Shown piece after piece: positions 1 to 64,000 of a DNA stretch of 64,000 nt. Numbering within the stretch: position 1 is the stretch's first letter; each line of letters begins with the position of its first letter. The DNA comes from Paraflavitalea sp. CAU 1676 (GTDB lineage: Bacteria; Bacteroidota; Bacteroidia; Chitinophagales; Chitinophagaceae), in contig NZ_JARHUJ010000003.1 of NCBI RefSeq assembly GCF_029223285.1, positions 62,001 through 126,000 of the forward strand, read 5' to 3'. The notes beneath the pieces were generated by a model. The model was not told the origin of the DNA. It did no database searches and worked only from the letters and a program-made list of their open reading frames with translations. Position numbers and translations under genes: made by a program.

Positions 1-687
1 CATCCCAAAGGTGAAGAATACCTCGAGGTTCCTGACCACCCGGGTTTGGTAGAGGGCAAAATAGCCGCCGATCGCGAAGGCGTCCAGGTGCGATAAGGTA
101 GAGAGGTATACGAAGAGGTCTTTATCGTGCGTAATGGCAGTAGAGGTGGAATGATCGACGAGGTATCCGGATACGAACCGGATCACTGGTCCCAGCAGAA
201 TGATAAACTGCAATACGTACTTCAGCTTTTTAACCGGTGTGAGGAAGATCAGCAGGGGCCACAACAGGTAGAACTGTTCTTCCACGGCCAGGCTCCAGAA
301 GTGAGTAATGAACTCGTTGTGCTTGTAGCTGGTGGTAGCGTGGAAAATGTTATACGTGTACGTGAACCCGTATATGAGCTGGCTCTTGAGGGAGCTGAAG
401 TATTCGAATCGGGTAAGCCCGAATACCGTAATGGTGATGAGTAATATGAGCAGGTAGAAATAATAGAGCGGAAAGATGCGCAGGGTTCGCCGTACGAGGA
501 AGTTCCTGATATACGAACCGAATCCATTTGTTTCGGCCTTGGTATCGACCAGGATGGGCGTAATGAGGAAACCAGACAGCACGAAGAAGGCCTGCACGCC
601 AAGATAACCTGCATATACCAGGTTAATATGAAACAGGAATACCGCCAGAAATGCAAAAAACCGGAAACTGTTGTAACTGGGATTCAT
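1..687 (-). CDS. Acyltransferase 3 family membrane protein (partial)
   Basis: This is the N-terminal 229 codons of an integral membrane O-acyltransferase (OafA/YrhL family); the 3' end lies outside the window. Reading the minus strand from the ATG at 685-687 gives the family hallmarks: FRFFAFLAVFLFH in the first membrane helix with the conserved His, QAFFVLSGFLIT, a basic RRTLRIFPLYY stretch, and FWSLAVEEQFYLLWP. Several hydrophobic helices alternate with short loops. Members transfer acetyl or other acyl groups onto extracytoplasmic glycans or lipids; the substrate here is unknown. The gene stands alone. A 470-base non-coding gap separates it from the sigma factor. Confidence 0.9.
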   Translation of the reverse strand, partial: MNPSYNSFRFFAFLAVFLFHINLVYAGYLGVQAFFVLSGFLITPILVDTKAETNGFGSYIRNFLVRRTLRIFPLYYFYLLILLITITVFGLTRFEYFSSLKSQLIYGFTYTYNIFHATTSYKHNEFITHFWSLAVEEQFYLLWPLLIFLTPVKKLKYVLQFIILLGPVIRFVSGYLVDHSTSTAITHDKDLFVYLSTLSHLDAFAIGGYFALYQTRVVRNLEVFFTFGM

Positions 688-1158
688 AATTCAGATTGCT
701 TTAGGGTTGCGGATGCCCGCGGGAAATGCAGGATATTGTAAATAGGAATATGGGACTGAAGGTATTAGACTAAACTGTGCGGCAAAGCTAACCAATATTT
801 CCTATAAGTGGAAGAGGGTGCGGCCGGCGAATGTGAGTTTTGTCTGGAAAAAAAATGCCTGGCTTTAATGGACTCCCTGGTACATTATGATAAAAAATAC
901 CTACTTTCCCTTATCATTGATTACATCGGCCCCTTTTGCTTACACAGTTCTCCAGGAAGTAATATCTGTACCTCCAATCCGATCGGGCAATAGTCCGGCT
1001 TCCTGCTTCACCCTATGAGACGCAATTACTGCTAAATTGAAATCAGCCAGGCTAAACGAAACGCACGCAACCAGTTAACACTTACCAGGTATCCTTATTT
1101 AATTGTTCCATTACTGCCCGGCAGGGATTACCCCTGCTTACAAAACCCTTGTGTTCAC
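688..1158. other. Intergenic region without a convincing gene
   Basis: This gap separates the minus-strand acyltransferase from the plus-strand sigma factor and must hold both promoters. A minus-strand TAGCTTTG (783-790) fits the Bacteroidota -7 consensus TAnnTTTG for the acyltransferase. A 61-codon open frame at 808-993 has no recognisable domain and is not called. Confidence 0.5.
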
Positions 1159-1800
1159 ATGAGCAAACTATTGATTGAAAAGGACTTAATGCGCCGTTTC
1201 CAGCAGGGAGAAGCCCTGGCTTTCAACAGCATCTACAATCGCTTTTTCACTTCCCTGCGACATTTTTCGGGAAGGCTCACCTGTCAGAAGCAACATGCGG
1301 AGGACATCACCGTAGAAACCTTCGCCAAACTGTATCGTCTATGCGGCAATTTCGACAGCGTAGCCAATATCAAAGCCTTTCTGTATGTAACTGCCCGCAA
1401 TGCCTGCTACGATCACCTCGCTTATTCGCATCGCCTTCCTGCACTACCTGAAGGCGCTGGTGATAATCGCCGGCTGCATCTGCTGCGCGGTGACAATGAA
1501 TTGCCCGCCGTGCTCCGGATCGTACAGGAGTCGATCGACCAACTACCTGGAGAATATGGCAGTGTGCTAAAGCTGGCCTATCAGCAGGGGCTCAAGAATA
1601 TATCCATTGCCCGCGAACTGTCACTCACGGAATCGGCCGTGCGCGGATACCGGCGCAGTGCCATCAAACTGCTGCGTATAGCGCTGTTCGAACAACGTCA
1701 ACCGGAAGCAGCCCTTTGCTGCATCGACCTGATTCGCCTGCTGGATGCAAGGCAGGTGCTGAAAGCAAGACAGGTGGAAGAAGTATTAAGCAATCCATAA
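1159..1800 (+). CDS. RNA polymerase ECF-type sigma-70 factor
   Basis: This 213-aa protein has the two-domain ECF sigma layout. Region 2 lies at about residues 10-80 (FNSIYNRFFTSLRHFS, then AEDITVETFAKLYR, the core-binding and -10 reading part). Region 4 lies at about 125-175 (QLPGEYGSVLKLAYQQG, then a helix-turn-helix, SIARELSLTESAVRGYRRSA). In Bacteroidota such factors are usually followed by a FecR anti-sigma factor and a SusC-like TonB receptor. Neither is present: the next confident gene is a convergent AraC protein. It is therefore an orphan ECF factor with unknown targets. Confidence 0.9.
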   Translation: MSKLLIEKDLMRRFQQGEALAFNSIYNRFFTSLRHFSGRLTCQKQHAEDITVETFAKLYRLCGNFDSVANIKAFLYVTARNACYDHLAYSHRLPALPEGAGDNRRLHLLRGDNELPAVLRIVQESIDQLPGEYGSVLKLAYQQGLKNISIARELSLTESAVRGYRRSAIKLLRIALFEQRQPEAALCCIDLIRLLDARQVLKARQVEEVLSNP

Positions 1801-2513
1801 CCAAATCGGGAAAGAGAATGCCTCTGCAATGGGAGGGAAGACGGGCGGCAGGAAACATTTCCACCGCTACGGCCGGCCCCGCCTGGTAAGGCATTCCAGG
1901 GAGCTGATGAATACGGGACCGGCAACGATAGTCGATGGAATCATTGATTGTTTGGAACACAAACCAATCAGACTTAACCAGAGATCCTATTCTTTTACCT
2001 GTAAAAAAGTTGTATCCGCCCGTTTTTGATAAAGCGGATATATACTGATCGGGAAACCTTTCTGCCAGACCGGGTAACTGATGGATAGTATTCATAAGGA
2101 TACAGGCTTCACGGCATTCATGAGCATGCCGCTTGTTGTAGTAGCCTGCACCAGGTGGCGCCGGAAAAAGAAACCGGTTATTGAAATCCCCCAAACCGGT
2201 TCCAGTTGTGTTACAACGAGGTTGAGTTCCCAGACTTTTGTGACTGCACTAAGCAGCAGGGCCGGGGATCAGCATCGTACATGAACTACAGTTTACATTT
2301 AAACCTGCCTGCAAGATACTTCGGCCTATTTGTCGTATCTGCACAAATTGTTTTCCTATCTGCACAAAATAGTTACGCAGGTACATACAGCCGTTACTGT
2401 TATAACCTGCTTACAGTCACAACACTATACCGGCACCCGCAGCTTGTATAACCAAAATACCTCATAAGACGCACTGCCCGTGCCAACGAATGCATCAGAA
2501 AAGACGTTTCTTT
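1801..2513. other. Gene-poor 0.7-kb region
   Basis: No open frame in this stretch encodes a recognisable protein. The frames present overlap in conflicting registers and look random. Notable sequence is a tandem direct repeat at 2336-2368 and a hairpin at 2492-2523, listed separately. Confidence 0.5.
2336..2368. repeat. Direct repeat TATCTGCACAAA x2, 21-bp period
   Basis: Two identical 12-bp copies occupy 2336-2347 and 2357-2368. Their 21-bp periodicity (two helical turns) is the arrangement used by many AraC-family operators. A small AraC-type gene ends 150 bp away, but the target promoter is unclear. Confidence 0.5.
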
Positions 2514-2523
2514 TTACTGATGC
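2492..2523 (-). terminator. Hairpin at 3' end of the AraC-like gene
   Basis: GCATCAG (2492-2498) pairs with CTGATGC (2517-2523), and the intervening A- and T-tracts extend the stem on the minus strand with two bulges. It overlaps the stop codon of the minus-strand gene. No long U-tract follows, so its role as a terminator is tentative. Confidence 0.35.
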
Positions 2524-2885
2524 TTATTACGCCATTGTGAAGGGGATACATTATATGCTTTCTTAAAAGCCGCGCTGAAGCTGCTGATCGTATTATAGCC
2601 CGACAGGGCGGCGATCTGCTTGATGGGGCTATCGCTCTCTACCAGCAACTTCCTGGCTTTCTCCATCCGCATCTGGATCTGGTAGGAATAGATGCTCATT
2701 CCATATAGTTTCTTGAAACCATACTGAAGTTTAGTGCGGTTCATACCCGCTTCATAGGCTAACTGCTGAATCGTTGCGTGAGGCAGGTGCTTTTGATGAA
2801 GTATGTCCTTTACCGCTCTGATACGTTGAATATCGGCCTGCTTCAACTTGATTTTTTTTCCGCTCATGTCCAATAATTTAGGCAT
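2514..2885 (-). CDS. Small AraC-type HTH transcriptional regulator
   Basis: This 123-aa protein is essentially only the AraC DNA-binding domain. The first helix-turn-helix is at about residues 37-60 (ATIQQLAYEAGMNRTKL) and the second at about 86-118 (SPIKQIAALSGYN...SPSQWR). Typical AraC proteins carry a separate ligand-binding or dimerisation domain and run to about 300 residues. An in-frame stop lies a short way upstream, so this appears to be a stand-alone DNA-binding protein rather than a miscalled start. Met7 is an alternative start. Targets are unknown. Confidence 0.85.
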   Translation of the reverse strand: MPKLLDMSGKKIKLKQADIQRIRAVKDILHQKHLPHATIQQLAYEAGMNRTKLQYGFKKLYGMSIYSYQIQMRMEKARKLLVESDSPIKQIAALSGYNTISSFSAAFKKAYNVSPSQWRNKHQ

Positions 2886-3165
2886 AGACTTCCCCCTGCG
2901 TATCGCCGGAAAAATCCGTAGTTACGATGCATTTCACAGGACAGAAATACTTTTTTAAAAGGCATGTAAACATTGCACCACTACGCAATAGAATTGAGGT
3001 TTGCGCAGGTACTCATTTTGCTGTAGAATACAGACCCAATAACGGTTAAGTCCAAAGTGCCGAGGAGTCAAAGCCATAGCAGCAATGCAGCCCTTTCCGG
3101 CGAAGCCTGTAAGGTCAAGGCAGTTCCGGCGAAAAGTTGTCTTTATAGGGGCGGTAGCCGACCTA

Positions 3166-3237
3166 CAAAGCGGTTACACTTAACGATATTGAATACTCGT
3201 TGTAACTGTTTGGGGTACCGCAAATATAACCGCTTTG
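3166..3237. repeat. 11-bp perfect inverted repeat, 50-nt spacer
   Basis: CAAAGCGGTTA at 3166-3176 is mirrored by TAACCGCTTTG at 3227-3237. The spacer has its own short inverted repeat, AACGA (3182-3186) with TCGTT (3197-3201). The nested arrangement suggests a structured element or the ends of a small mobile relic. Confidence 0.55.
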
Positions 3238-3370
3238 CTGAAAAGTTGAAAATCAGAGGCTCAGATATGAGCAGGACCTCATACTTTTATCTCACCATAA
3301 TGGTAAACCCTTATACTTCTTCTACGGGTTTCCACGGGCATGCACAGCTGCTTACACCCGTATCTTACCG

Positions 3371-3387
3371 AAAGCATCATATGCTTT
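3371..3387 (-). terminator. Hairpin immediately after the LytTR stop codon
   Basis: AAAGCAT (3371-3377) pairs with ATGCTTT (3381-3387) around a 3-nt loop, five bases beyond the stop of the minus-strand response regulator. The minus-strand side lacks a long T-run, so termination is only likely. Confidence 0.4.
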
Positions 3388-3392
3388 TTTTG

Positions 3393-4103
3393 CTAATCGA
3401 TACCCAATTGGGCCATAAAGCGCTCGCGATAGGTATCGCCCACCGGCAGGTACTGCCCGTTGATGATAACCTTACCACGATCGAGGAATTCGATCTTATT
3501 GCGGTTGATGATGTAGGATTTATGTATGCGGATAAAGGTACCGGCAGGCAGCAGGGTCTCCATCTTCTTCATGCTCTCCAAGGAAAGCACCTTACCGGCG
3601 GGGGTGTGGAAGGCGACATAGTCGCGCAGTCCTTCGATATACAGGATAGCGTCGAAGTTGAGCTTCTGGATGCGGTATTCGGCGCGGATAAAGATATGAT
3701 CGGGTGGTTCGCTGGCCGGCGCTGCTGTTTTTTGCTCCAGCCGTTCTTTGGCCTTCACGACCGCCATCATATACCGGTCGAAGGAGAAGGGTTTGAGCAG
3801 GTAATCCACCACATCGTGTTCATAGCCCTCCAGGGCATACTGGGGATAAGCCGTGGTAAGGATCACTTTGCAACGGTTGCCGATGATCTTCATAAACTGC
3901 ATACCGCTCAGTTCGGGCATATGGATATCAAGGAAAAGCAGGTCGGCATCGCCCTGTTCTATTACCGACAGCGCCTCGAGCACATGGGTCGTTTTGAAAA
4001 CGAGGGTGAGGCCCGGGGTTTTACCGATGTATTGCGCGAGCAGGCCCACGGCCAACGGCTCGTCGTCTACTACCACACAGCGGAGGGGCGGATTATTGCT
4101 CAT
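3393..4103 (-). CDS. LytTR-family response regulator
   Basis: This 236-aa protein has a receiver domain (about 1-120) and a C-terminal LytTR DNA-binding domain (about 138-236). In the receiver, the acidic pocket is D13-D14 (VVDDEP), the phosphoacceptor is D59 (LLFLDIHMP), and Thr83/84 and Lys104 complete the active site. The output domain contains FIRIHKSYIINRNKIE, typical of LytTR. The start overlaps the 3' end of the upstream kinase gene by 11 bases, so the two are translationally coupled and form one two-component system. Targets are unknown. Confidence 0.93.
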   Translation of the reverse strand: MSNNPPLRCVVVDDEPLAVGLLAQYIGKTPGLTLVFKTTHVLEALSVIEQGDADLLFLDIHMPELSGMQFMKIIGNRCKVILTTAYPQYALEGYEHDVVDYLLKPFSFDRYMMAVVKAKERLEQKTAAPASEPPDHIFIRAEYRIQKLNFDAILYIEGLRDYVAFHTPAGKVLSLESMKKMETLLPAGTFIRIHKSYIINRNKIEFLDRGKVIINGQYLPVGDTYRERFMAQLGID

Positions 4104-5103
4104 TGGTCACTTCGAGGTTGATGGTAAAATGGGTTTCGGTCACTTTTACTTTCAGCACATGCCTGTCGGGATACAGCAACTCGAGCCGCCGCTTTACATT
4201 CTGCAGTCCGATCCCCCCCACCGCATCCTTCAATCCATGGCCTTTCTTATTGACACAATGGAAGTAGATATTCCGGTTGCCGGCATGGATGGTGATAGAT
4301 ACTCCGTCGCCCGCTTCCGTAAGATCTCCATGCTTGAAGGCATTTTCCACAAAGGGAATCAGCAGGAGCGGGGGTATCTGCATCCCAGACGTATCGCCGG
4401 TGATGTGCATGGGGGCATGTACCGGATGATCGAACCGTATCCGTTGCAAAGCTATATACCGGTCGATATATTCGATCTCTTTTTGCAGGGGAACTTTTTC
4501 ACTGGCATCGTACAACATATACCGCAGCAGGTCCGACAGGCCGAGGATGGCTTCCTGCGCCCCTGCTGAGTTCTGGTACATCAGCGAATAGATATTGTGC
4601 AGACTGTTGAATAGAAAATGTGGATTGATCTGCGAACGCAGGAATGACAGTTCCGACTGGCGGTTCTGGATCACCATATCTTTTTGTTCCAGTTCCTTGT
4701 GCTGCGCATAGCGGATAAAAAAGAACACGATTCCATACACCACAAACATAAATGCGTAAAAGATATTCTCCAGGAAATAGTTTTTCAGGCGCAGGTCGCG
4801 GTTCCATTTCCATTCTTCCAGCACATAACAAAAGTAGAACAGGACCACCAGGGATAGTAGCGTAAGCAGTACAAACACAAATACGCGCCGCGGATAAAAA
4901 CGAAACAGCAGCAGGTAGGGCACCAGGGCAAACAGGAAATATACGGCGATATTCATGATGCCATTGATGAGGCTGCCAAGACCGTGGGTGAATCCGAGAA
5001 AATGGGAGCGGCCATTCACGAGGTTGGGCAGGTCGTAAGCGATATGCAACAGGAAATAAAGCGCCACATACATTACCAGCAGCAGGATCAATCTTTTTCG
5101 CAT
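4093..5103 (-). CDS. LytS/YpdA-like sensor histidine kinase
   Basis: This 336-aa membrane kinase has four N-terminal transmembrane helices (about residues 5-24, 43-68, 73-95 and 112-132), a short coiled linker and the His_kinase signature INPHFLFNSLHNIYS with the phosphoacceptor His162. A HATPase_c domain follows, with LIPFVENAFKHG as the N box and GGIGLQNVKRRL as a G box. It has no periplasmic sensor domain, so signal reception is probably through the membrane helices. It phosphorylates the LytTR regulator encoded directly downstream. The start codon lies four bases after a minus-strand TACCTTTG. Confidence 0.92.
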   Translation of the reverse strand: MRKRLILLLVMYVALYFLLHIAYDLPNLVNGRSHFLGFTHGLGSLINGIMNIAVYFLFALVPYLLLFRFYPRRVFVFVLLTLLSLVVLFYFCYVLEEWKWNRDLRLKNYFLENIFYAFMFVVYGIVFFFIRYAQHKELEQKDMVIQNRQSELSFLRSQINPHFLFNSLHNIYSLMYQNSAGAQEAILGLSDLLRYMLYDASEKVPLQKEIEYIDRYIALQRIRFDHPVHAPMHITGDTSGMQIPPLLLIPFVENAFKHGDLTEAGDGVSITIHAGNRNIYFHCVNKKGHGLKDAVGGIGLQNVKRRLELLYPDRHVLKVKVTETHFTINLEVTNEQ

Positions 5104-5107
5104 CGGC

Positions 5108-5115
5108 CAAAGGTA
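5108..5115 (-). promoter_or_regulatory. -7-type promoter box for the LytS/LytTR pair
   Basis: TACCTTTG on the minus strand matches the Bacteroidota -7 consensus TAnnTTTG. It ends four bases before the kinase ATG, which would place transcription start at or next to the start codon. No TTG at the ideal -33 distance was found. Confidence 0.4.
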
Positions 5116-5292
5116 TTATTAATTGCCAAACGCCCTTAATAACCCAGCCCGGGTTGGTAGAGGTGGGCAGCCTGTTTGTCGATTTGGGTTGGCAGGCGCC
5201 CGGCGCGCAGGTAATTTTCCATCCTCAACCAGCCGGTCTGCACGGAGCGGCGATTGAAAAATTACACAACAACCAGCCACCGGGTGTATGGC

Positions 5293-5353
5293 GGATCGGG
5301 TGTCGACCCGGTCCTACGTCGCTGTACCGGCATCACGTCGCATGCCGGTACAG
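5293..5353. repeat. Two tandem hairpins
   Basis: The first hairpin pairs 5293-5301 with 5306-5314 around GTCG. The second is a perfect 12-bp inverted repeat, CTGTACCGGCAT (5322-5333) with ATGCCGGTACAG (5342-5353), around an 8-base loop. Both are upstream of the M23 gene and have no T-run, so they look more like repeat or regulatory elements than terminators. Confidence 0.6.
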
Positions 5354-5421
5354 GATGTTCCAATATGTATGGTAGAAGTGGGAACATACCCGGCTGGCTG
5401 GTTAACCTTCAAATTAACTTT

Positions 5422-7311
5422 ATGGATAACTCTGTCAACAGGGGCGGGCAACCGATGCCAGCCTCCTTGTCGTGGCCTGCCCATGCCGGCGCCTCCGCAA
5501 AAGCAGCAGCAACGAACGCTACCCTGGCTTCGGAAACCTTCGCTCAACCAGGAAAGGCCGGGGTTCAGCAACCAGCCACTGCCTCTACACGTCGTGCGCG
5601 TGGTGGTAAACACTGGCTGCGGTGGTGGCCGTTGGCGGCCGTTGGCGTGGGAGGTGTCATCCTTTACCTGTTGCTATCTCCGGCATCTTCCCGTTTTACC
5701 CGGCCGGTAGGTACAGCTTTCCGGCTCTCGGGCAATTTTGGCGAGTTGCGGCCGCAGCATTTTCACATGGGGCTCGATGTGCGCACGGACGGCGAAGAGA
5801 ACCTGCCGGTATACGCGGTGGCTGATGGTTATGTAAGCCGCATCATTATTCAGGAATACAGTTTGGGCAAAGCTATATTCGTTACCCATCCCAATGGCTA
5901 TACGACGGTGTATGCGCACCTCAACCGCTTTTACGATGAATTGCAAACCGCAGTAGAGCAACAGCAGTTGAAAACGCAGCAGCGCGAACAGGATATCAGC
6001 TTCAAACCCTTTCAATACCCGGTTGAAAAAGGCGGGTTGATCGCCCGCAGCGGCAATACGGGCGGATCGGAAGCGCCCCATTTGCACTTTGAAGTGCGCG
6101 ATACTAAAACAGGTCGTAACCTCAATCCCTTACTGCATGGGTATGCGGCCGACGATGATACGCCGCCGGTTTTGCACAACCTGTATTGGTACAACCGCCA
6201 GTACAGCACCTATAGCAGTGGCGCCAATACGATCTCCATCACCGGATCGGAAGGCAATTACCGGGCGGTGCGGCCCGTGATCAAGGTGCGCTCGCCCCGC
6301 ATCAGTCTCGCCATGCGCGCCACCGACAAAGACAATGACAATCGGTTTCGTTTTGGCATTTACCGCGTAGAGGTCCGGCTCGACAACAAACTGGTGCATG
6401 AAGCGGTCATGGATGATATCGACGAGACCGATACGCGCTATATCAATGCCTGCATCGATTACAGCAAATGGATCCGCTCGGGGTCATTCGTGCAGCACCT
6501 GTCTACCTTACCGGGCAATCACCTGCCTGCCTGGAAGGGTAGTGGGTTGATCGATCTGGCAGATAGTGATGTGCACCAGCTCAATTTACGCCTGTACGAC
6601 GTGAACAATAATGTAACGGAGTTCAATAGCACGATCCAGTATTCGGGCGCCAAAGAGCTGGCGCCGCCTATTGAAAAAGGCGCCCGTATATTGGCGCCCG
6701 GAAAAGCAGCCGTGCTGAGCACACCCAACTGCAAGGTCTCCTTTACAGCGAGAACATTCTATGATACGGTAGCTTTTGTATTGAAGGAACAAGCCTCAGC
6801 AGCACGCAACAAGGCATCGGCCCTGGTGGCCTTGCACCAACCCTTGGTGCCGGTGCATGAAGCGTATTCGGTTTCGTTGAAAGTAATGGGTTCAGTACCA
6901 GCCCACCTCAGGAAGCAAATAGTGATGCAATTGAACAACGGGCAGCAAAAGGTGATCGACAAAGGCAAATGGCGCGACGATTGGCTCACAGCATCGTTCA
7001 ATACGCTGGGCAGCGTACAATTGCTGATCGACACGGAAGCTCCCACCATACAATTATCGGGATGGAATGAAGGACAGACCTTTTCGGGCAATACGATCCG
7101 CCTGCCGCTCAACTGTCGCGATGAAACGGCTGGCGTTGCCAGTTTCAAGGCCACTTTGAACGGACAATGGTTACTGTATGAGCAAAAGGGGCGCGACTTC
7201 GTGGTGAACATACCCCCCTCCTGCAAACCGGGCAATCACCAGGTGACGGTGTCGGCAACGGATGTGGCAGGCAATACCAGCAGCCGGCAGCTCACTTTCA
7301 AAAAAGGGTAA
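5422..7311 (+). CDS. Membrane-anchored M23 family metallopeptidase
   Basis: Taking the ATG at 5422 gives 629 aa: a Pro/Ala-rich cytoplasmic head, one transmembrane helix (about residues 67-88, WWPLAAVGVGGVILYLLL), then an M23/LytM domain. The zinc motif HxxxD is H115-D119 (HFHMGLD), and HLHFEVRD holds H220 and H222; all key residues are present. An Ig-like C-terminal part ends near DVAGNTSSRQLTF. M23 enzymes cut peptidoglycan cross-links or act as cell-wall remodelling factors in the periplasm. The upstream in-frame extension to 5254 is rejected as a start because it crosses tandem hairpins. The family is clear; the specific substrate is inferred. Confidence 0.88.
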   Translation: MDNSVNRGGQPMPASLSWPAHAGASAKAAATNATLASETFAQPGKAGVQQPATASTRRARGGKHWLRWWPLAAVGVGGVILYLLLSPASSRFTRPVGTAFRLSGNFGELRPQHFHMGLDVRTDGEENLPVYAVADGYVSRIIIQEYSLGKAIFVTHPNGYTTVYAHLNRFYDELQTAVEQQQLKTQQREQDISFKPFQYPVEKGGLIARSGNTGGSEAPHLHFEVRDTKTGRNLNPLLHGYAADDDTPPVLHNLYWYNRQYSTYSSGANTISITGSEGNYRAVRPVIKVRSPRISLAMRATDKDNDNRFRFGIYRVEVRLDNKLVHEAVMDDIDETDTRYINACIDYSKWIRSGSFVQHLSTLPGNHLPAWKGSGLIDLADSDVHQLNLRLYDVNNNVTEFNSTIQYSGAKELAPPIEKGARILAPGKAAVLSTPNCKVSFTARTFYDTVAFVLKEQASAARNKASALVALHQPLVPVHEAYSVSLKVMGSVPAHLRKQIVMQLNNGQQKVIDKGKWRDDWLTASFNTLGSVQLLIDTEAPTIQLSGWNEGQTFSGNTIRLPLNCRDETAGVASFKATLNGQWLLYEQKGRDFVVNIPPSCKPGNHQVTVSATDVAGNTSSRQLTFKKG

Positions 7312-7402
7312 GACTACTGGTTATTGAACTGCGTACAATGGAGACAGCTGTTCTTGAGGCGGCAACCGGGGCCCTGCAAGCTGGTGGGTGCGGCGTGACC
7401 GG

Positions 7403-7723
7403 TCAGGTTACAGCTTCCTCTTCCGTTTCCAACACACCCTGCAGGGCATCCAGCCGCGTGGTCCAGGAAGCATTGTATTGCTCGGCCCAGTCGGTCACCT
7501 CCTGTAACTTGAAGAGGATGGCTTCGCAATAGCGCTCGCGGCCCCGCTGTTTGATGGTCACGAGCCCGCATTGACTTAATATTTTCATGTGTTTGGAAAT
7601 GGCGGGCCGGCTTACGGCAAAATGCTCGGCTACGCCGTTCAGTGTAAGCGTTTGCCGGGATAACAACCCGATGATCTGACGCCGGGTAGGATCGGCAATG
7701 GCTTGGAATACATCACGTCTCAT
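7403..7723 (-). CDS. ArsR/SdpR-type winged-helix repressor
   Basis: This 106-aa protein is a classic small ArsR-family regulator. It opens with FQAIADPTRRQIIGLL, has the recognition helix in AEHFAVSRPAISKHMKIL, and continues into a wing around GLVTIKQRGRERYC. No metal-binding cysteine cluster is present on the recognition helix, so it resembles the metal-independent SdpR-like group that often controls START/AHSA1-domain or membrane-protein genes. It lies downstream of the small membrane protein on the same strand, 132 bases away. Co-regulation is an inference. Confidence 0.9.
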   Translation of the reverse strand: MRRDVFQAIADPTRRQIIGLLSRQTLTLNGVAEHFAVSRPAISKHMKILSQCGLVTIKQRGRERYCEAILFKLQEVTDWAEQYNASWTTRLDALQGVLETEEEAVT

Positions 7724-7855
7724 GGCTATTGATTGAGGTAACGCACTGCCGGCCAGAGGCTTGCAGGCGATAAAAATGATCCGGTGCTGTGAGGACTATA
7801 AGCTGACCTACCGCGGGGTCCCGTACAGGCTCCCCTTACGGCGATTCCAGCCGCT

Positions 7856-8368
7856 TTAAACCCTCCTCCTCGCTATTACATAAGCAATAGGCAATCCCAC
7901 AAAAAACATCAGTATCAACATCCCAATAATTACGCCGGATGTTGTGTGCTTCGCTGCCCCGGGCGTATTGCTCATCGGCACTACGACCAGGTTCATGGCC
8001 AGCCACACCAAAACGCCATACCCCAGACCCGTAACCACCCAATGGGTGCTCACTTTACGAATAAGCGGCCAGGCATAGTAAAAAATAGCGGCAAAGATGG
8101 TAGCGATCAAAAAATGCAGCAGCAGCCCTACGATGGCCATCAGGACCCTGTCGCCATAGGCGGTTTCCTTCCCTACGACACCACTGGCGATATAATTCAG
8201 GATCGGCAGCGGGTTCTTCCCCGTCTTGATACTATAACTTACAAAAGCAGCGATGATGTCGAGCAAACCTGCCAGCAGTCCCGCCTTGAGTATGATAGGC
8301 AGTGTAGGCCGCGGAGCGGCTGCGCCGATGCCGGCTGCACTCAGTGTGGAAACGGTTGTTTTGGTCAT
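7856..8368 (-). CDS. Small four-helix membrane protein, function unknown
   Basis: This 170-aa protein has four predicted transmembrane segments: about residues 25-45 (IILKAGLLAGLLDIIAAFV), 77-99 (MAIVGLLLHFLIATIFAAIF), 110-130 and 146-166. Its layout resembles the YagU/DUF1440-type inner-membrane proteins of Bacteroidota, but the match is from memory and weak. The gene precedes the ArsR regulator on the same strand and may be its target. No enzymatic motif is visible. Confidence 0.7.
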   Translation of the reverse strand: MTKTTVSTLSAAGIGAAAPRPTLPIILKAGLLAGLLDIIAAFVSYSIKTGKNPLPILNYIASGVVGKETAYGDRVLMAIVGLLLHFLIATIFAAIFYYAWPLIRKVSTHWVVTGLGYGVLVWLAMNLVVVPMSNTPGAAKHTTSGVIIGMLILMFFVGLPIAYVIARRRV

Positions 8369-8754
8369 GATGGTAAAGGATGGGTTAATGATCCTTCCAT
8401 AATAAATTTACTCCCATTTGCCACAGTCTGCGGGGGAGATATACGTACGACCGTCAGCGCCCGACTAAGGGAGGATACAAACCAACCACCGGAACTGGCG
8501 ATTGAGGGGGCGGCAATAGCTACGCTGCCGGTTTCGCGGCAAGGGGGAATGAGGAAGCCGGCCAGCAAGCGTTGCGCTGCTGGTTTCGCTCCAGGGGGAA
8601 TGAGTCGGACTGTAGCGATTGTAAAAAAGAGGCAGGGAGCAGTGGCGCCGGAACTCAGCGCTTGGGGCCAGGTCTTTCTAATGATACTTTAACGACATAA
8701 TTGTCGATCGTACAATAAATGCGCGGTAAATTACCAGCATCCTAAATACTAACA
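8369..8754. other. Divergent intergenic region with GC-rich repeats
   Basis: This region separates the minus-strand membrane protein from the plus-strand esterase. It contains two imperfect copies of a hairpin-bearing unit (about 8524-8552 and 8578-8605), each ending in AGGGGGAATGAG and each carrying a short stem (GCCG/CGGC or CTGG/CCAG). No gene is supported here. Confidence 0.5.
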
Positions 8755-10161
8755 ATGATTGCCTGTTTGAAGAAGAAGTTATTGCTCATTAATGTTTTTT
8801 TATCCTGCCTGCCGGCGCTCCGGGCCCAGACCTCCGACGAGCAGTTCAGGATGCCGCTGAAAGATGTACTCGCCGATATCGAGCTGCGATACGGCGTGAA
8901 GTTGCAATACAATGATGAGATGGTGAAAGACAAATGGGTCAACTACGCGCGCTGGCGCTACCGGCCCGACGCCGAAGCCACGATCAACAACGTGCTGGCC
9001 CCGCTCGATCTATCGGTCAATAAAACGGGCGATAAGAAATACAAACTAAAATACTTCGAGTACCACCGCCTGAGCCCCGAAGACGGTAGGGCGCGGCTCG
9101 ACTATCTAGCTTCCAGATACAGCAATGCGCAGCAGTGGGAACAACGCCGCGATTCCATGATCCCCTGCATGTGGCAAGCGCTGCAACTAACGCCTTTGCC
9201 TCCCACGCCGGTGGTCAAACCCATTTCGGCCAATAAAAGAACGATGGATGGCTACACCATCGAGAACCTGGCTTTCGAAGTATTGCCAGGGGTTTACATT
9301 GCTGGCTCGCTATACCGCCCCGCCAAAGCAAAAGGCAAAATACCGGTGGTATTGTGTCCCGACGGTCACTGGCAACAGCACCGTTACCGGGCCGATTGTC
9401 AATACCGCTGCGCCACCATGGCTCGTATGGGTTGTATGGCCATCAGCTACGACCTCTTTGCCTGGGGCGAATCGCTGTTACAATTCAAGACAGAAGACCA
9501 CCGCCGCGCACTGGCGATGACCGTGCAGGCGCTGGGTACCATCCGCATACTCGATTACCTGCTCACGCTCAAGGAAGCTGACACCAGCCGGGTCGCTATT
9601 TCCGGTGGATCGGGCGGCGGAAGCCATACCATGCTGATCACGGCACTCGACAAACGCATTAAGCTGAGCGTACCGGTGGTGATGCTTTCCTCGTACCACA
9701 GTGGCGGCTGCCCTTGCGAAAGCGGCATGCCGGTGCACCTTTGCGGAGGCGGCACGGCCAATCCAGAAATCGCTGCGATGGCAGCACCACGTCCGCAGCT
9801 GGTGATCTCCGATGGTAAAGACTGGACCGACCAGGTACCCAACACAGAATTTCCTTATTTGCAAAAGATATATGGCTATTATGGGCAGACCAGCCAGGTA
9901 GAGAATGTGCACCTGCCGGAAGAGGGTCATGATTTTGGTCCCAATAAACGGCAACCGCTATACCAGTTCATTGCGAAACATTTCAGGCTCGATACCAAAG
10001 CGCTGCTCTCCGCCGACGGAAAGCTCGATGAAAGCAAGGTGACCATCGAACCCGAAACCGCGATGAAGGTATTTGGCGCCAATGGTGAAAAGCTGCCGCC
10101 CAATGCCATCAAAGGATTTGAAGGGCTGCAGGCCATGTTTCCCTCAACGATAAAGCAATAG
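8755..10161 (+). CDS. Secreted STN-domain alpha/beta-hydrolase (putative carbohydrate esterase)
   Basis: This 468-aa protein begins with a signal peptide (about 1-24, ending ALRAQ). Residues about 28-100 look like an STN domain (FRMPLKDVLADIELRYGVKL), normally found at the start of TonB receptors and secretins. An alpha/beta-hydrolase follows: nucleophile Ser in ISGGSGGGSH, probable acid in ISDGKDW and catalytic His in EEGHDFG. It resembles acetyl-xylan or glucuronoyl esterase relatives seen in glycan-degradation clusters. The next gene, a rhamnosidase, starts 24 bases downstream, so both probably act on the same plant polysaccharide. The exact ester bond cleaved is unknown. Confidence 0.8.
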   Translation: MIACLKKKLLLINVFLSCLPALRAQTSDEQFRMPLKDVLADIELRYGVKLQYNDEMVKDKWVNYARWRYRPDAEATINNVLAPLDLSVNKTGDKKYKLKYFEYHRLSPEDGRARLDYLASRYSNAQQWEQRRDSMIPCMWQALQLTPLPPTPVVKPISANKRTMDGYTIENLAFEVLPGVYIAGSLYRPAKAKGKIPVVLCPDGHWQQHRYRADCQYRCATMARMGCMAISYDLFAWGESLLQFKTEDHRRALAMTVQALGTIRILDYLLTLKEADTSRVAISGGSGGGSHTMLITALDKRIKLSVPVVMLSSYHSGGCPCESGMPVHLCGGGTANPEIAAMAAPRPQLVISDGKDWTDQVPNTEFPYLQKIYGYYGQTSQVENVHLPEEGHDFGPNKRQPLYQFIAKHFRLDTKALLSADGKLDESKVTIEPETAMKVFGANGEKLPPNAIKGFEGLQAMFPSTIKQ

Positions 10162-10185
10162 CCAGGATTTACGAAAAGACTCCCT

Positions 10186-12927
10186 ATGCACCGCAAGATT
10201 GTATTTATTGCCCTGCTGTTCCTATCACAACTATCCGTTGCACAGTTGTATGACCTGCGTACCGGCCACCGCGTTGATCCCGTTGGTATCGATGCGCAAC
10301 AGTTGGTGTTCAGCTGGAAGATCAACAGCACTCAACGGAATGTAACCCAATCGGCCTATCAACTCATTGTTGCCGACAATGCCGTCGATGCCGGTAAAGG
10401 GACAGGCAACGTATGGAACAGCGGCAGGCAGGCATCGTCCAACTCCATCCATGTAACTTATAACGGTAAAGCATTAAAGTCGGGCACTACTTATTACTGG
10501 CGCGTGCGGGTATGGGATAGCAAGCAACAAGCGATGGCCTGGAGCAAAGCGGCAACCTTTACCACCGGCCTGTTTACAACGGCCGACTGGCAGCAGGCCC
10601 AATGGATCGGTTATGAGGATCTGCACGATACCATGCGCGTATTGCCCGGCGTTCATGGCAGCGGCGGCAAACTGGGCGATAAGGCCAAACAACGTCCCGT
10701 AACTCCTTTGTTCAGAAAAGGATTTTCGCTCCATAAAAAAGTAAGTAGCGCCTTACTGTTTGTAAGCGGTCTGGGGCAATATGAATTAAGCGTGAACGGG
10801 GAAAAGACCGGCAGCCGATTCCTGGCGCCGGGCTGGACCTACTACGACAAAACCGTGTTGTACAACACCTATGATATAACGAAGCAGTTATTGCCCGGCA
10901 GCAATGCCATCGGTGTGGTGGTGGGCAATGGGTTTCACCATATCAACCGCGAGCGCTACCGCAAGCTCGTCAGTGTATTCGGTATGCCGAAGCTGATCTG
11001 CCTGCTGCAGATCAGGTATACAGATGGCAGCACCCAAAACATCGTATCGGACCAAAGCTGGAAGACAGCTCCGTCGGCCATCACCTACAACAGTATTTTT
11101 GGTGGAGAAGATTATGACGCCCAGCTGGAGCAGGCTGGCTGGAATAAAGCCACCTTCAAGGATGCCGGTTGGAAGCAGGCGATACCCGTCGCTGCTCCAC
11201 AGGGCCAGCTCGCAGCGGAAAGCGATTATCCTCTGCAGGTGATGCAAACCTTTGCACCGAGCAAAGTATGGCAACCCGTAAGCGGCAGCTATATGTATGA
11301 TTTTGGCCAGAACACCTCGGGCATCGTTGAAATCAAGGTGCGGGGCCGCAAAGGACAAACGGTTAAATTGATACCGGGCGAACTGATCAATGAACAACAG
11401 CTGGCCAATCAAAAGGCTACCGGCGGCCCTTATTATTTCAGCTATACGCTGAAGGGGGATGGTGAAGAGACCTGGCGGCCTTCGTTTTCCTATTATGGCT
11501 TCCGGTATGTGCAGGTAGAGGGTGCTGCACCCGACAAGGCCCGTAACCCGGCACTGCCAGCCATCAAATCGCTCAAGCTGTTACACACCCGCAACAGTGC
11601 TCCGGCAACGGGCTCTTTCACCAGTTCCAACCAACTGTTCAACCGCATCGACACCCTGATACAATGGGCCATCAAGGGCAATTTCCAAAGTGTGCTCACC
11701 GATTGTCCGCACCGCGAAAAACTGGGCTGGCTGGAGCAGGATTACCTGATGGGCGCTTCGGTGAAATACAATTTCGAGACGTACAACTTATACAACAAGC
11801 TGGTGCAGGATATGATCGATGCGCAACAGCCTAACGGCCTGGTGCCCGATATTGCGCCGGAGTTTGTGTTGTTCGATGGCGGTTTCCGCGATTCACCAGA
11901 GTGGGGTAGTGCGGCCATTATTCTTCCCTGGTTGCAACACAAGTGGTATGGCGATACGGTGGCTATGCGCAAAGCCTGGCCCATGATGGAAAAATACATT
12001 GGCTATCTTGAATCGAAAGCCAAAAACCATATACTCAATCATGGTCTGGGCGACTGGTATGATATGGGGCCGGAACGGCCCGGCTTTGCACAGCTAACGC
12101 CGATGGGGCTCACGGCTACAGCCATCTACTATTACGATGCCACGTTGATGCGTGATATGGCCGGCCTGTTGGGCAAATCCGAAGCGGCAGATCAGTACAG
12201 CAAACTGGCCCGCGAGATCAAACAACAGTTTAACGATACGTTCTTCAACAAGAAGACGATGGTGTATTCAACCGGCAGTCAGACCGCCATGGCGATGCCC
12301 CTGGCATTGGGACTGGTAGAAGACCAGCACAAGGCGGCCGTATTGCAGAACCTGGTCGATTCTATTAAGGCGGGTGGCCAAAAGCTAACTGCCGGCGATG
12401 TGGGTTTTCACTTCCTGGTGCAGGCCCTGCACGAAGGCGGCGCTTCGCAACTGTTGTATGAAATGAACTCGCGCGATGATGTGCCGGGTTATGGCTACCA
12501 GTTGAAGAAAGGCGCTACGGCGCTCACGGAATCCTGGCCGGCCCTGGAGGTGGTCTCCAACAACCACCTGATGCTGGGCCATATCATGGAGTGGTTTTAT
12601 GGCGGGCTCGCCGGCATCAGGCAAGTGGATCAATCTACAGCTTTTCAGCATATCCTGATACAACCTGAAGTGGTGGGCGATATCACAGCGGTGAAAGGCA
12701 GTTATGAATCGTTGTATGGATCGATACGCAGTGAGTGGAGCCAACAAGGCAGTCGCCTTACGCTACAAGTGACCATCCCTGCCAATACGAAAGCCACCGT
12801 TTGGGTGCCGGGTGCCGAAGGAAAAAAACTTACTGAAAGTGGTAGGGCCGTAAAAGTGCTGACTTACGACAAAGGAGCCGCAAAGGTGGAAATCGGTTCT
12901 GGGCAATACGCGTTCGTTGTTCAATAG
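10186..12927 (+). CDS. Alpha-L-rhamnosidase, GH78 family
   Basis: This 913-aa secreted enzyme (signal peptide about 1-20, ending LSVAQ) has the GH78 order: an N-terminal fibronectin-like domain (about 25-130, ending in TYYWRVRVWDS), Bac_rhamnosid_N (about 170-330), a concanavalin-like domain (about 340-460), an (alpha/alpha)6 catalytic barrel (about 465-815) and a C-terminal beta-sandwich. The family motif DCPHREKLGWLEQD starts at residue 506 and supplies acidic catalytic residues. It removes terminal alpha-L-rhamnose, for example from rhamnogalacturonan or glycosylated flavonoids. It is in an operon with the upstream esterase and close to the downstream GH95 gene. Confidence 0.93.
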   Translation: MHRKIVFIALLFLSQLSVAQLYDLRTGHRVDPVGIDAQQLVFSWKINSTQRNVTQSAYQLIVADNAVDAGKGTGNVWNSGRQASSNSIHVTYNGKALKSGTTYYWRVRVWDSKQQAMAWSKAATFTTGLFTTADWQQAQWIGYEDLHDTMRVLPGVHGSGGKLGDKAKQRPVTPLFRKGFSLHKKVSSALLFVSGLGQYELSVNGEKTGSRFLAPGWTYYDKTVLYNTYDITKQLLPGSNAIGVVVGNGFHHINRERYRKLVSVFGMPKLICLLQIRYTDGSTQNIVSDQSWKTAPSAITYNSIFGGEDYDAQLEQAGWNKATFKDAGWKQAIPVAAPQGQLAAESDYPLQVMQTFAPSKVWQPVSGSYMYDFGQNTSGIVEIKVRGRKGQTVKLIPGELINEQQLANQKATGGPYYFSYTLKGDGEETWRPSFSYYGFRYVQVEGAAPDKARNPALPAIKSLKLLHTRNSAPATGSFTSSNQLFNRIDTLIQWAIKGNFQSVLTDCPHREKLGWLEQDYLMGASVKYNFETYNLYNKLVQDMIDAQQPNGLVPDIAPEFVLFDGGFRDSPEWGSAAIILPWLQHKWYGDTVAMRKAWPMMEKYIGYLESKAKNHILNHGLGDWYDMGPERPGFAQLTPMGLTATAIYYYDATLMRDMAGLLGKSEAADQYSKLAREIKQQFNDTFFNKKTMVYSTGSQTAMAMPLALGLVEDQHKAAVLQNLVDSIKAGGQKLTAGDVGFHFLVQALHEGGASQLLYEMNSRDDVPGYGYQLKKGATALTESWPALEVVSNNHLMLGHIMEWFYGGLAGIRQVDQSTAFQHILIQPEVVGDITAVKGSYESLYGSIRSEWSQQGSRLTLQVTIPANTKATVWVPGAEGKKLTESGRAVKVLTYDKGAAKVEIGSGQYAFVVQ

Positions 12928-12968
12928 AAACAATTTTACTTCCGGTGGCCAACGCAACCGGTTGTGTT

Positions 12969-12976
12969 TATATTTG
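12969..12976 (+). promoter_or_regulatory. Possible -7 box before the GH95 gene
   Basis: TATATTTG fits TAnnTTTG and sits 67 bases before the GH95 ATG in an AT-rich spacer. No convincing -33 TTG accompanies it, so it is only a candidate. Confidence 0.3.
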
Positions 12977-13043
12977 GTATTATATACTTGCTTTGCTTTT
13001 TGCTATAAAGTCTATATTCAATAATTATTAGATTTTTATAGCG

Positions 13044-15887
13044 ATGATAAAATTTGCTTTTTGTGTTGCTTTATGCGCCTTGGTCCTTGGCTATGGCACG
13101 CCTGTATGTGCGCAATCTTCTTCGGCAACCCTTCAACTCTGGTATCAACAGCCTGCTAAAAAATGGACGGAGGCCCTGCCCATCGGCAATGGCCGCTTAG
13201 GCGCCATGATCTATGGTGATGCCATGAATGACCATATTCAATTCAATGAAGAAACGCTATGGTCCGGCGGGCCGCATGAATACCAGCGTAATGGCGCTTA
13301 CCGGTACCTGCAACCCATTCGCCAGTTGTTACAGGAAGGTAAACAACGCGAAGCGGAAGCCCTCGCAGAAAAGGAGTTCATGGGGGTAAAATATCCCTTG
13401 CAGGAAACCTACGACCTGGACCGGGCCGTTTGGCGCAATAAAATGCTGCAGGAAACGAAGTATACAGCGCAGGACTTCAAGGATGCGGCCTGGCCTGTGT
13501 TGCAGGCGCCCAACAACAACGGATGGGAGAGTGCTGGCCTCGAAGGACTGGATGGCGCCGTGTGGCTGCGCAGCAGTTTCGAATTGCCCGACGCCTGGGC
13601 CGGTAAGAATATATGGCTGGACCTTGGCCGGATACGCGATGCAGACATTACCTATGTGAACGGTGTGCGTGTCGGCAGTACCGATACCATGACCATCAAC
13701 CGGCATTACCTGGTACCGGCAGCTTCTTTGCGAAAAGGACAAAATACCATCGCGATACAGGTGCTGAATTATTTCGATAAAGGCGGCATCATACCAGCCA
13801 GGGGTAACGAAAAAGGGTTGGTATTTTACCCCGAAGATGGATCACCCGCCAACAGCCAGCCATTGAGCGCCACCTGGAAATACCATATTCAGCACGACAA
13901 TCCGCCTATACTGCCACGCTACCAGGCCGATTACCAGCCTTTCGGCGATCTATGGCTGCGTATGACCGGCGCATCGGCCCAGGAAGCAGTTAGCGGATAT
14001 CGACGCGATCTCGATATCTCCAATGCCATTGCTACGGTATCGTATCAGCAAAATGGCGTCACGTATACCAGGGAATACTTGTCGAGCGCACCACAACCGA
14101 CGATGGCTATTCACCTCAAAGCCAGCAAGGCAGGCAGCATTAGCCTGGAAGCGCTGCTGAAATCGCCACACCTCTTTCATTTCACCAAAAAGATCGATGA
14201 CCGCACACTGGCGCTTTCACTGAAAGTACGCAATGGCGTATTAAAAGCTACCAGCTATCTCCAGGTTGACGCGAGGCAGGGTACGGTGACCGTAACCGAT
14301 AGCTCCATCATTCTCCGCAATACAGATGAAGCGACCCTCTACCTGGTGGCCGGTACCAGCTTTAAGAATTATGCCGATGCCGGTGGCGATCCCGATGCGC
14401 TGTGCAAGCAGGCGGTTCAACAATTGAGGGGCAAAACATATAGTAACATCCGGACTGCGCATATTAACGAGTACCACAAATACTTCAATACCTTCTCCGT
14501 CGACTTTGGCAACACTGCGCATGCAGCCCTGCCGACTGACCAACGTATTTTGCAATTTAGCGCCGTGAAAGATCCTGCCTTGTTATCGTTGTACATGCAA
14601 TATGGCCGCTACCTGTTGATCTCTTCCTCGCGACCAGGCACACAACCTGCGAACCTGCAGGGCATTTGGAATGATCTGCTCACGCCCCCCTGGGGCAGCA
14701 AGTACACTTCGAACATCAACCTGCAAATGAATTATTGGCCGGCAGAATTGCTGAACCTGTCAGCCTGTACGGAGCCATTGATCAAACTGATCAAGGAGGC
14801 ATCCATAACGGGACAGCGTACTGCCAAAGAGCACTACAATGCCCCGGGCTGGGTATTGCACCACAACACTGACCTCTGGCGCGGCACGGCGCCCATCAAC
14901 GCTGCCAACCACGGCATATGGGTTACGGGCGCCGCGTGGTTATGCCAGCACCTGTGGGAGCATTACCTGTTTACGCAGGACAAACAATTCCTGCAGGAAG
15001 CCTATCCCTTGATGAAGTCGGCATCTGACTTCTTCGTGGCCTTCCTGGTAAAAGATCCGGTATCGGGTAAGCTGATCAGCACGCCCTCCAACTCGCCCGA
15101 GCAGGGTGGGCTGGTGGCCGGGCCTACGATGGATCACCAGATCATCCGCGAACTGTTCCGGAATACGGCGAAGGCTGCTGCGATCCTGAAAAAAGATGCG
15201 GCGTTGCAGACAACCTGGAAGGAAAAGGCCGCACAGCTGGCGCCCAATGAAATTGGTAAATATGGACAGTTGAAAGAATGGCTGCAGGACAAGGATGATA
15301 CGAGCAACAAACACCGGCACGTATCGCACTTATGGGGCGTTTATCCCGGTACGGATATCAATTGGGATGAGTCGGCCGATATGATGCAAGCGGCGCGCCA
15401 ATCCTTGTTATACCGTGGTGATGGCGGTACCGGCTGGAGCCTTGCCTGGAAGGTAAATTTATGGGCACGTTTCAAGGACGGCGATCATACCCTGAAGATG
15501 GCAGAAAGATTATTGGCCGCGGCCGATGGCGGCGGCAATGAAGGTGGTGGTGTATACCTCAACCTGTTCGATGCACATCCGCCCTTCCAGATAGATGGCA
15601 ATTTCGGCGGTGCTGCCGGCATGGCCGAGATGCTGGTGCAAAGCCATATGGGCTATATCGAATTGCTGCCCGCTTTACCAACTGCATTGCCTACTGGTTC
15701 TATTAAAGGGCTTCGTGCACGGGGCGGGTTTGAGTTGGACCTGCAATGGAAAGCCGGTGCTTTGGCACAATTGACCGTGCGGTCGAAAGCAGGCGGCGCT
15801 TGCTTACTGCATTACCAGGGAAAAGCACTTACCCTCACTACACAGCCGGGTAAATCGTACACCGTACGGCCTGGAGACTTTAAGTAA
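13044..15887 (+). CDS. GH95 alpha-L-fucosidase with inserted jelly-roll domain
   Basis: This 947-aa secreted protein (signal peptide about 1-24) starts with the GH95 N-domain signature WTEALPIGNGRLGAMIYG and FNEETLWSGGP. The catalytic barrel has ANLQGIWNDLLTPPWGSKYT, INLQMNYWPAE and HRHVSHLWGVYPG, and ends with FQIDGNFGGAAGMAEML. GH95 enzymes are usually near 780-800 residues. The excess comes from an insertion at about residues 120-290 that reads as a galactose-binding-like jelly roll (AVWLRSSFELPDAW, YVNGVRVGST), of the kind found in sialate O-acetylesterases. It probably removes L-fucose or L-galactose from glycans. Specificity is not readable. Confidence 0.9.
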   Translation: MIKFAFCVALCALVLGYGTPVCAQSSSATLQLWYQQPAKKWTEALPIGNGRLGAMIYGDAMNDHIQFNEETLWSGGPHEYQRNGAYRYLQPIRQLLQEGKQREAEALAEKEFMGVKYPLQETYDLDRAVWRNKMLQETKYTAQDFKDAAWPVLQAPNNNGWESAGLEGLDGAVWLRSSFELPDAWAGKNIWLDLGRIRDADITYVNGVRVGSTDTMTINRHYLVPAASLRKGQNTIAIQVLNYFDKGGIIPARGNEKGLVFYPEDGSPANSQPLSATWKYHIQHDNPPILPRYQADYQPFGDLWLRMTGASAQEAVSGYRRDLDISNAIATVSYQQNGVTYTREYLSSAPQPTMAIHLKASKAGSISLEALLKSPHLFHFTKKIDDRTLALSLKVRNGVLKATSYLQVDARQGTVTVTDSSIILRNTDEATLYLVAGTSFKNYADAGGDPDALCKQAVQQLRGKTYSNIRTAHINEYHKYFNTFSVDFGNTAHAALPTDQRILQFSAVKDPALLSLYMQYGRYLLISSSRPGTQPANLQGIWNDLLTPPWGSKYTSNINLQMNYWPAELLNLSACTEPLIKLIKEASITGQRTAKEHYNAPGWVLHHNTDLWRGTAPINAANHGIWVTGAAWLCQHLWEHYLFTQDKQFLQEAYPLMKSASDFFVAFLVKDPVSGKLISTPSNSPEQGGLVAGPTMDHQIIRELFRNTAKAAAILKKDAALQTTWKEKAAQLAPNEIGKYGQLKEWLQDKDDTSNKHRHVSHLWGVYPGTDINWDESADMMQAARQSLLYRGDGGTGWSLAWKVNLWARFKDGDHTLKMAERLLAAADGGGNEGGGVYLNLFDAHPPFQIDGNFGGAAGMAEMLVQSHMGYIELLPALPTALPTGSIKGLRARGGFELDLQWKAGALAQLTVRSKAGGACLLHYQGKALTLTTQPGKSYTVRPGDFK

Positions 15888-15958
15888 AACACGTTCATTC
15901 GCAGCAAAGGCAACAGTTAGCTGCTTCAAGCAAATAATTTGCCTGCTAAAAAAGATAC

Positions 15959-15984
15959 AGCCCGCTCCGGCGGGCTATTTTTAT
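15959..15984. terminator. Bidirectional rho-independent terminator
   Basis: AGCCCGC (15959-15965) and GCGGGCT (15970-15976) form a perfect 7-bp GC-rich stem with a TCCG loop. It is followed by ATTTTTATT on the plus strand and preceded by an A-run (a T-run on the minus strand). It separates the convergent GH95 and HEAT-repeat genes. Confidence 0.85.
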
Positions 15985-16745
15985 TGTCTGCAGCTATGCT
16001 TTGCAATGTATTCGCGGGCCTGGTCCTGGGTAAGGGCCGCGAAATCGCAGTAGCGGTGATGCACGTCGATGATCTCTTCGAGGGCGTCGGCGACCAGTTG
16101 TTTGTTCTCCCAGTGGTTCAATTCCTGCACCACCTGTTCGAGGCAACCTGTTTTGTAGGCGATCTGGCCGATCACATGCACGAGCGTATTGCGCACACGG
16201 GCTGTTTTATCGTGCTGCAATTCCTTTAGCAGGGGCATTATATCGAGTGGATGTTTTCTTCCGCGCAGCTCAATACCATGACATATTTCGCGGCGGATCT
16301 CTTTGTCCTCGTGGTGCAGGTATTGCCGGGCCCATTGCAGCACGGGTACGGGATTCACTTCTCCCATCTTCTTCACGGAACCTATAACCGCATTCCGGGG
16401 CGAATGATGCGCATCGAGTAGGCCCTGGTCGAAGAAATGCTGCACCACGGCAAAATCCTGCTTGCCAATTTCACCTGCCGCATTGATGACCGTTTGCCGG
16501 ACTTTAAAATCCGAATGCTGCAGCAAGGCGTTCAACCTTTCAATGACATTCGGTTGAAGGGCTTCCTGCTCAAAGTAGATACGGCCCACCGACAGATAGG
16601 CGGCCTTGCGGATATAGGTATCCTCATGGGCGAAGTATGCCCCGGTTTTTGCGGGTGTACCGCGGGTAAGTTCGGCCGTAATGTCGGCCTTGATGGCGGC
16701 TACGACGCCGGCCCTTTCCTGCCTGGAGAGATCGTAAAAAGCCAT
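15981..16745 (-). CDS. HEAT-repeat / DNA-alkylation-repeat-like protein
   Basis: This 254-aa, all-helical protein has successive HEAT-like units, each with a pattern such as DTYIRKAAYLSVGRI, DFKVRQTVINAAGEIG, DKEIRREICHGIELRG and TARVRNTLVHVIGQIA. There is no signal peptide or catalytic motif. HEAT proteins usually act as protein-binding scaffolds; some relatives (AlkC/AlkD) are DNA glycosylases, but their catalytic residues cannot be assigned here. It faces the GH95 gene across a shared terminator. Function is unassigned. Confidence 0.8.
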   Translation of the reverse strand: MAFYDLSRQERAGVVAAIKADITAELTRGTPAKTGAYFAHEDTYIRKAAYLSVGRIYFEQEALQPNVIERLNALLQHSDFKVRQTVINAAGEIGKQDFAVVQHFFDQGLLDAHHSPRNAVIGSVKKMGEVNPVPVLQWARQYLHHEDKEIRREICHGIELRGRKHPLDIMPLLKELQHDKTARVRNTLVHVIGQIAYKTGCLEQVVQELNHWENKQLVADALEEIIDVHHRYCDFAALTQDQAREYIAKHSCRQ

Positions 16746-16974
16746 GGGTTATTTGAAGCTGCGATATTACACCAGTTTTGGTGGCAAGCCAAATGCCGGA
16801 TAGATAACAACTTGCCCGGACATGTCTGGCAACTACCGTTCCTGTTCCCTAAAACCGAACAATGCTGTAACAAAACCGAACAGTAACCTCCGCAATGCCA
16901 TACTTAACTAATTGATTTACAAAGCAGCTACAAGGTGGCATCTTTTTGGGAAACCAACAGTAACCTGGAACAAT

Positions 16975-19344
16975 ATGATTCAATTTCTAAAGACCTCCCT
17001 GCGCTCCCTGTGGCGCAACAAATCGTATAGCGCGCTGAATATATTCGGCCTGGCGATCGGCATTGCCTGTGCGGGCCTCATCTTTTTGTGGATGGAGGAT
17101 GAGGTGAATTACGATGCCGTACACGCCAAGAAGGACCGGCTTTACCGCATTGTAGAGAACCAAACTTATGAAGGCAAGGTGCGCACCTTTATGTCGACCC
17201 CGGGGCCCCTGGCCGAAGCCATTAAACAGGAGATACCGGGTATTGCGGAAGCCTGCCGGTTGAGCGGCAGCCGGCCTACCTTGTTCTCGATCGGCGACAA
17301 GGCGATCTATGAACGCGGCGGCTTTGCCGATCCCTCCATCTTTTCGATGTTCAGCTGGCAATGGCTGGATGGCCATGCGGCCAATGCCTTTAAGGAACTC
17401 TATGCCATCGTGATCTCCGAAAAAATGGCCCATCAATTCTTCGGCCGGTCGACCGGTGTGGTAGGACAAACCATTAAGCTCGACAATAAACAGGAATATG
17501 TGATCAGTGGGGTTGTGAAGGACCTGCCCAACAACTCTACGCTGAAGCTGGAATGGGTAGCGCCCTTTGCCGTTTACTTCCAGGATAATAAGGATCGGCT
17601 CACCCGCTGGGGCGCCAATAGCATCGCTACTTATGTAGAACTATCGCCCTCTGCCGATAAAGCCCGGGTGGATCATTTACTGGCAGGCACTATTAAAAAG
17701 AACCTGACCGAGTCCTCCACCGTACCTTTTCTTTTCGCCATGAACGACTGGCGGCTGCGCGATCAGTTTGAAGATGGACGGCAAGCTGGTGGACGGATAG
17801 AATATGTACGCATGTTTACCGTGATCGCCTGGATCATATTGCTCATAGCCTGTATCAATTTCATGAACCTTGCCACAGCCCGCAGTGAGAAGCGTGCGCG
17901 CGAAGTGGGTGTACGTAAGGTATTGGGCGCAGGCAAGCAACGACTGATCGTTCGCTTTATCGGTGAATCGATCCTGATGGCCTTACTGGCTGTTATGACA
18001 GCGATCGTATTGATCGTGATGGTACTGCCGGCTTTCAATTTACTGGTAGAAAAAGAATTGAGCCTGGGATTGGATCAACCGCTGCATGTGCTGGCACTAC
18101 TGAGCATCGCCCTGATCTGCGGACTGGTGGCAGGCAGTTATCCCGCACTTTACCTGTCGTCCTTCAACCCGGTATATGTATTTAAAGGCATGCGGATCAA
18201 GGGCGGCAGTGCAGCCTTTATCCGTAAGGGACTCGTGGTAACGCAGTTCACCGTATCTATCGTACTCATTATTTGTACCATCATCATCTACCAGCAGATA
18301 CAGCACGTCAAGAAACGCGATTTGGGTTACGACCGCAACAACCTGCTGGCGATAGAAGTGCGCGGTAATACCATCAAGAACTTCGAGACCATCCGGGAGC
18401 AGCTCATCAAATCGGGCGCAGCCGACAATGCAGCCCTTAACAGCTATAACCTCATCGATATTGGTAACAATACTTCTCAATTCACCTGGCAGGGGAAAGA
18501 TCCTTCGAGAGATATCCTGGTCTCTGCGCGGGGCATTACCCGCGATTTCATCGCCACGGCCGGGATGAAGGTGATCGAAGGCCGCGACTTCCAGGAGAAT
18601 GCCGTAGCCGACAGCAACAACGTGGTGATCTCCGAAACGCTGGCGGGCATGATGGGAGCAGGGAGTGCGGTGGGTAAAACCATCACCTATGGTACTGAGC
18701 CCGGCAGCCCGGTATACCAGGTGGTAGGCGTGGCGAAGAACTTCATCTATGGCGATATGTACACCAAGAGCGACCCGGTGTTGTTCTTCCTAAATAAAGA
18801 AATTGCCCGTACGCTGTATATACGACTTGCCAACCGCATGCCCGTAAACGAGGCCCTGGTAAAGATCGGCGACGTGATGCAGCGCGGCAATCCCGGCTAT
18901 CCGTTTGATTACAAATTTGTGGACGACCAATTCAATGACCGTCTGAATAGTGAGATCCTGATCGGCAAATTGTCTCGCGTGTTTGCAGCACTGGCCATCG
19001 TGATCTCCTGCCTTGGTTTATTTGGATTGGCAGCTTATACAGCCGAGCGCCGTACGCGTGAGATCGGCATCCGCAAGGTATTGGGCGCCAGCATAACCGG
19101 CATTACCCACCTGCTCTCGAAAGAGTTTCTGCAACTGGTGCTGGTGTCGGCTATTATCTCCTTTCCGCTGGCCTGGTGGTCGATGCATCAATGGCTGCAA
19201 AGCTATTCGTACCGCATCGCCATACAGTGGTGGGTATTCCCGGTGGCAGGTGTATTGGCCGTGCTCATTGCACTGGTCACCATCAGCTTCCAATCGGTGA
19301 AGGCGGCTCTTATGAATCCGGTTAAAAGTTTGCGCAGCGAATAA
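16975..19344 (+). CDS. MacB/FtsX-type ABC transporter permease
   Basis: This 789-aa protein has the two-half Bacteroidota permease form: an N-terminal helix (SALNIFGLAIGIACAGLIF), a large periplasmic MacB_PCD domain (about 45-240), an FtsX block with three helices (about 270-420), a second periplasmic domain and a final FtsX block of helices. Each FtsX block contains the coupling-helix motif: SEKRAREVGVRKVLGAGKQ and AERRTREIGIRKVLGAS. The ATG at 16975 is preferred over an in-frame upstream start because the helix follows it directly. No ATPase gene is adjacent, so the partner must be elsewhere. Such permeases act in efflux or mechanotransmission; the substrate is unknown. Confidence 0.9.
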   Translation: MIQFLKTSLRSLWRNKSYSALNIFGLAIGIACAGLIFLWMEDEVNYDAVHAKKDRLYRIVENQTYEGKVRTFMSTPGPLAEAIKQEIPGIAEACRLSGSRPTLFSIGDKAIYERGGFADPSIFSMFSWQWLDGHAANAFKELYAIVISEKMAHQFFGRSTGVVGQTIKLDNKQEYVISGVVKDLPNNSTLKLEWVAPFAVYFQDNKDRLTRWGANSIATYVELSPSADKARVDHLLAGTIKKNLTESSTVPFLFAMNDWRLRDQFEDGRQAGGRIEYVRMFTVIAWIILLIACINFMNLATARSEKRAREVGVRKVLGAGKQRLIVRFIGESILMALLAVMTAIVLIVMVLPAFNLLVEKELSLGLDQPLHVLALLSIALICGLVAGSYPALYLSSFNPVYVFKGMRIKGGSAAFIRKGLVVTQFTVSIVLIICTIIIYQQIQHVKKRDLGYDRNNLLAIEVRGNTIKNFETIREQLIKSGAADNAALNSYNLIDIGNNTSQFTWQGKDPSRDILVSARGITRDFIATAGMKVIEGRDFQENAVADSNNVVISETLAGMMGAGSAVGKTITYGTEPGSPVYQVVGVAKNFIYGDMYTKSDPVLFFLNKEIARTLYIRLANRMPVNEALVKIGDVMQRGNPGYPFDYKFVDDQFNDRLNSEILIGKLSRVFAALAIVISCLGLFGLAAYTAERRTREIGIRKVLGASITGITHLLSKEFLQLVLVSAIISFPLAWWSMHQWLQSYSYRIAIQWWVFPVAGVLAVLIALVTISFQSVKAALMNPVKSLRSE

Positions 19345-19373
19345 TAACTTTTTTTCTCTTGTCTGATTGCAAG

Positions 19374-19403
19374 AAGGCCCTGTATAAAAGCAGGGCCTTT
19401 CCT
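19374..19403 (+). terminator. Rho-independent terminator after the permease gene
   Basis: AAGGCCCTG (19374-19382) pairs perfectly with CAGGGCCTT (19391-19399) around an 8-base loop, and T residues follow. It lies about 30 bases past the permease stop and insulates the downstream eCIS operon. Confidence 0.85.
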
Positions 19404-19850
19404 TTTGCGCAATCTGTCCTTTGAACACATTAAGGCATTCGTCTTACGTAAAACTACGAAGTGGAGGATCGCATCAACCCGATTAATACCACTAACCGGT
19501 AAGTTGTGCAGCGTGATGCGATCAAAATACCACGAATTGGGTATTGGTGTTCTAAATACTTTCGTTGACATTTGATTAAATATTTCACGCCACAGTTCCC
19601 CCTGTCCTTTCCAAACTCTGATATTGTAGAATCTTTTACACCGATCCATCCCCCTTTGAAACTGGCACATTCTGATTATTCGACCAGGTAGCCATCAGCA
19701 TTCAACCGGATTGAACCGTTGCAGGCATTGACCATGCCGGCGGCGTACATGTTCACCCTGAAAGAACGGGCATTTCATTAGCCGGCCTTTCAACGCCTTT
19801 ACAAGAGGGGTGAACGGATGCTCCATTTTATTTAGAAACGAAATATTGCC
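19404..19850. other. Leader/promoter region of the eCIS operon
   Basis: No gene is visible between the permease terminator and the first eCIS gene. The only strong structure is a 10-bp perfect inverted repeat at 19467-19523. A good TAnnTTTG box was not found near the start, so the operon promoter cannot be placed. The length of this region suggests regulated transcription. Confidence 0.5.
19467..19523. repeat. 10-bp perfect inverted repeat upstream of the eCIS operon
   Basis: GATCGCATCA (19467-19476) is mirrored by TGATGCGATC (19514-19523) with a 37-base spacer. It lies about 330 bases before the first eCIS gene and could be an operator or an RNA stem; there is no direct evidence for either. 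Confidence 0.5.
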
Positions 19851-20435
19851 ATGGGACCTTTTCTGTCCTTCCTTAAAAAAGACCTCAATACATTTATCTC
19901 CAATAAGATTGGCGCCAGCAGTGATTTTGTGCTATGCTCCAACCTCAACAATGTCATAGACAAAAGTGACGGCCCCACCGATATCATTGTCATCAGCATC
20001 GTAAGCATAGAAGAGGAAAAGATGCTGAAGAGTCCGGACAATTACGTGAAGTTCAACAACGAGATCAATTACCGCAAGCCCCCCATCTGGCTCAACATCA
20101 TTTGTCTGTTTACTTTTTATACCAAGAACCACGAGAACTATAATGGTATCGATATGCTGGAGAATGTGATCCAGTACTTCCAAAGCAAGCCGCGCATCGA
20201 CAAAACGAATGCGGTGGTGCCCGCCAATTATCCGGCCGGACTGGAAGAGGTGCGGGCAGAGTTTGTGTCGCTGAACTATGAGCAAACCAATGACCTGTGG
20301 GGTCTTTTCGGCGGGAAGTATCATCCATCGGTGGTCTATAAATTCAAGACGATCCCTGTAGATAATGCAGATGTAACGCCTGGTGGTCCGCCGATCGAGG
20401 AAACCATGGTCAATGCCTTACACAAAAAGATATAA
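19851..20435 (+). CDS. eCIS tail terminator/cap protein, DUF4255 (Afp16/Pvc16-like)
   Basis: This 194-aa protein matches the DUF4255 (Pvc16_N) family. It has an N-terminal helix (FLSFLKKDLNTFI), a beta strand with IIVISIVSIEEE, the region KPPIWLNIICLFTFYT, and ALV-type helices typical of the cap. In Afp and PVC particles this protein ends tube and sheath assembly at the distal tip. It is the first gene of the operon here, whereas in the classical afp cluster it is last. Six bases separate it from the next gene. Transcription is co-directional with all later eCIS genes. Confidence 0.88.
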   Translation: MGPFLSFLKKDLNTFISNKIGASSDFVLCSNLNNVIDKSDGPTDIIVISIVSIEEEKMLKSPDNYVKFNNEINYRKPPIWLNIICLFTFYTKNHENYNGIDMLENVIQYFQSKPRIDKTNAVVPANYPAGLEEVRAEFVSLNYEQTNDLWGLFGGKYHPSVVYKFKTIPVDNADVTPGGPPIEETMVNALHKKI

Positions 20436-20440
20436 GCCAC

Positions 20441-21529
20441 TTGAAAAAGCTAACACCCATACTCACCTTGTTTCACACCGCCAATTTCTGGGCAGATGCG
20501 AACAGCACGGGCAAAGAGATCGACTTCATCAAAGAAGGCAGTCTTTTCCAACTGCTGCCGGAACCATCGCTGGCACAAAGGATGGAAAGCCTGGGAGGCT
20601 ATGTGGTGCAAACCGGGCATTTTACCCGTTTGTTGCTCCCTTTCGATTTTGGTATTACACCACCTGCGCAAGCCGTGGACAAGCTGCCGGCTCAACTGCT
20701 GTTCTATATCACTGCTCCCGATGCAGCGCCCGTGAAAGCCAGTGGACTCAATCTGAATAATCAGCTTTTATTTGTAAAACCCACTGCGCCTGCGGCAGAT
20801 TATACCTATAACAAACGAACAATATCCTGCAAGCCTTGTGGGGCTGCGGCGGTACTGGCTGCGGGCGACCTGGTGCCTTATATACCGGCTGATGTATCGC
20901 TCTCCGGCATTCATTCGCTGATTCAAAAGCCCCTGGGCACGGCCACACAGCCACTGGACCTGAAAGTAACCATCGATGCAACGGTGATACCGGTTGTTAA
21001 AGATGAGGATCTGAAGGCAGTGCACAAAGCGTTGCACGAAGTACGCTTCAAAACAGCCGCCATTTCCTTTAACAGGGCTTCGGACAATAGTGCCTTGAAG
21101 AGCTTTGCGAAGATGCTGGTAACACCCGGCCTGCTACCGGCAGGCACCATCGGCCTGGTAAGTATCCCCACAGCGGGCCTTACGGTCAATGATACCAACC
21201 CGCTCAAGTATGCCGACCTGAACAATTACATCATCCATTTCCCTTCATTCCAGGCCACGATATCGCTGACAGTGAATACACGGCAGTTCGATGGAGCGGC
21301 CAAGTTACAATTGGATGGGGTAGATGTGCCCGGCGTAGTGGCCATCGACCATCCGCAGATGCCGAACTACAAGAAAGTGACCGGCACCGTCAACAATTAC
21401 AAGATCTATCTCAACAAACTGGACCAGGTTACGATTGTGACCGGTGCTAAAAAGAACCATATGCCGGTGAACCCGTTGAATACGTATAACCCGGCTACGA
21501 ATACTGCAAACATTACGATCACCAAATAA
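20441..21529 (+). CDS. Unknown eCIS structural protein (possible cap-associated protein)
   Basis: This 362-aa protein starts with TTG, five bases after the cap gene stop. I do not recognise a family. Residues 1-100 resemble a short beta-rich domain (FIKEGSLFQLLPEP, FTRLLLPFDFGIT). The C-terminal half is rich in beta strands and Thr/Asn (FQATISLTVNTRQF, KVTGTVNNYKIYLN, PATNTANITITK). There is no signal peptide or transmembrane helix. Its position between cap and sheath suggests a particle component. AlgoCIS, a Bacteroidota eCIS, is known to have an extra cap adaptor, and this could be an equivalent; that is inference only. Confidence 0.75.
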   Translation: MKKLTPILTLFHTANFWADANSTGKEIDFIKEGSLFQLLPEPSLAQRMESLGGYVVQTGHFTRLLLPFDFGITPPAQAVDKLPAQLLFYITAPDAAPVKASGLNLNNQLLFVKPTAPAADYTYNKRTISCKPCGAAAVLAAGDLVPYIPADVSLSGIHSLIQKPLGTATQPLDLKVTIDATVIPVVKDEDLKAVHKALHEVRFKTAAISFNRASDNSALKSFAKMLVTPGLLPAGTIGLVSIPTAGLTVNDTNPLKYADLNNYIIHFPSFQATISLTVNTRQFDGAAKLQLDGVDVPGVVAIDHPQMPNYKKVTGTVNNYKIYLNKLDQVTIVTGAKKNHMPVNPLNTYNPATNTANITITK

Positions 21530-21553
21530 TTTCTTAAGCTAAAAAAACCAAAC

Positions 21554-23377
21554 ATGGCATTTAGTTATAAAACTCCCGGTGTATACCTGGAAGAAATCGT
21601 TAAGCTGCCACCTTCCGTGGCTTCTGTTGAAACCGCCATTCCCTGCTTCTTCGGGGTTACGCAAAAGGCTGTGGAGATAAAGGCTGGGGATCTTATTGGC
21701 GTAGCCAAAAAGATCAACTCACTGGCCGATTACGAGTTCTATTATGGCTTTGCCGATGTGGTAAAAGCAGAAGTGCTCGTAAAACTGAATTTGCCGGCGG
21801 AGGCCAAGTTAGCATCGGCCTACCACAACAACATGTATTATGCTGTAAAGCACTATTTCGACAATGGCGGCGGCCCCTGCTATATTCATAGCATCGGTGA
21901 TTTTGATCGTACCAATGTTGACGTGAATACGTATAAGAATGAGTTGCTGAAACTGGACCTGGTAGACGAGGTAACGCTCATCGTGGTGCCCGACCTTTCG
22001 GGGCTTACCAACAAGGATCAGTATTACGACGTATACAATGCAGCATTGCAGAAAGTATCAGCCCTGCAGGACAAGTTCGTGATCATCGACGTAAACCGCG
22101 AGCTCACAGCCAATAAGGTATCGGCCACGAAGTCGAAGACGGAGTTCAGGAATACCATCTCCAACAACGGCGATGCGATCAAATACGGCGCGGCCTATTT
22201 CCCCCATGTGGAGACCACGTATAGCTACGATTATGCCACCGCCGATATCAAGATGACCTTTGCCGCCGATGTGATCGCTGCGAATACATCTGCCAACCTG
22301 CTTAACAACATCAACTACAAAGCGGCCAGGGAATTATTCAACGTAAATGGTGTTATTGCGGCGCTCAATGCCGAGTATTTCAAGAACATCAGTACCGAAG
22401 CCTATACTTCCAAGATCAGCGATATCAGCAGCCGGATCAATGCCATTGTGCCTTATTTCTCCTCTTCTGCTGCGCAAACGCTGCTCACCAATACCAAAAC
22501 GCTTAACGACCAGATCAAGGTGCAGTCGGATGCGGCGGTAGTAGCCAATCAACCCAAGTTCAATTATGCCGATACGGCGGCCAAGGAAAAGGAGACGCTG
22601 CTGTTGCAACTGCAGGCCAAGGTAACTGGCGCCTTCGGCGCCCTCGATGCTGCTATCAAGACCGACCTCAAGACCAACAAAGGCGTTGATGACGGCGATT
22701 ATACGAAACTGAACAACACGTTCCTCTCCAAGATCGTGTCCTTCTTCAACTCGGTATTTGAAGCCAAGCTGAAAGAAGCGTTTCTTGGTATTCCACTGTT
22801 GCTGCCGCCATCACCTGCGATTGCCGGTGTTTATGCAGCGGTTGACAGGAGCCGGGGCGTGTGGAAAGCACCGGCCAATGTGTCGCTGAATGCTGTTGTA
22901 AAACCTGAGGTACCATTGAGCGACCTGGACCAGGAAGACTTCAACGTGGATGCCGAGAATGGCAAATCCATCAATTGCATACGCCAGTTCGTGGGCAGGG
23001 GCAACCTCGTATGGGGCGCGCGCACCCTGGCCGGCAACAACAACGAATGGCGTTATGTGAACGTGCGCCGCTTCTTCAACATGGTAGAGGAGAGCTGCCA
23101 GAATGCTTCGCGCCAGTTTGTATTTGAACCTAATGATGCCAACACCTGGATCAGGGTAAAGGGCATGATCGATAATTACCTCACCAACCTGTGGCGTGCA
23201 GGGGCGCTGCAGGGCGCTAAACCCGAGCATGCTTTTTATACGGCGGTGGGCCTCAACCAAACCATGACGCAGGACGATATCCTGAATGGTTTGCTGATCG
23301 TAGAGATCGGGCTGGCCGTGGTGCGCCCCGCAGAGTTCATCATCCTCCGGTTCTCGCACAAACTGGCGGTTTCTTAA
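21554..23377 (+). CDS. Contractile sheath protein (Afp2-4-like)
   Basis: This 607-aa protein has the sheath N-terminus YKTPGVYLEEIVKLPPSVASVETAIPCF interrupted by family-typical spacing, and the conserved C-terminal domain (FVFEPNDANTWIRVKG, TMTQDDILNGLLIVEIGLA, PAEFIILRF). The core includes AGVYAAVDRSRGVWKAPAN. Between about residues 217 and 415 is a mostly helical, Ala/Lys/Asn-rich insertion absent from the minimal Afp sheaths. The insertion probably faces the outside. This is the only sheath gene in the cluster, unlike the three paralogues of Afp. It contracts to drive the inner tube. Confidence 0.93.
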   Translation: MAFSYKTPGVYLEEIVKLPPSVASVETAIPCFFGVTQKAVEIKAGDLIGVAKKINSLADYEFYYGFADVVKAEVLVKLNLPAEAKLASAYHNNMYYAVKHYFDNGGGPCYIHSIGDFDRTNVDVNTYKNELLKLDLVDEVTLIVVPDLSGLTNKDQYYDVYNAALQKVSALQDKFVIIDVNRELTANKVSATKSKTEFRNTISNNGDAIKYGAAYFPHVETTYSYDYATADIKMTFAADVIAANTSANLLNNINYKAARELFNVNGVIAALNAEYFKNISTEAYTSKISDISSRINAIVPYFSSSAAQTLLTNTKTLNDQIKVQSDAAVVANQPKFNYADTAAKEKETLLLQLQAKVTGAFGALDAAIKTDLKTNKGVDDGDYTKLNNTFLSKIVSFFNSVFEAKLKEAFLGIPLLLPPSPAIAGVYAAVDRSRGVWKAPANVSLNAVVKPEVPLSDLDQEDFNVDAENGKSINCIRQFVGRGNLVWGARTLAGNNNEWRYVNVRRFFNMVEESCQNASRQFVFEPNDANTWIRVKGMIDNYLTNLWRAGALQGAKPEHAFYTAVGLNQTMTQDDILNGLLIVEIGLAVVRPAEFIILRFSHKLAVS

Positions 23378-23469
23378 TTGACTATTGTAAAAACGTTTGT
23401 CTGGCCCGGTGATCGGTGACCTCCTACGACCATTCCGGGGCTGGCAGTTAAACTCATAAAACATTTACC

Positions 23470-23901
23470 ATGGCAAATTATCCACTCCCCAAGTTCCACT
23501 TCCGGGTGGAATGGGGCGGTTCCAAGATTGGTTTCACAGAAGTAACGGGTCTCAATATTGAAAATGAAATGATCGAGTACCGGGACGGCTCCAGCCCGGA
23601 ATACCATAAGATAAAGATGCCGGGGTTGCAGAAGTATGGCAACGTGACGCTGAAGCGCGGCATGTTCAATGGCGACAATGAGTTCTTCCAGTGGCTGAAT
23701 ACGGTTTCGCTGAGCAAGATAGTGCGGAGGGATATTACTATATCGCTGCTGAACGAGAACCATGAGCCGGTGTACATCTGGCGGCTGAAGAATGCGTGGC
23801 CTACCAAGGTAACTGCGCCCGACCTCAAGAGCGACGCCAATGAAGTGGCTGTTGAAACCATCGAAATGGCCCATGAGGGGCTGGTGATCGAAGCCGTTTA
23901 A
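23470..23901 (+). CDS. Inner tube protein (Afp1-like, gp19 family)
   Basis: This 143-aa protein is a phage T4 gp19-type tail tube subunit. Family features are PKFHFRVEWGGSKIGFTEVTGL at the start (shown here in part), EYRDGSSPEYHKIKMPGL, and NVTLKRGMFNGDNEFFQWL. Hexamers stack into the tube that carries cargo and is pushed out on contraction. A 92-base spacer separates it from the sheath gene, the longest within the operon. This gap may allow extra control of the most abundant component. The tube-initiator paralogue starts nine bases downstream. Confidence 0.93.
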   Translation: MANYPLPKFHFRVEWGGSKIGFTEVTGLNIENEMIEYRDGSSPEYHKIKMPGLQKYGNVTLKRGMFNGDNEFFQWLNTVSLSKIVRRDITISLLNENHEPVYIWRLKNAWPTKVTAPDLKSDANEVAVETIEMAHEGLVIEAV

Positions 23902-23910
23902 ACTTTTATT

Positions 23911-24351
23911 ATGAGCCGTTATCCGCCAGTAGGATTTTCATTTTGGGTAAGTTTCGAGATCAGCAATGAACCGGTCGACATTGCCTTCCAGGACGTGGCG
24001 GGCATTGGCATGGAGCTGCAAACGGAGGATGTGGCAGAAGGCGGGGAGAACCGTTTTACCCAGAAACTGCCTACGCGTGCGAACTATACACCGCTGGTAT
24101 TGAAGCGGGGGCTGGCGGTGCAATCGACCCTCACCAACTGGGTGCGGGATGCGGTCGAGAATCTTTCTATTCAGCCTACCACGATCATCGTGGCGCTGCT
24201 GAATGAGAAGAAGGAACCGCTGATGGCTTACCGTTTCCTGAATGCCTACCCGCTCAAGTGGAGCATTTCGAACTTCAATGCCGAAAGCAGTTCGCTGGTG
24301 ATCGAATCACTCGAACTCTACTACCAGTATTTCAAAATCATCAACTCGTAA
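23911..24351 (+). CDS. Tube initiator protein (Afp5-like, gp19 family)
   Basis: This 146-aa protein is a diverged second tube paralogue. It keeps the gp19 plan: FSFWVSFEISNEPVDIAFQ, DVAGIGMELQTEDV, YTPLVLKRGLAVQSTLTNWV and a C-terminal SSLVIESLELYYQYFK. In Afp and PVC the corresponding protein is the first tube layer that joins the baseplate hub to the main tube. Assignment as initiator rather than main tube rests on order and divergence. The next gene starts one base after the stop. Confidence 0.9.
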   Translation: MSRYPPVGFSFWVSFEISNEPVDIAFQDVAGIGMELQTEDVAEGGENRFTQKLPTRANYTPLVLKRGLAVQSTLTNWVRDAVENLSIQPTTIIVALLNEKKEPLMAYRFLNAYPLKWSISNFNAESSSLVIESLELYYQYFKIINS

Positions 24352-24352
24352 G

Positions 24353-24517
24353 ATGCCCATTATCATTCATGAGATCGTGATCACCACGAATATCGACAAG
24401 AACGGCCCTGCTGCGGCCGCGCTGGCTTCGGATGCGGGTGCTATTTCGGTAGAAGAAGTGGTGAAACAAACGGTGGAGAAAGTAATGGAGATCCTGGAGG
24501 AGAAAAAACAACGCTGA
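24353..24517 (+). CDS. Small eCIS protein, DUF5908 (Afp6-like position)
   Basis: This 54-aa protein was read directly from the bases: it starts MPIIIHEIVITTNI and ends VMEILEEKKQR. The opening P-I-x-I-x-E-hydrophobic pattern is typical of DUF5908, a family of tiny proteins found in the same slot of Bacteroidota eCIS clusters. The C-terminal half is a charged amphipathic helix. The start lies one base past the tube-initiator stop, and the next gene begins six bases later. Its role is unknown; a baseplate or assembly helper is the most reasonable guess. Confidence 0.8.
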   Translation: MPIIIHEIVITTNIDKNGPAAAALASDAGAISVEEVVKQTVEKVMEILEEKKQR

Positions 24518-24523
24518 TCCGGT

Positions 24524-25183
24524 ATGTCTTTATTAAAAATGACCATACTGTCGTTCAAGAGCTTCGATAACCCGGCCGACCTGCTGAAGCCCAGGATCTT
24601 CCTGGCGATGTTCAACCCGGCGAGTTATAAGGTGGAATACAATTTCACGAAGGACAAAAAAGAAGCTACCGGCAACGATTCGCAGAGCGCCCCGGTACAC
24701 GCCATCAGCCTGCGTAAAATGACGTTCGACTTCCTCATCGATGGTACGGGCGCCAACGGCGACCAGCGCATCGTGTTGCTGGAAGCGCGCAAGTTTGGCT
24801 CGGTGGTGATGCCGGAGAAGAAAGACCTGCTCAGCTTCAATGCGGCGAAGGAAGCTCACCTGGCCTTGCCCAAACTGCTGCTGGTATGGGGCACGTTCAT
24901 GTTCTCGTGCGAGGTAGAGTCCTATTCGGTGAACTATACGCTGTTCAGTCAGCTGGGTATTCCCTTACGCGCCACCATCTCGGCCACTTTCAATGAGATC
25001 ATTCCCAATCCGAAGATCGACATCCTCGACTCTTTCGAAGTACCGGAAGCGGTGGATACCATCTCGAACGTGGCGAGCTTCCTGAGCACGGCCTTTACGG
25101 CCACCAACAGCGTGGTGCAGGCGGTGAACATGGCGCGCTCGGAAGACCTGAACAGCTTACGACAACACATAACCATCAAGTAA
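24524..25183 (+). CDS. Tube-spike adaptor, CIS_tube family (Afp7-like)
   Basis: This 219-aa protein matches the N-terminal CIS_tube domain of Afp7: ILAMFNP-type motif (RIFLAMFNPASYKVEYN), ISLRKMTFDFLIDGTG, PKLLLVWGTFMFSCEVESY and YTLFSQLGIPLRATISATF. Such proteins link the spike to the inner tube and often carry a C-terminal LysM domain. Here the C-terminus is a helical tail (residues 170-219) without a recognisable LysM. The stop TAA and the ATG of the spike gene overlap by one base, which indicates translational coupling. Confidence 0.88.
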   Translation: MSLLKMTILSFKSFDNPADLLKPRIFLAMFNPASYKVEYNFTKDKKEATGNDSQSAPVHAISLRKMTFDFLIDGTGANGDQRIVLLEARKFGSVVMPEKKDLLSFNAAKEAHLALPKLLLVWGTFMFSCEVESYSVNYTLFSQLGIPLRATISATFNEIIPNPKIDILDSFEVPEAVDTISNVASFLSTAFTATNSVVQAVNMARSEDLNSLRQHITIK

Positions 25184-26856
25184 TGCCATTAACAGACCTT
25201 TTACCAGCGATCGATTACAGTAAGTATGCCTGCAATGTGTTCATCAACAATCAACCATTGGCGGCCGACTTCCAGGTGATCTCTATCCAGGTAAAACAGG
25301 CCTATCAATACATCACATCAGCCCATATCTTATTCAAACAGGGAGTAGGCATGGGCGATTCGCCTATTCCCAATCCGCTTAGCGGCAGCTTGCCGGTAGC
25401 GGGGGCACCGATCTCCATCAAGGCCAAGCTCGATTTCGACGAGATCGTTTTGTTTGAAGGTCATATTGTTCGCCACAAGTACAAGAACTCGACACAGGGC
25501 ACGCGCCTGCAGATCACGGCCAAGAACAAGCTGGTGAACATGGCGCTGAGCACCCAAACGGAGGTGTTTGCGAAGCAGTCGGACAAGGAAGTGATCGAGG
25601 CTATTGTATCCAAACATGGTGGCACGCTGGCGACGAGCCACCTTACCAGCCAGTTCCTCGTGAAGCATACGCAGCTGGTGAAGAATGGCATGAACGACTG
25701 GGATTACATCAATGTACGTGCCGAGGCCAATGGCTGTTTTATTTACACCGAGAAAGATACTGTAACGATCGACAAGCCCACGCAGGAGTTTGACCCTACC
25801 AAGGTGATCACGGCGGCATATGGTCAAAATGTATTTGAGCTGGACGTTGAACAGGACGAAAGAAAATACCAGGTAGAGCAGGAGCTGATCAGCTTCAACC
25901 TGAGTTCGCTGGAAGCGGAGACTACTACCGAAGAAGAGGGGATGCCCGCGGGCACACCTCCGACGGTAAAAGGCAAGCATGCGGGCATCAACTACCGTAC
26001 TTTCAATGATATGGAATGCACCGACCTGGTAAATGCGGCTACGCAGTTAAAGACACTTTCGAAGCACAATGGTGTGGTGCGCCTCAAGGCCAACCTGACG
26101 GCCAAACCGGGCGGCACCATCGAGATCGCGGGCTTCAACGACGTGGTGAATGGCAAGTTCATCATTACCTCGGTGATGCAGGATTATAGCGATGGAGGCT
26201 TCAGTACGTATATACAGTTTGGACTCAACCATGAATCGTATGTGTGCAAGTACAACCTGCATCCGGCGCATAGCCGGCCGGTGATTGTAACCGGGCTGGT
26301 GACACAGTTGCAGGAAGACCCGGATAACCTCAATCGCATTAAGGTGAAGATAGCAGGCTGGAAGGATGCGCAGGAAGAAGTGTGGGCCCGCTTGTCGACC
26401 TCTTATGCGGGTGACCAATATGGCATGGTGCTGCTGCCGGAGATCGGCGATGAGGTGATCGTGGCCTTTATCGGCAACGACTTCGATGTACCAGTGGTAC
26501 TGGGATCGGCATTCAGTCCGAAGTTACCACCCCATACCGAATTCAAAGACGACAACTACGACAAAGTATTTATAACGAAGAAAGGCATGAAGTGGGCCTG
26601 GAATGACGAGAAGGCTATTCACGAGATATCGACGCCCGGGGGCAACAAGATCGTGATATCGGAAGACGAGAAGTCGATCACGATCCAGGACCAGAACTCG
26701 AACAAGATCGTGATGAACGATAGCGAGATCAACCTCACGGGCACCAAAGACATTGTGATCAAGGCCACTGCCAACGTGAAGATCGATGGGGCTGCGGTAG
26801 AGATCAATGCCTCGGGTAATATAAAACTAAAAGGTTCCATGGTAATGATCAATTGA
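25183..26856 (+). CDS. VgrG-like spike protein (Afp8-like)
   Basis: This 557-aa protein has the gp27/gp5-like plan of phage and CIS spikes. Residues about 1-360 form the hub-like part. Residues about 365-450 form an OB-fold (VIVTGLVTQLQEDPDNLNR, GDEVIVAFIGNDF). The tail from about 465 is a repetitive beta-helix needle (GGNKIVISEDEKSITIQ, INASGNIKLKGSMVMIN). It trimerises at the particle tip and punctures the target envelope. No extra effector domain follows the needle, so this is an unadorned spike. The PAAR gene starts one base after its stop. Confidence 0.92.
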   Translation: MPLTDLLPAIDYSKYACNVFINNQPLAADFQVISIQVKQAYQYITSAHILFKQGVGMGDSPIPNPLSGSLPVAGAPISIKAKLDFDEIVLFEGHIVRHKYKNSTQGTRLQITAKNKLVNMALSTQTEVFAKQSDKEVIEAIVSKHGGTLATSHLTSQFLVKHTQLVKNGMNDWDYINVRAEANGCFIYTEKDTVTIDKPTQEFDPTKVITAAYGQNVFELDVEQDERKYQVEQELISFNLSSLEAETTTEEEGMPAGTPPTVKGKHAGINYRTFNDMECTDLVNAATQLKTLSKHNGVVRLKANLTAKPGGTIEIAGFNDVVNGKFIITSVMQDYSDGGFSTYIQFGLNHESYVCKYNLHPAHSRPVIVTGLVTQLQEDPDNLNRIKVKIAGWKDAQEEVWARLSTSYAGDQYGMVLLPEIGDEVIVAFIGNDFDVPVVLGSAFSPKLPPHTEFKDDNYDKVFITKKGMKWAWNDEKAIHEISTPGGNKIVISEDEKSITIQDQNSNKIVMNDSEINLTGTKDIVIKATANVKIDGAAVEINASGNIKLKGSMVMIN

Positions 26857-26857
26857 T

Positions 26858-27118
26858 ATGCCGGCAGCAGGAAGAATAACAGATGTAACCGCAGATGGTA
26901 TCGTAACGGGCGCAGGTGTGCCCACGGTACTGATTGGTAGTTTACCCGCCGCTGTGGCGGGTGATATCAGCACCCCTTCCTCGGGCAATGTGCCGGCCCC
27001 CTTTACAGTTGGCAGCATGACCGTCATGATTGGCGGCAAACCGGCCATCCGGGTAGGGGATGTGCCGGGTAATGGTTCGGCTATCACCGTGGGCTTACCC
27101 ACCGTTCAAATCGGATAA
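26858..27118 (+). CDS. PAAR-repeat spike tip protein (Afp10-like)
   Basis: This 86-aa protein starts MPAAGRITD and contains the PAAR-type pattern VMIGGKPAIRVGDVPG, with further GxP turns. PAAR proteins form the sharp tip on the VgrG-like trimer. It is a bare tip with no C-terminal toxin extension. Metal-binding His/Cys residues common in T6SS PAAR tips are scarce; no Cys or His is visible. It is placed between spike and gp25, so the Afp9/Afp10 order is reversed relative to afp. Confidence 0.9.
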   Translation: MPAAGRITDVTADGIVTGAGVPTVLIGSLPAAVAGDISTPSSGNVPAPFTVGSMTVMIGGKPAIRVGDVPGNGSAITVGLPTVQIG

Positions 27119-27120
27119 CT

Positions 27121-27519
27121 ATGAGTACTGAAAACGAAATTATCGGCACAGGCTGGGCTTTTCCCCCGCATTTTGACCCGGAGCAAAATACGACGGCCAT
27201 GACATCGGGCGTGGAAGACATCAACCAAAGTTTGTACATACTATTTACGACCGAGCTGGGTGAGCGGGTGATGCAACCCAATTACGGGAGTGCCATGAAG
27301 TCGATGATCTTCGAAAGCATCAATGAACATTTCAAGTCGTACATGCGGATGGTGCTGGTAAGAAGTATCGCTTTGTATGAAGCCAGGATAAGGCCCCTGA
27401 ACATCGATTTCATTGCCGACGAAACGCTCGAAGGCAGGTACCTGATGCAGCTCGACTACATTATCGTATCGACCAGGCAGCGCAACAATTTCTTATTTCC
27501 ATTTTACCTAAACGCGTAA
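27121..27519 (+). CDS. Baseplate wedge protein, gp25 family (Afp9-like)
   Basis: This 132-aa protein has the gp25-like lysozyme-fold signature: FDPEQNTTAMTSGVEDINQS, then LYILFTTELGERVMQPNYGS, a hallmark of GPW_gp25 proteins. The C-terminus (LNIDFIADETLEGRYLMQLDYII) forms the beta layer that contacts the sheath. It links the baseplate wedge to the first sheath ring. The start is two bases past the PAAR stop, and a GTG start follows four bases after its own stop. Confidence 0.92.
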   Translation: MSTENEIIGTGWAFPPHFDPEQNTTAMTSGVEDINQSLYILFTTELGERVMQPNYGSAMKSMIFESINEHFKSYMRMVLVRSIALYEARIRPLNIDFIADETLEGRYLMQLDYIIVSTRQRNNFLFPFYLNA

Positions 27520-27523
27520 GGCT

Positions 27524-30500
27524 GTGGGCAAATTAATCTCAAATATCTCCAATTACCCGCTTTCGGAAGGAGCGGTGGCCTATAGCAATAAGTTGGTGCT
27601 GGAGGATGGTTATTCCATCCGCACCGATTCACTGAAGGATTACTTCAAGATCATCTTCGAGTTATCGAAAGATGTACTGTTCTTTAATGATACGGGTGGT
27701 GCGTCGCATACCTGGAACGACCTGCTGAAGAAAGATGCCATCTTCCAGTTATCGAGGTTTGTAACGCTTTCGGTGGCCGAGCTGCATGAATACTTCCGAA
27801 ACCTGCCGCAGATCAACGGTTTCAACAACGACAACACGATCTCTGTTACTGAATATAAGAAGCTGGCCTGGCAACGCTTTTCGGTACTGCAATACCTGTT
27901 CTGGTATTACAAGACCATCAGCGATTCGATGAGCGGCGAAAACCAGCCGCAGGTATTATCTATCCTGAAAGGAGATACGGTGAGCAACCTGTTCATGCGT
28001 TACGAGTCGCTGTTGCAGGAGTGTCTGGTGGGCCCGCCGATCCTGATCGGCGCCGGTGAAAAGGTAGCTACGCCAGCCTTTAACGGCCTGGTATTTCCGC
28101 CGGTGGAGGCCGATCTCACGGCTTCGTTGCATGCCTATTACAATCCGGCCAACCTGCCGGTAGACCCGGTGCTCAATATCTATCTTACCGACGAAGACAA
28201 GATCAAAGCTGCCAATGAATATGCCTATACTTTCTTCCGGGCGTTGATGCAGGTGCAGCAGTTATTCAACACCTGGGCTTCCGGTAAGCTGCAGGAACTG
28301 ACTACTACGAACAATGACCACGAACCGCATATTGGTTTACTAATCGCCTTTTGCAAACTGGTGATGCTGTATGATGCGCGGTACAATCAGCTGATCCATC
28401 AGCATACCGCCTTTGTGTTCAGCGATATTCTGCGCCTGCAGAAGCAACGCGTGTTGCCGGATACGGCCTATGTGAGCCTGGAACTGGCCAAGAACGTAAA
28501 CCAGTATTTCCTGGGCAGGAACTCCCTTTTCAAAGCGGGCAAGAACAGCGCGGGTAAACCGGTGTATTATCAGTCGACCAGGGATATGGTGCTTAACAGC
28601 GCGAAGATCGCCGCCATCAAATCGAGCGTGCGGGTGTGGAAGCAAAATGAGTTGTTTACCGTAACCGGGGCAGACGATGCGGCCAATGCCGAATGGCAGG
28701 CCAACAATGCGTGGCTGGCCTTCAACGATATCAGCGACTCGTATACCGGCATGGGCATCGAGGCTAAGATGCTGGTGAGTATGCAGAAAAAAGATACGGT
28801 GATCGATTTTGAGTTTGAGTTTGGCGTGGATGTGCCGGCCAGCTCGAAGATCCTGGAAAATACCAAGGTTGCCTTATTGCTTACAGACGGTACGGAAGCC
28901 AGCCTGGTAGTGACAAATGCGGTGACCGAGCTTCACTGGCTGAAGATCAGTACAAAGATCGAAAAGGACCTGAAGGTGGCCGTTAAGACGGGGGTGAATG
29001 CCAGGATCAAACTGGCATCGCCGGTCCGGGAAAGCGAGGATACGGACGATTACCTGCAACTGTATCGTTTTCTACTAAAGCAGCAATTGCTAAAGATCAA
29101 AGTGAAGGCCTACCAGCAAACGTTTACGCCCACCCAGGTGCGTACCACCTTTGGTATGATAGATGGGGCCGCCAGCTTTGTAGCGTTTGGGGCGAACTCT
29201 CAATCGGGCGCCTCGTTCAGGGTTTACCATCCCTATCTTCAATACACGGACAAGCTGGATATTACCTTCCATTGGGCCGAGGGGCTGAAGGAGGCCGTAC
29301 CGATGAGCATCAACGGTACCGATGTGACGACCGTTGCCGGTCAGGATAGCAGTCTGATATCCGCCTTCGACAATGACGGGGCATCTACCCTGATCGTAAG
29401 GCTTGAGAATGACCATCTCTACAATGCTACCTCTACGCTGAAGCGCGGCAATACCACGACGACCGTACTGACTCCTTTGCCACGTATACTGCTGGTAAAG
29501 TCCATCGATATGAAGGGCGACCTGGAAGAGCTGGTGTATGAAAAGGAAACGCAGCGGGCCGTCATCTTTATCGATGAATTACTGAACCGTAGGCGATTCA
29601 TTACCTCGCTGTATGTGCCGTATGCGAACAAGCGCCGGCAGAAGGTAGCGTTGCGGGAAAGGTACTTACAGTTAAGGTTCAGGTTTTGGGATGAATACCG
29701 GAACAACCTCACCGTTCACCTGTATCCATTCGGAGAGCGCAAGGTGAACAAGCCGAGCGGCCTCACGTTGCTGCCCGACTATTCGGTATTGGGTTTCAAT
29801 AATTATGAGGGCGACCTATACATAGGACTCACCAATATTACGCCGGGGCAGAGTATCAGTCTGCTGTTTGACATAGCCGAAGAAACGGCCGAGCAATCGG
29901 AACAGGAAGCTAAGATCAGTTGGCATTTCGTGACCGAAGAGAAGATCGAAGCACTTGATCCCTCTCGCGTGACCGATACGACCAATCATTTCCTGCAGCC
30001 GGGCATTGTGCAGCTGACCTTGCCGGTGACTGCGACGCCCGACAACCAGCTTCTATATGGCGCCAATACCTACTGGCTGGTGGCCCGCTGCGATCATCAT
30101 CCGGAAGTGGTGGCCAACATCAGGAGCATTAAAACGAATGGGGTGGCTGTAGAACGGGTTTTGGATGCCAATAACCAGGAAGCCCGGAAATCGGTGGCGC
30201 CGGCTACGATCGAAAACCTGTTTCCCAAGACGGCGAATGTGAAAGTGGTGACGCAGGATACGCCTTCGCTCAATGGCCGCGAAACGGAAACCGACCTGCA
30301 TTTTTTCTGGCGCAGCAGTATGCGGCTGCGGCATAAACACCGTGGCATAACCCAATGGGATATCGAGCAATTGATACTGGAGCAGTTTCCCAATATCTAT
30401 AAAGTAAAATGCCTGAACCATGCTTTGTATGATGATGCGAGCATCAGCATTATTGCCCGGCCCTGGCACTGTCTCATCACGCTCATCCCTTATTACCTGG

Positions 30501-30949
30501 TGAATGCCCAGCAGCCCAATTTTCAACCGGCGATCACGCTATCGAAACTCCTGGCGGTGAAAAGCTGGCTGGAAAGCAAATGCTCCGCTTTTCTCTCGTT
30601 TCAAGTGTTGAATGCCCGGTGGGATGTGGTGTCTGTGGAACTGGAAGTGGAGGCGAACGAGGATATCCTTGACCTCTTGTATTACCGCGACCAGCTGAAC
30701 CGTGATATCATGCGTTTCTTTTCGCCCTGGGCTTTCGAAGCGAGCGGCGCACCGGCGTTGTCTCAGAAGATCTATGCGGCCACGCTGGTGGACTTTATCG
30801 ATGAACTGCCCTACGTGCACCATATCAAAAGTCTGAAGCTGCTGAAGAATAACCTGGAGGTGCATGATGCCATCGATGCTTCTACCGCTATTCATTTTAT
30901 CACCTCTGCGCCTGAACACACTATAACGGTTCACCCTTATGGAAGTTAA
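27524..30949 (+). CDS. Large baseplate protein with J-like region (Afp11-like)
   Basis: This 1141-aa protein starts with GTG. Its C-terminal part (from about residue 920) carries the baseplate-J features seen in eCIS: RLRHKHRGITQWDIEQLIL, FPNIYKVKCLNH, and a closing ferredoxin-like part with VSVELEVEANEDILDLLY. The long middle contains IDELLNRRRFITSLYVPY and several beta-rich modules of unknown fold. It should form part of the wedge. Its last 11 bases overlap the start of the next gene. Assignment to Afp11 is based on order and the J-like C-terminus. Confidence 0.82.
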   Translation: MGKLISNISNYPLSEGAVAYSNKLVLEDGYSIRTDSLKDYFKIIFELSKDVLFFNDTGGASHTWNDLLKKDAIFQLSRFVTLSVAELHEYFRNLPQINGFNNDNTISVTEYKKLAWQRFSVLQYLFWYYKTISDSMSGENQPQVLSILKGDTVSNLFMRYESLLQECLVGPPILIGAGEKVATPAFNGLVFPPVEADLTASLHAYYNPANLPVDPVLNIYLTDEDKIKAANEYAYTFFRALMQVQQLFNTWASGKLQELTTTNNDHEPHIGLLIAFCKLVMLYDARYNQLIHQHTAFVFSDILRLQKQRVLPDTAYVSLELAKNVNQYFLGRNSLFKAGKNSAGKPVYYQSTRDMVLNSAKIAAIKSSVRVWKQNELFTVTGADDAANAEWQANNAWLAFNDISDSYTGMGIEAKMLVSMQKKDTVIDFEFEFGVDVPASSKILENTKVALLLTDGTEASLVVTNAVTELHWLKISTKIEKDLKVAVKTGVNARIKLASPVRESEDTDDYLQLYRFLLKQQLLKIKVKAYQQTFTPTQVRTTFGMIDGAASFVAFGANSQSGASFRVYHPYLQYTDKLDITFHWAEGLKEAVPMSINGTDVTTVAGQDSSLISAFDNDGASTLIVRLENDHLYNATSTLKRGNTTTTVLTPLPRILLVKSIDMKGDLEELVYEKETQRAVIFIDELLNRRRFITSLYVPYANKRRQKVALRERYLQLRFRFWDEYRNNLTVHLYPFGERKVNKPSGLTLLPDYSVLGFNNYEGDLYIGLTNITPGQSISLLFDIAEETAEQSEQEAKISWHFVTEEKIEALDPSRVTDTTNHFLQPGIVQLTLPVTATPDNQLLYGANTYWLVARCDHHPEVVANIRSIKTNGVAVERVLDANNQEARKSVAPATIENLFPKTANVKVVTQDTPSLNGRETETDLHFFWRSSMRLRHKHRGITQWDIEQLILEQFPNIYKVKCLNHALYDDASISIIARPWHCLITLIPYYLVNAQQPNFQPAITLSKLLAVKSWLESKCSAFLSFQVLNARWDVVSVELEVEANEDILDLLYYRDQLNRDIMRFFSPWAFEASGAPALSQKIYAATLVDFIDELPYVHHIKSLKLLKNNLEVHDAIDASTAIHFITSAPEHTITVHPYGS

Positions 30950-33764
30950 CAACGAACATATCGACGAAAAGGCATTGCCTGCGCTGGTAGAGAACTTTTC
31001 GCTGCTGCGCGACCGGGCGATGGCTTATATACAACAAACCACCACGGGTAAATGGACAGACCACAATATCCATGATCCGGGCATTACCATCCTGGAGGCG
31101 CTTTGTTATGCGCTAGCCGATGTGGGCTTCCGGATGAATTTCCCGGTGCAGGACCTCCTGACGGATGACCTCGGCAATCTACCAAAGAAAGCATTCTATT
31201 ATCCACAAGAGATATTGCCCTGCCACCCGGTTACGATCAATGATTTCCGGAAGATACTGATCGACCTGCCCCTGATCAAGAACGCCTGGATCACACCTGT
31301 TACCGACCCCAACACCAGCATTGTGCTCGATTATGAACCGATGTATGTGTATGAAAAAGGAGGGAGGCTTGTGCTGAAGAAAGATGTCACGTCTCCGCCC
31401 ATCCCGGTAGCGGATCATGCGGCCATATTGAACAGCGACCCGGTATTCATCATCGGGCTCTATGCAGTGCATATTGAATTTGAAGTACAACCTTTACTCG
31501 GCAATATCGATAGCGGCGAAGCCTTTGAAGGGGTGTATGAACCCAAGTACTTCGGCGATATCTTCTACGATATCAGCAACTGGAATGTGCTGATCAACGA
31601 TAAGCGGATGCTGCAGAAGATCGCCAAGGCCTATACAGTGAACCCCGCCAATGTAACGCTGGACTTTGAACCTTCGCCCAAGAACAAATACAACAACAAC
31701 GACGGCAAGCTGGATGAGCGGGTATTGACGGAATGGTATTTCAATGTAGTGGTATTGTGCAGCGGTGTGCCCACGTTCACCTTCAAAGACGTATCGTTTG
31801 TGCCCTATTTCGAGGGCGGGAAGGGCATTTCGGGAAAGGACCTGAAGGACCTGCTCAAGAAGAACAATTTCGCCTTCTGGGGCAACTGTTTCAAAAAAAT
31901 ACTGGCACTGGCCAAGGCCTACACCGATATTCAAACGGTATTGCACCAAAACCGCAACCTGGCCGAGGATTACCTGCCGCAGTTATCGGCTATACCTACC
32001 ATCGACTTCCAGATCTGTGCAGATATCGATGTAGACAGCAAAGTTGACATCGAGCAGGTTCAGGCCACTATCTTTCACAAGCTCATTGAATACATATCAC
32101 CCACCATTCCTTTCTATACATTCCAGGAGTTGACGGCCAGGGGCCTTCCCATCGAAGAGATACTGGAGGGACCCAAGCTATCGCATGGCTTTATATTGGA
32201 AAGCGAGATGGGGGAAAATTCTTTCCAGGATTTCACCATCAACCTGTCGGACATCATCAATACCATTTACGAAACGGAAGGGTTGATCAATGTGCGGAAT
32301 GTGACCCTGCTGCTGCGGGACGACAATGGCAATACGATCACCAATACCAACAAATGGGAGATCAAGGTGCCGGCGGGCTTTAAGCCGGTGTTGAACAAGC
32401 GTAAAAGCAAACTTACCTTCTATAAGAACGATCTGCCGCTGCTAGCCCACTTCAAGGAAAGCATCATCAAGCTGAACCTGCTGCAAACCAACAGCGTCAA
32501 GTTCCGGAACAGCGACGTACCCATGCCGGTCTTCAATCCGGTGTACCGCGACCTGGCCCTGCATTATGCCCTGGCAGATGAATTCCCGGCCACGTACAAA
32601 GTCGGCAAGAACCTACCCGACAATTACCTGAACAAACCGGAACTGTACAAATCGAAACAACTGGAAGGCTACCTGTTGTTGTTTGAGCAACTGATCGCCA
32701 ATTTCCTGAAGGATCTGCACCAATTGAAAGAAAGTCTGTCGTGGGAGACGGTGCAGCACCTCCAATTCAAAAGCGCCGGCAACAACTGGCGGCGGAGTTA
32801 TTTACTGGGCGGCAGTGGCGACAGCCGCTGGCAGGACATCATTGAGCCCAATAGCACCTTCCTGAAGAAACGCAATGCCAGCCTGGACTACCTGCTGTCG
32901 CGCTTTGCAGAGAACCTGCAGGAGATCGATAGTTTCTTCTATCTCTCTACCGACAACCTGGCGATCACAGAAGCCGATTACTATCAATACCTGATCGACC
33001 TGAAGCAGCAGTTCCTCGCCAACTATATCGCCATTAGTGCAAACCGGGGGGCGGCGATCAACCTGCTGGCAGGGGCAGACTATTTAAAGACGCCGCTATC
33101 GGGCTATGAGCACCGCCTGAGCCGTTTGCTGGGATGCCAGCTGCTTAAAAACGATGGCAGCCGCCGGATCGCTACGGACGTCGTCGACAACGACAAAAAG
33201 GAACGCGGCCACTTTCATGTGCTGGAGCATATCCTGCTGAGGATACCGACGCTGAGCCCCGAGTTCCTGACCTATGTACAGGCCAATGGGATTACGCTCA
33301 ATACAGAGTTACTGGGCATTTGTACAGATGATGATTGTACGGCCTGTGACGGTCACGATCCTTATTCCTTTACGGCTTCGATCGTATTGCCTTCGTGGGT
33401 ACCGGTGTACCAGGACGTACACTACCGCGATTTCATTGAAAAGCTGATCAGAAAAGAAACGCCGGTAGGTGTGCTGCTGCGCGTATGCTGGATCGATAAA
33501 GGCTCGATGCTCTATTATGAGCAGGTACTGGGCGAATGGTGGACGGCGAAATATGAGCTGTTCTTCGCCGATGCCGATAATTATTTCGCGCGCCTGGTGA
33601 CGTATCTCGACAAACATACCACCCTGGTGCAGGCGATGAAATCGCACCGCAGCGATTACTTCCCGGCAACGCTGCATGGCTGCGAAGACGAGGGTGAAGA
33701 GAACAATACCCGGGTATTCCTCGACAAGACTTATTTAGGAACTCCAAAAAATAATAATCTATGA
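30939..33764 (+). CDS. Baseplate wedge protein (Afp12-like / gp6-like N-domain)
   Basis: This 941-aa protein begins with the module KWTDHNIHDPGITILEALCY (residues about 36-55), found in the N-termini of eCIS baseplate J and wedge proteins. Later regions mix alpha and beta structure. A Cys-containing stretch near residue 795 reads GICTDDDCTACDGHD, which could bind a metal. It overlaps the preceding gene by 11 bases and the next by four (ATGA), so expression is coupled. Its position suits the second wedge component. Exact equivalence to Afp11 or Afp12 is uncertain. Confidence 0.78.
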   Translation: MEVNNEHIDEKALPALVENFSLLRDRAMAYIQQTTTGKWTDHNIHDPGITILEALCYALADVGFRMNFPVQDLLTDDLGNLPKKAFYYPQEILPCHPVTINDFRKILIDLPLIKNAWITPVTDPNTSIVLDYEPMYVYEKGGRLVLKKDVTSPPIPVADHAAILNSDPVFIIGLYAVHIEFEVQPLLGNIDSGEAFEGVYEPKYFGDIFYDISNWNVLINDKRMLQKIAKAYTVNPANVTLDFEPSPKNKYNNNDGKLDERVLTEWYFNVVVLCSGVPTFTFKDVSFVPYFEGGKGISGKDLKDLLKKNNFAFWGNCFKKILALAKAYTDIQTVLHQNRNLAEDYLPQLSAIPTIDFQICADIDVDSKVDIEQVQATIFHKLIEYISPTIPFYTFQELTARGLPIEEILEGPKLSHGFILESEMGENSFQDFTINLSDIINTIYETEGLINVRNVTLLLRDDNGNTITNTNKWEIKVPAGFKPVLNKRKSKLTFYKNDLPLLAHFKESIIKLNLLQTNSVKFRNSDVPMPVFNPVYRDLALHYALADEFPATYKVGKNLPDNYLNKPELYKSKQLEGYLLLFEQLIANFLKDLHQLKESLSWETVQHLQFKSAGNNWRRSYLLGGSGDSRWQDIIEPNSTFLKKRNASLDYLLSRFAENLQEIDSFFYLSTDNLAITEADYYQYLIDLKQQFLANYIAISANRGAAINLLAGADYLKTPLSGYEHRLSRLLGCQLLKNDGSRRIATDVVDNDKKERGHFHVLEHILLRIPTLSPEFLTYVQANGITLNTELLGICTDDDCTACDGHDPYSFTASIVLPSWVPVYQDVHYRDFIEKLIRKETPVGVLLRVCWIDKGSMLYYEQVLGEWWTAKYELFFADADNYFARLVTYLDKHTTLVQAMKSHRSDYFPATLHGCEDEGEENNTRVFLDKTYLGTPKNNNL

Positions 33765-36700
33765 TCAATATATTTCCGGAATTCGAATCGAGGCAGGTGC
33801 TTACCGCCGACGAGCTGAACTGGATGGCCTGCTATCTGGATGCACAGGAGCGCCAGTCGCGCCGGTTTTTGATCGGGTGCGGACTGATTGGCGGACTGCA
33901 GGTGAAACTGGTGAATAACTCGGTACAGGTGACGCACGGTATTGGCGTAACGAGTGCCGGCCATATCGTTTCTCAAACGGGTGGCAGCAGTGGCATTACC
34001 ACCTACACCAAACAAAAGGCTTATACGCAACAGGCCAATGAAAAGCTGGCCTATCATTATCTGCCGGATCTGGATCCTTTGGCGGAGAATTATACCGGAT
34101 CGGTGGATCAGCCTTCGTTGTATTTCCCCGGCTTTGCAGGACCCATCCTGGAGTTGTTTGAAGACACCGTGAATGATGCTACGCCTATCGATGGCGCCAG
34201 TATCAATGGCAAGGTGGCGTTGTTGTTTGCCGAGATCATACAAAAAGAGCTGAAGGACTGTGAGGGAGACAATTGCCAGGAGCGCGGCAAGAAATACCTG
34301 TTCAAAACAAAGGTTTTGGTGATCAGCAAGGAAGATGCGCTGCTGCTGTTGAGCAAGGAGTACAACAATGTGGTACAATCGGAGGATGCGCTGAGCAAGC
34401 TGGCCTATCCCTGGCTGCACCTGCCCAATATCAATATCCTGAAGCCGGTATTCTCGAACAAATCGGTGAACGCCGCTTTCAGCGAGAAAGTGCTGGTTGA
34501 CGAGTATGGCCGCTGCATCAAAGATTTCCGTGATGTGCTGAGCAATAACAAAGCGGCCATTGAGCAATCGCTCACCAATCTGCGGAACTACTGCACGGTG
34601 ACGCCAGCCAACATAACGCTGGTCGACACGCTGGTGGCGAAAATCAATAGCTCGAATGTGTTGAGCGCTAATAACCAGTCGCCGGCACTATCGGGCGTGG
34701 TGTATGATTACCTGTGGTGCTTTGTAAAGGCTTATCAGGAACTACAGACCGAAGCGCAGCAACTGAAAGCGAAATGCTTTACCAATGAGGGTGCTTTTCC
34801 CAACCACATCCTGCTGGGGTTGATCTCCGCTACCAATAGCGATTTCGATGCCCCGGTGTACACCGGTTATTCGGTGTACCGGCATTACTTCCAATCGAGG
34901 CTGATGCAAACGCAGCAGGCGGAGCTGGCGAAGAAGGTGATCGTTTGCATCAAGCGGCTCGTGACGCTGGTAACGGCCTTCGACGATGCCGCCCTGCCCA
35001 ATAAGAAGGATATCCGCATTACAACGGGTGGCAACCTATACGATCCGCTATCGGAGCAGGCGATGCCCTATTACCTGAAGCAGGCGACGGCGCCCTTTTG
35101 GAATGTGCAGTCGGCCCATTTCAACCTGAACAAGTACAATACTTTCTACGGCAGTACCGATGACAACCAGACGCCGTCGACCAACCTGGCGTATAATACA
35201 TTGCCCTATGCCATGCAAGGCAACCATGGTTTCTTCCGCATCGAGGGGGTGTATGGTCAGCCGGCGGTGAATGCGTTGAACTCGGTATTCCAGTTGCGCA
35301 AGAAGCATGGTATGGCTTTCGAAGTATTGATGTTGCGACTGAATGAGAAAGCGCCCTTCAGTCATTCTTTCAACTTCACCATCAACGAAGACGTGGAAAG
35401 TATGTACCAGGTGGTGCGTGCGGAAGTGCTGAAGCAGATCAGCCTTAACATCAACTACCTGTGGGGCCTGCAACTGAAGGCTGGCAAGTTTACGGGCATC
35501 CGCAACATCCTGGAAGACGAGCTGGAGAAGAGTTACCTGTTCTTTTTAAACAATATCAATATCCTGCTCAAGGCCAAGCCGCTGGAGATGGTGCTCAACG
35601 AGGCCATCATGGCGAGCAATATCACCACTAACTATAAAGCCAAGGCCTATACCACCGAAGCGAAGTACATGGAGCTGGAAACGTTGTCGGCGGAGGCCAA
35701 ACCGGTTACCCAAACGCTGGCCAAGCAGGAGAGTGTGGGCATTTCTTACCTTAAATACAGCCCGGCTTATGTAAGTATACTGCAACCGACCTTTACGATC
35801 GGGGTTTTGTTCTTCAATACCCTGGGCAACCTGGTGGATACGATCAAGCGCAGCGATAAGTTCAAGAATACGTCGGACATCAGCTTTTACAGTCACCTGT
35901 TGAAGATCGTGAAGGGCATGCAAAAGAATGAAAAGGAAAAGCTGTTGTTCCTGTATGCATTGCAATTGTATTGTGCCCTTAAGTTGCAGGAGGCCTATCT
36001 GGCCGAGAATTTCCTGGAGCTGGACATTGTGAAGTACCGCGACAACCTGGAAGACGAGTTGTTACCTGCCGCCGACCAGGTCATGGATTACCTGCGGCCC
36101 TTCTCGTTCTACTTTACAAATATCACCAACGACGAGCTGCTGTACCAGGTGAACCGGGATGAGATAATGGAGCATGCGGGCCGGGTTAAGTATGACGATG
36201 ACTGGATCAAGATCATTCAACTGGATGCCGAGAATAAGAAACGCAATGGCGGACTGGGCGTAGAGAACTTGTTGGAGAAGTTCGTGAAGCTGCATCCGGG
36301 CATCGCTCATGGCTGTGGTGTTCCGAAAGGAGGGACTTACCTGATGATCTACGACGCTGCCAACCAGGTGGTGGCCGACTTCTATTTGCCTTATATCATT
36401 GCTTCGCATTTGAGACCGATACAGTTTACGCTGTTGGAGAACAAGACCATTACCCTGAGCGGTACGGTGAAGGATGCAGCCGGCACGATACTACCGGGTG
36501 TGACCGTACTGGTGGGCAATGCCACGGTCATCACCGACAAGGATGGTTTTTATACGGCGCTGGTTTCGGAGAACAGTACGGTGAAGATCATTTGTAAGAA
36601 GGCCGGGTACGAAGACTTTTCGAAGGACGTGAAGGTCACGGATCAACCGATCGAAGAGAACATCGTGTTGAAACCTGTACCGGTTGCGAAGTTCAAGACG

Positions 36701-37633
36701 ACCGTTCAGTTCCGCAATCAAAAGCAGCAGGGGGTAACGAAGACCTTTACACTGCTCGATAAGCAAACCAATAAGCCGGTTACGGTGGAGAAGGGGGTTA
36801 TGGTATTGACCGAGGAGCCCAAGAAGACGTTCAAGTATGTGGTGCAGGATGCCAGCTTTGACGATACCGAGTTCGAGATCACCACGATCGACAAGGATCA
36901 AACGATCCCCGTGCCACTGATCGAGCTGGACTTCTTCCGGATCCAACTGGTGGGTCAGCCCGGCAAATATGTTCCTTCGTTATTGAACAGTATAAATGTG
37001 ATCGCTCCGGACATGGAGCTCGATAAAAGTAAACTGGCAGAAGGTTTCTTCATTACCAAGAAACGGGAAGACATCACCCTGCAGGCGAAGGTAACGGTGG
37101 TCTATAACCAGAAAACGGCGACACAGGAGATATCGGCCGGTCCGGATGAGAACAAGGTCATTGTAGACACCACAACCCCCGAAACCGAGAAGCGGTTGAG
37201 CCTGGTAGTGGGTATCCTTTATCCGCAGGACGGGAATTTCGTCAGGCTGAAGAATGTAACCGTGAATGGTACGTCGGTGCCGATGCAGCTGCAGAGTGAT
37301 ATCGGCAAGAACGATATCAAGACGAAGGGTGAGTTTGACATCTCCAAGGAGTTCCCGCAGGTGAAGCCAATCGCCATCGACAGTTTCAAGGAAGTGAATG
37401 CGGCTTCGCTGCTGATCGACTTTGTGTTTACCACCTCTCGTGAAAAGGTGACAGACGATATGGTCTTCTCCTTTACGAAAACGATCACGCCGGCGCAGAA
37501 GACCAGCTTGATCGGCAACTTCCCGCGGCTGCGGCCCATTGCGGCCGTGCTACAGGAAGGCGTGACGACCTTCTATTGCATGGTGATCAACAAAAAGGAT
37601 TTTGATGTAGTAGCTAAAATATTAGGGCTTTGA
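33761..37633 (+). CDS. Large eCIS protein with carboxypeptidase-regulatory-like domain
   Basis: This 1290-aa protein has an N-terminal region starting FESRQVLTADELNWMACYLD, a long helical middle (about 250-880), and a carboxypeptidase-regulatory-like beta-sandwich at about 895-975 (LSGTVKDAAGTILPGVTVLV). Several further beta domains follow to the C-terminus. The Ig-like module is often involved in surface binding or structural support. It could be a baseplate accessory or shell component, or take the place of a tail fibre, since no Afp13-like gene exists here. Start and stop overlap both neighbours by four bases. The specific role is unknown. Confidence 0.75.
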   Translation: MINIFPEFESRQVLTADELNWMACYLDAQERQSRRFLIGCGLIGGLQVKLVNNSVQVTHGIGVTSAGHIVSQTGGSSGITTYTKQKAYTQQANEKLAYHYLPDLDPLAENYTGSVDQPSLYFPGFAGPILELFEDTVNDATPIDGASINGKVALLFAEIIQKELKDCEGDNCQERGKKYLFKTKVLVISKEDALLLLSKEYNNVVQSEDALSKLAYPWLHLPNINILKPVFSNKSVNAAFSEKVLVDEYGRCIKDFRDVLSNNKAAIEQSLTNLRNYCTVTPANITLVDTLVAKINSSNVLSANNQSPALSGVVYDYLWCFVKAYQELQTEAQQLKAKCFTNEGAFPNHILLGLISATNSDFDAPVYTGYSVYRHYFQSRLMQTQQAELAKKVIVCIKRLVTLVTAFDDAALPNKKDIRITTGGNLYDPLSEQAMPYYLKQATAPFWNVQSAHFNLNKYNTFYGSTDDNQTPSTNLAYNTLPYAMQGNHGFFRIEGVYGQPAVNALNSVFQLRKKHGMAFEVLMLRLNEKAPFSHSFNFTINEDVESMYQVVRAEVLKQISLNINYLWGLQLKAGKFTGIRNILEDELEKSYLFFLNNINILLKAKPLEMVLNEAIMASNITTNYKAKAYTTEAKYMELETLSAEAKPVTQTLAKQESVGISYLKYSPAYVSILQPTFTIGVLFFNTLGNLVDTIKRSDKFKNTSDISFYSHLLKIVKGMQKNEKEKLLFLYALQLYCALKLQEAYLAENFLELDIVKYRDNLEDELLPAADQVMDYLRPFSFYFTNITNDELLYQVNRDEIMEHAGRVKYDDDWIKIIQLDAENKKRNGGLGVENLLEKFVKLHPGIAHGCGVPKGGTYLMIYDAANQVVADFYLPYIIASHLRPIQFTLLENKTITLSGTVKDAAGTILPGVTVLVGNATVITDKDGFYTALVSENSTVKIICKKAGYEDFSKDVKVTDQPIEENIVLKPVPVAKFKTTVQFRNQKQQGVTKTFTLLDKQTNKPVTVEKGVMVLTEEPKKTFKYVVQDASFDDTEFEITTIDKDQTIPVPLIELDFFRIQLVGQPGKYVPSLLNSINVIAPDMELDKSKLAEGFFITKKREDITLQAKVTVVYNQKTATQEISAGPDENKVIVDTTTPETEKRLSLVVGILYPQDGNFVRLKNVTVNGTSVPMQLQSDIGKNDIKTKGEFDISKEFPQVKPIAIDSFKEVNAASLLIDFVFTTSREKVTDDMVFSFTKTITPAQKTSLIGNFPRLRPIAAVLQEGVTTFYCMVINKKDFDVVAKILGL

Positions 37634-38988
37634 GTGATCCTGTGATACATAAGGTGAGTGTGGTGTTGCCGGCGACGGACTACCAGGAGGCGGGCAGGCA
37701 CCAGAGCGCTGCCAAACACTGGGCCCGGCATAGTTTGCCGGGGTTGCTGAACCGGCATCTGGAGAGCCTGGCCAAGGGTGAGGAAGTCGTGTACATCGAA
37801 AAGGTGACGATCGAATTACCTGACTTGCCCTGGAACCTGAGTGAGGGAGACTGGCAGCGGCTGCTGGCGGAGGCGATACAGGTAAGTGCGGCTTCGCCGG
37901 ATAGTAAGGCCTTGATCGTACAGCAATGGGTATTTTACCTGGAGCATGGCTGTATGGAGAAGCATGCATTGCTGGCCAGCCGGCAGGCCATGGAGGTATA
38001 CGTGGCAGCGCATTTTGAGGAGTTGGGGCCTTTGCTGCTGCAGACCTTACGTAGTGGGGGTACTTTTTCCATGTGGCAGCGATTGTTTGGCCAGCATGGA
38101 GAGGCGTTGGTAGTGTTGGTGCTGGAGGCCTTGCTGGCGATCGATCGTGCGCGGGCGGTGCGGGTATATGCGGTGTTGCGGCGGATGATCGAAGCAGATG
38201 CGGTGGCCGCAGCGCGGGTGCTGTTGAAGCTGGTGGTGACGAACCGGGCTGTGACGGCGAGCAGGAAGGAACAGTTGCTGGAGCAGTTGTTGCGGGGAGG
38301 GGGAGATGAGGCGCGGCTGGTTGAACCGGATACGGATGGGGTGAGCGAGGAGTTGATTGAAGATGCGAAGAAGCCGTCCTTTCCGGATACTTATCTATCA
38401 TGCGCCCATGCAGGATTGGTACTATTGTTCCCTTATATAAAAAGCTTTTTTGAACACTGTGGTTTTGTGAAGGAGGATGCTTTTGTGAGTGAAGCGGCGC
38501 AGTGGATGGCGGTGCAGGCTTTGTACTTTTTGGCGACGGGGAAGGCTGAGGGCGCACGGGGGGTGGGCGGCGAAGAAGCGGCTGAGGCTACGAGTGATGT
38601 GGTCGGCAGTGTGAGCGGTGGTGAGGAAGCGAGTGATGCGGCCGACGGTGTGCCAGAGGAAGAATTGGTATTACCGAAATTATTGTGTGGCGTTGAGTTG
38701 TCGGACTATGTGGAATGGAAGGGCGCCTTGCCAGCTTTTGTGCAGCGGGAAGCGAATGCCTTGCTGGAGGCGGTGATCGACCATTGGAAGGTGTTGCAGC
38801 ATACCTCTGTTGACGGGTTCCGGGAAACCTTCCTGCGGCGAACAGGTCAGCTGGTGCGGCAAGGAGACAACTACACTTTGCAAGTAGAAGAATCGGGCGT
38901 AGATATTTTACTCAATAGTATACCCTGGGGATTCAGGAATTACCGTTTGCCATGGATGCCCGGCACCCTGGTTACGGAATGGTCTTAA
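37630..38988 (+). CDS. Contractile injection system tape-measure protein
   Basis: This 452-aa protein resembles the eCIS tape-measure family (Afp14 position). It opens VIHKVSVVLPATDYQEAG, then VYIEKVTIELPDLPWNL, and ends with a beta-rich GVDILLNSIPWGFRNYRLPW. This conserved start and end frame a variable helical middle, whose length is thought to set particle length. The start is TTG at 37630 overlapping the preceding stop by four bases; a nearby GTG is an alternative. The middle has an acidic, Gly/Ala-rich linker (about 310-345). It lies before the cargo gene. Confidence 0.85.
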   Translation: MSDPVIHKVSVVLPATDYQEAGRHQSAAKHWARHSLPGLLNRHLESLAKGEEVVYIEKVTIELPDLPWNLSEGDWQRLLAEAIQVSAASPDSKALIVQQWVFYLEHGCMEKHALLASRQAMEVYVAAHFEELGPLLLQTLRSGGTFSMWQRLFGQHGEALVVLVLEALLAIDRARAVRVYAVLRRMIEADAVAAARVLLKLVVTNRAVTASRKEQLLEQLLRGGGDEARLVEPDTDGVSEELIEDAKKPSFPDTYLSCAHAGLVLLFPYIKSFFEHCGFVKEDAFVSEAAQWMAVQALYFLATGKAEGARGVGGEEAAEATSDVVGSVSGGEEASDAADGVPEEELVLPKLLCGVELSDYVEWKGALPAFVQREANALLEAVIDHWKVLQHTSVDGFRETFLRRTGQLVRQGDNYTLQVEESGVDILLNSIPWGFRNYRLPWMPGTLVTEWS

Positions 38989-38991
38989 TAC

Positions 38992-41900
38992 ATGAAAACG
39001 TCTGCCACCATATCGGCCAAGGCGAAGGCTAAGCGGCCTTTTATGCAAAAGGCCCAACGTGAACCTTTCATCAAAAGGAATGGCGCGTCGGCTACTGGCA
39101 ACGGCACAAAGCGCGTCAATAAAGAGGAAGACAAGGCCGGTGATTTTGCCCGGCAGGCAACGGGGAATGCTGCTATCGTGCAGGCCTTTCAACAGGCAAG
39201 CGGGTCACTGAAGCGGCCGGCTCTTAAGACATCCCAGGCCCCGACCGCCAAACAGGCCGTTAAGCCACCGGAGGTGGGAGGGCTCGATGGGTTTCCGCTA
39301 CCGGCTACGCTGGTCGCTGCCTTTAAACTTCACCTGGGAGAAGACTTCGCGGAAGTAAGGCTCTATGCCGATCCGCTGAGCACCAGGATCGCCAAAGAAC
39401 ACAACGCTGCCGCCCTTACGGTGGGTGAGCAGATCTTCTTCAACACAGATGTCTTTAAACCTGGTACGCCGGAGGGTTTATCCCTGCTGGCGCATGAGCT
39501 ATTTCATACCATCGAACCCGGCGAGCAACCTGACCACGTTGAGGTGCAACTGAAGCCGCTCACGGAACCTACCGACCGCACGCCTTACCAGCAAATGGCT
39601 TTGGAAAGGGCCGCGAAGATAGCGGTAGGAGAACAGGGTAAAGTGAACTCCAATGCCTTGAATGAAGACCAGACGCGTGTGGGCTGGCAGTTCCTGGTAG
39701 AATACTTCCGTACGACGTTTGGCGACGATAATATTGTCAAGGATAAATCGGAGCATAAACCGGGCAAGTTCCTGGAAGACTATATCAAGTTCGTACGCAG
39801 GGGTGCAGCCACAAAGGTGTTTGTGAATAAGGCCGGCAAACACGAAACGCGGGTTGAACAAAATGTTGACCTGCTGCCCAGCTGGTGCGGCATTTTTGCG
39901 TTCTGGGCCCTGCACAAAAGTGGCATCCATCCGCCGCCCTGGCAGGTGGGCAAGCCCAATTTCACCAGTGCAGATGCTTATAAGAAAGGGGACTACCTGC
40001 CACGCCCCGGCGATATCGTGATCAAGAACGGTTATAACCACCATGCATTAGTAGTGCGTACCGATCCGGCTAAGATAACCGACAGCAAGGACCTGGCCAC
40101 GGTAAAGGTGATCACCATCAATGGTAATACGGCGGGCAGCAATCATACCGGCGGACAGATACAGGTTAAAACAGATCCTTATAGTTATTGGGATTATTAT
40201 ATCAACCCCTTCTTCAAAGGCGTAGAGCTTACGCCCGAGAAAGACTTTCAATTGGACGACCGGCTGAAGGAACAAGCGGGAGGAGGAGGCGGTACAGCTG
40301 CACCTGCGGTTACCATCGCTCCGGCCAATACGACCATCAATACCTACAATACATCGCTGGAGCCGGTAGGGCTGAATATCCCTAAAAAGGAAGGTGAAGA
40401 GCCTGTGAAGCCCGATGCGGAGAAGGTGGAGGAGAGTCCGCTGAGCCCCAAGGAGATCATGGCCAAAGATGTGGCGTATGGAGAGTTGCAGGGTTCGCTG
40501 AACCGCAATGCGAAGCACGAACAAACGCATGACCCGGCTGAGCAGAAGGCTGGTGAAGCTCAAAGCAGTGCCGTATCGCCGGTAAACGAGCGGTTGAGTA
40601 AAGCGAAGGCCATCAAGGTAGAGGACCTCGGTGCTATGCCAAGGCCTGCGCCTTTCAAAGCGCAGGAGCTGAAGGACAATATACTGGCGGCGGTGAAAGA
40701 GATGTTGAAAAAGCGGGCCGAGAAGACGCCGGAGGGCGATAAGCCCACCGTCATCAAAGAGGACCTCGATGGGGTCAAGGTACAGAACAAGGAAGATATC
40801 AAGAGCAAGAAGAACGCATCGGCGGGTGCTATCGAGTCGGCCCAGAAACTGCCGCCGAATGAGCAGGCCGTTGAACAGCGCGAGAGCAGTGAGGTAGTGG
40901 TGGAAAACCCGGGGCCGGATAAGCATATCCCCAATACGGAGAAAGCCGTTGCGAAGCCGATCGTCGATGAGCGGATCACGCTGGAGGAAGACTCGGGCAA
41001 GATCGATTCGAAGATGGCAGAGAATGATGTGGACGAGCAGCAACTGGAAGAATCGAATGAAGAGAAGTTCACCGGGGCGCTGGGAGAGAAAAGAGGTAGC
41101 CAGGCAAAGGCGGCTGCCGTCAAGACGGATTACCGTGCTATTGAAGACGAGAAACTCGAGAAAGATAAGAAGAATGCCAAGGCAGGCATCAACAGTAAGG
41201 TACAGCTGATGCACGACATCAGGGAGGGGGAGTTTGGCAACGTGGGTACGGTGAAAAATGCCACCAAGAGTGCGGATGAATTGAAACGAAAAGAGATATC
41301 CGACAAGATCGAGAAGCTGTATACGGATGCGGAGTTGTCGGTGAATGCGAAGCTGGAAGCGCTGGACAAAACTGTCAATGAGGAGTTTGATCTTGTGATG
41401 GCCCGGGCCAACGAGCACTTTAAAACGAGCGTCAACCATGCGCTCGATGAGGAGTTTACCTGGGAATGGGCTTCCAAGACATTCGACAGCGGCGATTACA
41501 ACCGGCGGGTGCAGAAGGTATTCCGCGAAGAGTCGACCAAGTATGAGAATGAGTTGTCGGAGGCGCTTAATCCGCTCACGACGAAGATTGCCAATACGCT
41601 CAATGCCATCGTAGATGAAATAGAAGCGGCGAAGAAAGCGGTGGTGGTGTTTGTGAATGGACTCGAACCGGCGTTGAAAGACCTGGGTATGGAGAGTGCG
41701 AAGCAGGTGATGGAGAAATTCAATACGCTACAGCAGAGTGTGAATGAGAAGCAGGAGGCGTTGACGAATGGCCTGGCGAAGAAATATGCCGATGGGGTGA
41801 TGGCGTTGGAAGAAGAGTTCAAGAAGATCATGGATTCGCGCAAGAGCTGGCTGGAGAAAGCGCTGGATGCGATTGTGGATGCCATTAAGGAGATCATCAA

Positions 41901-43821
41901 CCTCCTGATCGACCTTAAAAAGGCGCTGGAGCGGGCGGCGGAGTATGGCAAACGGATCATCAAGGCGCCGCTTAAGTTCTTTGGCAACCTGTGCAAGGGC
42001 GCCTCAGAAGGCTTTAACAATTTCGTGAAGAATATCGGCAAGCATTTGCTGCAGGGCGCGCTGGAATGGATCACCGGTGAGATGGGGGATGCGGGTATTG
42101 TGCTGCCGGATAAGTTCGATTTTAAAGGCATCCTCAGTATCATTTTACAGATACTCGGTATTTCGATCCAGAACATCAAGGAGATCGCCAAGAAAGTGAT
42201 CGGGGAGAAGTATGTGACGATGCTGGAGAAGGGGGCGGACCTGGGTGTGAAGGCGGGCGATAAGATACTGCAAATTTTCACGATCGTGAAGAAAGATGGT
42301 ATTGCAGGTTTGTGGGAATTCATCAAAGAGCAGTTCAACGACCTGAAGGAAAAGCTGATGGAAGAAGCGAAGGGGTTCATTATTGCTACGATCATCGAGG
42401 CGGCTGTGATCAAGGTGGTGTCGATGCTGATACCGGGTGCGGGGTTTATTACGGCCGTGAAGGCGTTGATCGACTTTTTGCGTACGCTGTTTGCCAAGGC
42501 AAGGCAGATCGTCAATATCATTACGGGCATCATCGATACGTTTGGCGAGATACTGGCCGGCAATGTAGGTAAGGTGGCGGGTATGGTAGAGAATGTGCTG
42601 GCAAAGTTCCTGGGACTGGCCATTACCTTCCTGGCGGCGATATTGGGGCTGGGCAAGATCGGGAAGAAGATCAATGAGATCATTCAAAAGAAGATCAAGG
42701 ACCCCATCAATAAGGCCATTACGAAGATGATGGAGAAGCTGAAACAGTTGATGACGAAGCTGGGCATCTTTAAATTCCTCGACAAGGTAGACGACAAGAT
42801 CAAGAGTGGTAAGAAATGGGTGGAGGATAAGAAGCAGCAGGTAAAACAGAAAGCTACTGATGTATTGAATAAAGTAAAGGGGTTTTTGGGCGGCTTGTTC
42901 AATAAATACACGGATGAAAGCGGCGAAACCCATACGCTGCGGTTCAAGGGCACCGATCTATACCGGGAGAGCGTTAGTAAGGCCCTGGGTAATTACCTGC
43001 TGGAAGTGAAGGGGGAGATAGAAGGCATCAGCAATGCAGATGAAAAAAAGAAACACCTGAGCTCGGTTACCAAAGCTTTTACATTACACAAGAAGATCGT
43101 TGACCTGATTGGCGAAACCGTCAAGAAGAGCGGTGGAAAATATCAGGGGGCGGATAAAGGGTTTAGTCCGGCCGAAGGCGAATTGCTGCGTGGCTACCTC
43201 AAGGATATTGCCGAGCTACTACGTATGCTGCCATTGAAGAACAAGAAGAAATTCATTCCAAAAACAAAGATCGCTTACCGTGATGGTGTTGCGGATGGAG
43301 AGCATGCCAAAGCCACGTTCCTTTCGCTTGATTCGGATGAGGCGGGCAGCCAGCCAGCGGGTGCCAATTCGCCCTTGTCGCAAAATGTAATCGACATTGT
43401 ACTTACCAAACGATCGAATCATAACCTGGTACGCGGGCACCTGATCAACCACGAGTTGTACGGTACGGGCGTTGGCACGAAAAACCTGGCACCGATACCC
43501 AAGCGGGCGAATTCGAAGATGTTGAATACCTTTGAAAAGGATACCAAGAACCTGGTGCATGCCAATAATATCGTAGAGCTGGAAGTAACCATGCATTATG
43601 GGGCTCCCAACGACAAAATGAAGAGCGGAAAATCGCTTTTGAAGGATAAGTTACCGTCGGGCGCCAAGTTACCTACGAGCGTTGGGTTTACGGTGAACCA
43701 GCTGGAATTTAGTGGTCCGGTCAATTCGAAAGATGCGGTGGTGAACGACCGGACGAAATGGAAACCGAATGGATTGTCACGAACCGCCGACCTGCCCATC
43801 AACCATGATGACTTCTTTTAA
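38992..43821 (+). CDS. Multidomain eCIS cargo candidate: DUF4157 - CHAP - helical - nuclease-like
   Basis: This 1609-aa protein is the likely effector. Residues about 95-185 are a DUF4157 (eCIS core) domain with a HELFH zinc-type motif at 168-172. A CHAP-like domain follows: Cys299 in SWCGIFAFW, His350/351 in NGYNHHALVV, and Asn near 378. Residues about 425-740 are a charged Glu/Lys/Pro linker, about 735-1000 a coiled-coil region, and about 1125-1225 hydrophobic helices that may insert into membranes. The C-terminus has RGHLINHELYGTG (from 1481) and NLAPI (from 1498), resembling the H-N motif of DNA/RNA non-specific endonucleases. It sits between tape measure and ATPase. Activity is inferred, not shown. 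Confidence 0.85.
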   Translation: MKTSATISAKAKAKRPFMQKAQREPFIKRNGASATGNGTKRVNKEEDKAGDFARQATGNAAIVQAFQQASGSLKRPALKTSQAPTAKQAVKPPEVGGLDGFPLPATLVAAFKLHLGEDFAEVRLYADPLSTRIAKEHNAAALTVGEQIFFNTDVFKPGTPEGLSLLAHELFHTIEPGEQPDHVEVQLKPLTEPTDRTPYQQMALERAAKIAVGEQGKVNSNALNEDQTRVGWQFLVEYFRTTFGDDNIVKDKSEHKPGKFLEDYIKFVRRGAATKVFVNKAGKHETRVEQNVDLLPSWCGIFAFWALHKSGIHPPPWQVGKPNFTSADAYKKGDYLPRPGDIVIKNGYNHHALVVRTDPAKITDSKDLATVKVITINGNTAGSNHTGGQIQVKTDPYSYWDYYINPFFKGVELTPEKDFQLDDRLKEQAGGGGGTAAPAVTIAPANTTINTYNTSLEPVGLNIPKKEGEEPVKPDAEKVEESPLSPKEIMAKDVAYGELQGSLNRNAKHEQTHDPAEQKAGEAQSSAVSPVNERLSKAKAIKVEDLGAMPRPAPFKAQELKDNILAAVKEMLKKRAEKTPEGDKPTVIKEDLDGVKVQNKEDIKSKKNASAGAIESAQKLPPNEQAVEQRESSEVVVENPGPDKHIPNTEKAVAKPIVDERITLEEDSGKIDSKMAENDVDEQQLEESNEEKFTGALGEKRGSQAKAAAVKTDYRAIEDEKLEKDKKNAKAGINSKVQLMHDIREGEFGNVGTVKNATKSADELKRKEISDKIEKLYTDAELSVNAKLEALDKTVNEEFDLVMARANEHFKTSVNHALDEEFTWEWASKTFDSGDYNRRVQKVFREESTKYENELSEALNPLTTKIANTLNAIVDEIEAAKKAVVVFVNGLEPALKDLGMESAKQVMEKFNTLQQSVNEKQEALTNGLAKKYADGVMALEEEFKKIMDSRKSWLEKALDAIVDAIKEIINLLIDLKKALERAAEYGKRIIKAPLKFFGNLCKGASEGFNNFVKNIGKHLLQGALEWITGEMGDAGIVLPDKFDFKGILSIILQILGISIQNIKEIAKKVIGEKYVTMLEKGADLGVKAGDKILQIFTIVKKDGIAGLWEFIKEQFNDLKEKLMEEAKGFIIATIIEAAVIKVVSMLIPGAGFITAVKALIDFLRTLFAKARQIVNIITGIIDTFGEILAGNVGKVAGMVENVLAKFLGLAITFLAAILGLGKIGKKINEIIQKKIKDPINKAITKMMEKLKQLMTKLGIFKFLDKVDDKIKSGKKWVEDKKQQVKQKATDVLNKVKGFLGGLFNKYTDESGETHTLRFKGTDLYRESVSKALGNYLLEVKGEIEGISNADEKKKHLSSVTKAFTLHKKIVDLIGETVKKSGGKYQGADKGFSPAEGELLRGYLKDIAELLRMLPLKNKKKFIPKTKIAYRDGVADGEHAKATFLSLDSDEAGSQPAGANSPLSQNVIDIVLTKRSNHNLVRGHLINHELYGTGVGTKNLAPIPKRANSKMLNTFEKDTKNLVHANNIVELEVTMHYGAPNDKMKSGKSLLKDKLPSGAKLPTSVGFTVNQLEFSGPVNSKDAVVNDRTKWKPNGLSRTADLPINHDDFF

Positions 43822-43826
43822 CAGCT

Positions 43827-45068
43827 ATGAGCGTTCAAAACAACTTTGAAGCATTCCACGAGAAAATGCAGGCTACCTTCCCGGCCATGTATGCCGAAGC
43901 CAATGAGATGGAAGCCATGGGCATTTCTCTATGCCTTGTGCCTATCCTGCACTCGGACCTGTTGGATAATTTCATCAAACAGGAGTTTGGCGCCGAGGGA
44001 GATTTTCCGTTAGCCGGAGGCATACGGGGTAACCAGCACCGGGGCATCATGCCTACCGGTGAAACCTGGATGTATTGCTGCTGTGGCAACGACACCGCAA
44101 AGCGTGTTGAATTCATTCAAACCATTCCCGTCTATTTATCACTACCTAATTCGTTGCTCAATATCGAGGCGGCTTTGCCGGGGGAGCCTTTCTTATCGGG
44201 GCGGCTGGTATTCAGTAGTTATTTCAGGAAGCAGTTTCAGGATCATTCGCTGGTCTATGAGCAACGTTTCAGCAACCTGAACCTGGGCGGCTTTATGAAC
44301 ACCCAGCTTACATTGGATGATCTTGTTTTGACAGAGCCGGTGAAGCGCTGTATCGATGAGATCAAACACTGGCAGTATTTCCAGGAACATAACACCGGGT
44401 CGGTTGCTTTCACGAAGCGACTGAAGCAGGGATTGAAGGTGATCTTTTTTGGCAAGAGCGGTACTGGTAAAACGCAAACGGCGACCATCATGGCCCAGCA
44501 GTTGGGGAAACCGATCTACCGGATCGATCTGTCGCAAATCGTTTCCAAGTATATCGGAGAAACGGAGAAGAACTTATCGAAGATATTTGAAGCAGCGGAA
44601 CATAAGAACTGGGTGTTGTTCTTTGATGAAGGCGATGCGTTGTTTGGGAAGCGCACTTCCGTCAACTCATCGAACGACCGGTATGCCAACCAGGAGGTGG
44701 CCTATCTGTTGCAGCGCATTGAAGACTATCCCGGCATTATCATTCTATCTACGAATCTGAAGGAGAATATTGACCCGGCTTTTCTACGGCGATTTCAGAT
44801 CATTGCGGAGTTTCCCATGCCCGATCAGGTGCAGCGCCATGCGATCTGGGAAAAGCTGCTGGCAGAGTTGCCGGAGGGGATGGTGCAGATGAATGAACTG
44901 GACTGGAGCGAGATCACGAAAACAGAGTTAAGCGGCGGTGGCATTACGAACATCATTCAGTATGCCCTGTTGAAGTCGACCTACCAACAGGTACCGATCG
45001 GACTTCCCATGCTCAAGGAGGGGATCATTCGCGAGTTGCGGAAGGAGAATAGATTGACAAGTTTGTGA
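43827..45068 (+). CDS. AAA+ ATPase of the eCIS (Afp15-like)
   Basis: This 413-aa protein has an N-terminal domain (about 1-170) typical of Afp15-like proteins and a single AAA+ module. Walker A is GKSGTGKT (209-216), Walker B is VLFFDEGD (263-270), sensor-1 Asn is at 310 (STN), and arginine-finger candidates are R321-R322. It ends with a small helical lid. Its counterpart in Afp/PVC clusters is required for assembly or cargo handling, though not part of the mature particle. It is the last gene of the operon, five bases after the cargo gene. Confidence 0.93.
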   Translation: MSVQNNFEAFHEKMQATFPAMYAEANEMEAMGISLCLVPILHSDLLDNFIKQEFGAEGDFPLAGGIRGNQHRGIMPTGETWMYCCCGNDTAKRVEFIQTIPVYLSLPNSLLNIEAALPGEPFLSGRLVFSSYFRKQFQDHSLVYEQRFSNLNLGGFMNTQLTLDDLVLTEPVKRCIDEIKHWQYFQEHNTGSVAFTKRLKQGLKVIFFGKSGTGKTQTATIMAQQLGKPIYRIDLSQIVSKYIGETEKNLSKIFEAAEHKNWVLFFDEGDALFGKRTSVNSSNDRYANQEVAYLLQRIEDYPGIIILSTNLKENIDPAFLRRFQIIAEFPMPDQVQRHAIWEKLLAELPEGMVQMNELDWSEITKTELSGGGITNIIQYALLKSTYQQVPIGLPMLKEGIIRELRKENRLTSL

Positions 45069-45779
45069 GGGGTGGGGCAGCTTCTATTGTGAGGTTATAG
45101 AAGAGGATACGGGCTATGTAATGGAAGCGGAGGTGTTAAAATTGGCGGAAAAAAATTGTCTCCAGTTGAGTCGAAACTGCCCTGAATTTCGTATATTATA
45201 GGTAGTTGCTATATGGCTTAAACAGGCTGATCTTAAAGCGAAATTCTATGTTCTTCTCTTCAATCTTTACTACACTCATTCCGAGCAAACCCGCCACGGG
45301 ACTAGCTTTGCCAACTTTACAGGCAATAAATCAGCATTGGTACTGCATTTGAGGGTGTTTGGCCCGCCGTTGCCCCGGAGTTCCCCCGGCATTCCCCGGG
45401 CATTCGTTGGGGAATGATCAAGAATTACCCGGGAGTAGATGAGAGACTGACCACGGATCGACCAGGGACTGAATAGGCAAAGATCAAGCCCTTTTCAGGA
45501 CCAGAAAAGGGGACGATCCGGAAGGGCATGAGTAACCTGTATGGTGAGTACCCGGCTGCCAACTTCAGAATGTGGGTGGTTGCAATGGGAAACGCAGCGC
45601 CAGGCTGGACAGGGGGCGAATTAGAGGGTGTGTGGACGGCATGTCGGAGGCTGGGCAGCGTGCGCCGTTTTGGGGGAGTAGGCCGGCACTTTGTGGCTGA
45701 GTGGCCGGTACATAATTAGTTGGCCATTCCAGGGTATTTTAAGGCAATTTTGGAGCATTTTAACCGTTTTAATACGCAG

Positions 45780-45807
45780 AAGGTTACCGTTATTGGTAAC
45801 CTTTTTT
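45780..45807 (+). terminator. Rho-independent terminator
   Basis: AAGGTTACC (45780-45788) pairs perfectly with GGTAACCTT (45795-45803) around a 6-base loop, and a T-run follows. It is over 700 bases beyond the ATPase stop, so either the eCIS transcript has a long 3' region or a short unrecognised transcript ends here. Confidence 0.85.
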
Positions 45808-45894
45808 CGTTAGCAGGATCCGTTAACGTCAGCGATGATCAGGCATAAGCATTTCTAAAAATAAATATGATAATTTAAGTCCTTTTTGACGTGG

Positions 45895-45902
45895 TACATT
45901 TG
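45895..45902 (+). promoter_or_regulatory. -7-type promoter box for the 477-aa gene
   Basis: TACATTTG matches TAnnTTTG and lies 44 bases before the ATG of the next gene, a good distance for a short leader. It follows a terminator, which supports a new transcription unit. No clear -33 TTG was found. Confidence 0.45.
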
Positions 45903-45946
45903 GAATCGCCCCCTCGAAAGGGTTATATTTAAATAAAGCATATTAT

Positions 45947-47380
45947 ATGGCAAGATATTACGGTCCGGTTGAAATAAGGGGATCTATTGGCGGCATGACC
46001 TACTACACCAACGAGGAAGGCCGCTTTGCCAAGGAGAAAAGCAGTCCCAGGAAACACCGCATGAAACATGGCGAAGAGTTCATGGTTTCGCGCCGGTATT
46101 CGTCGGAATTCAGGGGCGCCACGGCCGTTACTCAACAATTGTGTGCGGCGATGGGTAATTTGAAAAAGGGCGTGCGATCGATGCGTCAGTCATCGAGGAT
46201 CACGGCCTGGCTGTTGGGCGTAGCTCATACCGATCCAGTGAGCGACTGGGGCGAACGGAAAGTGTGGTTGGGTGATCTATCGCAATTGCAGGGGTTTGAC
46301 TTCAACCATCAACTGGCGCTGGACGATGCTTTGCCCGTGAACCTGTGGAACAGTTGCAGGGTGGAAGCCGGAAAGGCTATTGTGCAGATGCCTGGGTTCA
46401 GGTTGCGGCGTAAGAAAATGGTGCCCAAAGACGCAACACATTTCAGGATGGTGAGTGCGGTGATCTACCTGGATGCGGGCAAAAAGACCTTCCGCAAGGA
46501 TCAGAAGAGTGCGGAACTGTGTGCGATCGGCAATAAACAGGGGCCAGCGTTTGAGGTGGAGCATACGATCGAGGCGGGAGCGCATCAGTTGTTGTTTTGG
46601 CTGGTGGGTATCGAGTATTATGGTTTGAATAAAAAGAACAAACTGGACATACTGAAAGGGGGCGCTGTACGTGTGATGGGTTGCGGTTTGGGCGGATTGG
46701 TGGATTATAAGGGTTTGGCAAGTGCAGGAGCGGAGGAGTTGGTGATCGAAACAGGGCAGAAGGATGTGAAGATTGACGATAAGGAGCCATTGGTGGAATT
46801 CTCGTCAGGGCAAAGCGAAGAGTGGAAATGTGAGGAGACTCCATTGAAGCCTGCAGCAACAGTTGAAGCCGGGATGGTAGAGGCAATAGGTAGCGCTGAA
46901 CATATGGAGCCATTGAACGAGGCAAAGCCCGTTGCGTTACCCTTGGGGGTGGCCGCAAAAACCGGGGCCGCCAACAAAATAATAAAGGGGCACTATTGCA
47001 GCATTCGAATAAGCGGCCAGATAGGTTTGGAGGCTCATGAGGCTATCCGAAACGTTCCGGGATTTGAGCAGGTATCCTTTAACGAGATGATCGTGTATTG
47101 CGATTACTCGGACTATGAGATCCCTGTGGGCTATGTTTTCAGGAAGGTCATTAGCAGCACCGGCCAGGTAATTCCTTGTACTGTTCAATTAGTGGCGGTG
47201 ACCCAACAATTTGCCAAGCCAATGGATGGCATACCCCGAGGGTGGAAATCCATTTGTAAGCTATCCATCCAGCATTCGACCGTCCCTGCGCTGCTTGCCA
47301 ATATTCCGGTAAGTGAGGACTGGCATAACCAGACCGATCAGCAGATCATGTTATCAGGTAAACCGGCGGAACCTGTATAG
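45947..47380 (+). CDS. Conserved Bacteroidota hypothetical protein, function unknown
   Basis: This 477-aa protein begins MARYYGPVEIRGSIGGMTYYT and continues with a basic stretch (SPRKHRMKHGEEF), a start shared, as far as I recall, with a family of Flavobacteriia and Chitinophagaceae proteins of unknown function. Family members are usually shorter; this one has an acidic linker (about 270-330) and a beta-rich C-terminal domain, suggesting two fused units. It has no signal peptide or membrane helix. It has its own candidate promoter and is not part of the eCIS operon. Confidence 0.7.
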   Translation: MARYYGPVEIRGSIGGMTYYTNEEGRFAKEKSSPRKHRMKHGEEFMVSRRYSSEFRGATAVTQQLCAAMGNLKKGVRSMRQSSRITAWLLGVAHTDPVSDWGERKVWLGDLSQLQGFDFNHQLALDDALPVNLWNSCRVEAGKAIVQMPGFRLRRKKMVPKDATHFRMVSAVIYLDAGKKTFRKDQKSAELCAIGNKQGPAFEVEHTIEAGAHQLLFWLVGIEYYGLNKKNKLDILKGGAVRVMGCGLGGLVDYKGLASAGAEELVIETGQKDVKIDDKEPLVEFSSGQSEEWKCEETPLKPAATVEAGMVEAIGSAEHMEPLNEAKPVALPLGVAAKTGAANKIIKGHYCSIRISGQIGLEAHEAIRNVPGFEQVSFNEMIVYCDYSDYEIPVGYVFRKVISSTGQVIPCTVQLVAVTQQFAKPMDGIPRGWKSICKLSIQHSTVPALLANIPVSEDWHNQTDQQIMLSGKPAEPV

Positions 47381-47641
47381 TCTTAGATATTTTTGATTTG
47401 TTTTAAGTGTGTATGAAAAAGTGGCTCTCGTAATGACCTATATATCGTGGATAAGGACAGACAGGAGATCCGTCATTGAGAGATGTGTATAGGCGAACTG
47501 CCTGAGGATGAGAAATAGACAGTAGAGGTATGTGTCGACGAACGGCCGGTTGCTGATGCGGGAGGGATCAAGGACCATGCGACAAACAAAGTAGAATACA
47601 GTGCATTAAATGATGATAAAACTTTTGCAAGGAACAGAGAG

Positions 47642-47986
47642 ATGAGAAAATTTATATCAGTCCCCAAAGACCAAACAGCATTAGCAGCCTTGGATTACGA
47701 CCAGGCAACCAAAGATCAATTATTCGAGGTAACCATCGAAGACGACCTATTTGGTGCATTGTGGCGAAAGGGCATTTGGGGCGACATCAATCTTATTGTC
47801 AACGTGAATATAGACGCTTACGAAGATGAACAAATTACGGACCTGGAAGATATACAGGAAATACTGCGGCGTGGGGTTTTTGACAGGAGCTATTCCGATG
47901 AAGCGTTAAATTTGAAAATCAAAGAGATTAAAGTCCTGTTTCAGCGGGCAATAGATTGCAAAACCGGTGTATTTTTCTTTTTTTGA
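47642..47986 (+). CDS. Small hypothetical acidic protein
   Basis: This 114-aa protein is acidic and beta-alpha in character (LFEVTIEDDLFGALWRKGIW, INLIVNVNIDAYEDEQITDL). It ends in an unusual FFFF. I recognise no family. Base composition is AT-rich compared with the eCIS genes. It heads a run of small genes of similar style, ending with a SUKH protein, and could be immunity-like; that is only context. Confidence 0.55.
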   Translation: MRKFISVPKDQTALAALDYDQATKDQLFEVTIEDDLFGALWRKGIWGDINLIVNVNIDAYEDEQITDLEDIQEILRRGVFDRSYSDEALNLKIKEIKVLFQRAIDCKTGVFFFF

Positions 47987-48003
47987 GTTAAATAAGTTCA
48001 CCA

Positions 48004-48639
48004 ATGGCATCCAGGCTGATTGCGCATGCTGTCCAATGCATCACTTACAAGGGGCTTTGTAAATCCATCCTTGTTGCTGCCCTTATTTTCGGCTGGTTTG
48101 ATGGCATGGCGCAGAAAGCCGTTTACCCGGATAGCCTGTTGATTGATTTTGATTTCTTCGAAGGAAAAATAGACGACACCAGCCAACTGCGATTAACCCT
48201 TACGTTCCGCAATGTTGGAAAATCTGTTGCTTATGTAGACTCGGTAATAGAAGCCGAGATCAGGCCCGATCATTTCTATTTCCCAAATCTCAGCTTTGAA
48301 TTTGAGGAATACAAAGACGGGAAATATGTAAACTTTAGATATAGATACAGTTGCCATTTCGCCGATCCGGACATCATCAGCAAAGTCACACGGCCGTATG
48401 GCCTTTTGAATCCCGGAGAAACCACTACAAGGACGTATAACGTATTTATTCAGGGCATCAGCAGTTTTACCGGCAAATACAGGATGCGTGTAAGCTTGCT
48501 TAAATTACCTATGATTTCTACAACTTCATTCACAACAGAATTTTACCGCAGCAGATGGTTTACGTTCGAAATTACGCGGCCCATGCAAATCATTTATAAC
48601 GAAGACGGATCGATCCGATCCAATACTATAAATAAATAA
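48004..48639 (+). CDS. Secreted hypothetical protein, copy 1 of a duplicated pair
   Basis: This 211-aa protein has an N-terminal signal segment (SILVAALIFGWFDGMAQ) and then a beta-sandwich-like domain: LIDFDFFEGKIDDTSQLRLT, LTFRNVGKSVAYV, FTGKYRMRVS, and an end motif NEDGSIRSN. The same landmarks recur in the gene at 49093, so the two are paralogues. The central region suggests an Ig-like fold around a conserved FEGKI-DTSQLRL core. Function is unknown. It is 17 bases after the preceding gene and six before the VOC gene. Confidence 0.65.
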   Translation: MASRLIAHAVQCITYKGLCKSILVAALIFGWFDGMAQKAVYPDSLLIDFDFFEGKIDDTSQLRLTLTFRNVGKSVAYVDSVIEAEIRPDHFYFPNLSFEFEEYKDGKYVNFRYRYSCHFADPDIISKVTRPYGLLNPGETTTRTYNVFIQGISSFTGKYRMRVSLLKLPMISTTSFTTEFYRSRWFTFEITRPMQIIYNEDGSIRSNTINK

Positions 48640-48644
48640 CAACC

Positions 48645-49052
48645 ATGCTTGTACCATACTTAACCTTTAATGGTAATGCCGAAGAAGCTTTTAGCTTTTA
48701 TAAGACAGTATTGAATGGTGAATTCCTTTCGGTGCAACGATTGAGCGAAACGCCGTTTGCCGAACAGGCGCCTGAAGCGACGCGCAATAAGATTATGCAT
48801 ATTTCGCTGGAAGCGCCGGGCGGTTTTAAACTGATGGGCAGTGACCATTTCGATTTCATGGGTGAGGTCTTTGTGCCGGGTAATAATTTCAGTCTGAGTC
48901 TGCATCCCGAAAGCGAGTCCAAAGCGGATGAGCTGTTCAATGCTTTGTCGGCCGGCGGCACGGTCATCATGCCCATGGAAAAAGTTTACTGGGGTGCTTA
49001 CTTCGGCATGTTCATAGATAAGTTTGGTATTAAATGGTTGATCAATTGCTAA
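48645..49052 (+). CDS. VOC/PhnB-like metal-dependent protein
   Basis: This 135-aa protein belongs to the VOC (glyoxalase/dioxygenase-fold) superfamily, PhnB-like branch. It starts YLTFNGNAEEAFSFYKTV, has IMHISLEAPGG and FSLSLHPESESKADELFNAL, and ends with WGAYFGMFIDKFGIKWLIN. These proteins bind small ligands, and some are demethylases or resistance proteins. It is a paralogue of the VOC gene at 52108. It is inserted between two copies of the duplicated secreted protein, so its position may come from duplication. Confidence 0.88.
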   Translation: MLVPYLTFNGNAEEAFSFYKTVLNGEFLSVQRLSETPFAEQAPEATRNKIMHISLEAPGGFKLMGSDHFDFMGEVFVPGNNFSLSLHPESESKADELFNALSAGGTVIMPMEKVYWGAYFGMFIDKFGIKWLINC

Positions 49053-49092
49053 CGAAGCATTTGTGACTTCAATTATACACATAAGCCTTCCT

Positions 49093-49698
49093 ATGCCCAA
49101 ACACCGTTGCGCCGCACTACGCAGACTGAGCACATTGTTGGTGTCAATGCTCTTACTGTACTATACAGGGATGGCTCAATCACAGCCCAAAGCTGAAAAC
49201 CTGCAAATCAATTTTCAGTTCTTCGAAGGAAAAATAAGGGATACCAGCCAGCTTAGACTTACTATTTCATTTCATAATGCTGGAAACGATTCTGCGCACA
49301 TTTATACCCCGTTGAAATTCGGAATTAAGTACGACCCTTACGATGCCAACCTATATTTTGAGTTTCAAAAACAGGAAGCGGGAGGGTACAAAGAATACCG
49401 CGATTTAAACATCTGCTATTTACTGTATGACTCAGCAGCAGCTTCCAAACCGCATAACTACTTGTTACTTACGCCTGGCAATAAACTGTTTTTGACCTAC
49501 AATCTATTTGACCGTACAGAATCAGTTTATACTGGCAAATACAAAATGAGAGCTCACGTGCTTATTGACTCTAAAGACAATACCTATCTATATATTAGCA
49601 GTCGCTGGTTTGAATATGAAATTATCAGAGACATTTATATTGTCAGGAACGACGACGGATCTGTAAGGGTAAATAATATTCACGATACAGATAAGTGA
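49093..49698 (+). CDS. Secreted hypothetical protein, copy 2 of the pair
   Basis: Taking the ATG at 49093 gives 201 aa, with a signal segment (LLVSMLLLYYTGMAQS). The upstream GTG at 49063 is less likely. The domain repeats landmarks of the gene at 48004: INFQFFEGKIRDTSQLRLT, ISFHNAGNDSAHI, YTGKYKMRAHV and NDDGSVRVNN. The pair has clearly diverged, so the duplication is not recent. No catalytic motif is visible. Its role is unknown; a periplasmic or surface protein is inferred from the signal. Confidence 0.65.
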   Translation: MPKHRCAALRRLSTLLVSMLLLYYTGMAQSQPKAENLQINFQFFEGKIRDTSQLRLTISFHNAGNDSAHIYTPLKFGIKYDPYDANLYFEFQKQEAGGYKEYRDLNICYLLYDSAAASKPHNYLLLTPGNKLFLTYNLFDRTESVYTGKYKMRAHVLIDSKDNTYLYISSRWFEYEIIRDIYIVRNDDGSVRVNNIHDTDK

Positions 49699-49875
49699 AC
49701 TTGAAAAATGGAAGGCAACTTGCTTTTTTTGCCAACCGAGATCAATAGAAGGGCCCGATAAAAGTCATCACCTAGATTCTGGGGATTGAATTGTATGTTT
49801 GGATTGCAGCAGCTGTGTTATTTTCAGTTTTCACTTAAAGAATGAGACTAAACACCAATTTAACCAACTCTACTT

Positions 49876-50361
49876 ATGGCATTGATATTTATCGGAAAGA
49901 GTGTTTGCCCAATTTGCAAAAATGTGCTGCATGAAGGGGAAGCAATAACGGGATTTCCGGCATTTGTACCCAACAATAAAGACCCTATCTACTTTTTCAA
50001 TGACGGCGGTTTCCACCAGGAATGCGTTCCCAAACATGAATTTGGCAACCTCGCCTTGAAAAGCGTGTCGTTAGACTATGAAAAGGTAGACTACACAAGA
50101 AAAATATGTCTGGTATCTAAGGAGCGCATCGCTGAAATGGACGATTACTTTAATACGGGACTGCTTACCTCCGATGAGCATGAACCGCTGTACCCCTACA
50201 ACTTTATCACCCTGCACAAGAAATACATCAAGGATTGGGAGCTAAAAGAAGATCTGCTTCAAAAACTAATTGCCTTTAAAGAAAACGATCGCTGGAACGA
50301 TTACTTTGGAGGACGGCTATTGGATGATATGATTGAAACTATCAAGAACCCTATTCCATAA
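49876..50361 (+). CDS. Hypothetical protein with N-terminal Cys pair
   Basis: This 161-aa protein starts MALIFIGKSVCPICKNVL, a CPxC knuckle, followed by FHQECVPKHEFGN, which adds Cys and His residues. Together these could form a zinc site. The rest is charged and helical (LKEDLLQKLIAFKENDRW). It has no signal peptide or membrane segment. It is separated by 27 bases from the SUKH gene and probably co-transcribed. I do not recognise a named family. Confidence 0.6.
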   Translation: MALIFIGKSVCPICKNVLHEGEAITGFPAFVPNNKDPIYFFNDGGFHQECVPKHEFGNLALKSVSLDYEKVDYTRKICLVSKERIAEMDDYFNTGLLTSDEHEPLYPYNFITLHKKYIKDWELKEDLLQKLIAFKENDRWNDYFGGRLLDDMIETIKNPIP

Positions 50362-50388
50362 CATTCAAGCCCATCTCACGAAGCTGAT

Positions 50389-50997
50389 ATGATAGGGATC
50401 ATATTTATTATAGTAGTAATTGTATATGCTATCTGGGAATACGTCTCTACTCCAGATATAGCACCCCTTAAAACGCTGCCAGGCAGGCCTGATCCTATGG
50501 TTCGAACAATGGAAGACTTTATCAGGGTCGTAAAATTTCATGAACTGGTGAAGCCTTGTAGTGAACATGATATTATTGCGCTGGAAAAGAGCATGGACAT
50601 ACGGTTACCCGCTACCTATAAAAAATTCTTGCTGAGTATGGGACACAAAGCTGGTAATTTTTGGGTAGGGACAGAGGGCTTCTATCATTTCCTTTTTAGA
50701 GCAAAGGTATCTACCGAGGAACTTATTGAAGAAAACAGCCTTAGCCCCTTGCCTGACGACGCCTTTCCGTTCTGGATGCATCAGGGGTATATGGCTGCAT
50801 ATTTTAGACTTTCGGATGGAGATGATCCACCCGTATATTTATATTCGGAAGGGCCAGTAGCTACCGAGGGCTTTATGCTTAGCCACAACACACTCACTGA
50901 CTTTTTCCTATGGGAGCTTAAGCTTCATTATCACCAATACGGCATTATTTTACCAGAGCATTTGGAGAAACCTTTATCTCAGGCTAACCAAATCTAA
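50389..50997 (+). CDS. SMI1/KNR4 (SUKH) family protein with N-terminal membrane anchor
   Basis: This 202-aa protein has an N-terminal hydrophobic helix (residues 2-18, IGIIFIIVVIVYAIWEY) followed by a SUKH domain: CSEHDIIALEKSMDIRLPAT, YKKFLLSMGHKAGNFW, then WMHQGYMAAYFRLSDGDDPP and a C-terminal TDFFLWELKLH. SUKH proteins are commonly immunity proteins against nuclease and other polymorphic toxins. No toxin gene lies next to it; the nearest toxin candidate is the eCIS cargo about 6.6 kb upstream. Functional pairing is therefore speculative. Confidence 0.8.
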   Translation: MIGIIFIIVVIVYAIWEYVSTPDIAPLKTLPGRPDPMVRTMEDFIRVVKFHELVKPCSEHDIIALEKSMDIRLPATYKKFLLSMGHKAGNFWVGTEGFYHFLFRAKVSTEELIEENSLSPLPDDAFPFWMHQGYMAAYFRLSDGDDPPVYLYSEGPVATEGFMLSHNTLTDFFLWELKLHYHQYGIILPEHLEKPLSQANQI

Positions 50998-51024
50998 GAT
51001 CCCAGCAAATAAGATTGGGCGACC

Positions 51025-51990
51025 TCAATGATTATACTTGTTCCGATAGGCTACCGGCGTTAGTCCGGTTATTTTGACGAACACTTCGCGGAAGGCGTTT
51101 ACGTTTACGTATCCCACGTCGTACATCACCTCATTTACGGTCTTACGACCGGCTTCGAGTTGCTTTTTGGCCGCCTCCATCCGCACCCGCTGGATGTATT
51201 CGAAGACGGCATTGTCGGTGGCTGAGCGGAAACGACGCTCAAATGTCCTGCGACCCAGCGCCACGCGGCTGGCGAGGTCTTCGACCGTTAGCTTGTCCGC
51301 ATAATGTGTTTCAATGTACTCCTGCGCCTGCAGCACCTCCCGGTCATCATGCTCTTTTTGTCCGTTGAATATGGAAAACTGCGACTGGCTGTTGCGGCTG
51401 ATATCCAAAGCAAAATATTTGGAGGCCCAAACCGCTGTCGCTTTGTCCGTATACTTTTCAACCAGGTGAAGCAACAAGTTCCAGTAGGAGGTGGATCCGC
51501 CACTCGTGTATAATCCGTTGTGCTCGGTGATGATATTATCGTCTACCAATTGCACGCCGGGGAAATAACCCCTGAACTCATTCGCAAACTGCCAGTGCGT
51601 GGCACACTGATTCTCCTTGAGCAGTCCGGTAGCCGCCAACAAGAATGCGCCGGTACACAGGCTCGCGATCTCCGTATGCCGATGGTAGTGCCGTATGAGC
51701 CAGGGATTGAAGCGCATATTCAGTATCAGCATCGGTATCACCTCATCACTGATGGATGGAATGATGATCAGGTCATGCTGCATGGCATCATCGATGACGG
51801 CATCCGTTTTAATGATATATAGCCCGCCTCCCAGCGTCACCTCGCGGGTTAGTCCGACCAGCCGGACCTCGAAGGCCGCTTCTTTTCCGAGCCCCCGCAG
51901 GTATTCATTCACCTTCAGGAACATATACCGCGCATCTTCGACAGCAGAGATCAATGCGTTATGTGGTACAATGATAGAAATGTGCTTCAT
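51025..51990 (-). CDS. GlxA-type AraC regulator (DJ-1/PfpI + HTH)
   Basis: This 321-aa protein (using the ATG at 51988-51990, MKHISIIVPHN) has an N-terminal DJ-1/PfpI-like domain (about 1-175), including ASLCTGAFLLAATGLL around the nucleophile-elbow Cys, and a C-terminal AraC DNA-binding domain (about 225-321): LTVEDLASRVALGRRTFERR and VNEVMYDVGYVNVNAFREVF. GlxA-like regulators sense small metabolites. It is divergent from the VOC gene at 52108, so it probably controls that VOC/DoxX pair. A TACATTTG ends four bases before its ATG. Confidence 0.93.
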   Translation of the reverse strand: MKHISIIVPHNALISAVEDARYMFLKVNEYLRGLGKEAAFEVRLVGLTREVTLGGGLYIIKTDAVIDDAMQHDLIIIPSISDEVIPMLILNMRFNPWLIRHYHRHTEIASLCTGAFLLAATGLLKENQCATHWQFANEFRGYFPGVQLVDDNIITEHNGLYTSGGSTSYWNLLLHLVEKYTDKATAVWASKYFALDISRNSQSQFSIFNGQKEHDDREVLQAQEYIETHYADKLTVEDLASRVALGRRTFERRFRSATDNAVFEYIQRVRMEAAKKQLEAGRKTVNEVMYDVGYVNVNAFREVFVKITGLTPVAYRNKYNH

Positions 51991-51994
51991 GCAC

Positions 51995-52002
51995 CAAATG
52001 TA
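51995..52002 (-). promoter_or_regulatory. -7-type box directly upstream of the GlxA-like regulator
   Basis: TACATTTG on the minus strand matches TAnnTTTG and is four bases from the ATG. A TTG occurs 16 bases upstream of it on the minus strand, near the expected -33 spacing. The resulting transcript would be leaderless or nearly so. Confidence 0.4.
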
Positions 52003-52073
52003 GGGTAGTTGCCTGTCGCAATCGCCGTGCATGTTTGTCGGAATTGCGTATTACCGGCCTGCGATTGCGCCGC

Positions 52074-52081
52074 TACCTTTG
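52074..52081 (+). promoter_or_regulatory. -7-type box for the VOC/DoxX pair
   Basis: TACCTTTG on the plus strand matches TAnnTTTG and lies 26 bases before the VOC ATG. This is in the 117-base divergent spacer shared with the GlxA-like regulator. Confidence 0.4.
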
Positions 52082-52107
52082 CTCTATCAACAAACAATTC
52101 ATTGATT

Positions 52108-52530
52108 ATGATCAGCATCAAACCTTACTTGAACTTTCCCGGTGATACGGAAGCAGCTTTCAAATTTTACCGATCGGTTTTTGGCGGAGACTTCAAAGCT
52201 CTGCAACGTTTCGCAGACCTTCCCGGCGGTGACCGGATCGCCGAGGCTGACCAGCAAAAGATCATGCATGTTTCGCTTCCCGTAGGTGACACGGTTTTAA
52301 TGGCCACCGATTCATTGGCTTCGATGGGACAGGCCCTGACGGCGGGGAACAATTTTACCCTGGCTGTTTTTACGGAATCGGAGAAGGATGCCGACCGGAT
52401 CTTCACCGCCCTGGCGCAGGGTGGGGAGATCAGCATGGCGATGAACAAAGCCTTCTGGGGCGCCTATGTAGGCATGCTGACGGATAAATTTTCCATTCAA
52501 TGGATGATCAGTTATGATCCAGGTAAATAA
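52108..52530 (+). CDS. VOC/PhnB-like protein
   Basis: Taking the ATG at 52108 gives 140 aa beginning MISIKPYLNFPGDTEAAFKF. Typical VOC/PhnB motifs follow: YRSVFGGDFKALQRF, IMHVSLPVGD, NNFTLAVFTESEKDADRIF and WGAYVGMLTDKFSIQWMI. The longer upstream frame overlaps the divergent promoter and is rejected. It resembles the VOC protein at 48645. It is followed six bases later by a DoxX-like gene and divergent from a GlxA-type regulator, so these three probably form one regulon. Confidence 0.9.
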   Translation: MISIKPYLNFPGDTEAAFKFYRSVFGGDFKALQRFADLPGGDRIAEADQQKIMHVSLPVGDTVLMATDSLASMGQALTAGNNFTLAVFTESEKDADRIFTALAQGGEISMAMNKAFWGAYVGMLTDKFSIQWMISYDPGK

Positions 52531-52536
52531 TCAACC

Positions 52537-52944
52537 ATGAAAAAGCTAAAGATATTGTATTGGATCTTCACCGGCCTGCTGATTGCCGGACTGGCTACCG
52601 GCTCTGTCTTTGAGTTATTCATGCACCCGGGCGCCATCGAACCATTTACCGTGCTGGGATACCCGACCTACCTGGCGCCCTTCATGGGCATCGCCCGGCT
52701 GCTGGGACTTTTTGCCATTGTGTACCCACGGTTTCCCCGGATCACCGAATGGGCCTATGCGGGGCTGACGTTTGATATTCTGGGTGCCACTTACTCGCTG
52801 ATCGTAACCGGCCATGGCTTCGGGGCGCTGGCCTTTCCACTGGTTACGTTGTTGTTTCTCGTTGGATCGTATGTCACCTACCACAAAAGATCTTCCAGCA
52901 ACAATTATTATCCTACGATAGCCATGAAAGAGGCGGCAGTATAG
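52537..52944 (+). CDS. DoxX-like four-helix membrane protein
   Basis: This 135-aa protein has four predicted transmembrane helices (about residues 5-25, 42-62, 72-92 and 96-115) with the DoxX-like features LYWIFTGLLIAGLATGSVFE and YLAPFMGIARLLGLFAIV. DoxX-like proteins are small inner-membrane proteins, some tied to redox or thiosulphate metabolism. It is six bases downstream of the VOC gene and likely co-transcribed. Its function cannot be read more closely. Confidence 0.8.
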   Translation: MKKLKILYWIFTGLLIAGLATGSVFELFMHPGAIEPFTVLGYPTYLAPFMGIARLLGLFAIVYPRFPRITEWAYAGLTFDILGATYSLIVTGHGFGALAFPLVTLLFLVGSYVTYHKRSSSNNYYPTIAMKEAAV

Positions 52945-52954
52945 TGCTGCCGCC
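52932..52954. terminator. Hairpin between convergent DoxX-like and WGR-LRR genes
   Basis: GGCGGCAG (52932-52939) and CTGCCGCC (52947-52954) form a perfect 8-bp stem around TATAGTG. It overlaps the DoxX-like stop codon and sits in the convergent gap. Flanking T-runs are weak, so termination strength is uncertain. Confidence 0.5.
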
Positions 52955-52989
52955 CCTGACTTTCAATTGTTCACTTATATACTTCTCTG

Positions 52990-55900
52990 TTAGTCTTCCT
53001 TTTTCTTCGCCAGGAGGATCTCGAGGTCATTGATCGTTTCAGAATACACGATAGGAGGGAGCGCTGTGAAGGGGATCAGCCTTGGATCCGTTTCAGAAGA
53101 TGGCTCATCATAGGTATAACTGCCAATCACTACGGACCCTAATTTCACAAAGAACATCCTGCCAAAGCTGGCTGTTCCGCCATCGGCATAAGATTGTACG
53201 CCCAGGTTTTCTGTTATGATGAACACTTCCAGTTGCTCATCGACATAACGCTTACGGAATGCCGATACAGCGCCGCTATCCACCACAGAACCGCGTTGCC
53301 AGCCTCGCTTCTCGGCCCTGTACTTGAAGGTACTGGCGTCCTGCTCTTTGTCTTCGTAAGCAAAGGAGAAGGTTTTGCCTTTCAATTCTTCAGGTACCTG
53401 GAAGGTCTTTCTATCCAGCTGTCTGAATGGCGGATCGATCTTTTCCTTGGCCAGCACTTGTTGCCATTGCGTGATCTGTGCCGGGGAGAGGTCGATAGGA
53501 TGCACAAGTCCGATGGTGAGCTTTTCATTCAGGGTTACTACTTTTCCGTCGGGCCCGGTGAAGTTTCCATCGTCTTTCAGCAGGAAGGTTTCTTTCATCG
53601 CACGTTTATCGAACCCTGCCCATACAAAGTTTTGTGCCAGGGCAAATGCCAGGGGATGCTGCAAGAAAAAGGCCTTCCAATCATTCGAGGTCCACTTGCG
53701 TTGGGTGCACAAATAGTTTTCGAGGTTGATGGTGAGCTGCTTTGCTGCTTCCCGGATGGCCGCACTGGTTTCTTTGTATTCTTTCTTAGCCGCTTCGGGC
53801 GCAGACTTTGGAAGGGTGCTAAGTTTCTTGCCTTGCGGGTCTTCGATTATCAGCTTTACATTTTTATCGATGGTGATGACGACTTGGTCTTTGCCGCATT
53901 TGAATTGCCATTGCCTGTTGACAAACCCAAAATCCGGAATGATCTTATCCTTCAATTCGGATACGGTGAGTTGCTGCTGCCCGGCGATCAGTTCAAAGGC
54001 CTCGCTGGCAGCGTTCTTTACATTTGGGTACTTGGTTTTGTAATGCACCATGATCTTCTCGAGTGCAAAAGCCGCTTCGAGCGATCTCTGCCAGCCCAGT
54101 GCGGCACAGGCGTTTTCGTTCTTGTCGTCGATGGCTGTCTTCATTAATAGGGGTACCACGGATGCGCCGCCCAGCAATGCTGCTACAGAGAGCGCAAACC
54201 GGTTGGGTGCTTTCAGTCCGCCGTTCTTGATGATCAACTTCAACAATGCTTCGGCAAAAGGAGCGCTTTTGCTGCGATCGATGAGTGGATAGATGTCGCG
54301 CGCTTCGTTATCGGGGCCGATATCTTTTAGTCTTGACTGGCGGTAAAAGAGAAACCGGATGGCATCGAGATCAAGGGGCTTACCATCGGACCAGGTGAGT
54401 CCGGGGAGCGCCTTTTCATCGAGCCATTTGGCGGCAGGCTTGCCCAGTTTGCCGCGGGCAGCAGCATTCGCGATACGGTCTTTTGCTTCATTGATCGTAA
54501 TGGCAGCCGGGCTTCTGTATATAAAATTGATGACCTGGTCACGCAGTTCTTCATTCTTTTCGTTCTTCAACGACGGTTGCAGGAGCTTGAGGGTTGCGGA
54601 TGAACCGATCAATCCAAGCACCATGATGCCCGCATATCTTTCGTCGGCTTCTTTGGATGCCAGCAATTCTTCGGCCTTGGGCTGTATGGCAGCAACTGGT
54701 TGGCGGCTAAGTGCCAGACAGGCTGTTTGTGCCACTTCCCGAAATTCACTGGTGGCAATTTCCCATGACTTTTCGTAATAGGCTGAAAAATCGAAGGGGG
54801 CAATAGTGTTGAAATACTTGCGGAAGAAGCCGGCGATTTCGTTATCTGAAATCGTCATATCGAACCCTTCGGCGGCGATGTCCATGGCATCCTGCCCATA
54901 GTACTTGAGCGCTGTTGCTATATTTTCCAGGCTTAGTGACTTCGTATCCTTTACATACCGGAATATATCGTCGCGCACTTCGGCACCGAATGTTTTGGTA
55001 ACGTACTCTACGAATTTCTTTGATCCATCGCCATAGCGTACGTGCTCTGACCAGTTAAAATGATAATCGCTCTTTTTGTTCAGGGATTTACTGATGAAGT
55101 CGAGTGTTTCGAGGCAGGTCTTCTTTGCGAGGTCGTGAAATTTATTGCCGTATTGCTTTTTGAGGATACGCGCCATCTCGGCTGTACAGCCCTGGCAATT
55201 GGTTATCTTCAATTGCTCCAGCGCCAGTGATTCGTACCGGGCAGGGTCGTGTGCACAAAACTTTTCCACTACGCTATAACGAAGATGGTCCATGCCATCG
55301 GACTTATATACTTCGGTAAGCTGTGGGATATAGGTTTGCAGTTTATCTTCGTGATTCTTCAGCAACAATTGCGTGAGGTAGCTACGTGCATGACCGTATT
55401 CCTTTGCAATGTTCATCATTTTAGGCAGGTGCTGCTCTACATGCGACAGGATGAATTCGTCGAGCGAGGTAGCGGGATATGATTTGTCGTCGCTATCGTG
55501 TATTATGTAACAAACCTCCTGCAAGGTATGCTGCAGGGAAAGCTCTTCCTTTATTCCGAACCCGGTCAACAGCCTGATGACTTCACCGAAGTGGCCGGGA
55601 TAGTCATTTTCGAGGAGTTGCTTACCGAGCCAGCTATAAAATGCTTCATGAAAACCGTCATCGTCTTTTTTTAAGGACCATTGATCGCCGGTCATGTAAG
55701 CGAGCACCCTTCGATCTACGAATGTCCATTCTTTGAATGGTGAAAAGATCTGGCAAAGGGTGCGCAGATAATATTCGTCGTCGTTGGTGATATAATCGGG
55801 TTGTATATCAGTTTCGCCTTTGAGGAAGTGGAGCAGCTTTTCGAGTCCGGCCAAATGGCCTTTGTCGTACATTTTATCTTTCGCGTCTCTCTCGAATTGT

Positions 55901-57006
55901 TTGAGCCGGTCGGCATAAGCCTTTACGATCTCTTCGCGATCGTTGGGCGCTGCCTCCGCTTGCTTCTTCTTAGTTTTCGAAGAAGATTCCGGATTAAAAT
56001 GGTTGCGAATACCAATGATGCCTTTTTTCAAGGCTTCTTGGGGTACATTCTTAATCTCCTCTATAGGAATGGAAAAGTCGGATAGGAATTTCAGGTTTAC
56101 AATCTCAGGCGGGATGGTTTCAATTGGATTACCGTTGAACTCCAATCGTTCGAGTGATTCCATTTCTGTGATCATCAGCGGGATCTCTGTTAACTTATTG
56201 TTGGAGGCTTTCAGCTCGGTACATTTCTTCAACGACTCCATACCTGCCGGTAATTTTTCCATGTCATTGTGGTGGATGTTGAGTTCTTCCAATCCGGTCA
56301 TCTTACTGAACAGGCCGTCGGGCAATATGATTGCGGGTGTTTTCTCCTTACCATAACTACCCCGGTTAAACACAATCCAGAACGTTTCGAGTGCTGTGAG
56401 TTCTGAATAAGTGGGAGGAATACTGTGGAGGTTCTTATTACCCCAAATGTAAAGTTTTTGCAATCCTATCAGTTGACCGATGCTTTCGGGGAGTTGGGTG
56501 ATACCCGTATCGCGGATCATTAACCTTCGCATTTTTTTACACTGGCCAATCTCTTCCGGGATCATGGCGAGTTCATACGAGCTGTCGATCTCGAATTCTA
56601 CCAGGTTTTGCAGCTGGCCGATCTCTGCCGGAATTTCAATTGCGTAGGATATCGTCAATTTTTTAAGACTGGTGATCTTGGTAATTTCCTTTACCAGTCC
56701 GGCAGACTTTCGTACGTCGATGCTCAGTTCTTCGATCTTATTCTTTTGCGCTTCTTCTACCCGATGGATCAAGTGGATCGGGGCTCCTGGAACCCTAAGT
56801 AATACTTCCTCATAGCCGCCCTCCAGCTTTTTCTTAATGAGTTTGTCTGCTTCTTTCTGGCATTTCTCTTCGGTCTCGAATGACTTGTTGCTTTCTTTGG
56901 GATCGGAATGGATCACTCCATAAGTGATGATCATCTCTTTCTTGTCGACATCGATGGTCCAGAAATTACCATTGTGCCCTTTCATACTGATAAACTGTCG
57001 TTGCAT
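52990..57006 (-). CDS. Giant WGR - leucine-rich repeat - HEAT - DUF4132 protein
   Basis: This 1338-aa protein starts with a WGR-type domain (about 1-75, FWTIDVDKKEMIITYG). Leucine-rich repeats follow at about 90-335 (for example LQKLYIWGNKNLHSIP and GLEELNIHHNDMEKLP). A long helical, HEAT-like middle (about 365-1060) includes ADERYAGIMVLGLIGSS. The C-terminus (about 1060-1290) matches DUF4132: FQVPEELKGKTFSFAYED, KYRAEKRGWQRGSVVD and GRMFFVKLGSVVIG. It has no signal peptide. WGR domains often bind nucleic acids, and DUF4132 proteins are related to MolR. Function is unknown. The upstream hypothetical gene ends 17 bases before its start. Confidence 0.85.
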   Translation of the reverse strand: MQRQFISMKGHNGNFWTIDVDKKEMIITYGVIHSDPKESNKSFETEEKCQKEADKLIKKKLEGGYEEVLLRVPGAPIHLIHRVEEAQKNKIEELSIDVRKSAGLVKEITKITSLKKLTISYAIEIPAEIGQLQNLVEFEIDSSYELAMIPEEIGQCKKMRRLMIRDTGITQLPESIGQLIGLQKLYIWGNKNLHSIPPTYSELTALETFWIVFNRGSYGKEKTPAIILPDGLFSKMTGLEELNIHHNDMEKLPAGMESLKKCTELKASNNKLTEIPLMITEMESLERLEFNGNPIETIPPEIVNLKFLSDFSIPIEEIKNVPQEALKKGIIGIRNHFNPESSSKTKKKQAEAAPNDREEIVKAYADRLKQFERDAKDKMYDKGHLAGLEKLLHFLKGETDIQPDYITNDDEYYLRTLCQIFSPFKEWTFVDRRVLAYMTGDQWSLKKDDDGFHEAFYSWLGKQLLENDYPGHFGEVIRLLTGFGIKEELSLQHTLQEVCYIIHDSDDKSYPATSLDEFILSHVEQHLPKMMNIAKEYGHARSYLTQLLLKNHEDKLQTYIPQLTEVYKSDGMDHLRYSVVEKFCAHDPARYESLALEQLKITNCQGCTAEMARILKKQYGNKFHDLAKKTCLETLDFISKSLNKKSDYHFNWSEHVRYGDGSKKFVEYVTKTFGAEVRDDIFRYVKDTKSLSLENIATALKYYGQDAMDIAAEGFDMTISDNEIAGFFRKYFNTIAPFDFSAYYEKSWEIATSEFREVAQTACLALSRQPVAAIQPKAEELLASKEADERYAGIMVLGLIGSSATLKLLQPSLKNEKNEELRDQVINFIYRSPAAITINEAKDRIANAAARGKLGKPAAKWLDEKALPGLTWSDGKPLDLDAIRFLFYRQSRLKDIGPDNEARDIYPLIDRSKSAPFAEALLKLIIKNGGLKAPNRFALSVAALLGGASVVPLLMKTAIDDKNENACAALGWQRSLEAAFALEKIMVHYKTKYPNVKNAASEAFELIAGQQQLTVSELKDKIIPDFGFVNRQWQFKCGKDQVVITIDKNVKLIIEDPQGKKLSTLPKSAPEAAKKEYKETSAAIREAAKQLTINLENYLCTQRKWTSNDWKAFFLQHPLAFALAQNFVWAGFDKRAMKETFLLKDDGNFTGPDGKVVTLNEKLTIGLVHPIDLSPAQITQWQQVLAKEKIDPPFRQLDRKTFQVPEELKGKTFSFAYEDKEQDASTFKYRAEKRGWQRGSVVDSGAVSAFRKRYVDEQLEVFIITENLGVQSYADGGTASFGRMFFVKLGSVVIGSYTYDEPSSETDPRLIPFTALPPIVYSETINDLEILLAKKKED

Positions 57007-57022
57007 AGGATGATGAATTGCT

Positions 57023-57604
57023 TTACCATTTTCGCAATGGCTGGTTATAGAAATCGTGTTTTGTTTTAGAGAAGAAGACTGTCAGGTGATTGGTCATGGT
57101 GGCTACCTGATCATTCTCACCTATGGAGAGCGCACTAAAAAAGAGGGAAGTTTCCTGATCGAATAACAGTTCGATGGTCTGCGGGTAATCCGTTCGGCGC
57201 AGGTATCCCATGCCGAGCAGGGGTACGAGGCGGTGGCGCATGTTGTGGAGGACAAATTGCCAATGAATGGTGGTGGAGCGAACCGGTTTGCCGAAGAATT
57301 GCTGCCATACCGGGAGATGCCCAGCGGGTATCAATTGCGGGTTTCGTTCGGGATAGAGGGGCACCTGCTTCAGTGATGCGCCAAATCCATGATAGATATT
57401 CAGCTGATCGGCCCAGGTGATGCGGAAATACCGTTGGTCGGCTGTTTGGAGGTAGACGGCCCGGGAGACGGCATGGTAATCGGGTTCGCCGGTGTTGGGC
57501 AGGGCATCTTCTTCGTCGGTTTCATACCAGACGTTGGAGATGACGGCCGACTCGATCGACCTTACCTGTTGTTCAAATTCGAATTCTGTCATTTTGCCGT
57601 TCAT
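57023..57604 (-). CDS. Hypothetical protein upstream of the WGR-LRR gene
   Basis: With the ATG at 57602-57604 this encodes 193 aa (MNGKMTEFEFEQQ); an ATG four codons later is also possible. An upstream frame to 57763 looks non-coding and is rejected. The protein is a mixed alpha/beta domain with YHAVSRAVYLQTADQRYF, WQQFFGKPVRSTTIHWQF and QTIELLFDQETSLFF. No family is recognised. It is 17 bases before the WGR-LRR-DUF4132 gene on the same strand, so the two are probably co-expressed and may be partners. Confidence 0.6.
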   Translation of the reverse strand: MNGKMTEFEFEQQVRSIESAVISNVWYETDEEDALPNTGEPDYHAVSRAVYLQTADQRYFRITWADQLNIYHGFGASLKQVPLYPERNPQLIPAGHLPVWQQFFGKPVRSTTIHWQFVLHNMRHRLVPLLGMGYLRRTDYPQTIELLFDQETSLFFSALSIGENDQVATMTNHLTVFFSKTKHDFYNQPLRKW

Positions 57605-57832
57605 GGTTTTTCGATAGCCAGCAGAAATAACGGAGATCTGCGCTTGAAATGCGGGCTTTCGGGTGAAGGAGGTAAGGAGGGGGCTGAAGAGGCGAAAAGG
57701 GTGGATGAGGGGAGGGCCCGCAATCGTTTGCTTTTTCCTTTTCCCAAAATATTCGCTGCCCAATTACCCTGATAAGGGCTTTCTGCGTTAACTTCCATCC
57801 CCGTTAATGGATCGTGCATTAAGAACCGAGGT

Positions 57833-60800
57833 ATGCTACTGACTGCTGTAATTCGTATTGACTATTGTGCGTTGTTCCGGGGAAGGGTTTGCTCCTTACT
57901 GCTGGCCATTCTGCTGTTGGCAGCCACCTTTCACCATTCAATAGCACAGGACGCCTCGCTCAAGTTCAAACACCTCGGCATCGCCGATGGCCTCTCCCAA
58001 AGCTCCGCCTACGCTTTATTCCAGGATAAAAAGGGTCTCATCTGGATCGGCACCACCGACGGCCTCAGTCGCTACGACGGCTATGCCTTCCGCCATTTCA
58101 AATACGATCAGAACAATCCTCACAGCATCGGCAGCAACGAACTGCAAGCCCTCGGTGAAGACAGCGCCGGAAATTTGCTGGTGGGTACTTCCGTAGGCCT
58201 CGATCTCTTCGACCACCGCACCGAACGCTTTCAACCCATTCCCGTGATCGGCGATGAAAAAGCCATCCGCTATGTGAAATGCATTTTCACCGATAGCCGC
58301 GGTACCATCTGGGTAGGCACCGGACGCGGTCTGGCCATCTATGACCAAGCCAAGCGGGTACTGCTGCCTGTGCGCCCCGATACTTCCAAAGCCGCGCGCA
58401 GCACCTACTTCTCCATTGCCGAAGACGCCCAAAAGAACCTGTGGTTTGCCGCCGGCCGGTCGGTTATCAAATACGATCCTGTAAAGAAACTTTCGCTACC
58501 CCTGCCGCCAGCACTGCTCAACCATCCGCTGTACCAGAAAAGCGGCGTGTTCCAAATAGGCCTCGACGCTGATCAACAAGTTTGGATCGGCACTGAACGC
58601 GAAGGCGTTCTTTGTCTGGACCAGGGCACTGGAGTCGTCTATAGCCTTTCGGGCAACGGTGCCGGTTCTATCAGCAACGATATGATCCGCGGCATTGGTT
58701 TCTATAAAGACCAGACCTGGATCGGCTCGCGCAACGGCCTCTATATCGTGAATAAGGACAGGCAGGTGATCCGTCATTACCAGGTGAATCAATATGACCC
58801 TACCGCACTCTCCGGCAATTCGGTGTTGTGTTTCATGCACGACAGAGCAGGCAGCATATGGGTAGGTACCTTTGCCGGTGGCGTCAGCATCGTGCAACCC
58901 GGTAACGACAACTTCAGCTATATCAATGAAAGAGTAGGGAAGGACGCCGGTCTCAACTACCCGGTGGTGAGCACTATCCTGGAAGGGCGCGACAACAAAC
59001 TGTGGATCGCCACCGAAGGCCGCGGCGTGAATGTGTTTGACCGCAATACCGGTCAGTTCACCTATCTCCATGTAGACCCTACCTCGCACCACCGCGTTAA
59101 CCAGGAAACCATCAAGGCCATCCAATTCGACGATAAAGGCAATCTATGGATCGGCACCCTCGAAGGGCTTTTCTATTATGAAACCGGCAGCCGGCGGATC
59201 CAGCGGGTGTTTGTGCACGAATCCGAAGCCAAACGCCTCGACGAAATGATCTATTCGCTGGGCTACCGGGAAGGCATTCTGTGGATCGGTACCAAAGGAG
59301 GTTTATTCAAATGCTTACCAGATGGCACGATCATCCGCTATCGACACAACAATGCCGATAGTACGAGCATCGTTTCTGAAAACATCAACGCGCTGTCGCT
59401 CGACCGTGCCGGTGGCGTGTGGATCGGTACCGAAATGGGACTCTCCTGGTTGCCACCCGGCAAAGAACAATTCGTCAATTACCTCTACGAATACGCCAGT
59501 ATCTTCAACAAGAATGCCATCCTGTGCATGTATGAAGACCGGCATGGCAATGTATGGATAGGTACCCGCGGCGGTGGTTTGAAAGTATTCAACCGTCAGC
59601 AAAACAAATTCTTTACCCTCGACACTGAGTGGGGACTGGCCGACAATATCGTTCATGCCGTGATCGAAGACCGGCAGGGCAATGTATGGGTGAGTTTTAA
59701 CCAAAGTATTGCCCGTATTACGTTGAGCAAACCCTCTCCTCCCTACAACAAAAGCGATATCCAGGTCACGAACTATTCGGTAAACAATGGCCTTGCAACG
59801 AATGAATTTGGTCCGGCCGCGATTCGCACCGCTTCCGGGCAGATCATGCTTGGTGGCATGAAGGGTATCCTGGCTTTTCAGCCCGAACAAATGGTGATCA
59901 ATAAGGTGCCGCCGCCGGTAGTAATCACCGACCTGCTCATCAAGAACAAACCTGTTGCCATTGGCGGTGAGGAATCGCCCCTGCATCAATCCATCACTTA
60001 TACCGATCATATTACGCTGACCTACGACCAGGCGTATTTTACCCTGCAGTTCGCTGCCCTCAACTATATCAACCCGCGCACCAACCAATACGCGTACAAA
60101 CTGGAAGGCCTTGACCAGGATACACAATGGCATGCGGTAGGTAACCAGCAATCGGCTTCTTATACCAACCTGAGCGCCGGCGATTATCTTTTTAAAGTAA
60201 AGGCCGCCAACAATGACGGGGTGTGGAATGATCAGTTCACCACTTTACGCATTACGGTGCTGCCACCTTTCTGGAAAACCTGGTGGGCTTATTTGTTGTA
60301 CATATTGATCATTGCCGGTTTGCTGTACCTCTTCTATTTCTATTCGGTGAAGACCACGCGCCTGCAGCATGCCCTTGCCCTCGAAGAACTTAACCGGGCA
60401 AAAGACCAGGAGCTGATGCAGCGCAAGCTGAGCTTCTTTACCAATATTTCGCACGAGATCAAAACACCGCTCACCCTGGTGCTGGCCCCATTGGAGAAAT
60501 TGATCGCACTGGTGAAAGGCCGCGATAAAGAGACGGAGCAATTGGAGCTGATGCAAAGGAATGGACAACGGTTGTTGCGGCTCACCAATCAGTTGCTCGA
60601 CTTCCGCAAATTTGAAGCGGGTGGCATGCCGCTGCAGGTGAGTGAAGGCGACCTGGTGGGTTTTGTGGAAGAGATCGTTCAATCTTTTGAAGGCTACGCC
60701 GTGCAGCAGCATATTGCTTTGAAGCTGGAAGTGGAAGCGCGCACGGTTTCGGCATGGTTTGATGCCGACAAGCTGGAAAAGATCCTGTACAACCTATTAT

Positions 60801-61981
60801 CGAACGCGTTCAAGTTTACGCCGGGCGGTGGTACTATCCGTGTAGCGCTGAGCTGCACGCCCGAGCAAGCTATTATTAAAGTAGCAGATGACGGCGCCGG
60901 TATTGCCCCGGAGCGGCTGCAATCGATCTTTGATCCCTTTCACCATTATAATGATACCGGACGACGCATTTCGGGTACCGGCATTGGACTCACGTTTACC
61001 AAAGGACTCGTGACCCTACATCATGGCACGATCAACGTGACGAGTACCCAAGGCAGCAGCGAACGGCCGGGCGCCACCTGCTTTACCATCATGTTGCCAA
61101 CCGGCGAGCTAGCCTATTCGACAGCAGAAAAACGGGCCGCCGTTTCGCTGCAGCCGGCAACCATCCTTATAGAGCCAGCCCGTCCGATGAATGGGACCGT
61201 GCAGGAGGAACCGTCGGAAGGAGAACAAAAACCTGTTTTACTGATCGTAGAAGATAATGCCGAGGTGAATAACCTGCTACGGGATCATTTTACCGGCCGC
61301 TTTATTATTCATACCGCCTTATCGGGTGAAGAAGGTTTGGCCATTGCCACCGATATTTTACCTGATATCATCATCAGCGATGTGATGATGCCGGGCATGA
61401 GCGGCACCGAACTGTGCGGTCTGCTGAAAAAAGACATCCGATCGAGCCATATCCCTATTATTCTGCTCACCGCCCGCAACCAGCTTACCCACCAGATTGA
61501 AGGTTTTGAAACGGGGGCGGATGATTATATGACCAAACCTTTCAGCCTCTCCCTGCTGGAAGTGCGGGTGAACAACCTGCTGCAATCGCGCCGGTTGTTG
61601 CGGGAGCGATTCAGCCGCGGGCTGAACCTGCAACCTTCGGAGGTGGCGATCACCCCGGCCGACGAGGTTTTCCTGGAAAAGCTGATGGCCTTCATTGAAG
61701 AGAACCTGATGGAACCCAACCTGCAGGTGGAGGAACTGGGCAAGGTGGTGAACATGAGCCGCACGACCCTGTACCGGAAACTAAAGGCGCTCACCGGCCT
61801 CTCGGCCATCGAATTCATCCGCGATGTGCGGCTGAAACGGAGCGCCCAACTTTTGCAACGTCAGGAATACACCGTGAACGAAGTGGCCTATATGGTCGGT
61901 TTTTCGGACGTCGATTATTTCCGCAAATGCTTCAAACAGCAGTTTGGCAAAACGCCCAAGGAGTTTGAAAGAGGCAGCTAG
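57833..61981 (+). CDS. Hybrid two-component system sensor-regulator (HTCS)
   Basis: This 1382-aa protein combines all elements of a Bacteroidota HTCS. It has a signal peptide (about 1-39, ending HSIAQ), a large periplasmic sensor of repeated Reg_prop beta-propeller blades (about 45-700, repeats like GLIWIGTTDGLSRYDG and NLWIGTLEGLFYYE), a Y_Y_Y domain (about 715-800), one transmembrane helix (about 815-838), HisKA with the phosphoacceptor His near 874 (NISHEIKTPLTL), HATPase_c, a receiver with Asp near 1183 (IISDVMMPGMSG), and a C-terminal AraC HTH. HTCS proteins bind oligosaccharides and activate glycan-use genes. The nearest enzymes, GH78 and GH95, are more than 40 kb away. Confidence 0.95.
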   Translation: MLLTAVIRIDYCALFRGRVCSLLLAILLLAATFHHSIAQDASLKFKHLGIADGLSQSSAYALFQDKKGLIWIGTTDGLSRYDGYAFRHFKYDQNNPHSIGSNELQALGEDSAGNLLVGTSVGLDLFDHRTERFQPIPVIGDEKAIRYVKCIFTDSRGTIWVGTGRGLAIYDQAKRVLLPVRPDTSKAARSTYFSIAEDAQKNLWFAAGRSVIKYDPVKKLSLPLPPALLNHPLYQKSGVFQIGLDADQQVWIGTEREGVLCLDQGTGVVYSLSGNGAGSISNDMIRGIGFYKDQTWIGSRNGLYIVNKDRQVIRHYQVNQYDPTALSGNSVLCFMHDRAGSIWVGTFAGGVSIVQPGNDNFSYINERVGKDAGLNYPVVSTILEGRDNKLWIATEGRGVNVFDRNTGQFTYLHVDPTSHHRVNQETIKAIQFDDKGNLWIGTLEGLFYYETGSRRIQRVFVHESEAKRLDEMIYSLGYREGILWIGTKGGLFKCLPDGTIIRYRHNNADSTSIVSENINALSLDRAGGVWIGTEMGLSWLPPGKEQFVNYLYEYASIFNKNAILCMYEDRHGNVWIGTRGGGLKVFNRQQNKFFTLDTEWGLADNIVHAVIEDRQGNVWVSFNQSIARITLSKPSPPYNKSDIQVTNYSVNNGLATNEFGPAAIRTASGQIMLGGMKGILAFQPEQMVINKVPPPVVITDLLIKNKPVAIGGEESPLHQSITYTDHITLTYDQAYFTLQFAALNYINPRTNQYAYKLEGLDQDTQWHAVGNQQSASYTNLSAGDYLFKVKAANNDGVWNDQFTTLRITVLPPFWKTWWAYLLYILIIAGLLYLFYFYSVKTTRLQHALALEELNRAKDQELMQRKLSFFTNISHEIKTPLTLVLAPLEKLIALVKGRDKETEQLELMQRNGQRLLRLTNQLLDFRKFEAGGMPLQVSEGDLVGFVEEIVQSFEGYAVQQHIALKLEVEARTVSAWFDADKLEKILYNLLSNAFKFTPGGGTIRVALSCTPEQAIIKVADDGAGIAPERLQSIFDPFHHYNDTGRRISGTGIGLTFTKGLVTLHHGTINVTSTQGSSERPGATCFTIMLPTGELAYSTAEKRAAVSLQPATILIEPARPMNGTVQEEPSEGEQKPVLLIVEDNAEVNNLLRDHFTGRFIIHTALSGEEGLAIATDILPDIIISDVMMPGMSGTELCGLLKKDIRSSHIPIILLTARNQLTHQIEGFETGADDYMTKPFSLSLLEVRVNNLLQSRRLLRERFSRGLNLQPSEVAITPADEVFLEKLMAFIEENLMEPNLQVEELGKVVNMSRTTLYRKLKALTGLSAIEFIRDVRLKRSAQLLQRQEYTVNEVAYMVGFSDVDYFRKCFKQQFGKTPKEFERGS

Positions 61982-62334
61982 GCTGCGAGGCAATCCCGAC
62001 ATGCGTCGCCCCCCAAGCATCGAGGCAACGTAGGCCTTGATGGGTCTAGGTGCCGAGGCAATCCCGACATGTGTCGGGACACCCAGGCACCGAGAAACTC
62101 CCGACATGCCTTGGGACAACTGAGGACCTCATCCTCCGGAAAGCCAATTCTACGCAATCGTTTTACCTTGATTTTCACTGTGTTTCGCATCAAATGACCG
62201 GTAATTCTGCACGATTTGACCGGGTAGTTCCTGTGCCCGTAGGGCTATTTTTGGAGGGATAGCAATGGCAGGCCGTGACTTTCTCCTGTGGACTGCGCCT
62301 GTCGTTGCCTTTTGTTTTACCAAACAACTGTACC
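61982..62334. other. Intergenic region with structured repeats
   Basis: The gap before the LacI gene holds imperfect repeats of a GAGGCAATCCCGACATG unit (listed separately), a possible -7 box TATTTTTG (62246-62253), and two diverged copies of a GACCGGTAATTC/GACCGGGTAGTTC motif about 22 bases apart (62195-62230) that might serve as operators. No gene is supported. Confidence 0.5.
61988..62122. repeat. Imperfect CCCGACATG repeats with nested hairpin
   Basis: A GAGGCAATCCCGACATG unit occurs at 61988 and 62054, with a weaker copy near 62092 (GAGAAACTCCCGACATG). The second carries CCCGACA/TGTCGGG (62063-62069 with 62072-62078) inside an outer GGTGCC/GGCACC stem (62049-62054 with 62086-62091). It lies after the HTCS stop and resembles a small dispersed repeat element. 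Confidence 0.6.
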
Positions 62335-63375
62335 ATGTCCCGCTCCGGAGTTACCACCATCAAAGACATCGCCCGCCAACTGAACGTGGCGACCTCGACC
62401 GTGTCAAGGGCTTTGAGCGGTCATAAAAGCATCGGCCTGGGGATGCGCCTGAAGGTGCAGCAGCTGGCCCGGGAAATGAGCTATCACCCCAACCGGAATG
62501 CCATCGCCTTCAAGCAACGCCGCACCGGCATCATCGGACTCATCGTTCCCAACCTGAGCGAACATTTCTTCTCCGAAGCCATCAGTGCGGTAGAAGACCT
62601 GGCCATGCAGCACCAATACCACGTACTGATCGGTCAATCGCACGATGATGAAGAACGCGAGCAACGGATCGTGGAAGCCATGACCCAGCAACGGGTTGAC
62701 GGCATTATCGTTTCGCTGGCCAAGCATACCGTTCAATACGACCATTTCGACAGACTCGAAAGCTATCATATTCCCGTTGTTTTCTTCGACCGGGTGCCAC
62801 AGACTGCCGAAGTGCACAAGGTGCATTTCAACATGGAGAGCGGCACGCGGGAAGCCATCGAATTCCTGATCGACCGCGGCCACCGGCGCATTGCCTTGCT
62901 GAATGGGCCGGAATGCATGCCTTCTACCCTGGAGCGTACCGATGTCTATAAAGAAGTGCTGGCGCAACGGCGCATCAAGATCGATATGGGTCTGGTGGCT
63001 TCGACCGACTTGATGCCCGACACTACCTACCACGCCATGGAACTGTTGCTGGCGCAAAAGCCCAGGCCTACTGCGGTATTGGCGATGAATGACTATGTAG
63101 CGCTGGATGTAATCGAATACATCAAGCAAGCGGGCCTGGAGCTGAACAAGGACCTCACCGTAATCAGCTATTCGAACCTGCCGATCAGCAATTATTTACA
63201 GTCGCCCCCGCTGGCGTCGGTGGAGCAATTTCCTTACCGGCAAGGGGAGGCTGCTGCCGACCTGTTGATGGACCTCATTTTAAACAAAAAAGATGGTGAA
63301 CAGCCTTTTCAGCAAGTGATCATTGAAGGAAAGCTGGTACTCCACAATGCTTTTAAAAGCAAGCCGGGCAAATAA
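62335..63375 (+). CDS. LacI-family transcriptional regulator
   Basis: With the ATG at 62335 this encodes 346 aa. The N-terminal LacI HTH (about 8-27) contains IKDIARQLNVATSTVSRAL and hinge-region ALSGHKSIG. The periplasmic-binding-protein-like ligand domain follows, with GIIGLIVPNLSEHFFSEA, RVDGIIVSLAKH, RRIALLNGPE and AVLAMNDYVALDV. The ligand is presumably a sugar or its derivative. The upstream frame extension overlaps promoter-like sequence and is rejected. It follows the HTCS gene on the same strand across a 350-base gap, so it is probably separately transcribed. The target genes are not visible in the window. Confidence 0.93.
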   Translation: MSRSGVTTIKDIARQLNVATSTVSRALSGHKSIGLGMRLKVQQLAREMSYHPNRNAIAFKQRRTGIIGLIVPNLSEHFFSEAISAVEDLAMQHQYHVLIGQSHDDEEREQRIVEAMTQQRVDGIIVSLAKHTVQYDHFDRLESYHIPVVFFDRVPQTAEVHKVHFNMESGTREAIEFLIDRGHRRIALLNGPECMPSTLERTDVYKEVLAQRRIKIDMGLVASTDLMPDTTYHAMELLLAQKPRPTAVLAMNDYVALDVIEYIKQAGLELNKDLTVISYSNLPISNYLQSPPLASVEQFPYRQGEAAADLLMDLILNKKDGEQPFQQVIIEGKLVLHNAFKSKPGK

Positions 63376-63617
63376 TACGGCTTCGCTGTTTTCGCTACTG
63401 CCTGCAAGGCGCCCCATTAAACCTCCTCCACGCATTCGTTTACCGCATCCTATCAAATGCCTGACTCCGGTCTATAACCGGGAACCTTATCACAGGCTTG
63501 TAACCGTCAACATTAAATAGTCAACCAAAAACGAAACTGTATGCACCATTACGAAAGCGACTCTCCGATGCGGGACCCGGGTGCCCGCTATTGTTCACTT
63601 CTGCAAATTGTAGCCAT

Positions 63618-64000
63618 ATGATAAAAACCCCTGTGCGGTGGATGCTGGGCGCGCTGTGTTGCCTGGTGTTGTTTTCCTGTCAGAAGGAAGACAAGGCGAT
63701 CGAGACCTCCTACCTGCGAAAGTACTGGAATGAAACTGCCAGTAGTAATTATGAAGTGCCGGTTTCGCGCACTGCTGAATTGAAAGCCAAGTTTTTTCTG
63801 AACCTGATGACGGACCATGTTTTCTATTACGACATCCTGGTGGATGCCGATGGGAAAGCAGAGACCATTACGGGAGCGGCCTTGTACAGTGGTACTGCAG
63901 CCAGCACCGGCACATTGCTGGCCGATCTGAAGCCCACGATCAACGGCCGCCATGTAAAAGGTAATCTTCAACTGACTGCCGAACAAGCGGCGCAGCTGAT
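63618..64000 (+). CDS. Lipoprotein with CHRD-like domain (partial)
   Basis: The ATG at 63618 starts a frame that continues past the window end. It has a lipoprotein signal with lipobox LFSC (Cys at about residue 20), then a beta-rich domain including VFYYDILVDADGKAE, GAALYSGTAASTGTLLADL and GNLQLTAEQAAQL, which fits a CHRD-type domain. At least 127 codons are present. It is 242 bases after the LacI gene. Its function is unknown; as a lipoprotein it should be outer-membrane or surface attached. Confidence 0.7.
   Translation, partial: MIKTPVRWMLGALCCLVLFSCQKEDKAIETSYLRKYWNETASSNYEVPVSRTAELKAKFFLNLMTDHVFYYDILVDADGKAETITGAALYSGTAASTGTLLADLKPTINGRHVKGNLQLTAEQAAQL

Follow-up and report, generated by a model that had tools for sequence, protein, structure and literature searches.

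Most cargos of contractile injection systems (CISs) are uncharacterised, and the role of the DUF4157 domain and the targets of most systems are still questions. Several described systems come close to the protein analyzed here. First, Tme (BN159_7576) of Streptomyces davawensis is reported as a CIS effector of 2247 aa, a long chain with an N-terminal DUF4157 domain, predicted membrane helices and an EndA-like C-terminal nuclease with a catalytic His and a metal Asn; coiled-coil segments, conserved synteny and a remote homology to phage tape-measure proteins are also described for effectors of this kind (PMC11126660). Second, eCIS proteins of the plan DUF4157-long linker-toxin have been described, in which the same N-terminal domain is followed by a linker that may exceed 1000 aa and by a C-terminal toxin (PMC8213781). 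Third, the DUF4157 proteins Cgo1 and Cgo2 of AlgoCIS, whose C-termini vary, were reportedly shown filling the tube lumen (PMC8894135), and Sle2, another DUF4157 protein, is reported to interact with a core component of the Streptomyces lividans CIS (PMC13277306). Here, we analyzed a stretch of 64,000 nucleotides from Paraflavitalea sp. CAU 1676 (the window), in which a single gene encodes a candidate CIS cargo of 1609 aa with a cysteine-hydrolase-like module between its DUF4157 domain and its nuclease-like tip.

The cargo gene and its operon

The candidate cargo gene and its neighbors in the window are the following.

19851..20435, + strand, Pvc16-like gene (PF14065, E 3.5e-28)
21554..23377, + strand, contractile sheath (PF17482, E 5.2e-17)
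23470..24351, + strand, two tube genes, gp19-like (PF06841, E 3.3e-49 and 5e-38)
24524..27519, + strand, CIS_tube, VgrG/hub-like and gp25-like genes (PF19266, PF04717, PF04965)
27524..30949, + strand, Afp11/Pvc11-like baseplate protein (7b5h All3317, E 2.8e-69; 7aeb, 3.1e-64; Pvc11, 1e-23; Afp11, 1.2e-16)
30939..33764, + strand, Cis12/Alg12/Afp12-like baseplate protein (7b5h All3315, E 3.8e-85; Algo12, 9.8e-83; Pvc12, 3.3e-28)
33761..37633, + strand, Cis19 (All3314)-like baseplate crown protein (7b5h All3314, E 3.7e-28; 9wt0 PKD protein, E 2.8e-21)
37630..38988, + strand, CIS tape-measure protein, CIS_TMP (PF19268, E 4.6e-74)
38992..43821, + strand, candidate CIS cargo gene, 1609 aa (ORF intact; three orthologs at 65-74%)
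43827..45068, + strand, AAA ATPase adjoining the cargo (PF00004, E 1.3e-27)

We regard 38992-43821 as a real gene, because three full-length orthologs align across residues 1-1609, with identities of 74, 65 and 66%. The motif positions given in the preliminary description (HELFH 168-172, Cys299, His350, and H1483 in VRGHLINHEL...KNLAP) were all recovered in the translation, and the cargo and its three orthologs all share HELFH, C299, H350, H1483, N1498, N1507 and E1515 without change. The gene lies inside a CIS operon, between CIS_TMP and the AAA gene, with the sheath, tube and baseplate genes upstream, and is separated by 3 bp from CIS_TMP and by 5 bp from the ATPase. In the whole genome (8.8 Mb, 23 contigs), a search at a threshold of E 0.001 found a single eCIS_core match, and there is likewise a single PF17482 sheath match. 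The operon position, together with the published DUF4157 cargos, strengthens the earlier reading of the protein as a CIS cargo.

A search of the PDB with the whole protein gave no match. Scans of IMG/VR, one with the nuclease tip and one with the full-length chain, found no viral relatives, and the central module had no tblastn match among 50,697 phage records; a viral origin, or viral copies, of the cargo was set aside on these grounds. Within the operon, the gene at 20441-21529 (362 aa) had no Pfam match at E 0.001 and no PDB match at E 0.1. All3314 is Cis19, as reported in PMC8894136, and an assignment of 33761-37633 as a tail fibre was rejected, since the protein matches All3314/Cis19. This crown protein also bears a CarboxypepD_reg domain. 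Two 211-aa ORFs lie further downstream in the window (48004-48639 and 49063-49698); they look like paralogs by eye and have hydrophobic stretches near their start.

Domains, family and tip divergence

The cargo is divided as follows.

39295..39519, + strand, eCIS_core / DUF4157 domain, residues 102-176, HELFH 168-172 (PF13699, E 1.1e-18)
39577..40221, + strand, NlpC/P60-CHAP-like cysteine hydrolase module, residues about 196-410; C299, H350, N377
40222..41841, + strand, charged linker and following region, residues 411-950 (composition only)
41842..42786, + strand, central conserved module, residues 951-1265 (alignment of 37 rows; BLAST hits)
42367..42480, + strand, hydrophobic segment 1, residues 1126-1163 (Kyte-Doolittle peak 2.35)
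42583..42666, + strand, hydrophobic segment 2, residues 1198-1225 (Kyte-Doolittle peak 2.28)
42913..42939, + strand, junction motif D..G..H.L, residues 1308-1316, at the boundary of central module and tip
43249..43818, + strand, EndA/NucA-like nuclease tip, residues about 1420-1609; H1483, N1498, N1507, E1515

The eCIS-linked DUF4157 domain named in the preliminary description is clear, with a PF13699 score of 67.6 bits against a curated cut-off of 22. The CHAP and nuclease calls are sub-threshold by single-sequence Pfam, so that family and fold evidence is needed for both. CHAP (PF05257) scored 16.8 bits with the whole protein (E 0.0098) and 20.5 bits with the cut piece (E 0.00068), both below the cut-off of 26, and TIGR02594 reached 18.4 bits, below its curated cut-off of 70.55. 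CHAP was found at E 0.01 or better in 13 of 29 family members. The predicted fold of the module matches the NlpC/P60-CHAP papain-like superfamily, with wall hydrolases leading the fold matches; its Foldseek matches to CHAP all fall short of E 0.001, and when the PDB was searched with a core-plus-CHAP profile, the four chains found had E values of 0.43 or worse and included no CHAP. For the tip, Endonuclea_NS_2 (PF13930) was found with the cut piece only (E 0.0003; 21.4 bits, below the cut-off of 27) and was not listed at E 0.1 for the whole protein; the profile is above cut-off for related stretches in L038, L040, L049, L068, L069 and L071. The predicted fold of the tip and its His-Asn-Glu active site match the EndA/NucA beta-beta-alpha-metal nuclease superfamily, and its motif reads VRGH, with V where DRGH has D. 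In the fold comparison named beforehand, neither predicted fold thus proved unrelated to CHAP or nuclease domains: both match, CHAP less strongly.

The hydrophobic helices that had been proposed at about residues 1125-1225 were confirmed as the two hydrophobic stretches listed above (19-residue Kyte-Doolittle mean of 1.6 or more). They lie in the central module, which is the best conserved region across the three orthologs and recurs in large DUF4157 proteins, both those that have CHAP and those that lack it, among them proteins of Methylobacter, Methylovulum and Cellulomonas. Occurring in DUF4157 proteins of several phyla with varied tips, this module looks like a shared delivery carrier. By sequence comparison, its possible kinship to phage tape-measure proteins is weak: PHROG 5493 matched at E 4.1e-5 (residues 1007-1254) with no single stretch passing, and of two relatives scanned for tape-measure matches, one had weak matches and one had none. 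At the boundary to the tip, the junction motif occurs in 28 of 62 DUF4157 proteins as a post hoc pattern (2.0 expected by shuffling), the 62 being counted after the removal of duplicate and partial loci (12) and of proteins with fewer than 80 residues left.

Named loci of the family were found by patterns containing PSWCGIF or LLAHEL[TF]HT, and the best 80 matches were retained, so that the family counts are lower bounds. The core and the CHAP-like module stand in one ORF in at least 28 loci (L065-L092) of the 78 named loci among the best 80 matches. The whole-protein search gave nine further loci (L032-L035, L041-L045), all nine of which keep Cys and His, and the total is at least 37 loci, 35 of them distinct (L034 equals L066; L042 equals L075). 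The catalytic C299 and H350 are present in 28 of 29 alignment rows, the conservation of Cys and HExxH in the named loci being partly due to selection because the search patterns contain them. The combination and length of the protein, both called unusual in the preliminary description, are not supported as such: the core plus CHAP-like plan occurs in at least 35 other distinct loci among the matches listed, and ten full-length matches of the module sit in open frames of 1598-1971 aa. In L089 (9977-10939), the presumed Cys, His and Asn of the triad are all substituted, and this module is perhaps a natural inactive version. Partial CHAP-like matches N-terminal of eCIS_core were seen at G175:C9:460194-460829, G469:C61:64946-65578 and G488:C5:25623-26270, apparently in one open frame with it and in a domain order opposite to that of the 1609-aa cargo.

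The position of the cargo gene recurs. Among the matches listed, CIS_TMP is the nearest labelled upstream gene in 37 of 37 loci, with a gap to the cargo of 100 bp or less in 30 and a larger one in 7; a second DUF4157 gene follows the cargo in 21 of the 37 and an AAA gene is present in 29. The Paraflavitalea locus and its three orthologs have no second DUF4157 gene. Among the matches listed, the nuclease profile recognises a tip on the cargo ORF itself in 25 of 37 loci (23 of the 35 distinct ones), and Pfam added tips for L068, L069 and L071. The tip of L084 is on the following ORF, behind an N run, and L065 and L067 are interrupted by contig ends; no known tip was found by the nuclease profile or Pfam in L041, L043, L081 and L085. 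In three of the seven loci with the larger gap, the tape-measure gene and the cargo are separated by an ORF of about 250 aa (L035:14003-14755, L045:12290-13042 and L081:2431-3189). Very long chains with two DUF4157 domains each were also observed (L038:5757-13700, L082:9503-18190, L127:6239-16633); they look like fusions of two cargos, and L038 additionally has two stretches resembling nucleases.

Among the matches listed, the named hosts belong to Bacteroidota, Myxococcota, Chlorobiota, Verrucomicrobiota, Thermodesulfobacteriota and Pseudomonadota, many of them being MAGs for which binning may mislead, and Pseudomonas jinjuensis and P. schmalbachii being named strains. Full-length CHAP-like modules (E below 1e-70) were found in 10 of 244 Chitinophagaceae genomes and any match at E 0.001 in 16, the matches beyond the ten being weak. 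Across Bacteroidota, the module was found in 2 of 395 genomes including Paraflavitalea sp. CAU 1676 itself (5 at E 0.001), compared with 81 of 395 for eCIS_core, so the CHAP-like cargo is a minority variant. Mapped onto a quick tree built from 63 tape-measure proteins, 35 of them with CHAP, the CHAP label changes 9 times, compared with a mean of 21.0 after shuffling (none of 500 shuffles was as low); this tree is weak, since 26 of its 60 inner branches are open and many of its branches are long. The idea that the module marks a single CIS clade was rejected: it is clustered on the tree yet requires 9 changes.

The tip diverges among orthologs. Compared with the ortholog in G214, which is of the same genus, identity over residues 901-1300 is 86, 92, 88 and 79% by hundreds and drops to 28, 42 and 28% over 1301-1600. 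For the ortholog in G227, of another genus, the values are 77, 83, 86 and 81% and then 76, 77 and 60% to residue 1600. A nearer relative with a more distant tip resembles tip-exchanging toxins, here inside one nuclease fold. A conserved carrier with varied C-terminal tips, as in polymorphic toxins, was found both in the G214 divergence and in the tips of other carriers, which include Ntox15 above cut-off (L047) and HNH below cut-off (L045, L074).

Proposed action and alternative readings

We consider it fairly probable that the protein is a contractile-injection cargo acting by docking, ejection, envelope cutting, membrane entry and nuclease attack. First, the cargo would be loaded by docking in the particle, probably through its basic N-terminus and eCIS_core; the HExxH itself may not matter, as growth inhibition by Cgo1 is reported to be independent of it (cited in PMC11297309). 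Second, sheath contraction would expel the chain. Third, the papain-like C299-H350-N377 module may act on the target envelope by cleaving a peptide or amide bond, most likely in peptidoglycan. Fourth, the central module, which contains both hydrophobic segments, would pass into the membrane as a phage tape-measure protein does. Finally, the C-terminal metal-dependent nuclease would degrade DNA and/or RNA. For the first step and the last, there are experimental precedents in related proteins (Sle2, the lumen cargos and the Tme nuclease), by analogy with which these steps are proposed, and we infer the middle two, envelope cutting and membrane entry. The order given in the preliminary description, peptidase or amidase before membrane passage before nuclease, agrees with the domain order; the steps themselves, like the bacterial target, are what this reading would predict.

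A toxin aimed at other bacteria might be expected to leave a trace in immunity genes, and the candidates at this position are listed below.

L070:14777-15382, L072:6935-7561, L077:14805-15446, ORFs of about 200 aa after cargo or tip
L083:14917-15534, L084:8265-8888, L091:14563-15195, ORFs of about 200 aa after cargo or tip
50389-50997 in the window, SUKH (SMI1_KNR4) gene (E 1.9e-11), 5.3 kb downstream of the operon ATPase

No immunity gene lies in the 5-bp gap between cargo and ATPase, and downstream of the ATPase nothing is common with the three orthologs (roughly 8 kb each compared). The next gene is recognisable in 30 relatives, and an ORF of 201-213 aa directly follows the cargo or tip in six; L041 has a pentapeptide-repeat ORF at the same position (12533-13042). 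The ORFs of these seven relatives are immunity-like candidates by position. L073 has a 543-bp gap after the cargo with charged ORFs, which was uncounted. A profile of the six ORFs of about 200 aa found nothing in this genome, one of the six matches SMI1_KNR4 (SUKH-1) below cut-off (E 0.024), and none matched the PDB. The SUKH gene in the window was rejected as an immunity partner: its hhalign probability against the six ORFs was 0.1, and it is absent from the 20-kb stretches of the three orthologs. The lack of an adjoining immunity-like gene here and in the three nearest orthologs sits badly with a simple antibacterial toxin.

This lack would fit a cargo that acts on the producer, in or after lysis, with DNA released and the hydrolase helping to open the producer's own wall; a proposal for Streptomyces davawensis and the ghost cells of the Anabaena CIS are precedents. 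The operon also encodes a homolog of the crown protein Cis19 from the Anabaena CIS, which is anchored in thylakoids; Pfam and PDB comparisons of the operon genes revealed no tail-fibre gene, and Tme is reported to affect producer development and extracellular DNA (PMC11126660). However, the baseplate is about equally near AlgoCIS (Algo12) and the Anabaena CIS by the E values listed above, and the crown also matches 9wt0, an entry also containing Alg12, so that this kinship does not indicate an anchored machine. Considering further the immunity-like ORFs adjoining the cargo in seven relatives, and a tip divergence among close orthologs that would rather be expected in conflict with other cells, we regard action on the producer as unlikely.

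The cysteine-hydrolase module could also be an internal processing enzyme, by which the unfolded or exited cargo cuts itself and releases the tip from the docking domain. Such self-cutting does not require peptidoglycan in the target and would reveal how a toxin tip gets freed; we think it rather improbable. A cargo directed against eukaryotic cells (protists, fungi or invertebrates), in which the cysteine enzyme would attack a host protein while host DNA is the substrate of the nuclease, would fit an immunity gene that is neither required nor seen at this locus and the reported cytotoxicity of the MAC nuclease Pne1 to eukaryotic cells (PMC6748822), but the wall hydrolases that lead the fold matches of the module, and a PDB comparison of the crown protein that gave no eukaryote-directed receptor-binding part, make it similarly doubtful.

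Returning to the envelope-crossing cargo, a module that cuts peptidoglycan would mean that such systems aim at bacteria, either others or the producer. Phages split such tasks between the tape-measure protein and tail lysins. We tentatively suggest, as a possibility, that a CIS lineage of several phyla packs docking domain, wall hydrolase, membrane passage and nuclease in one envelope-crossing chain. If true, these particles are built for reaching the cytoplasm of walled (bacterial) cells, and the target kingdom of an uncharacterised CIS would be readable from its cargo.

Comparison with known systems

Much of the plan of this cargo is already known. A DUF4157 domain with a long linker and a toxin is described in PMC8213781, and Tme, as reported in PMC11126660, combines it with membrane helices and an EndA-like nuclease, which also speaks against calling the combination unusual. 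The tip shares fold and His-Asn-Glu site with EndA, NucA and the EssD/EsaD toxin (3owv, 4qh0, 8guo, 8gun), at a low identity of 12-19% in structural alignments with 3owv, 4qh0 and 8gun; these are separate nucleases or a T7SS protein and not CIS-cargo tips. AlgoCIS has baseplate proteins near those of the Paraflavitalea operon, and the available text of PMC8894135 describes no CHAP-like domain in Cgo1 or Cgo2. The thylakoid-anchored Anabaena CIS is kin in crown and baseplate and is reported with two DUF4157 proteins beside its operon, with no mention of a CHAP-bearing cargo in the available text (PMC8894136). In mycobacteria, the gene of the NlpC/P60 enzyme RipC adjoins a DUF4157 gene; these are two separate genes with no CIS, and the review presents the link as hypothetical in its accessible part (PMC12067865).

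The predicted cysteine-hydrolase module sets the present cargo apart from those described. In the open-access literature, supplements aside, such a module was not found in a DUF4157 CIS cargo in the text available; 46 predicted effectors are reported as annotated proteases or peptidases, with no cysteine-hydrolase fold named in that part of PMC11297309, and none is named in the linkers of the DUF4157-long linker-toxin proteins in the text of PMC8213781 at hand. Compared by description with Tme, for which no CHAP-like module is described in the accessible text, the cargo has VRGH instead of DRGH, and its gene lies downstream of the baseplate genes, between CIS_TMP and AAA, whereas tme is immediately upstream of them (PMC11126660). 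The conserved cysteine-hydrolase module and the fixed neighbor gene define a cargo class.
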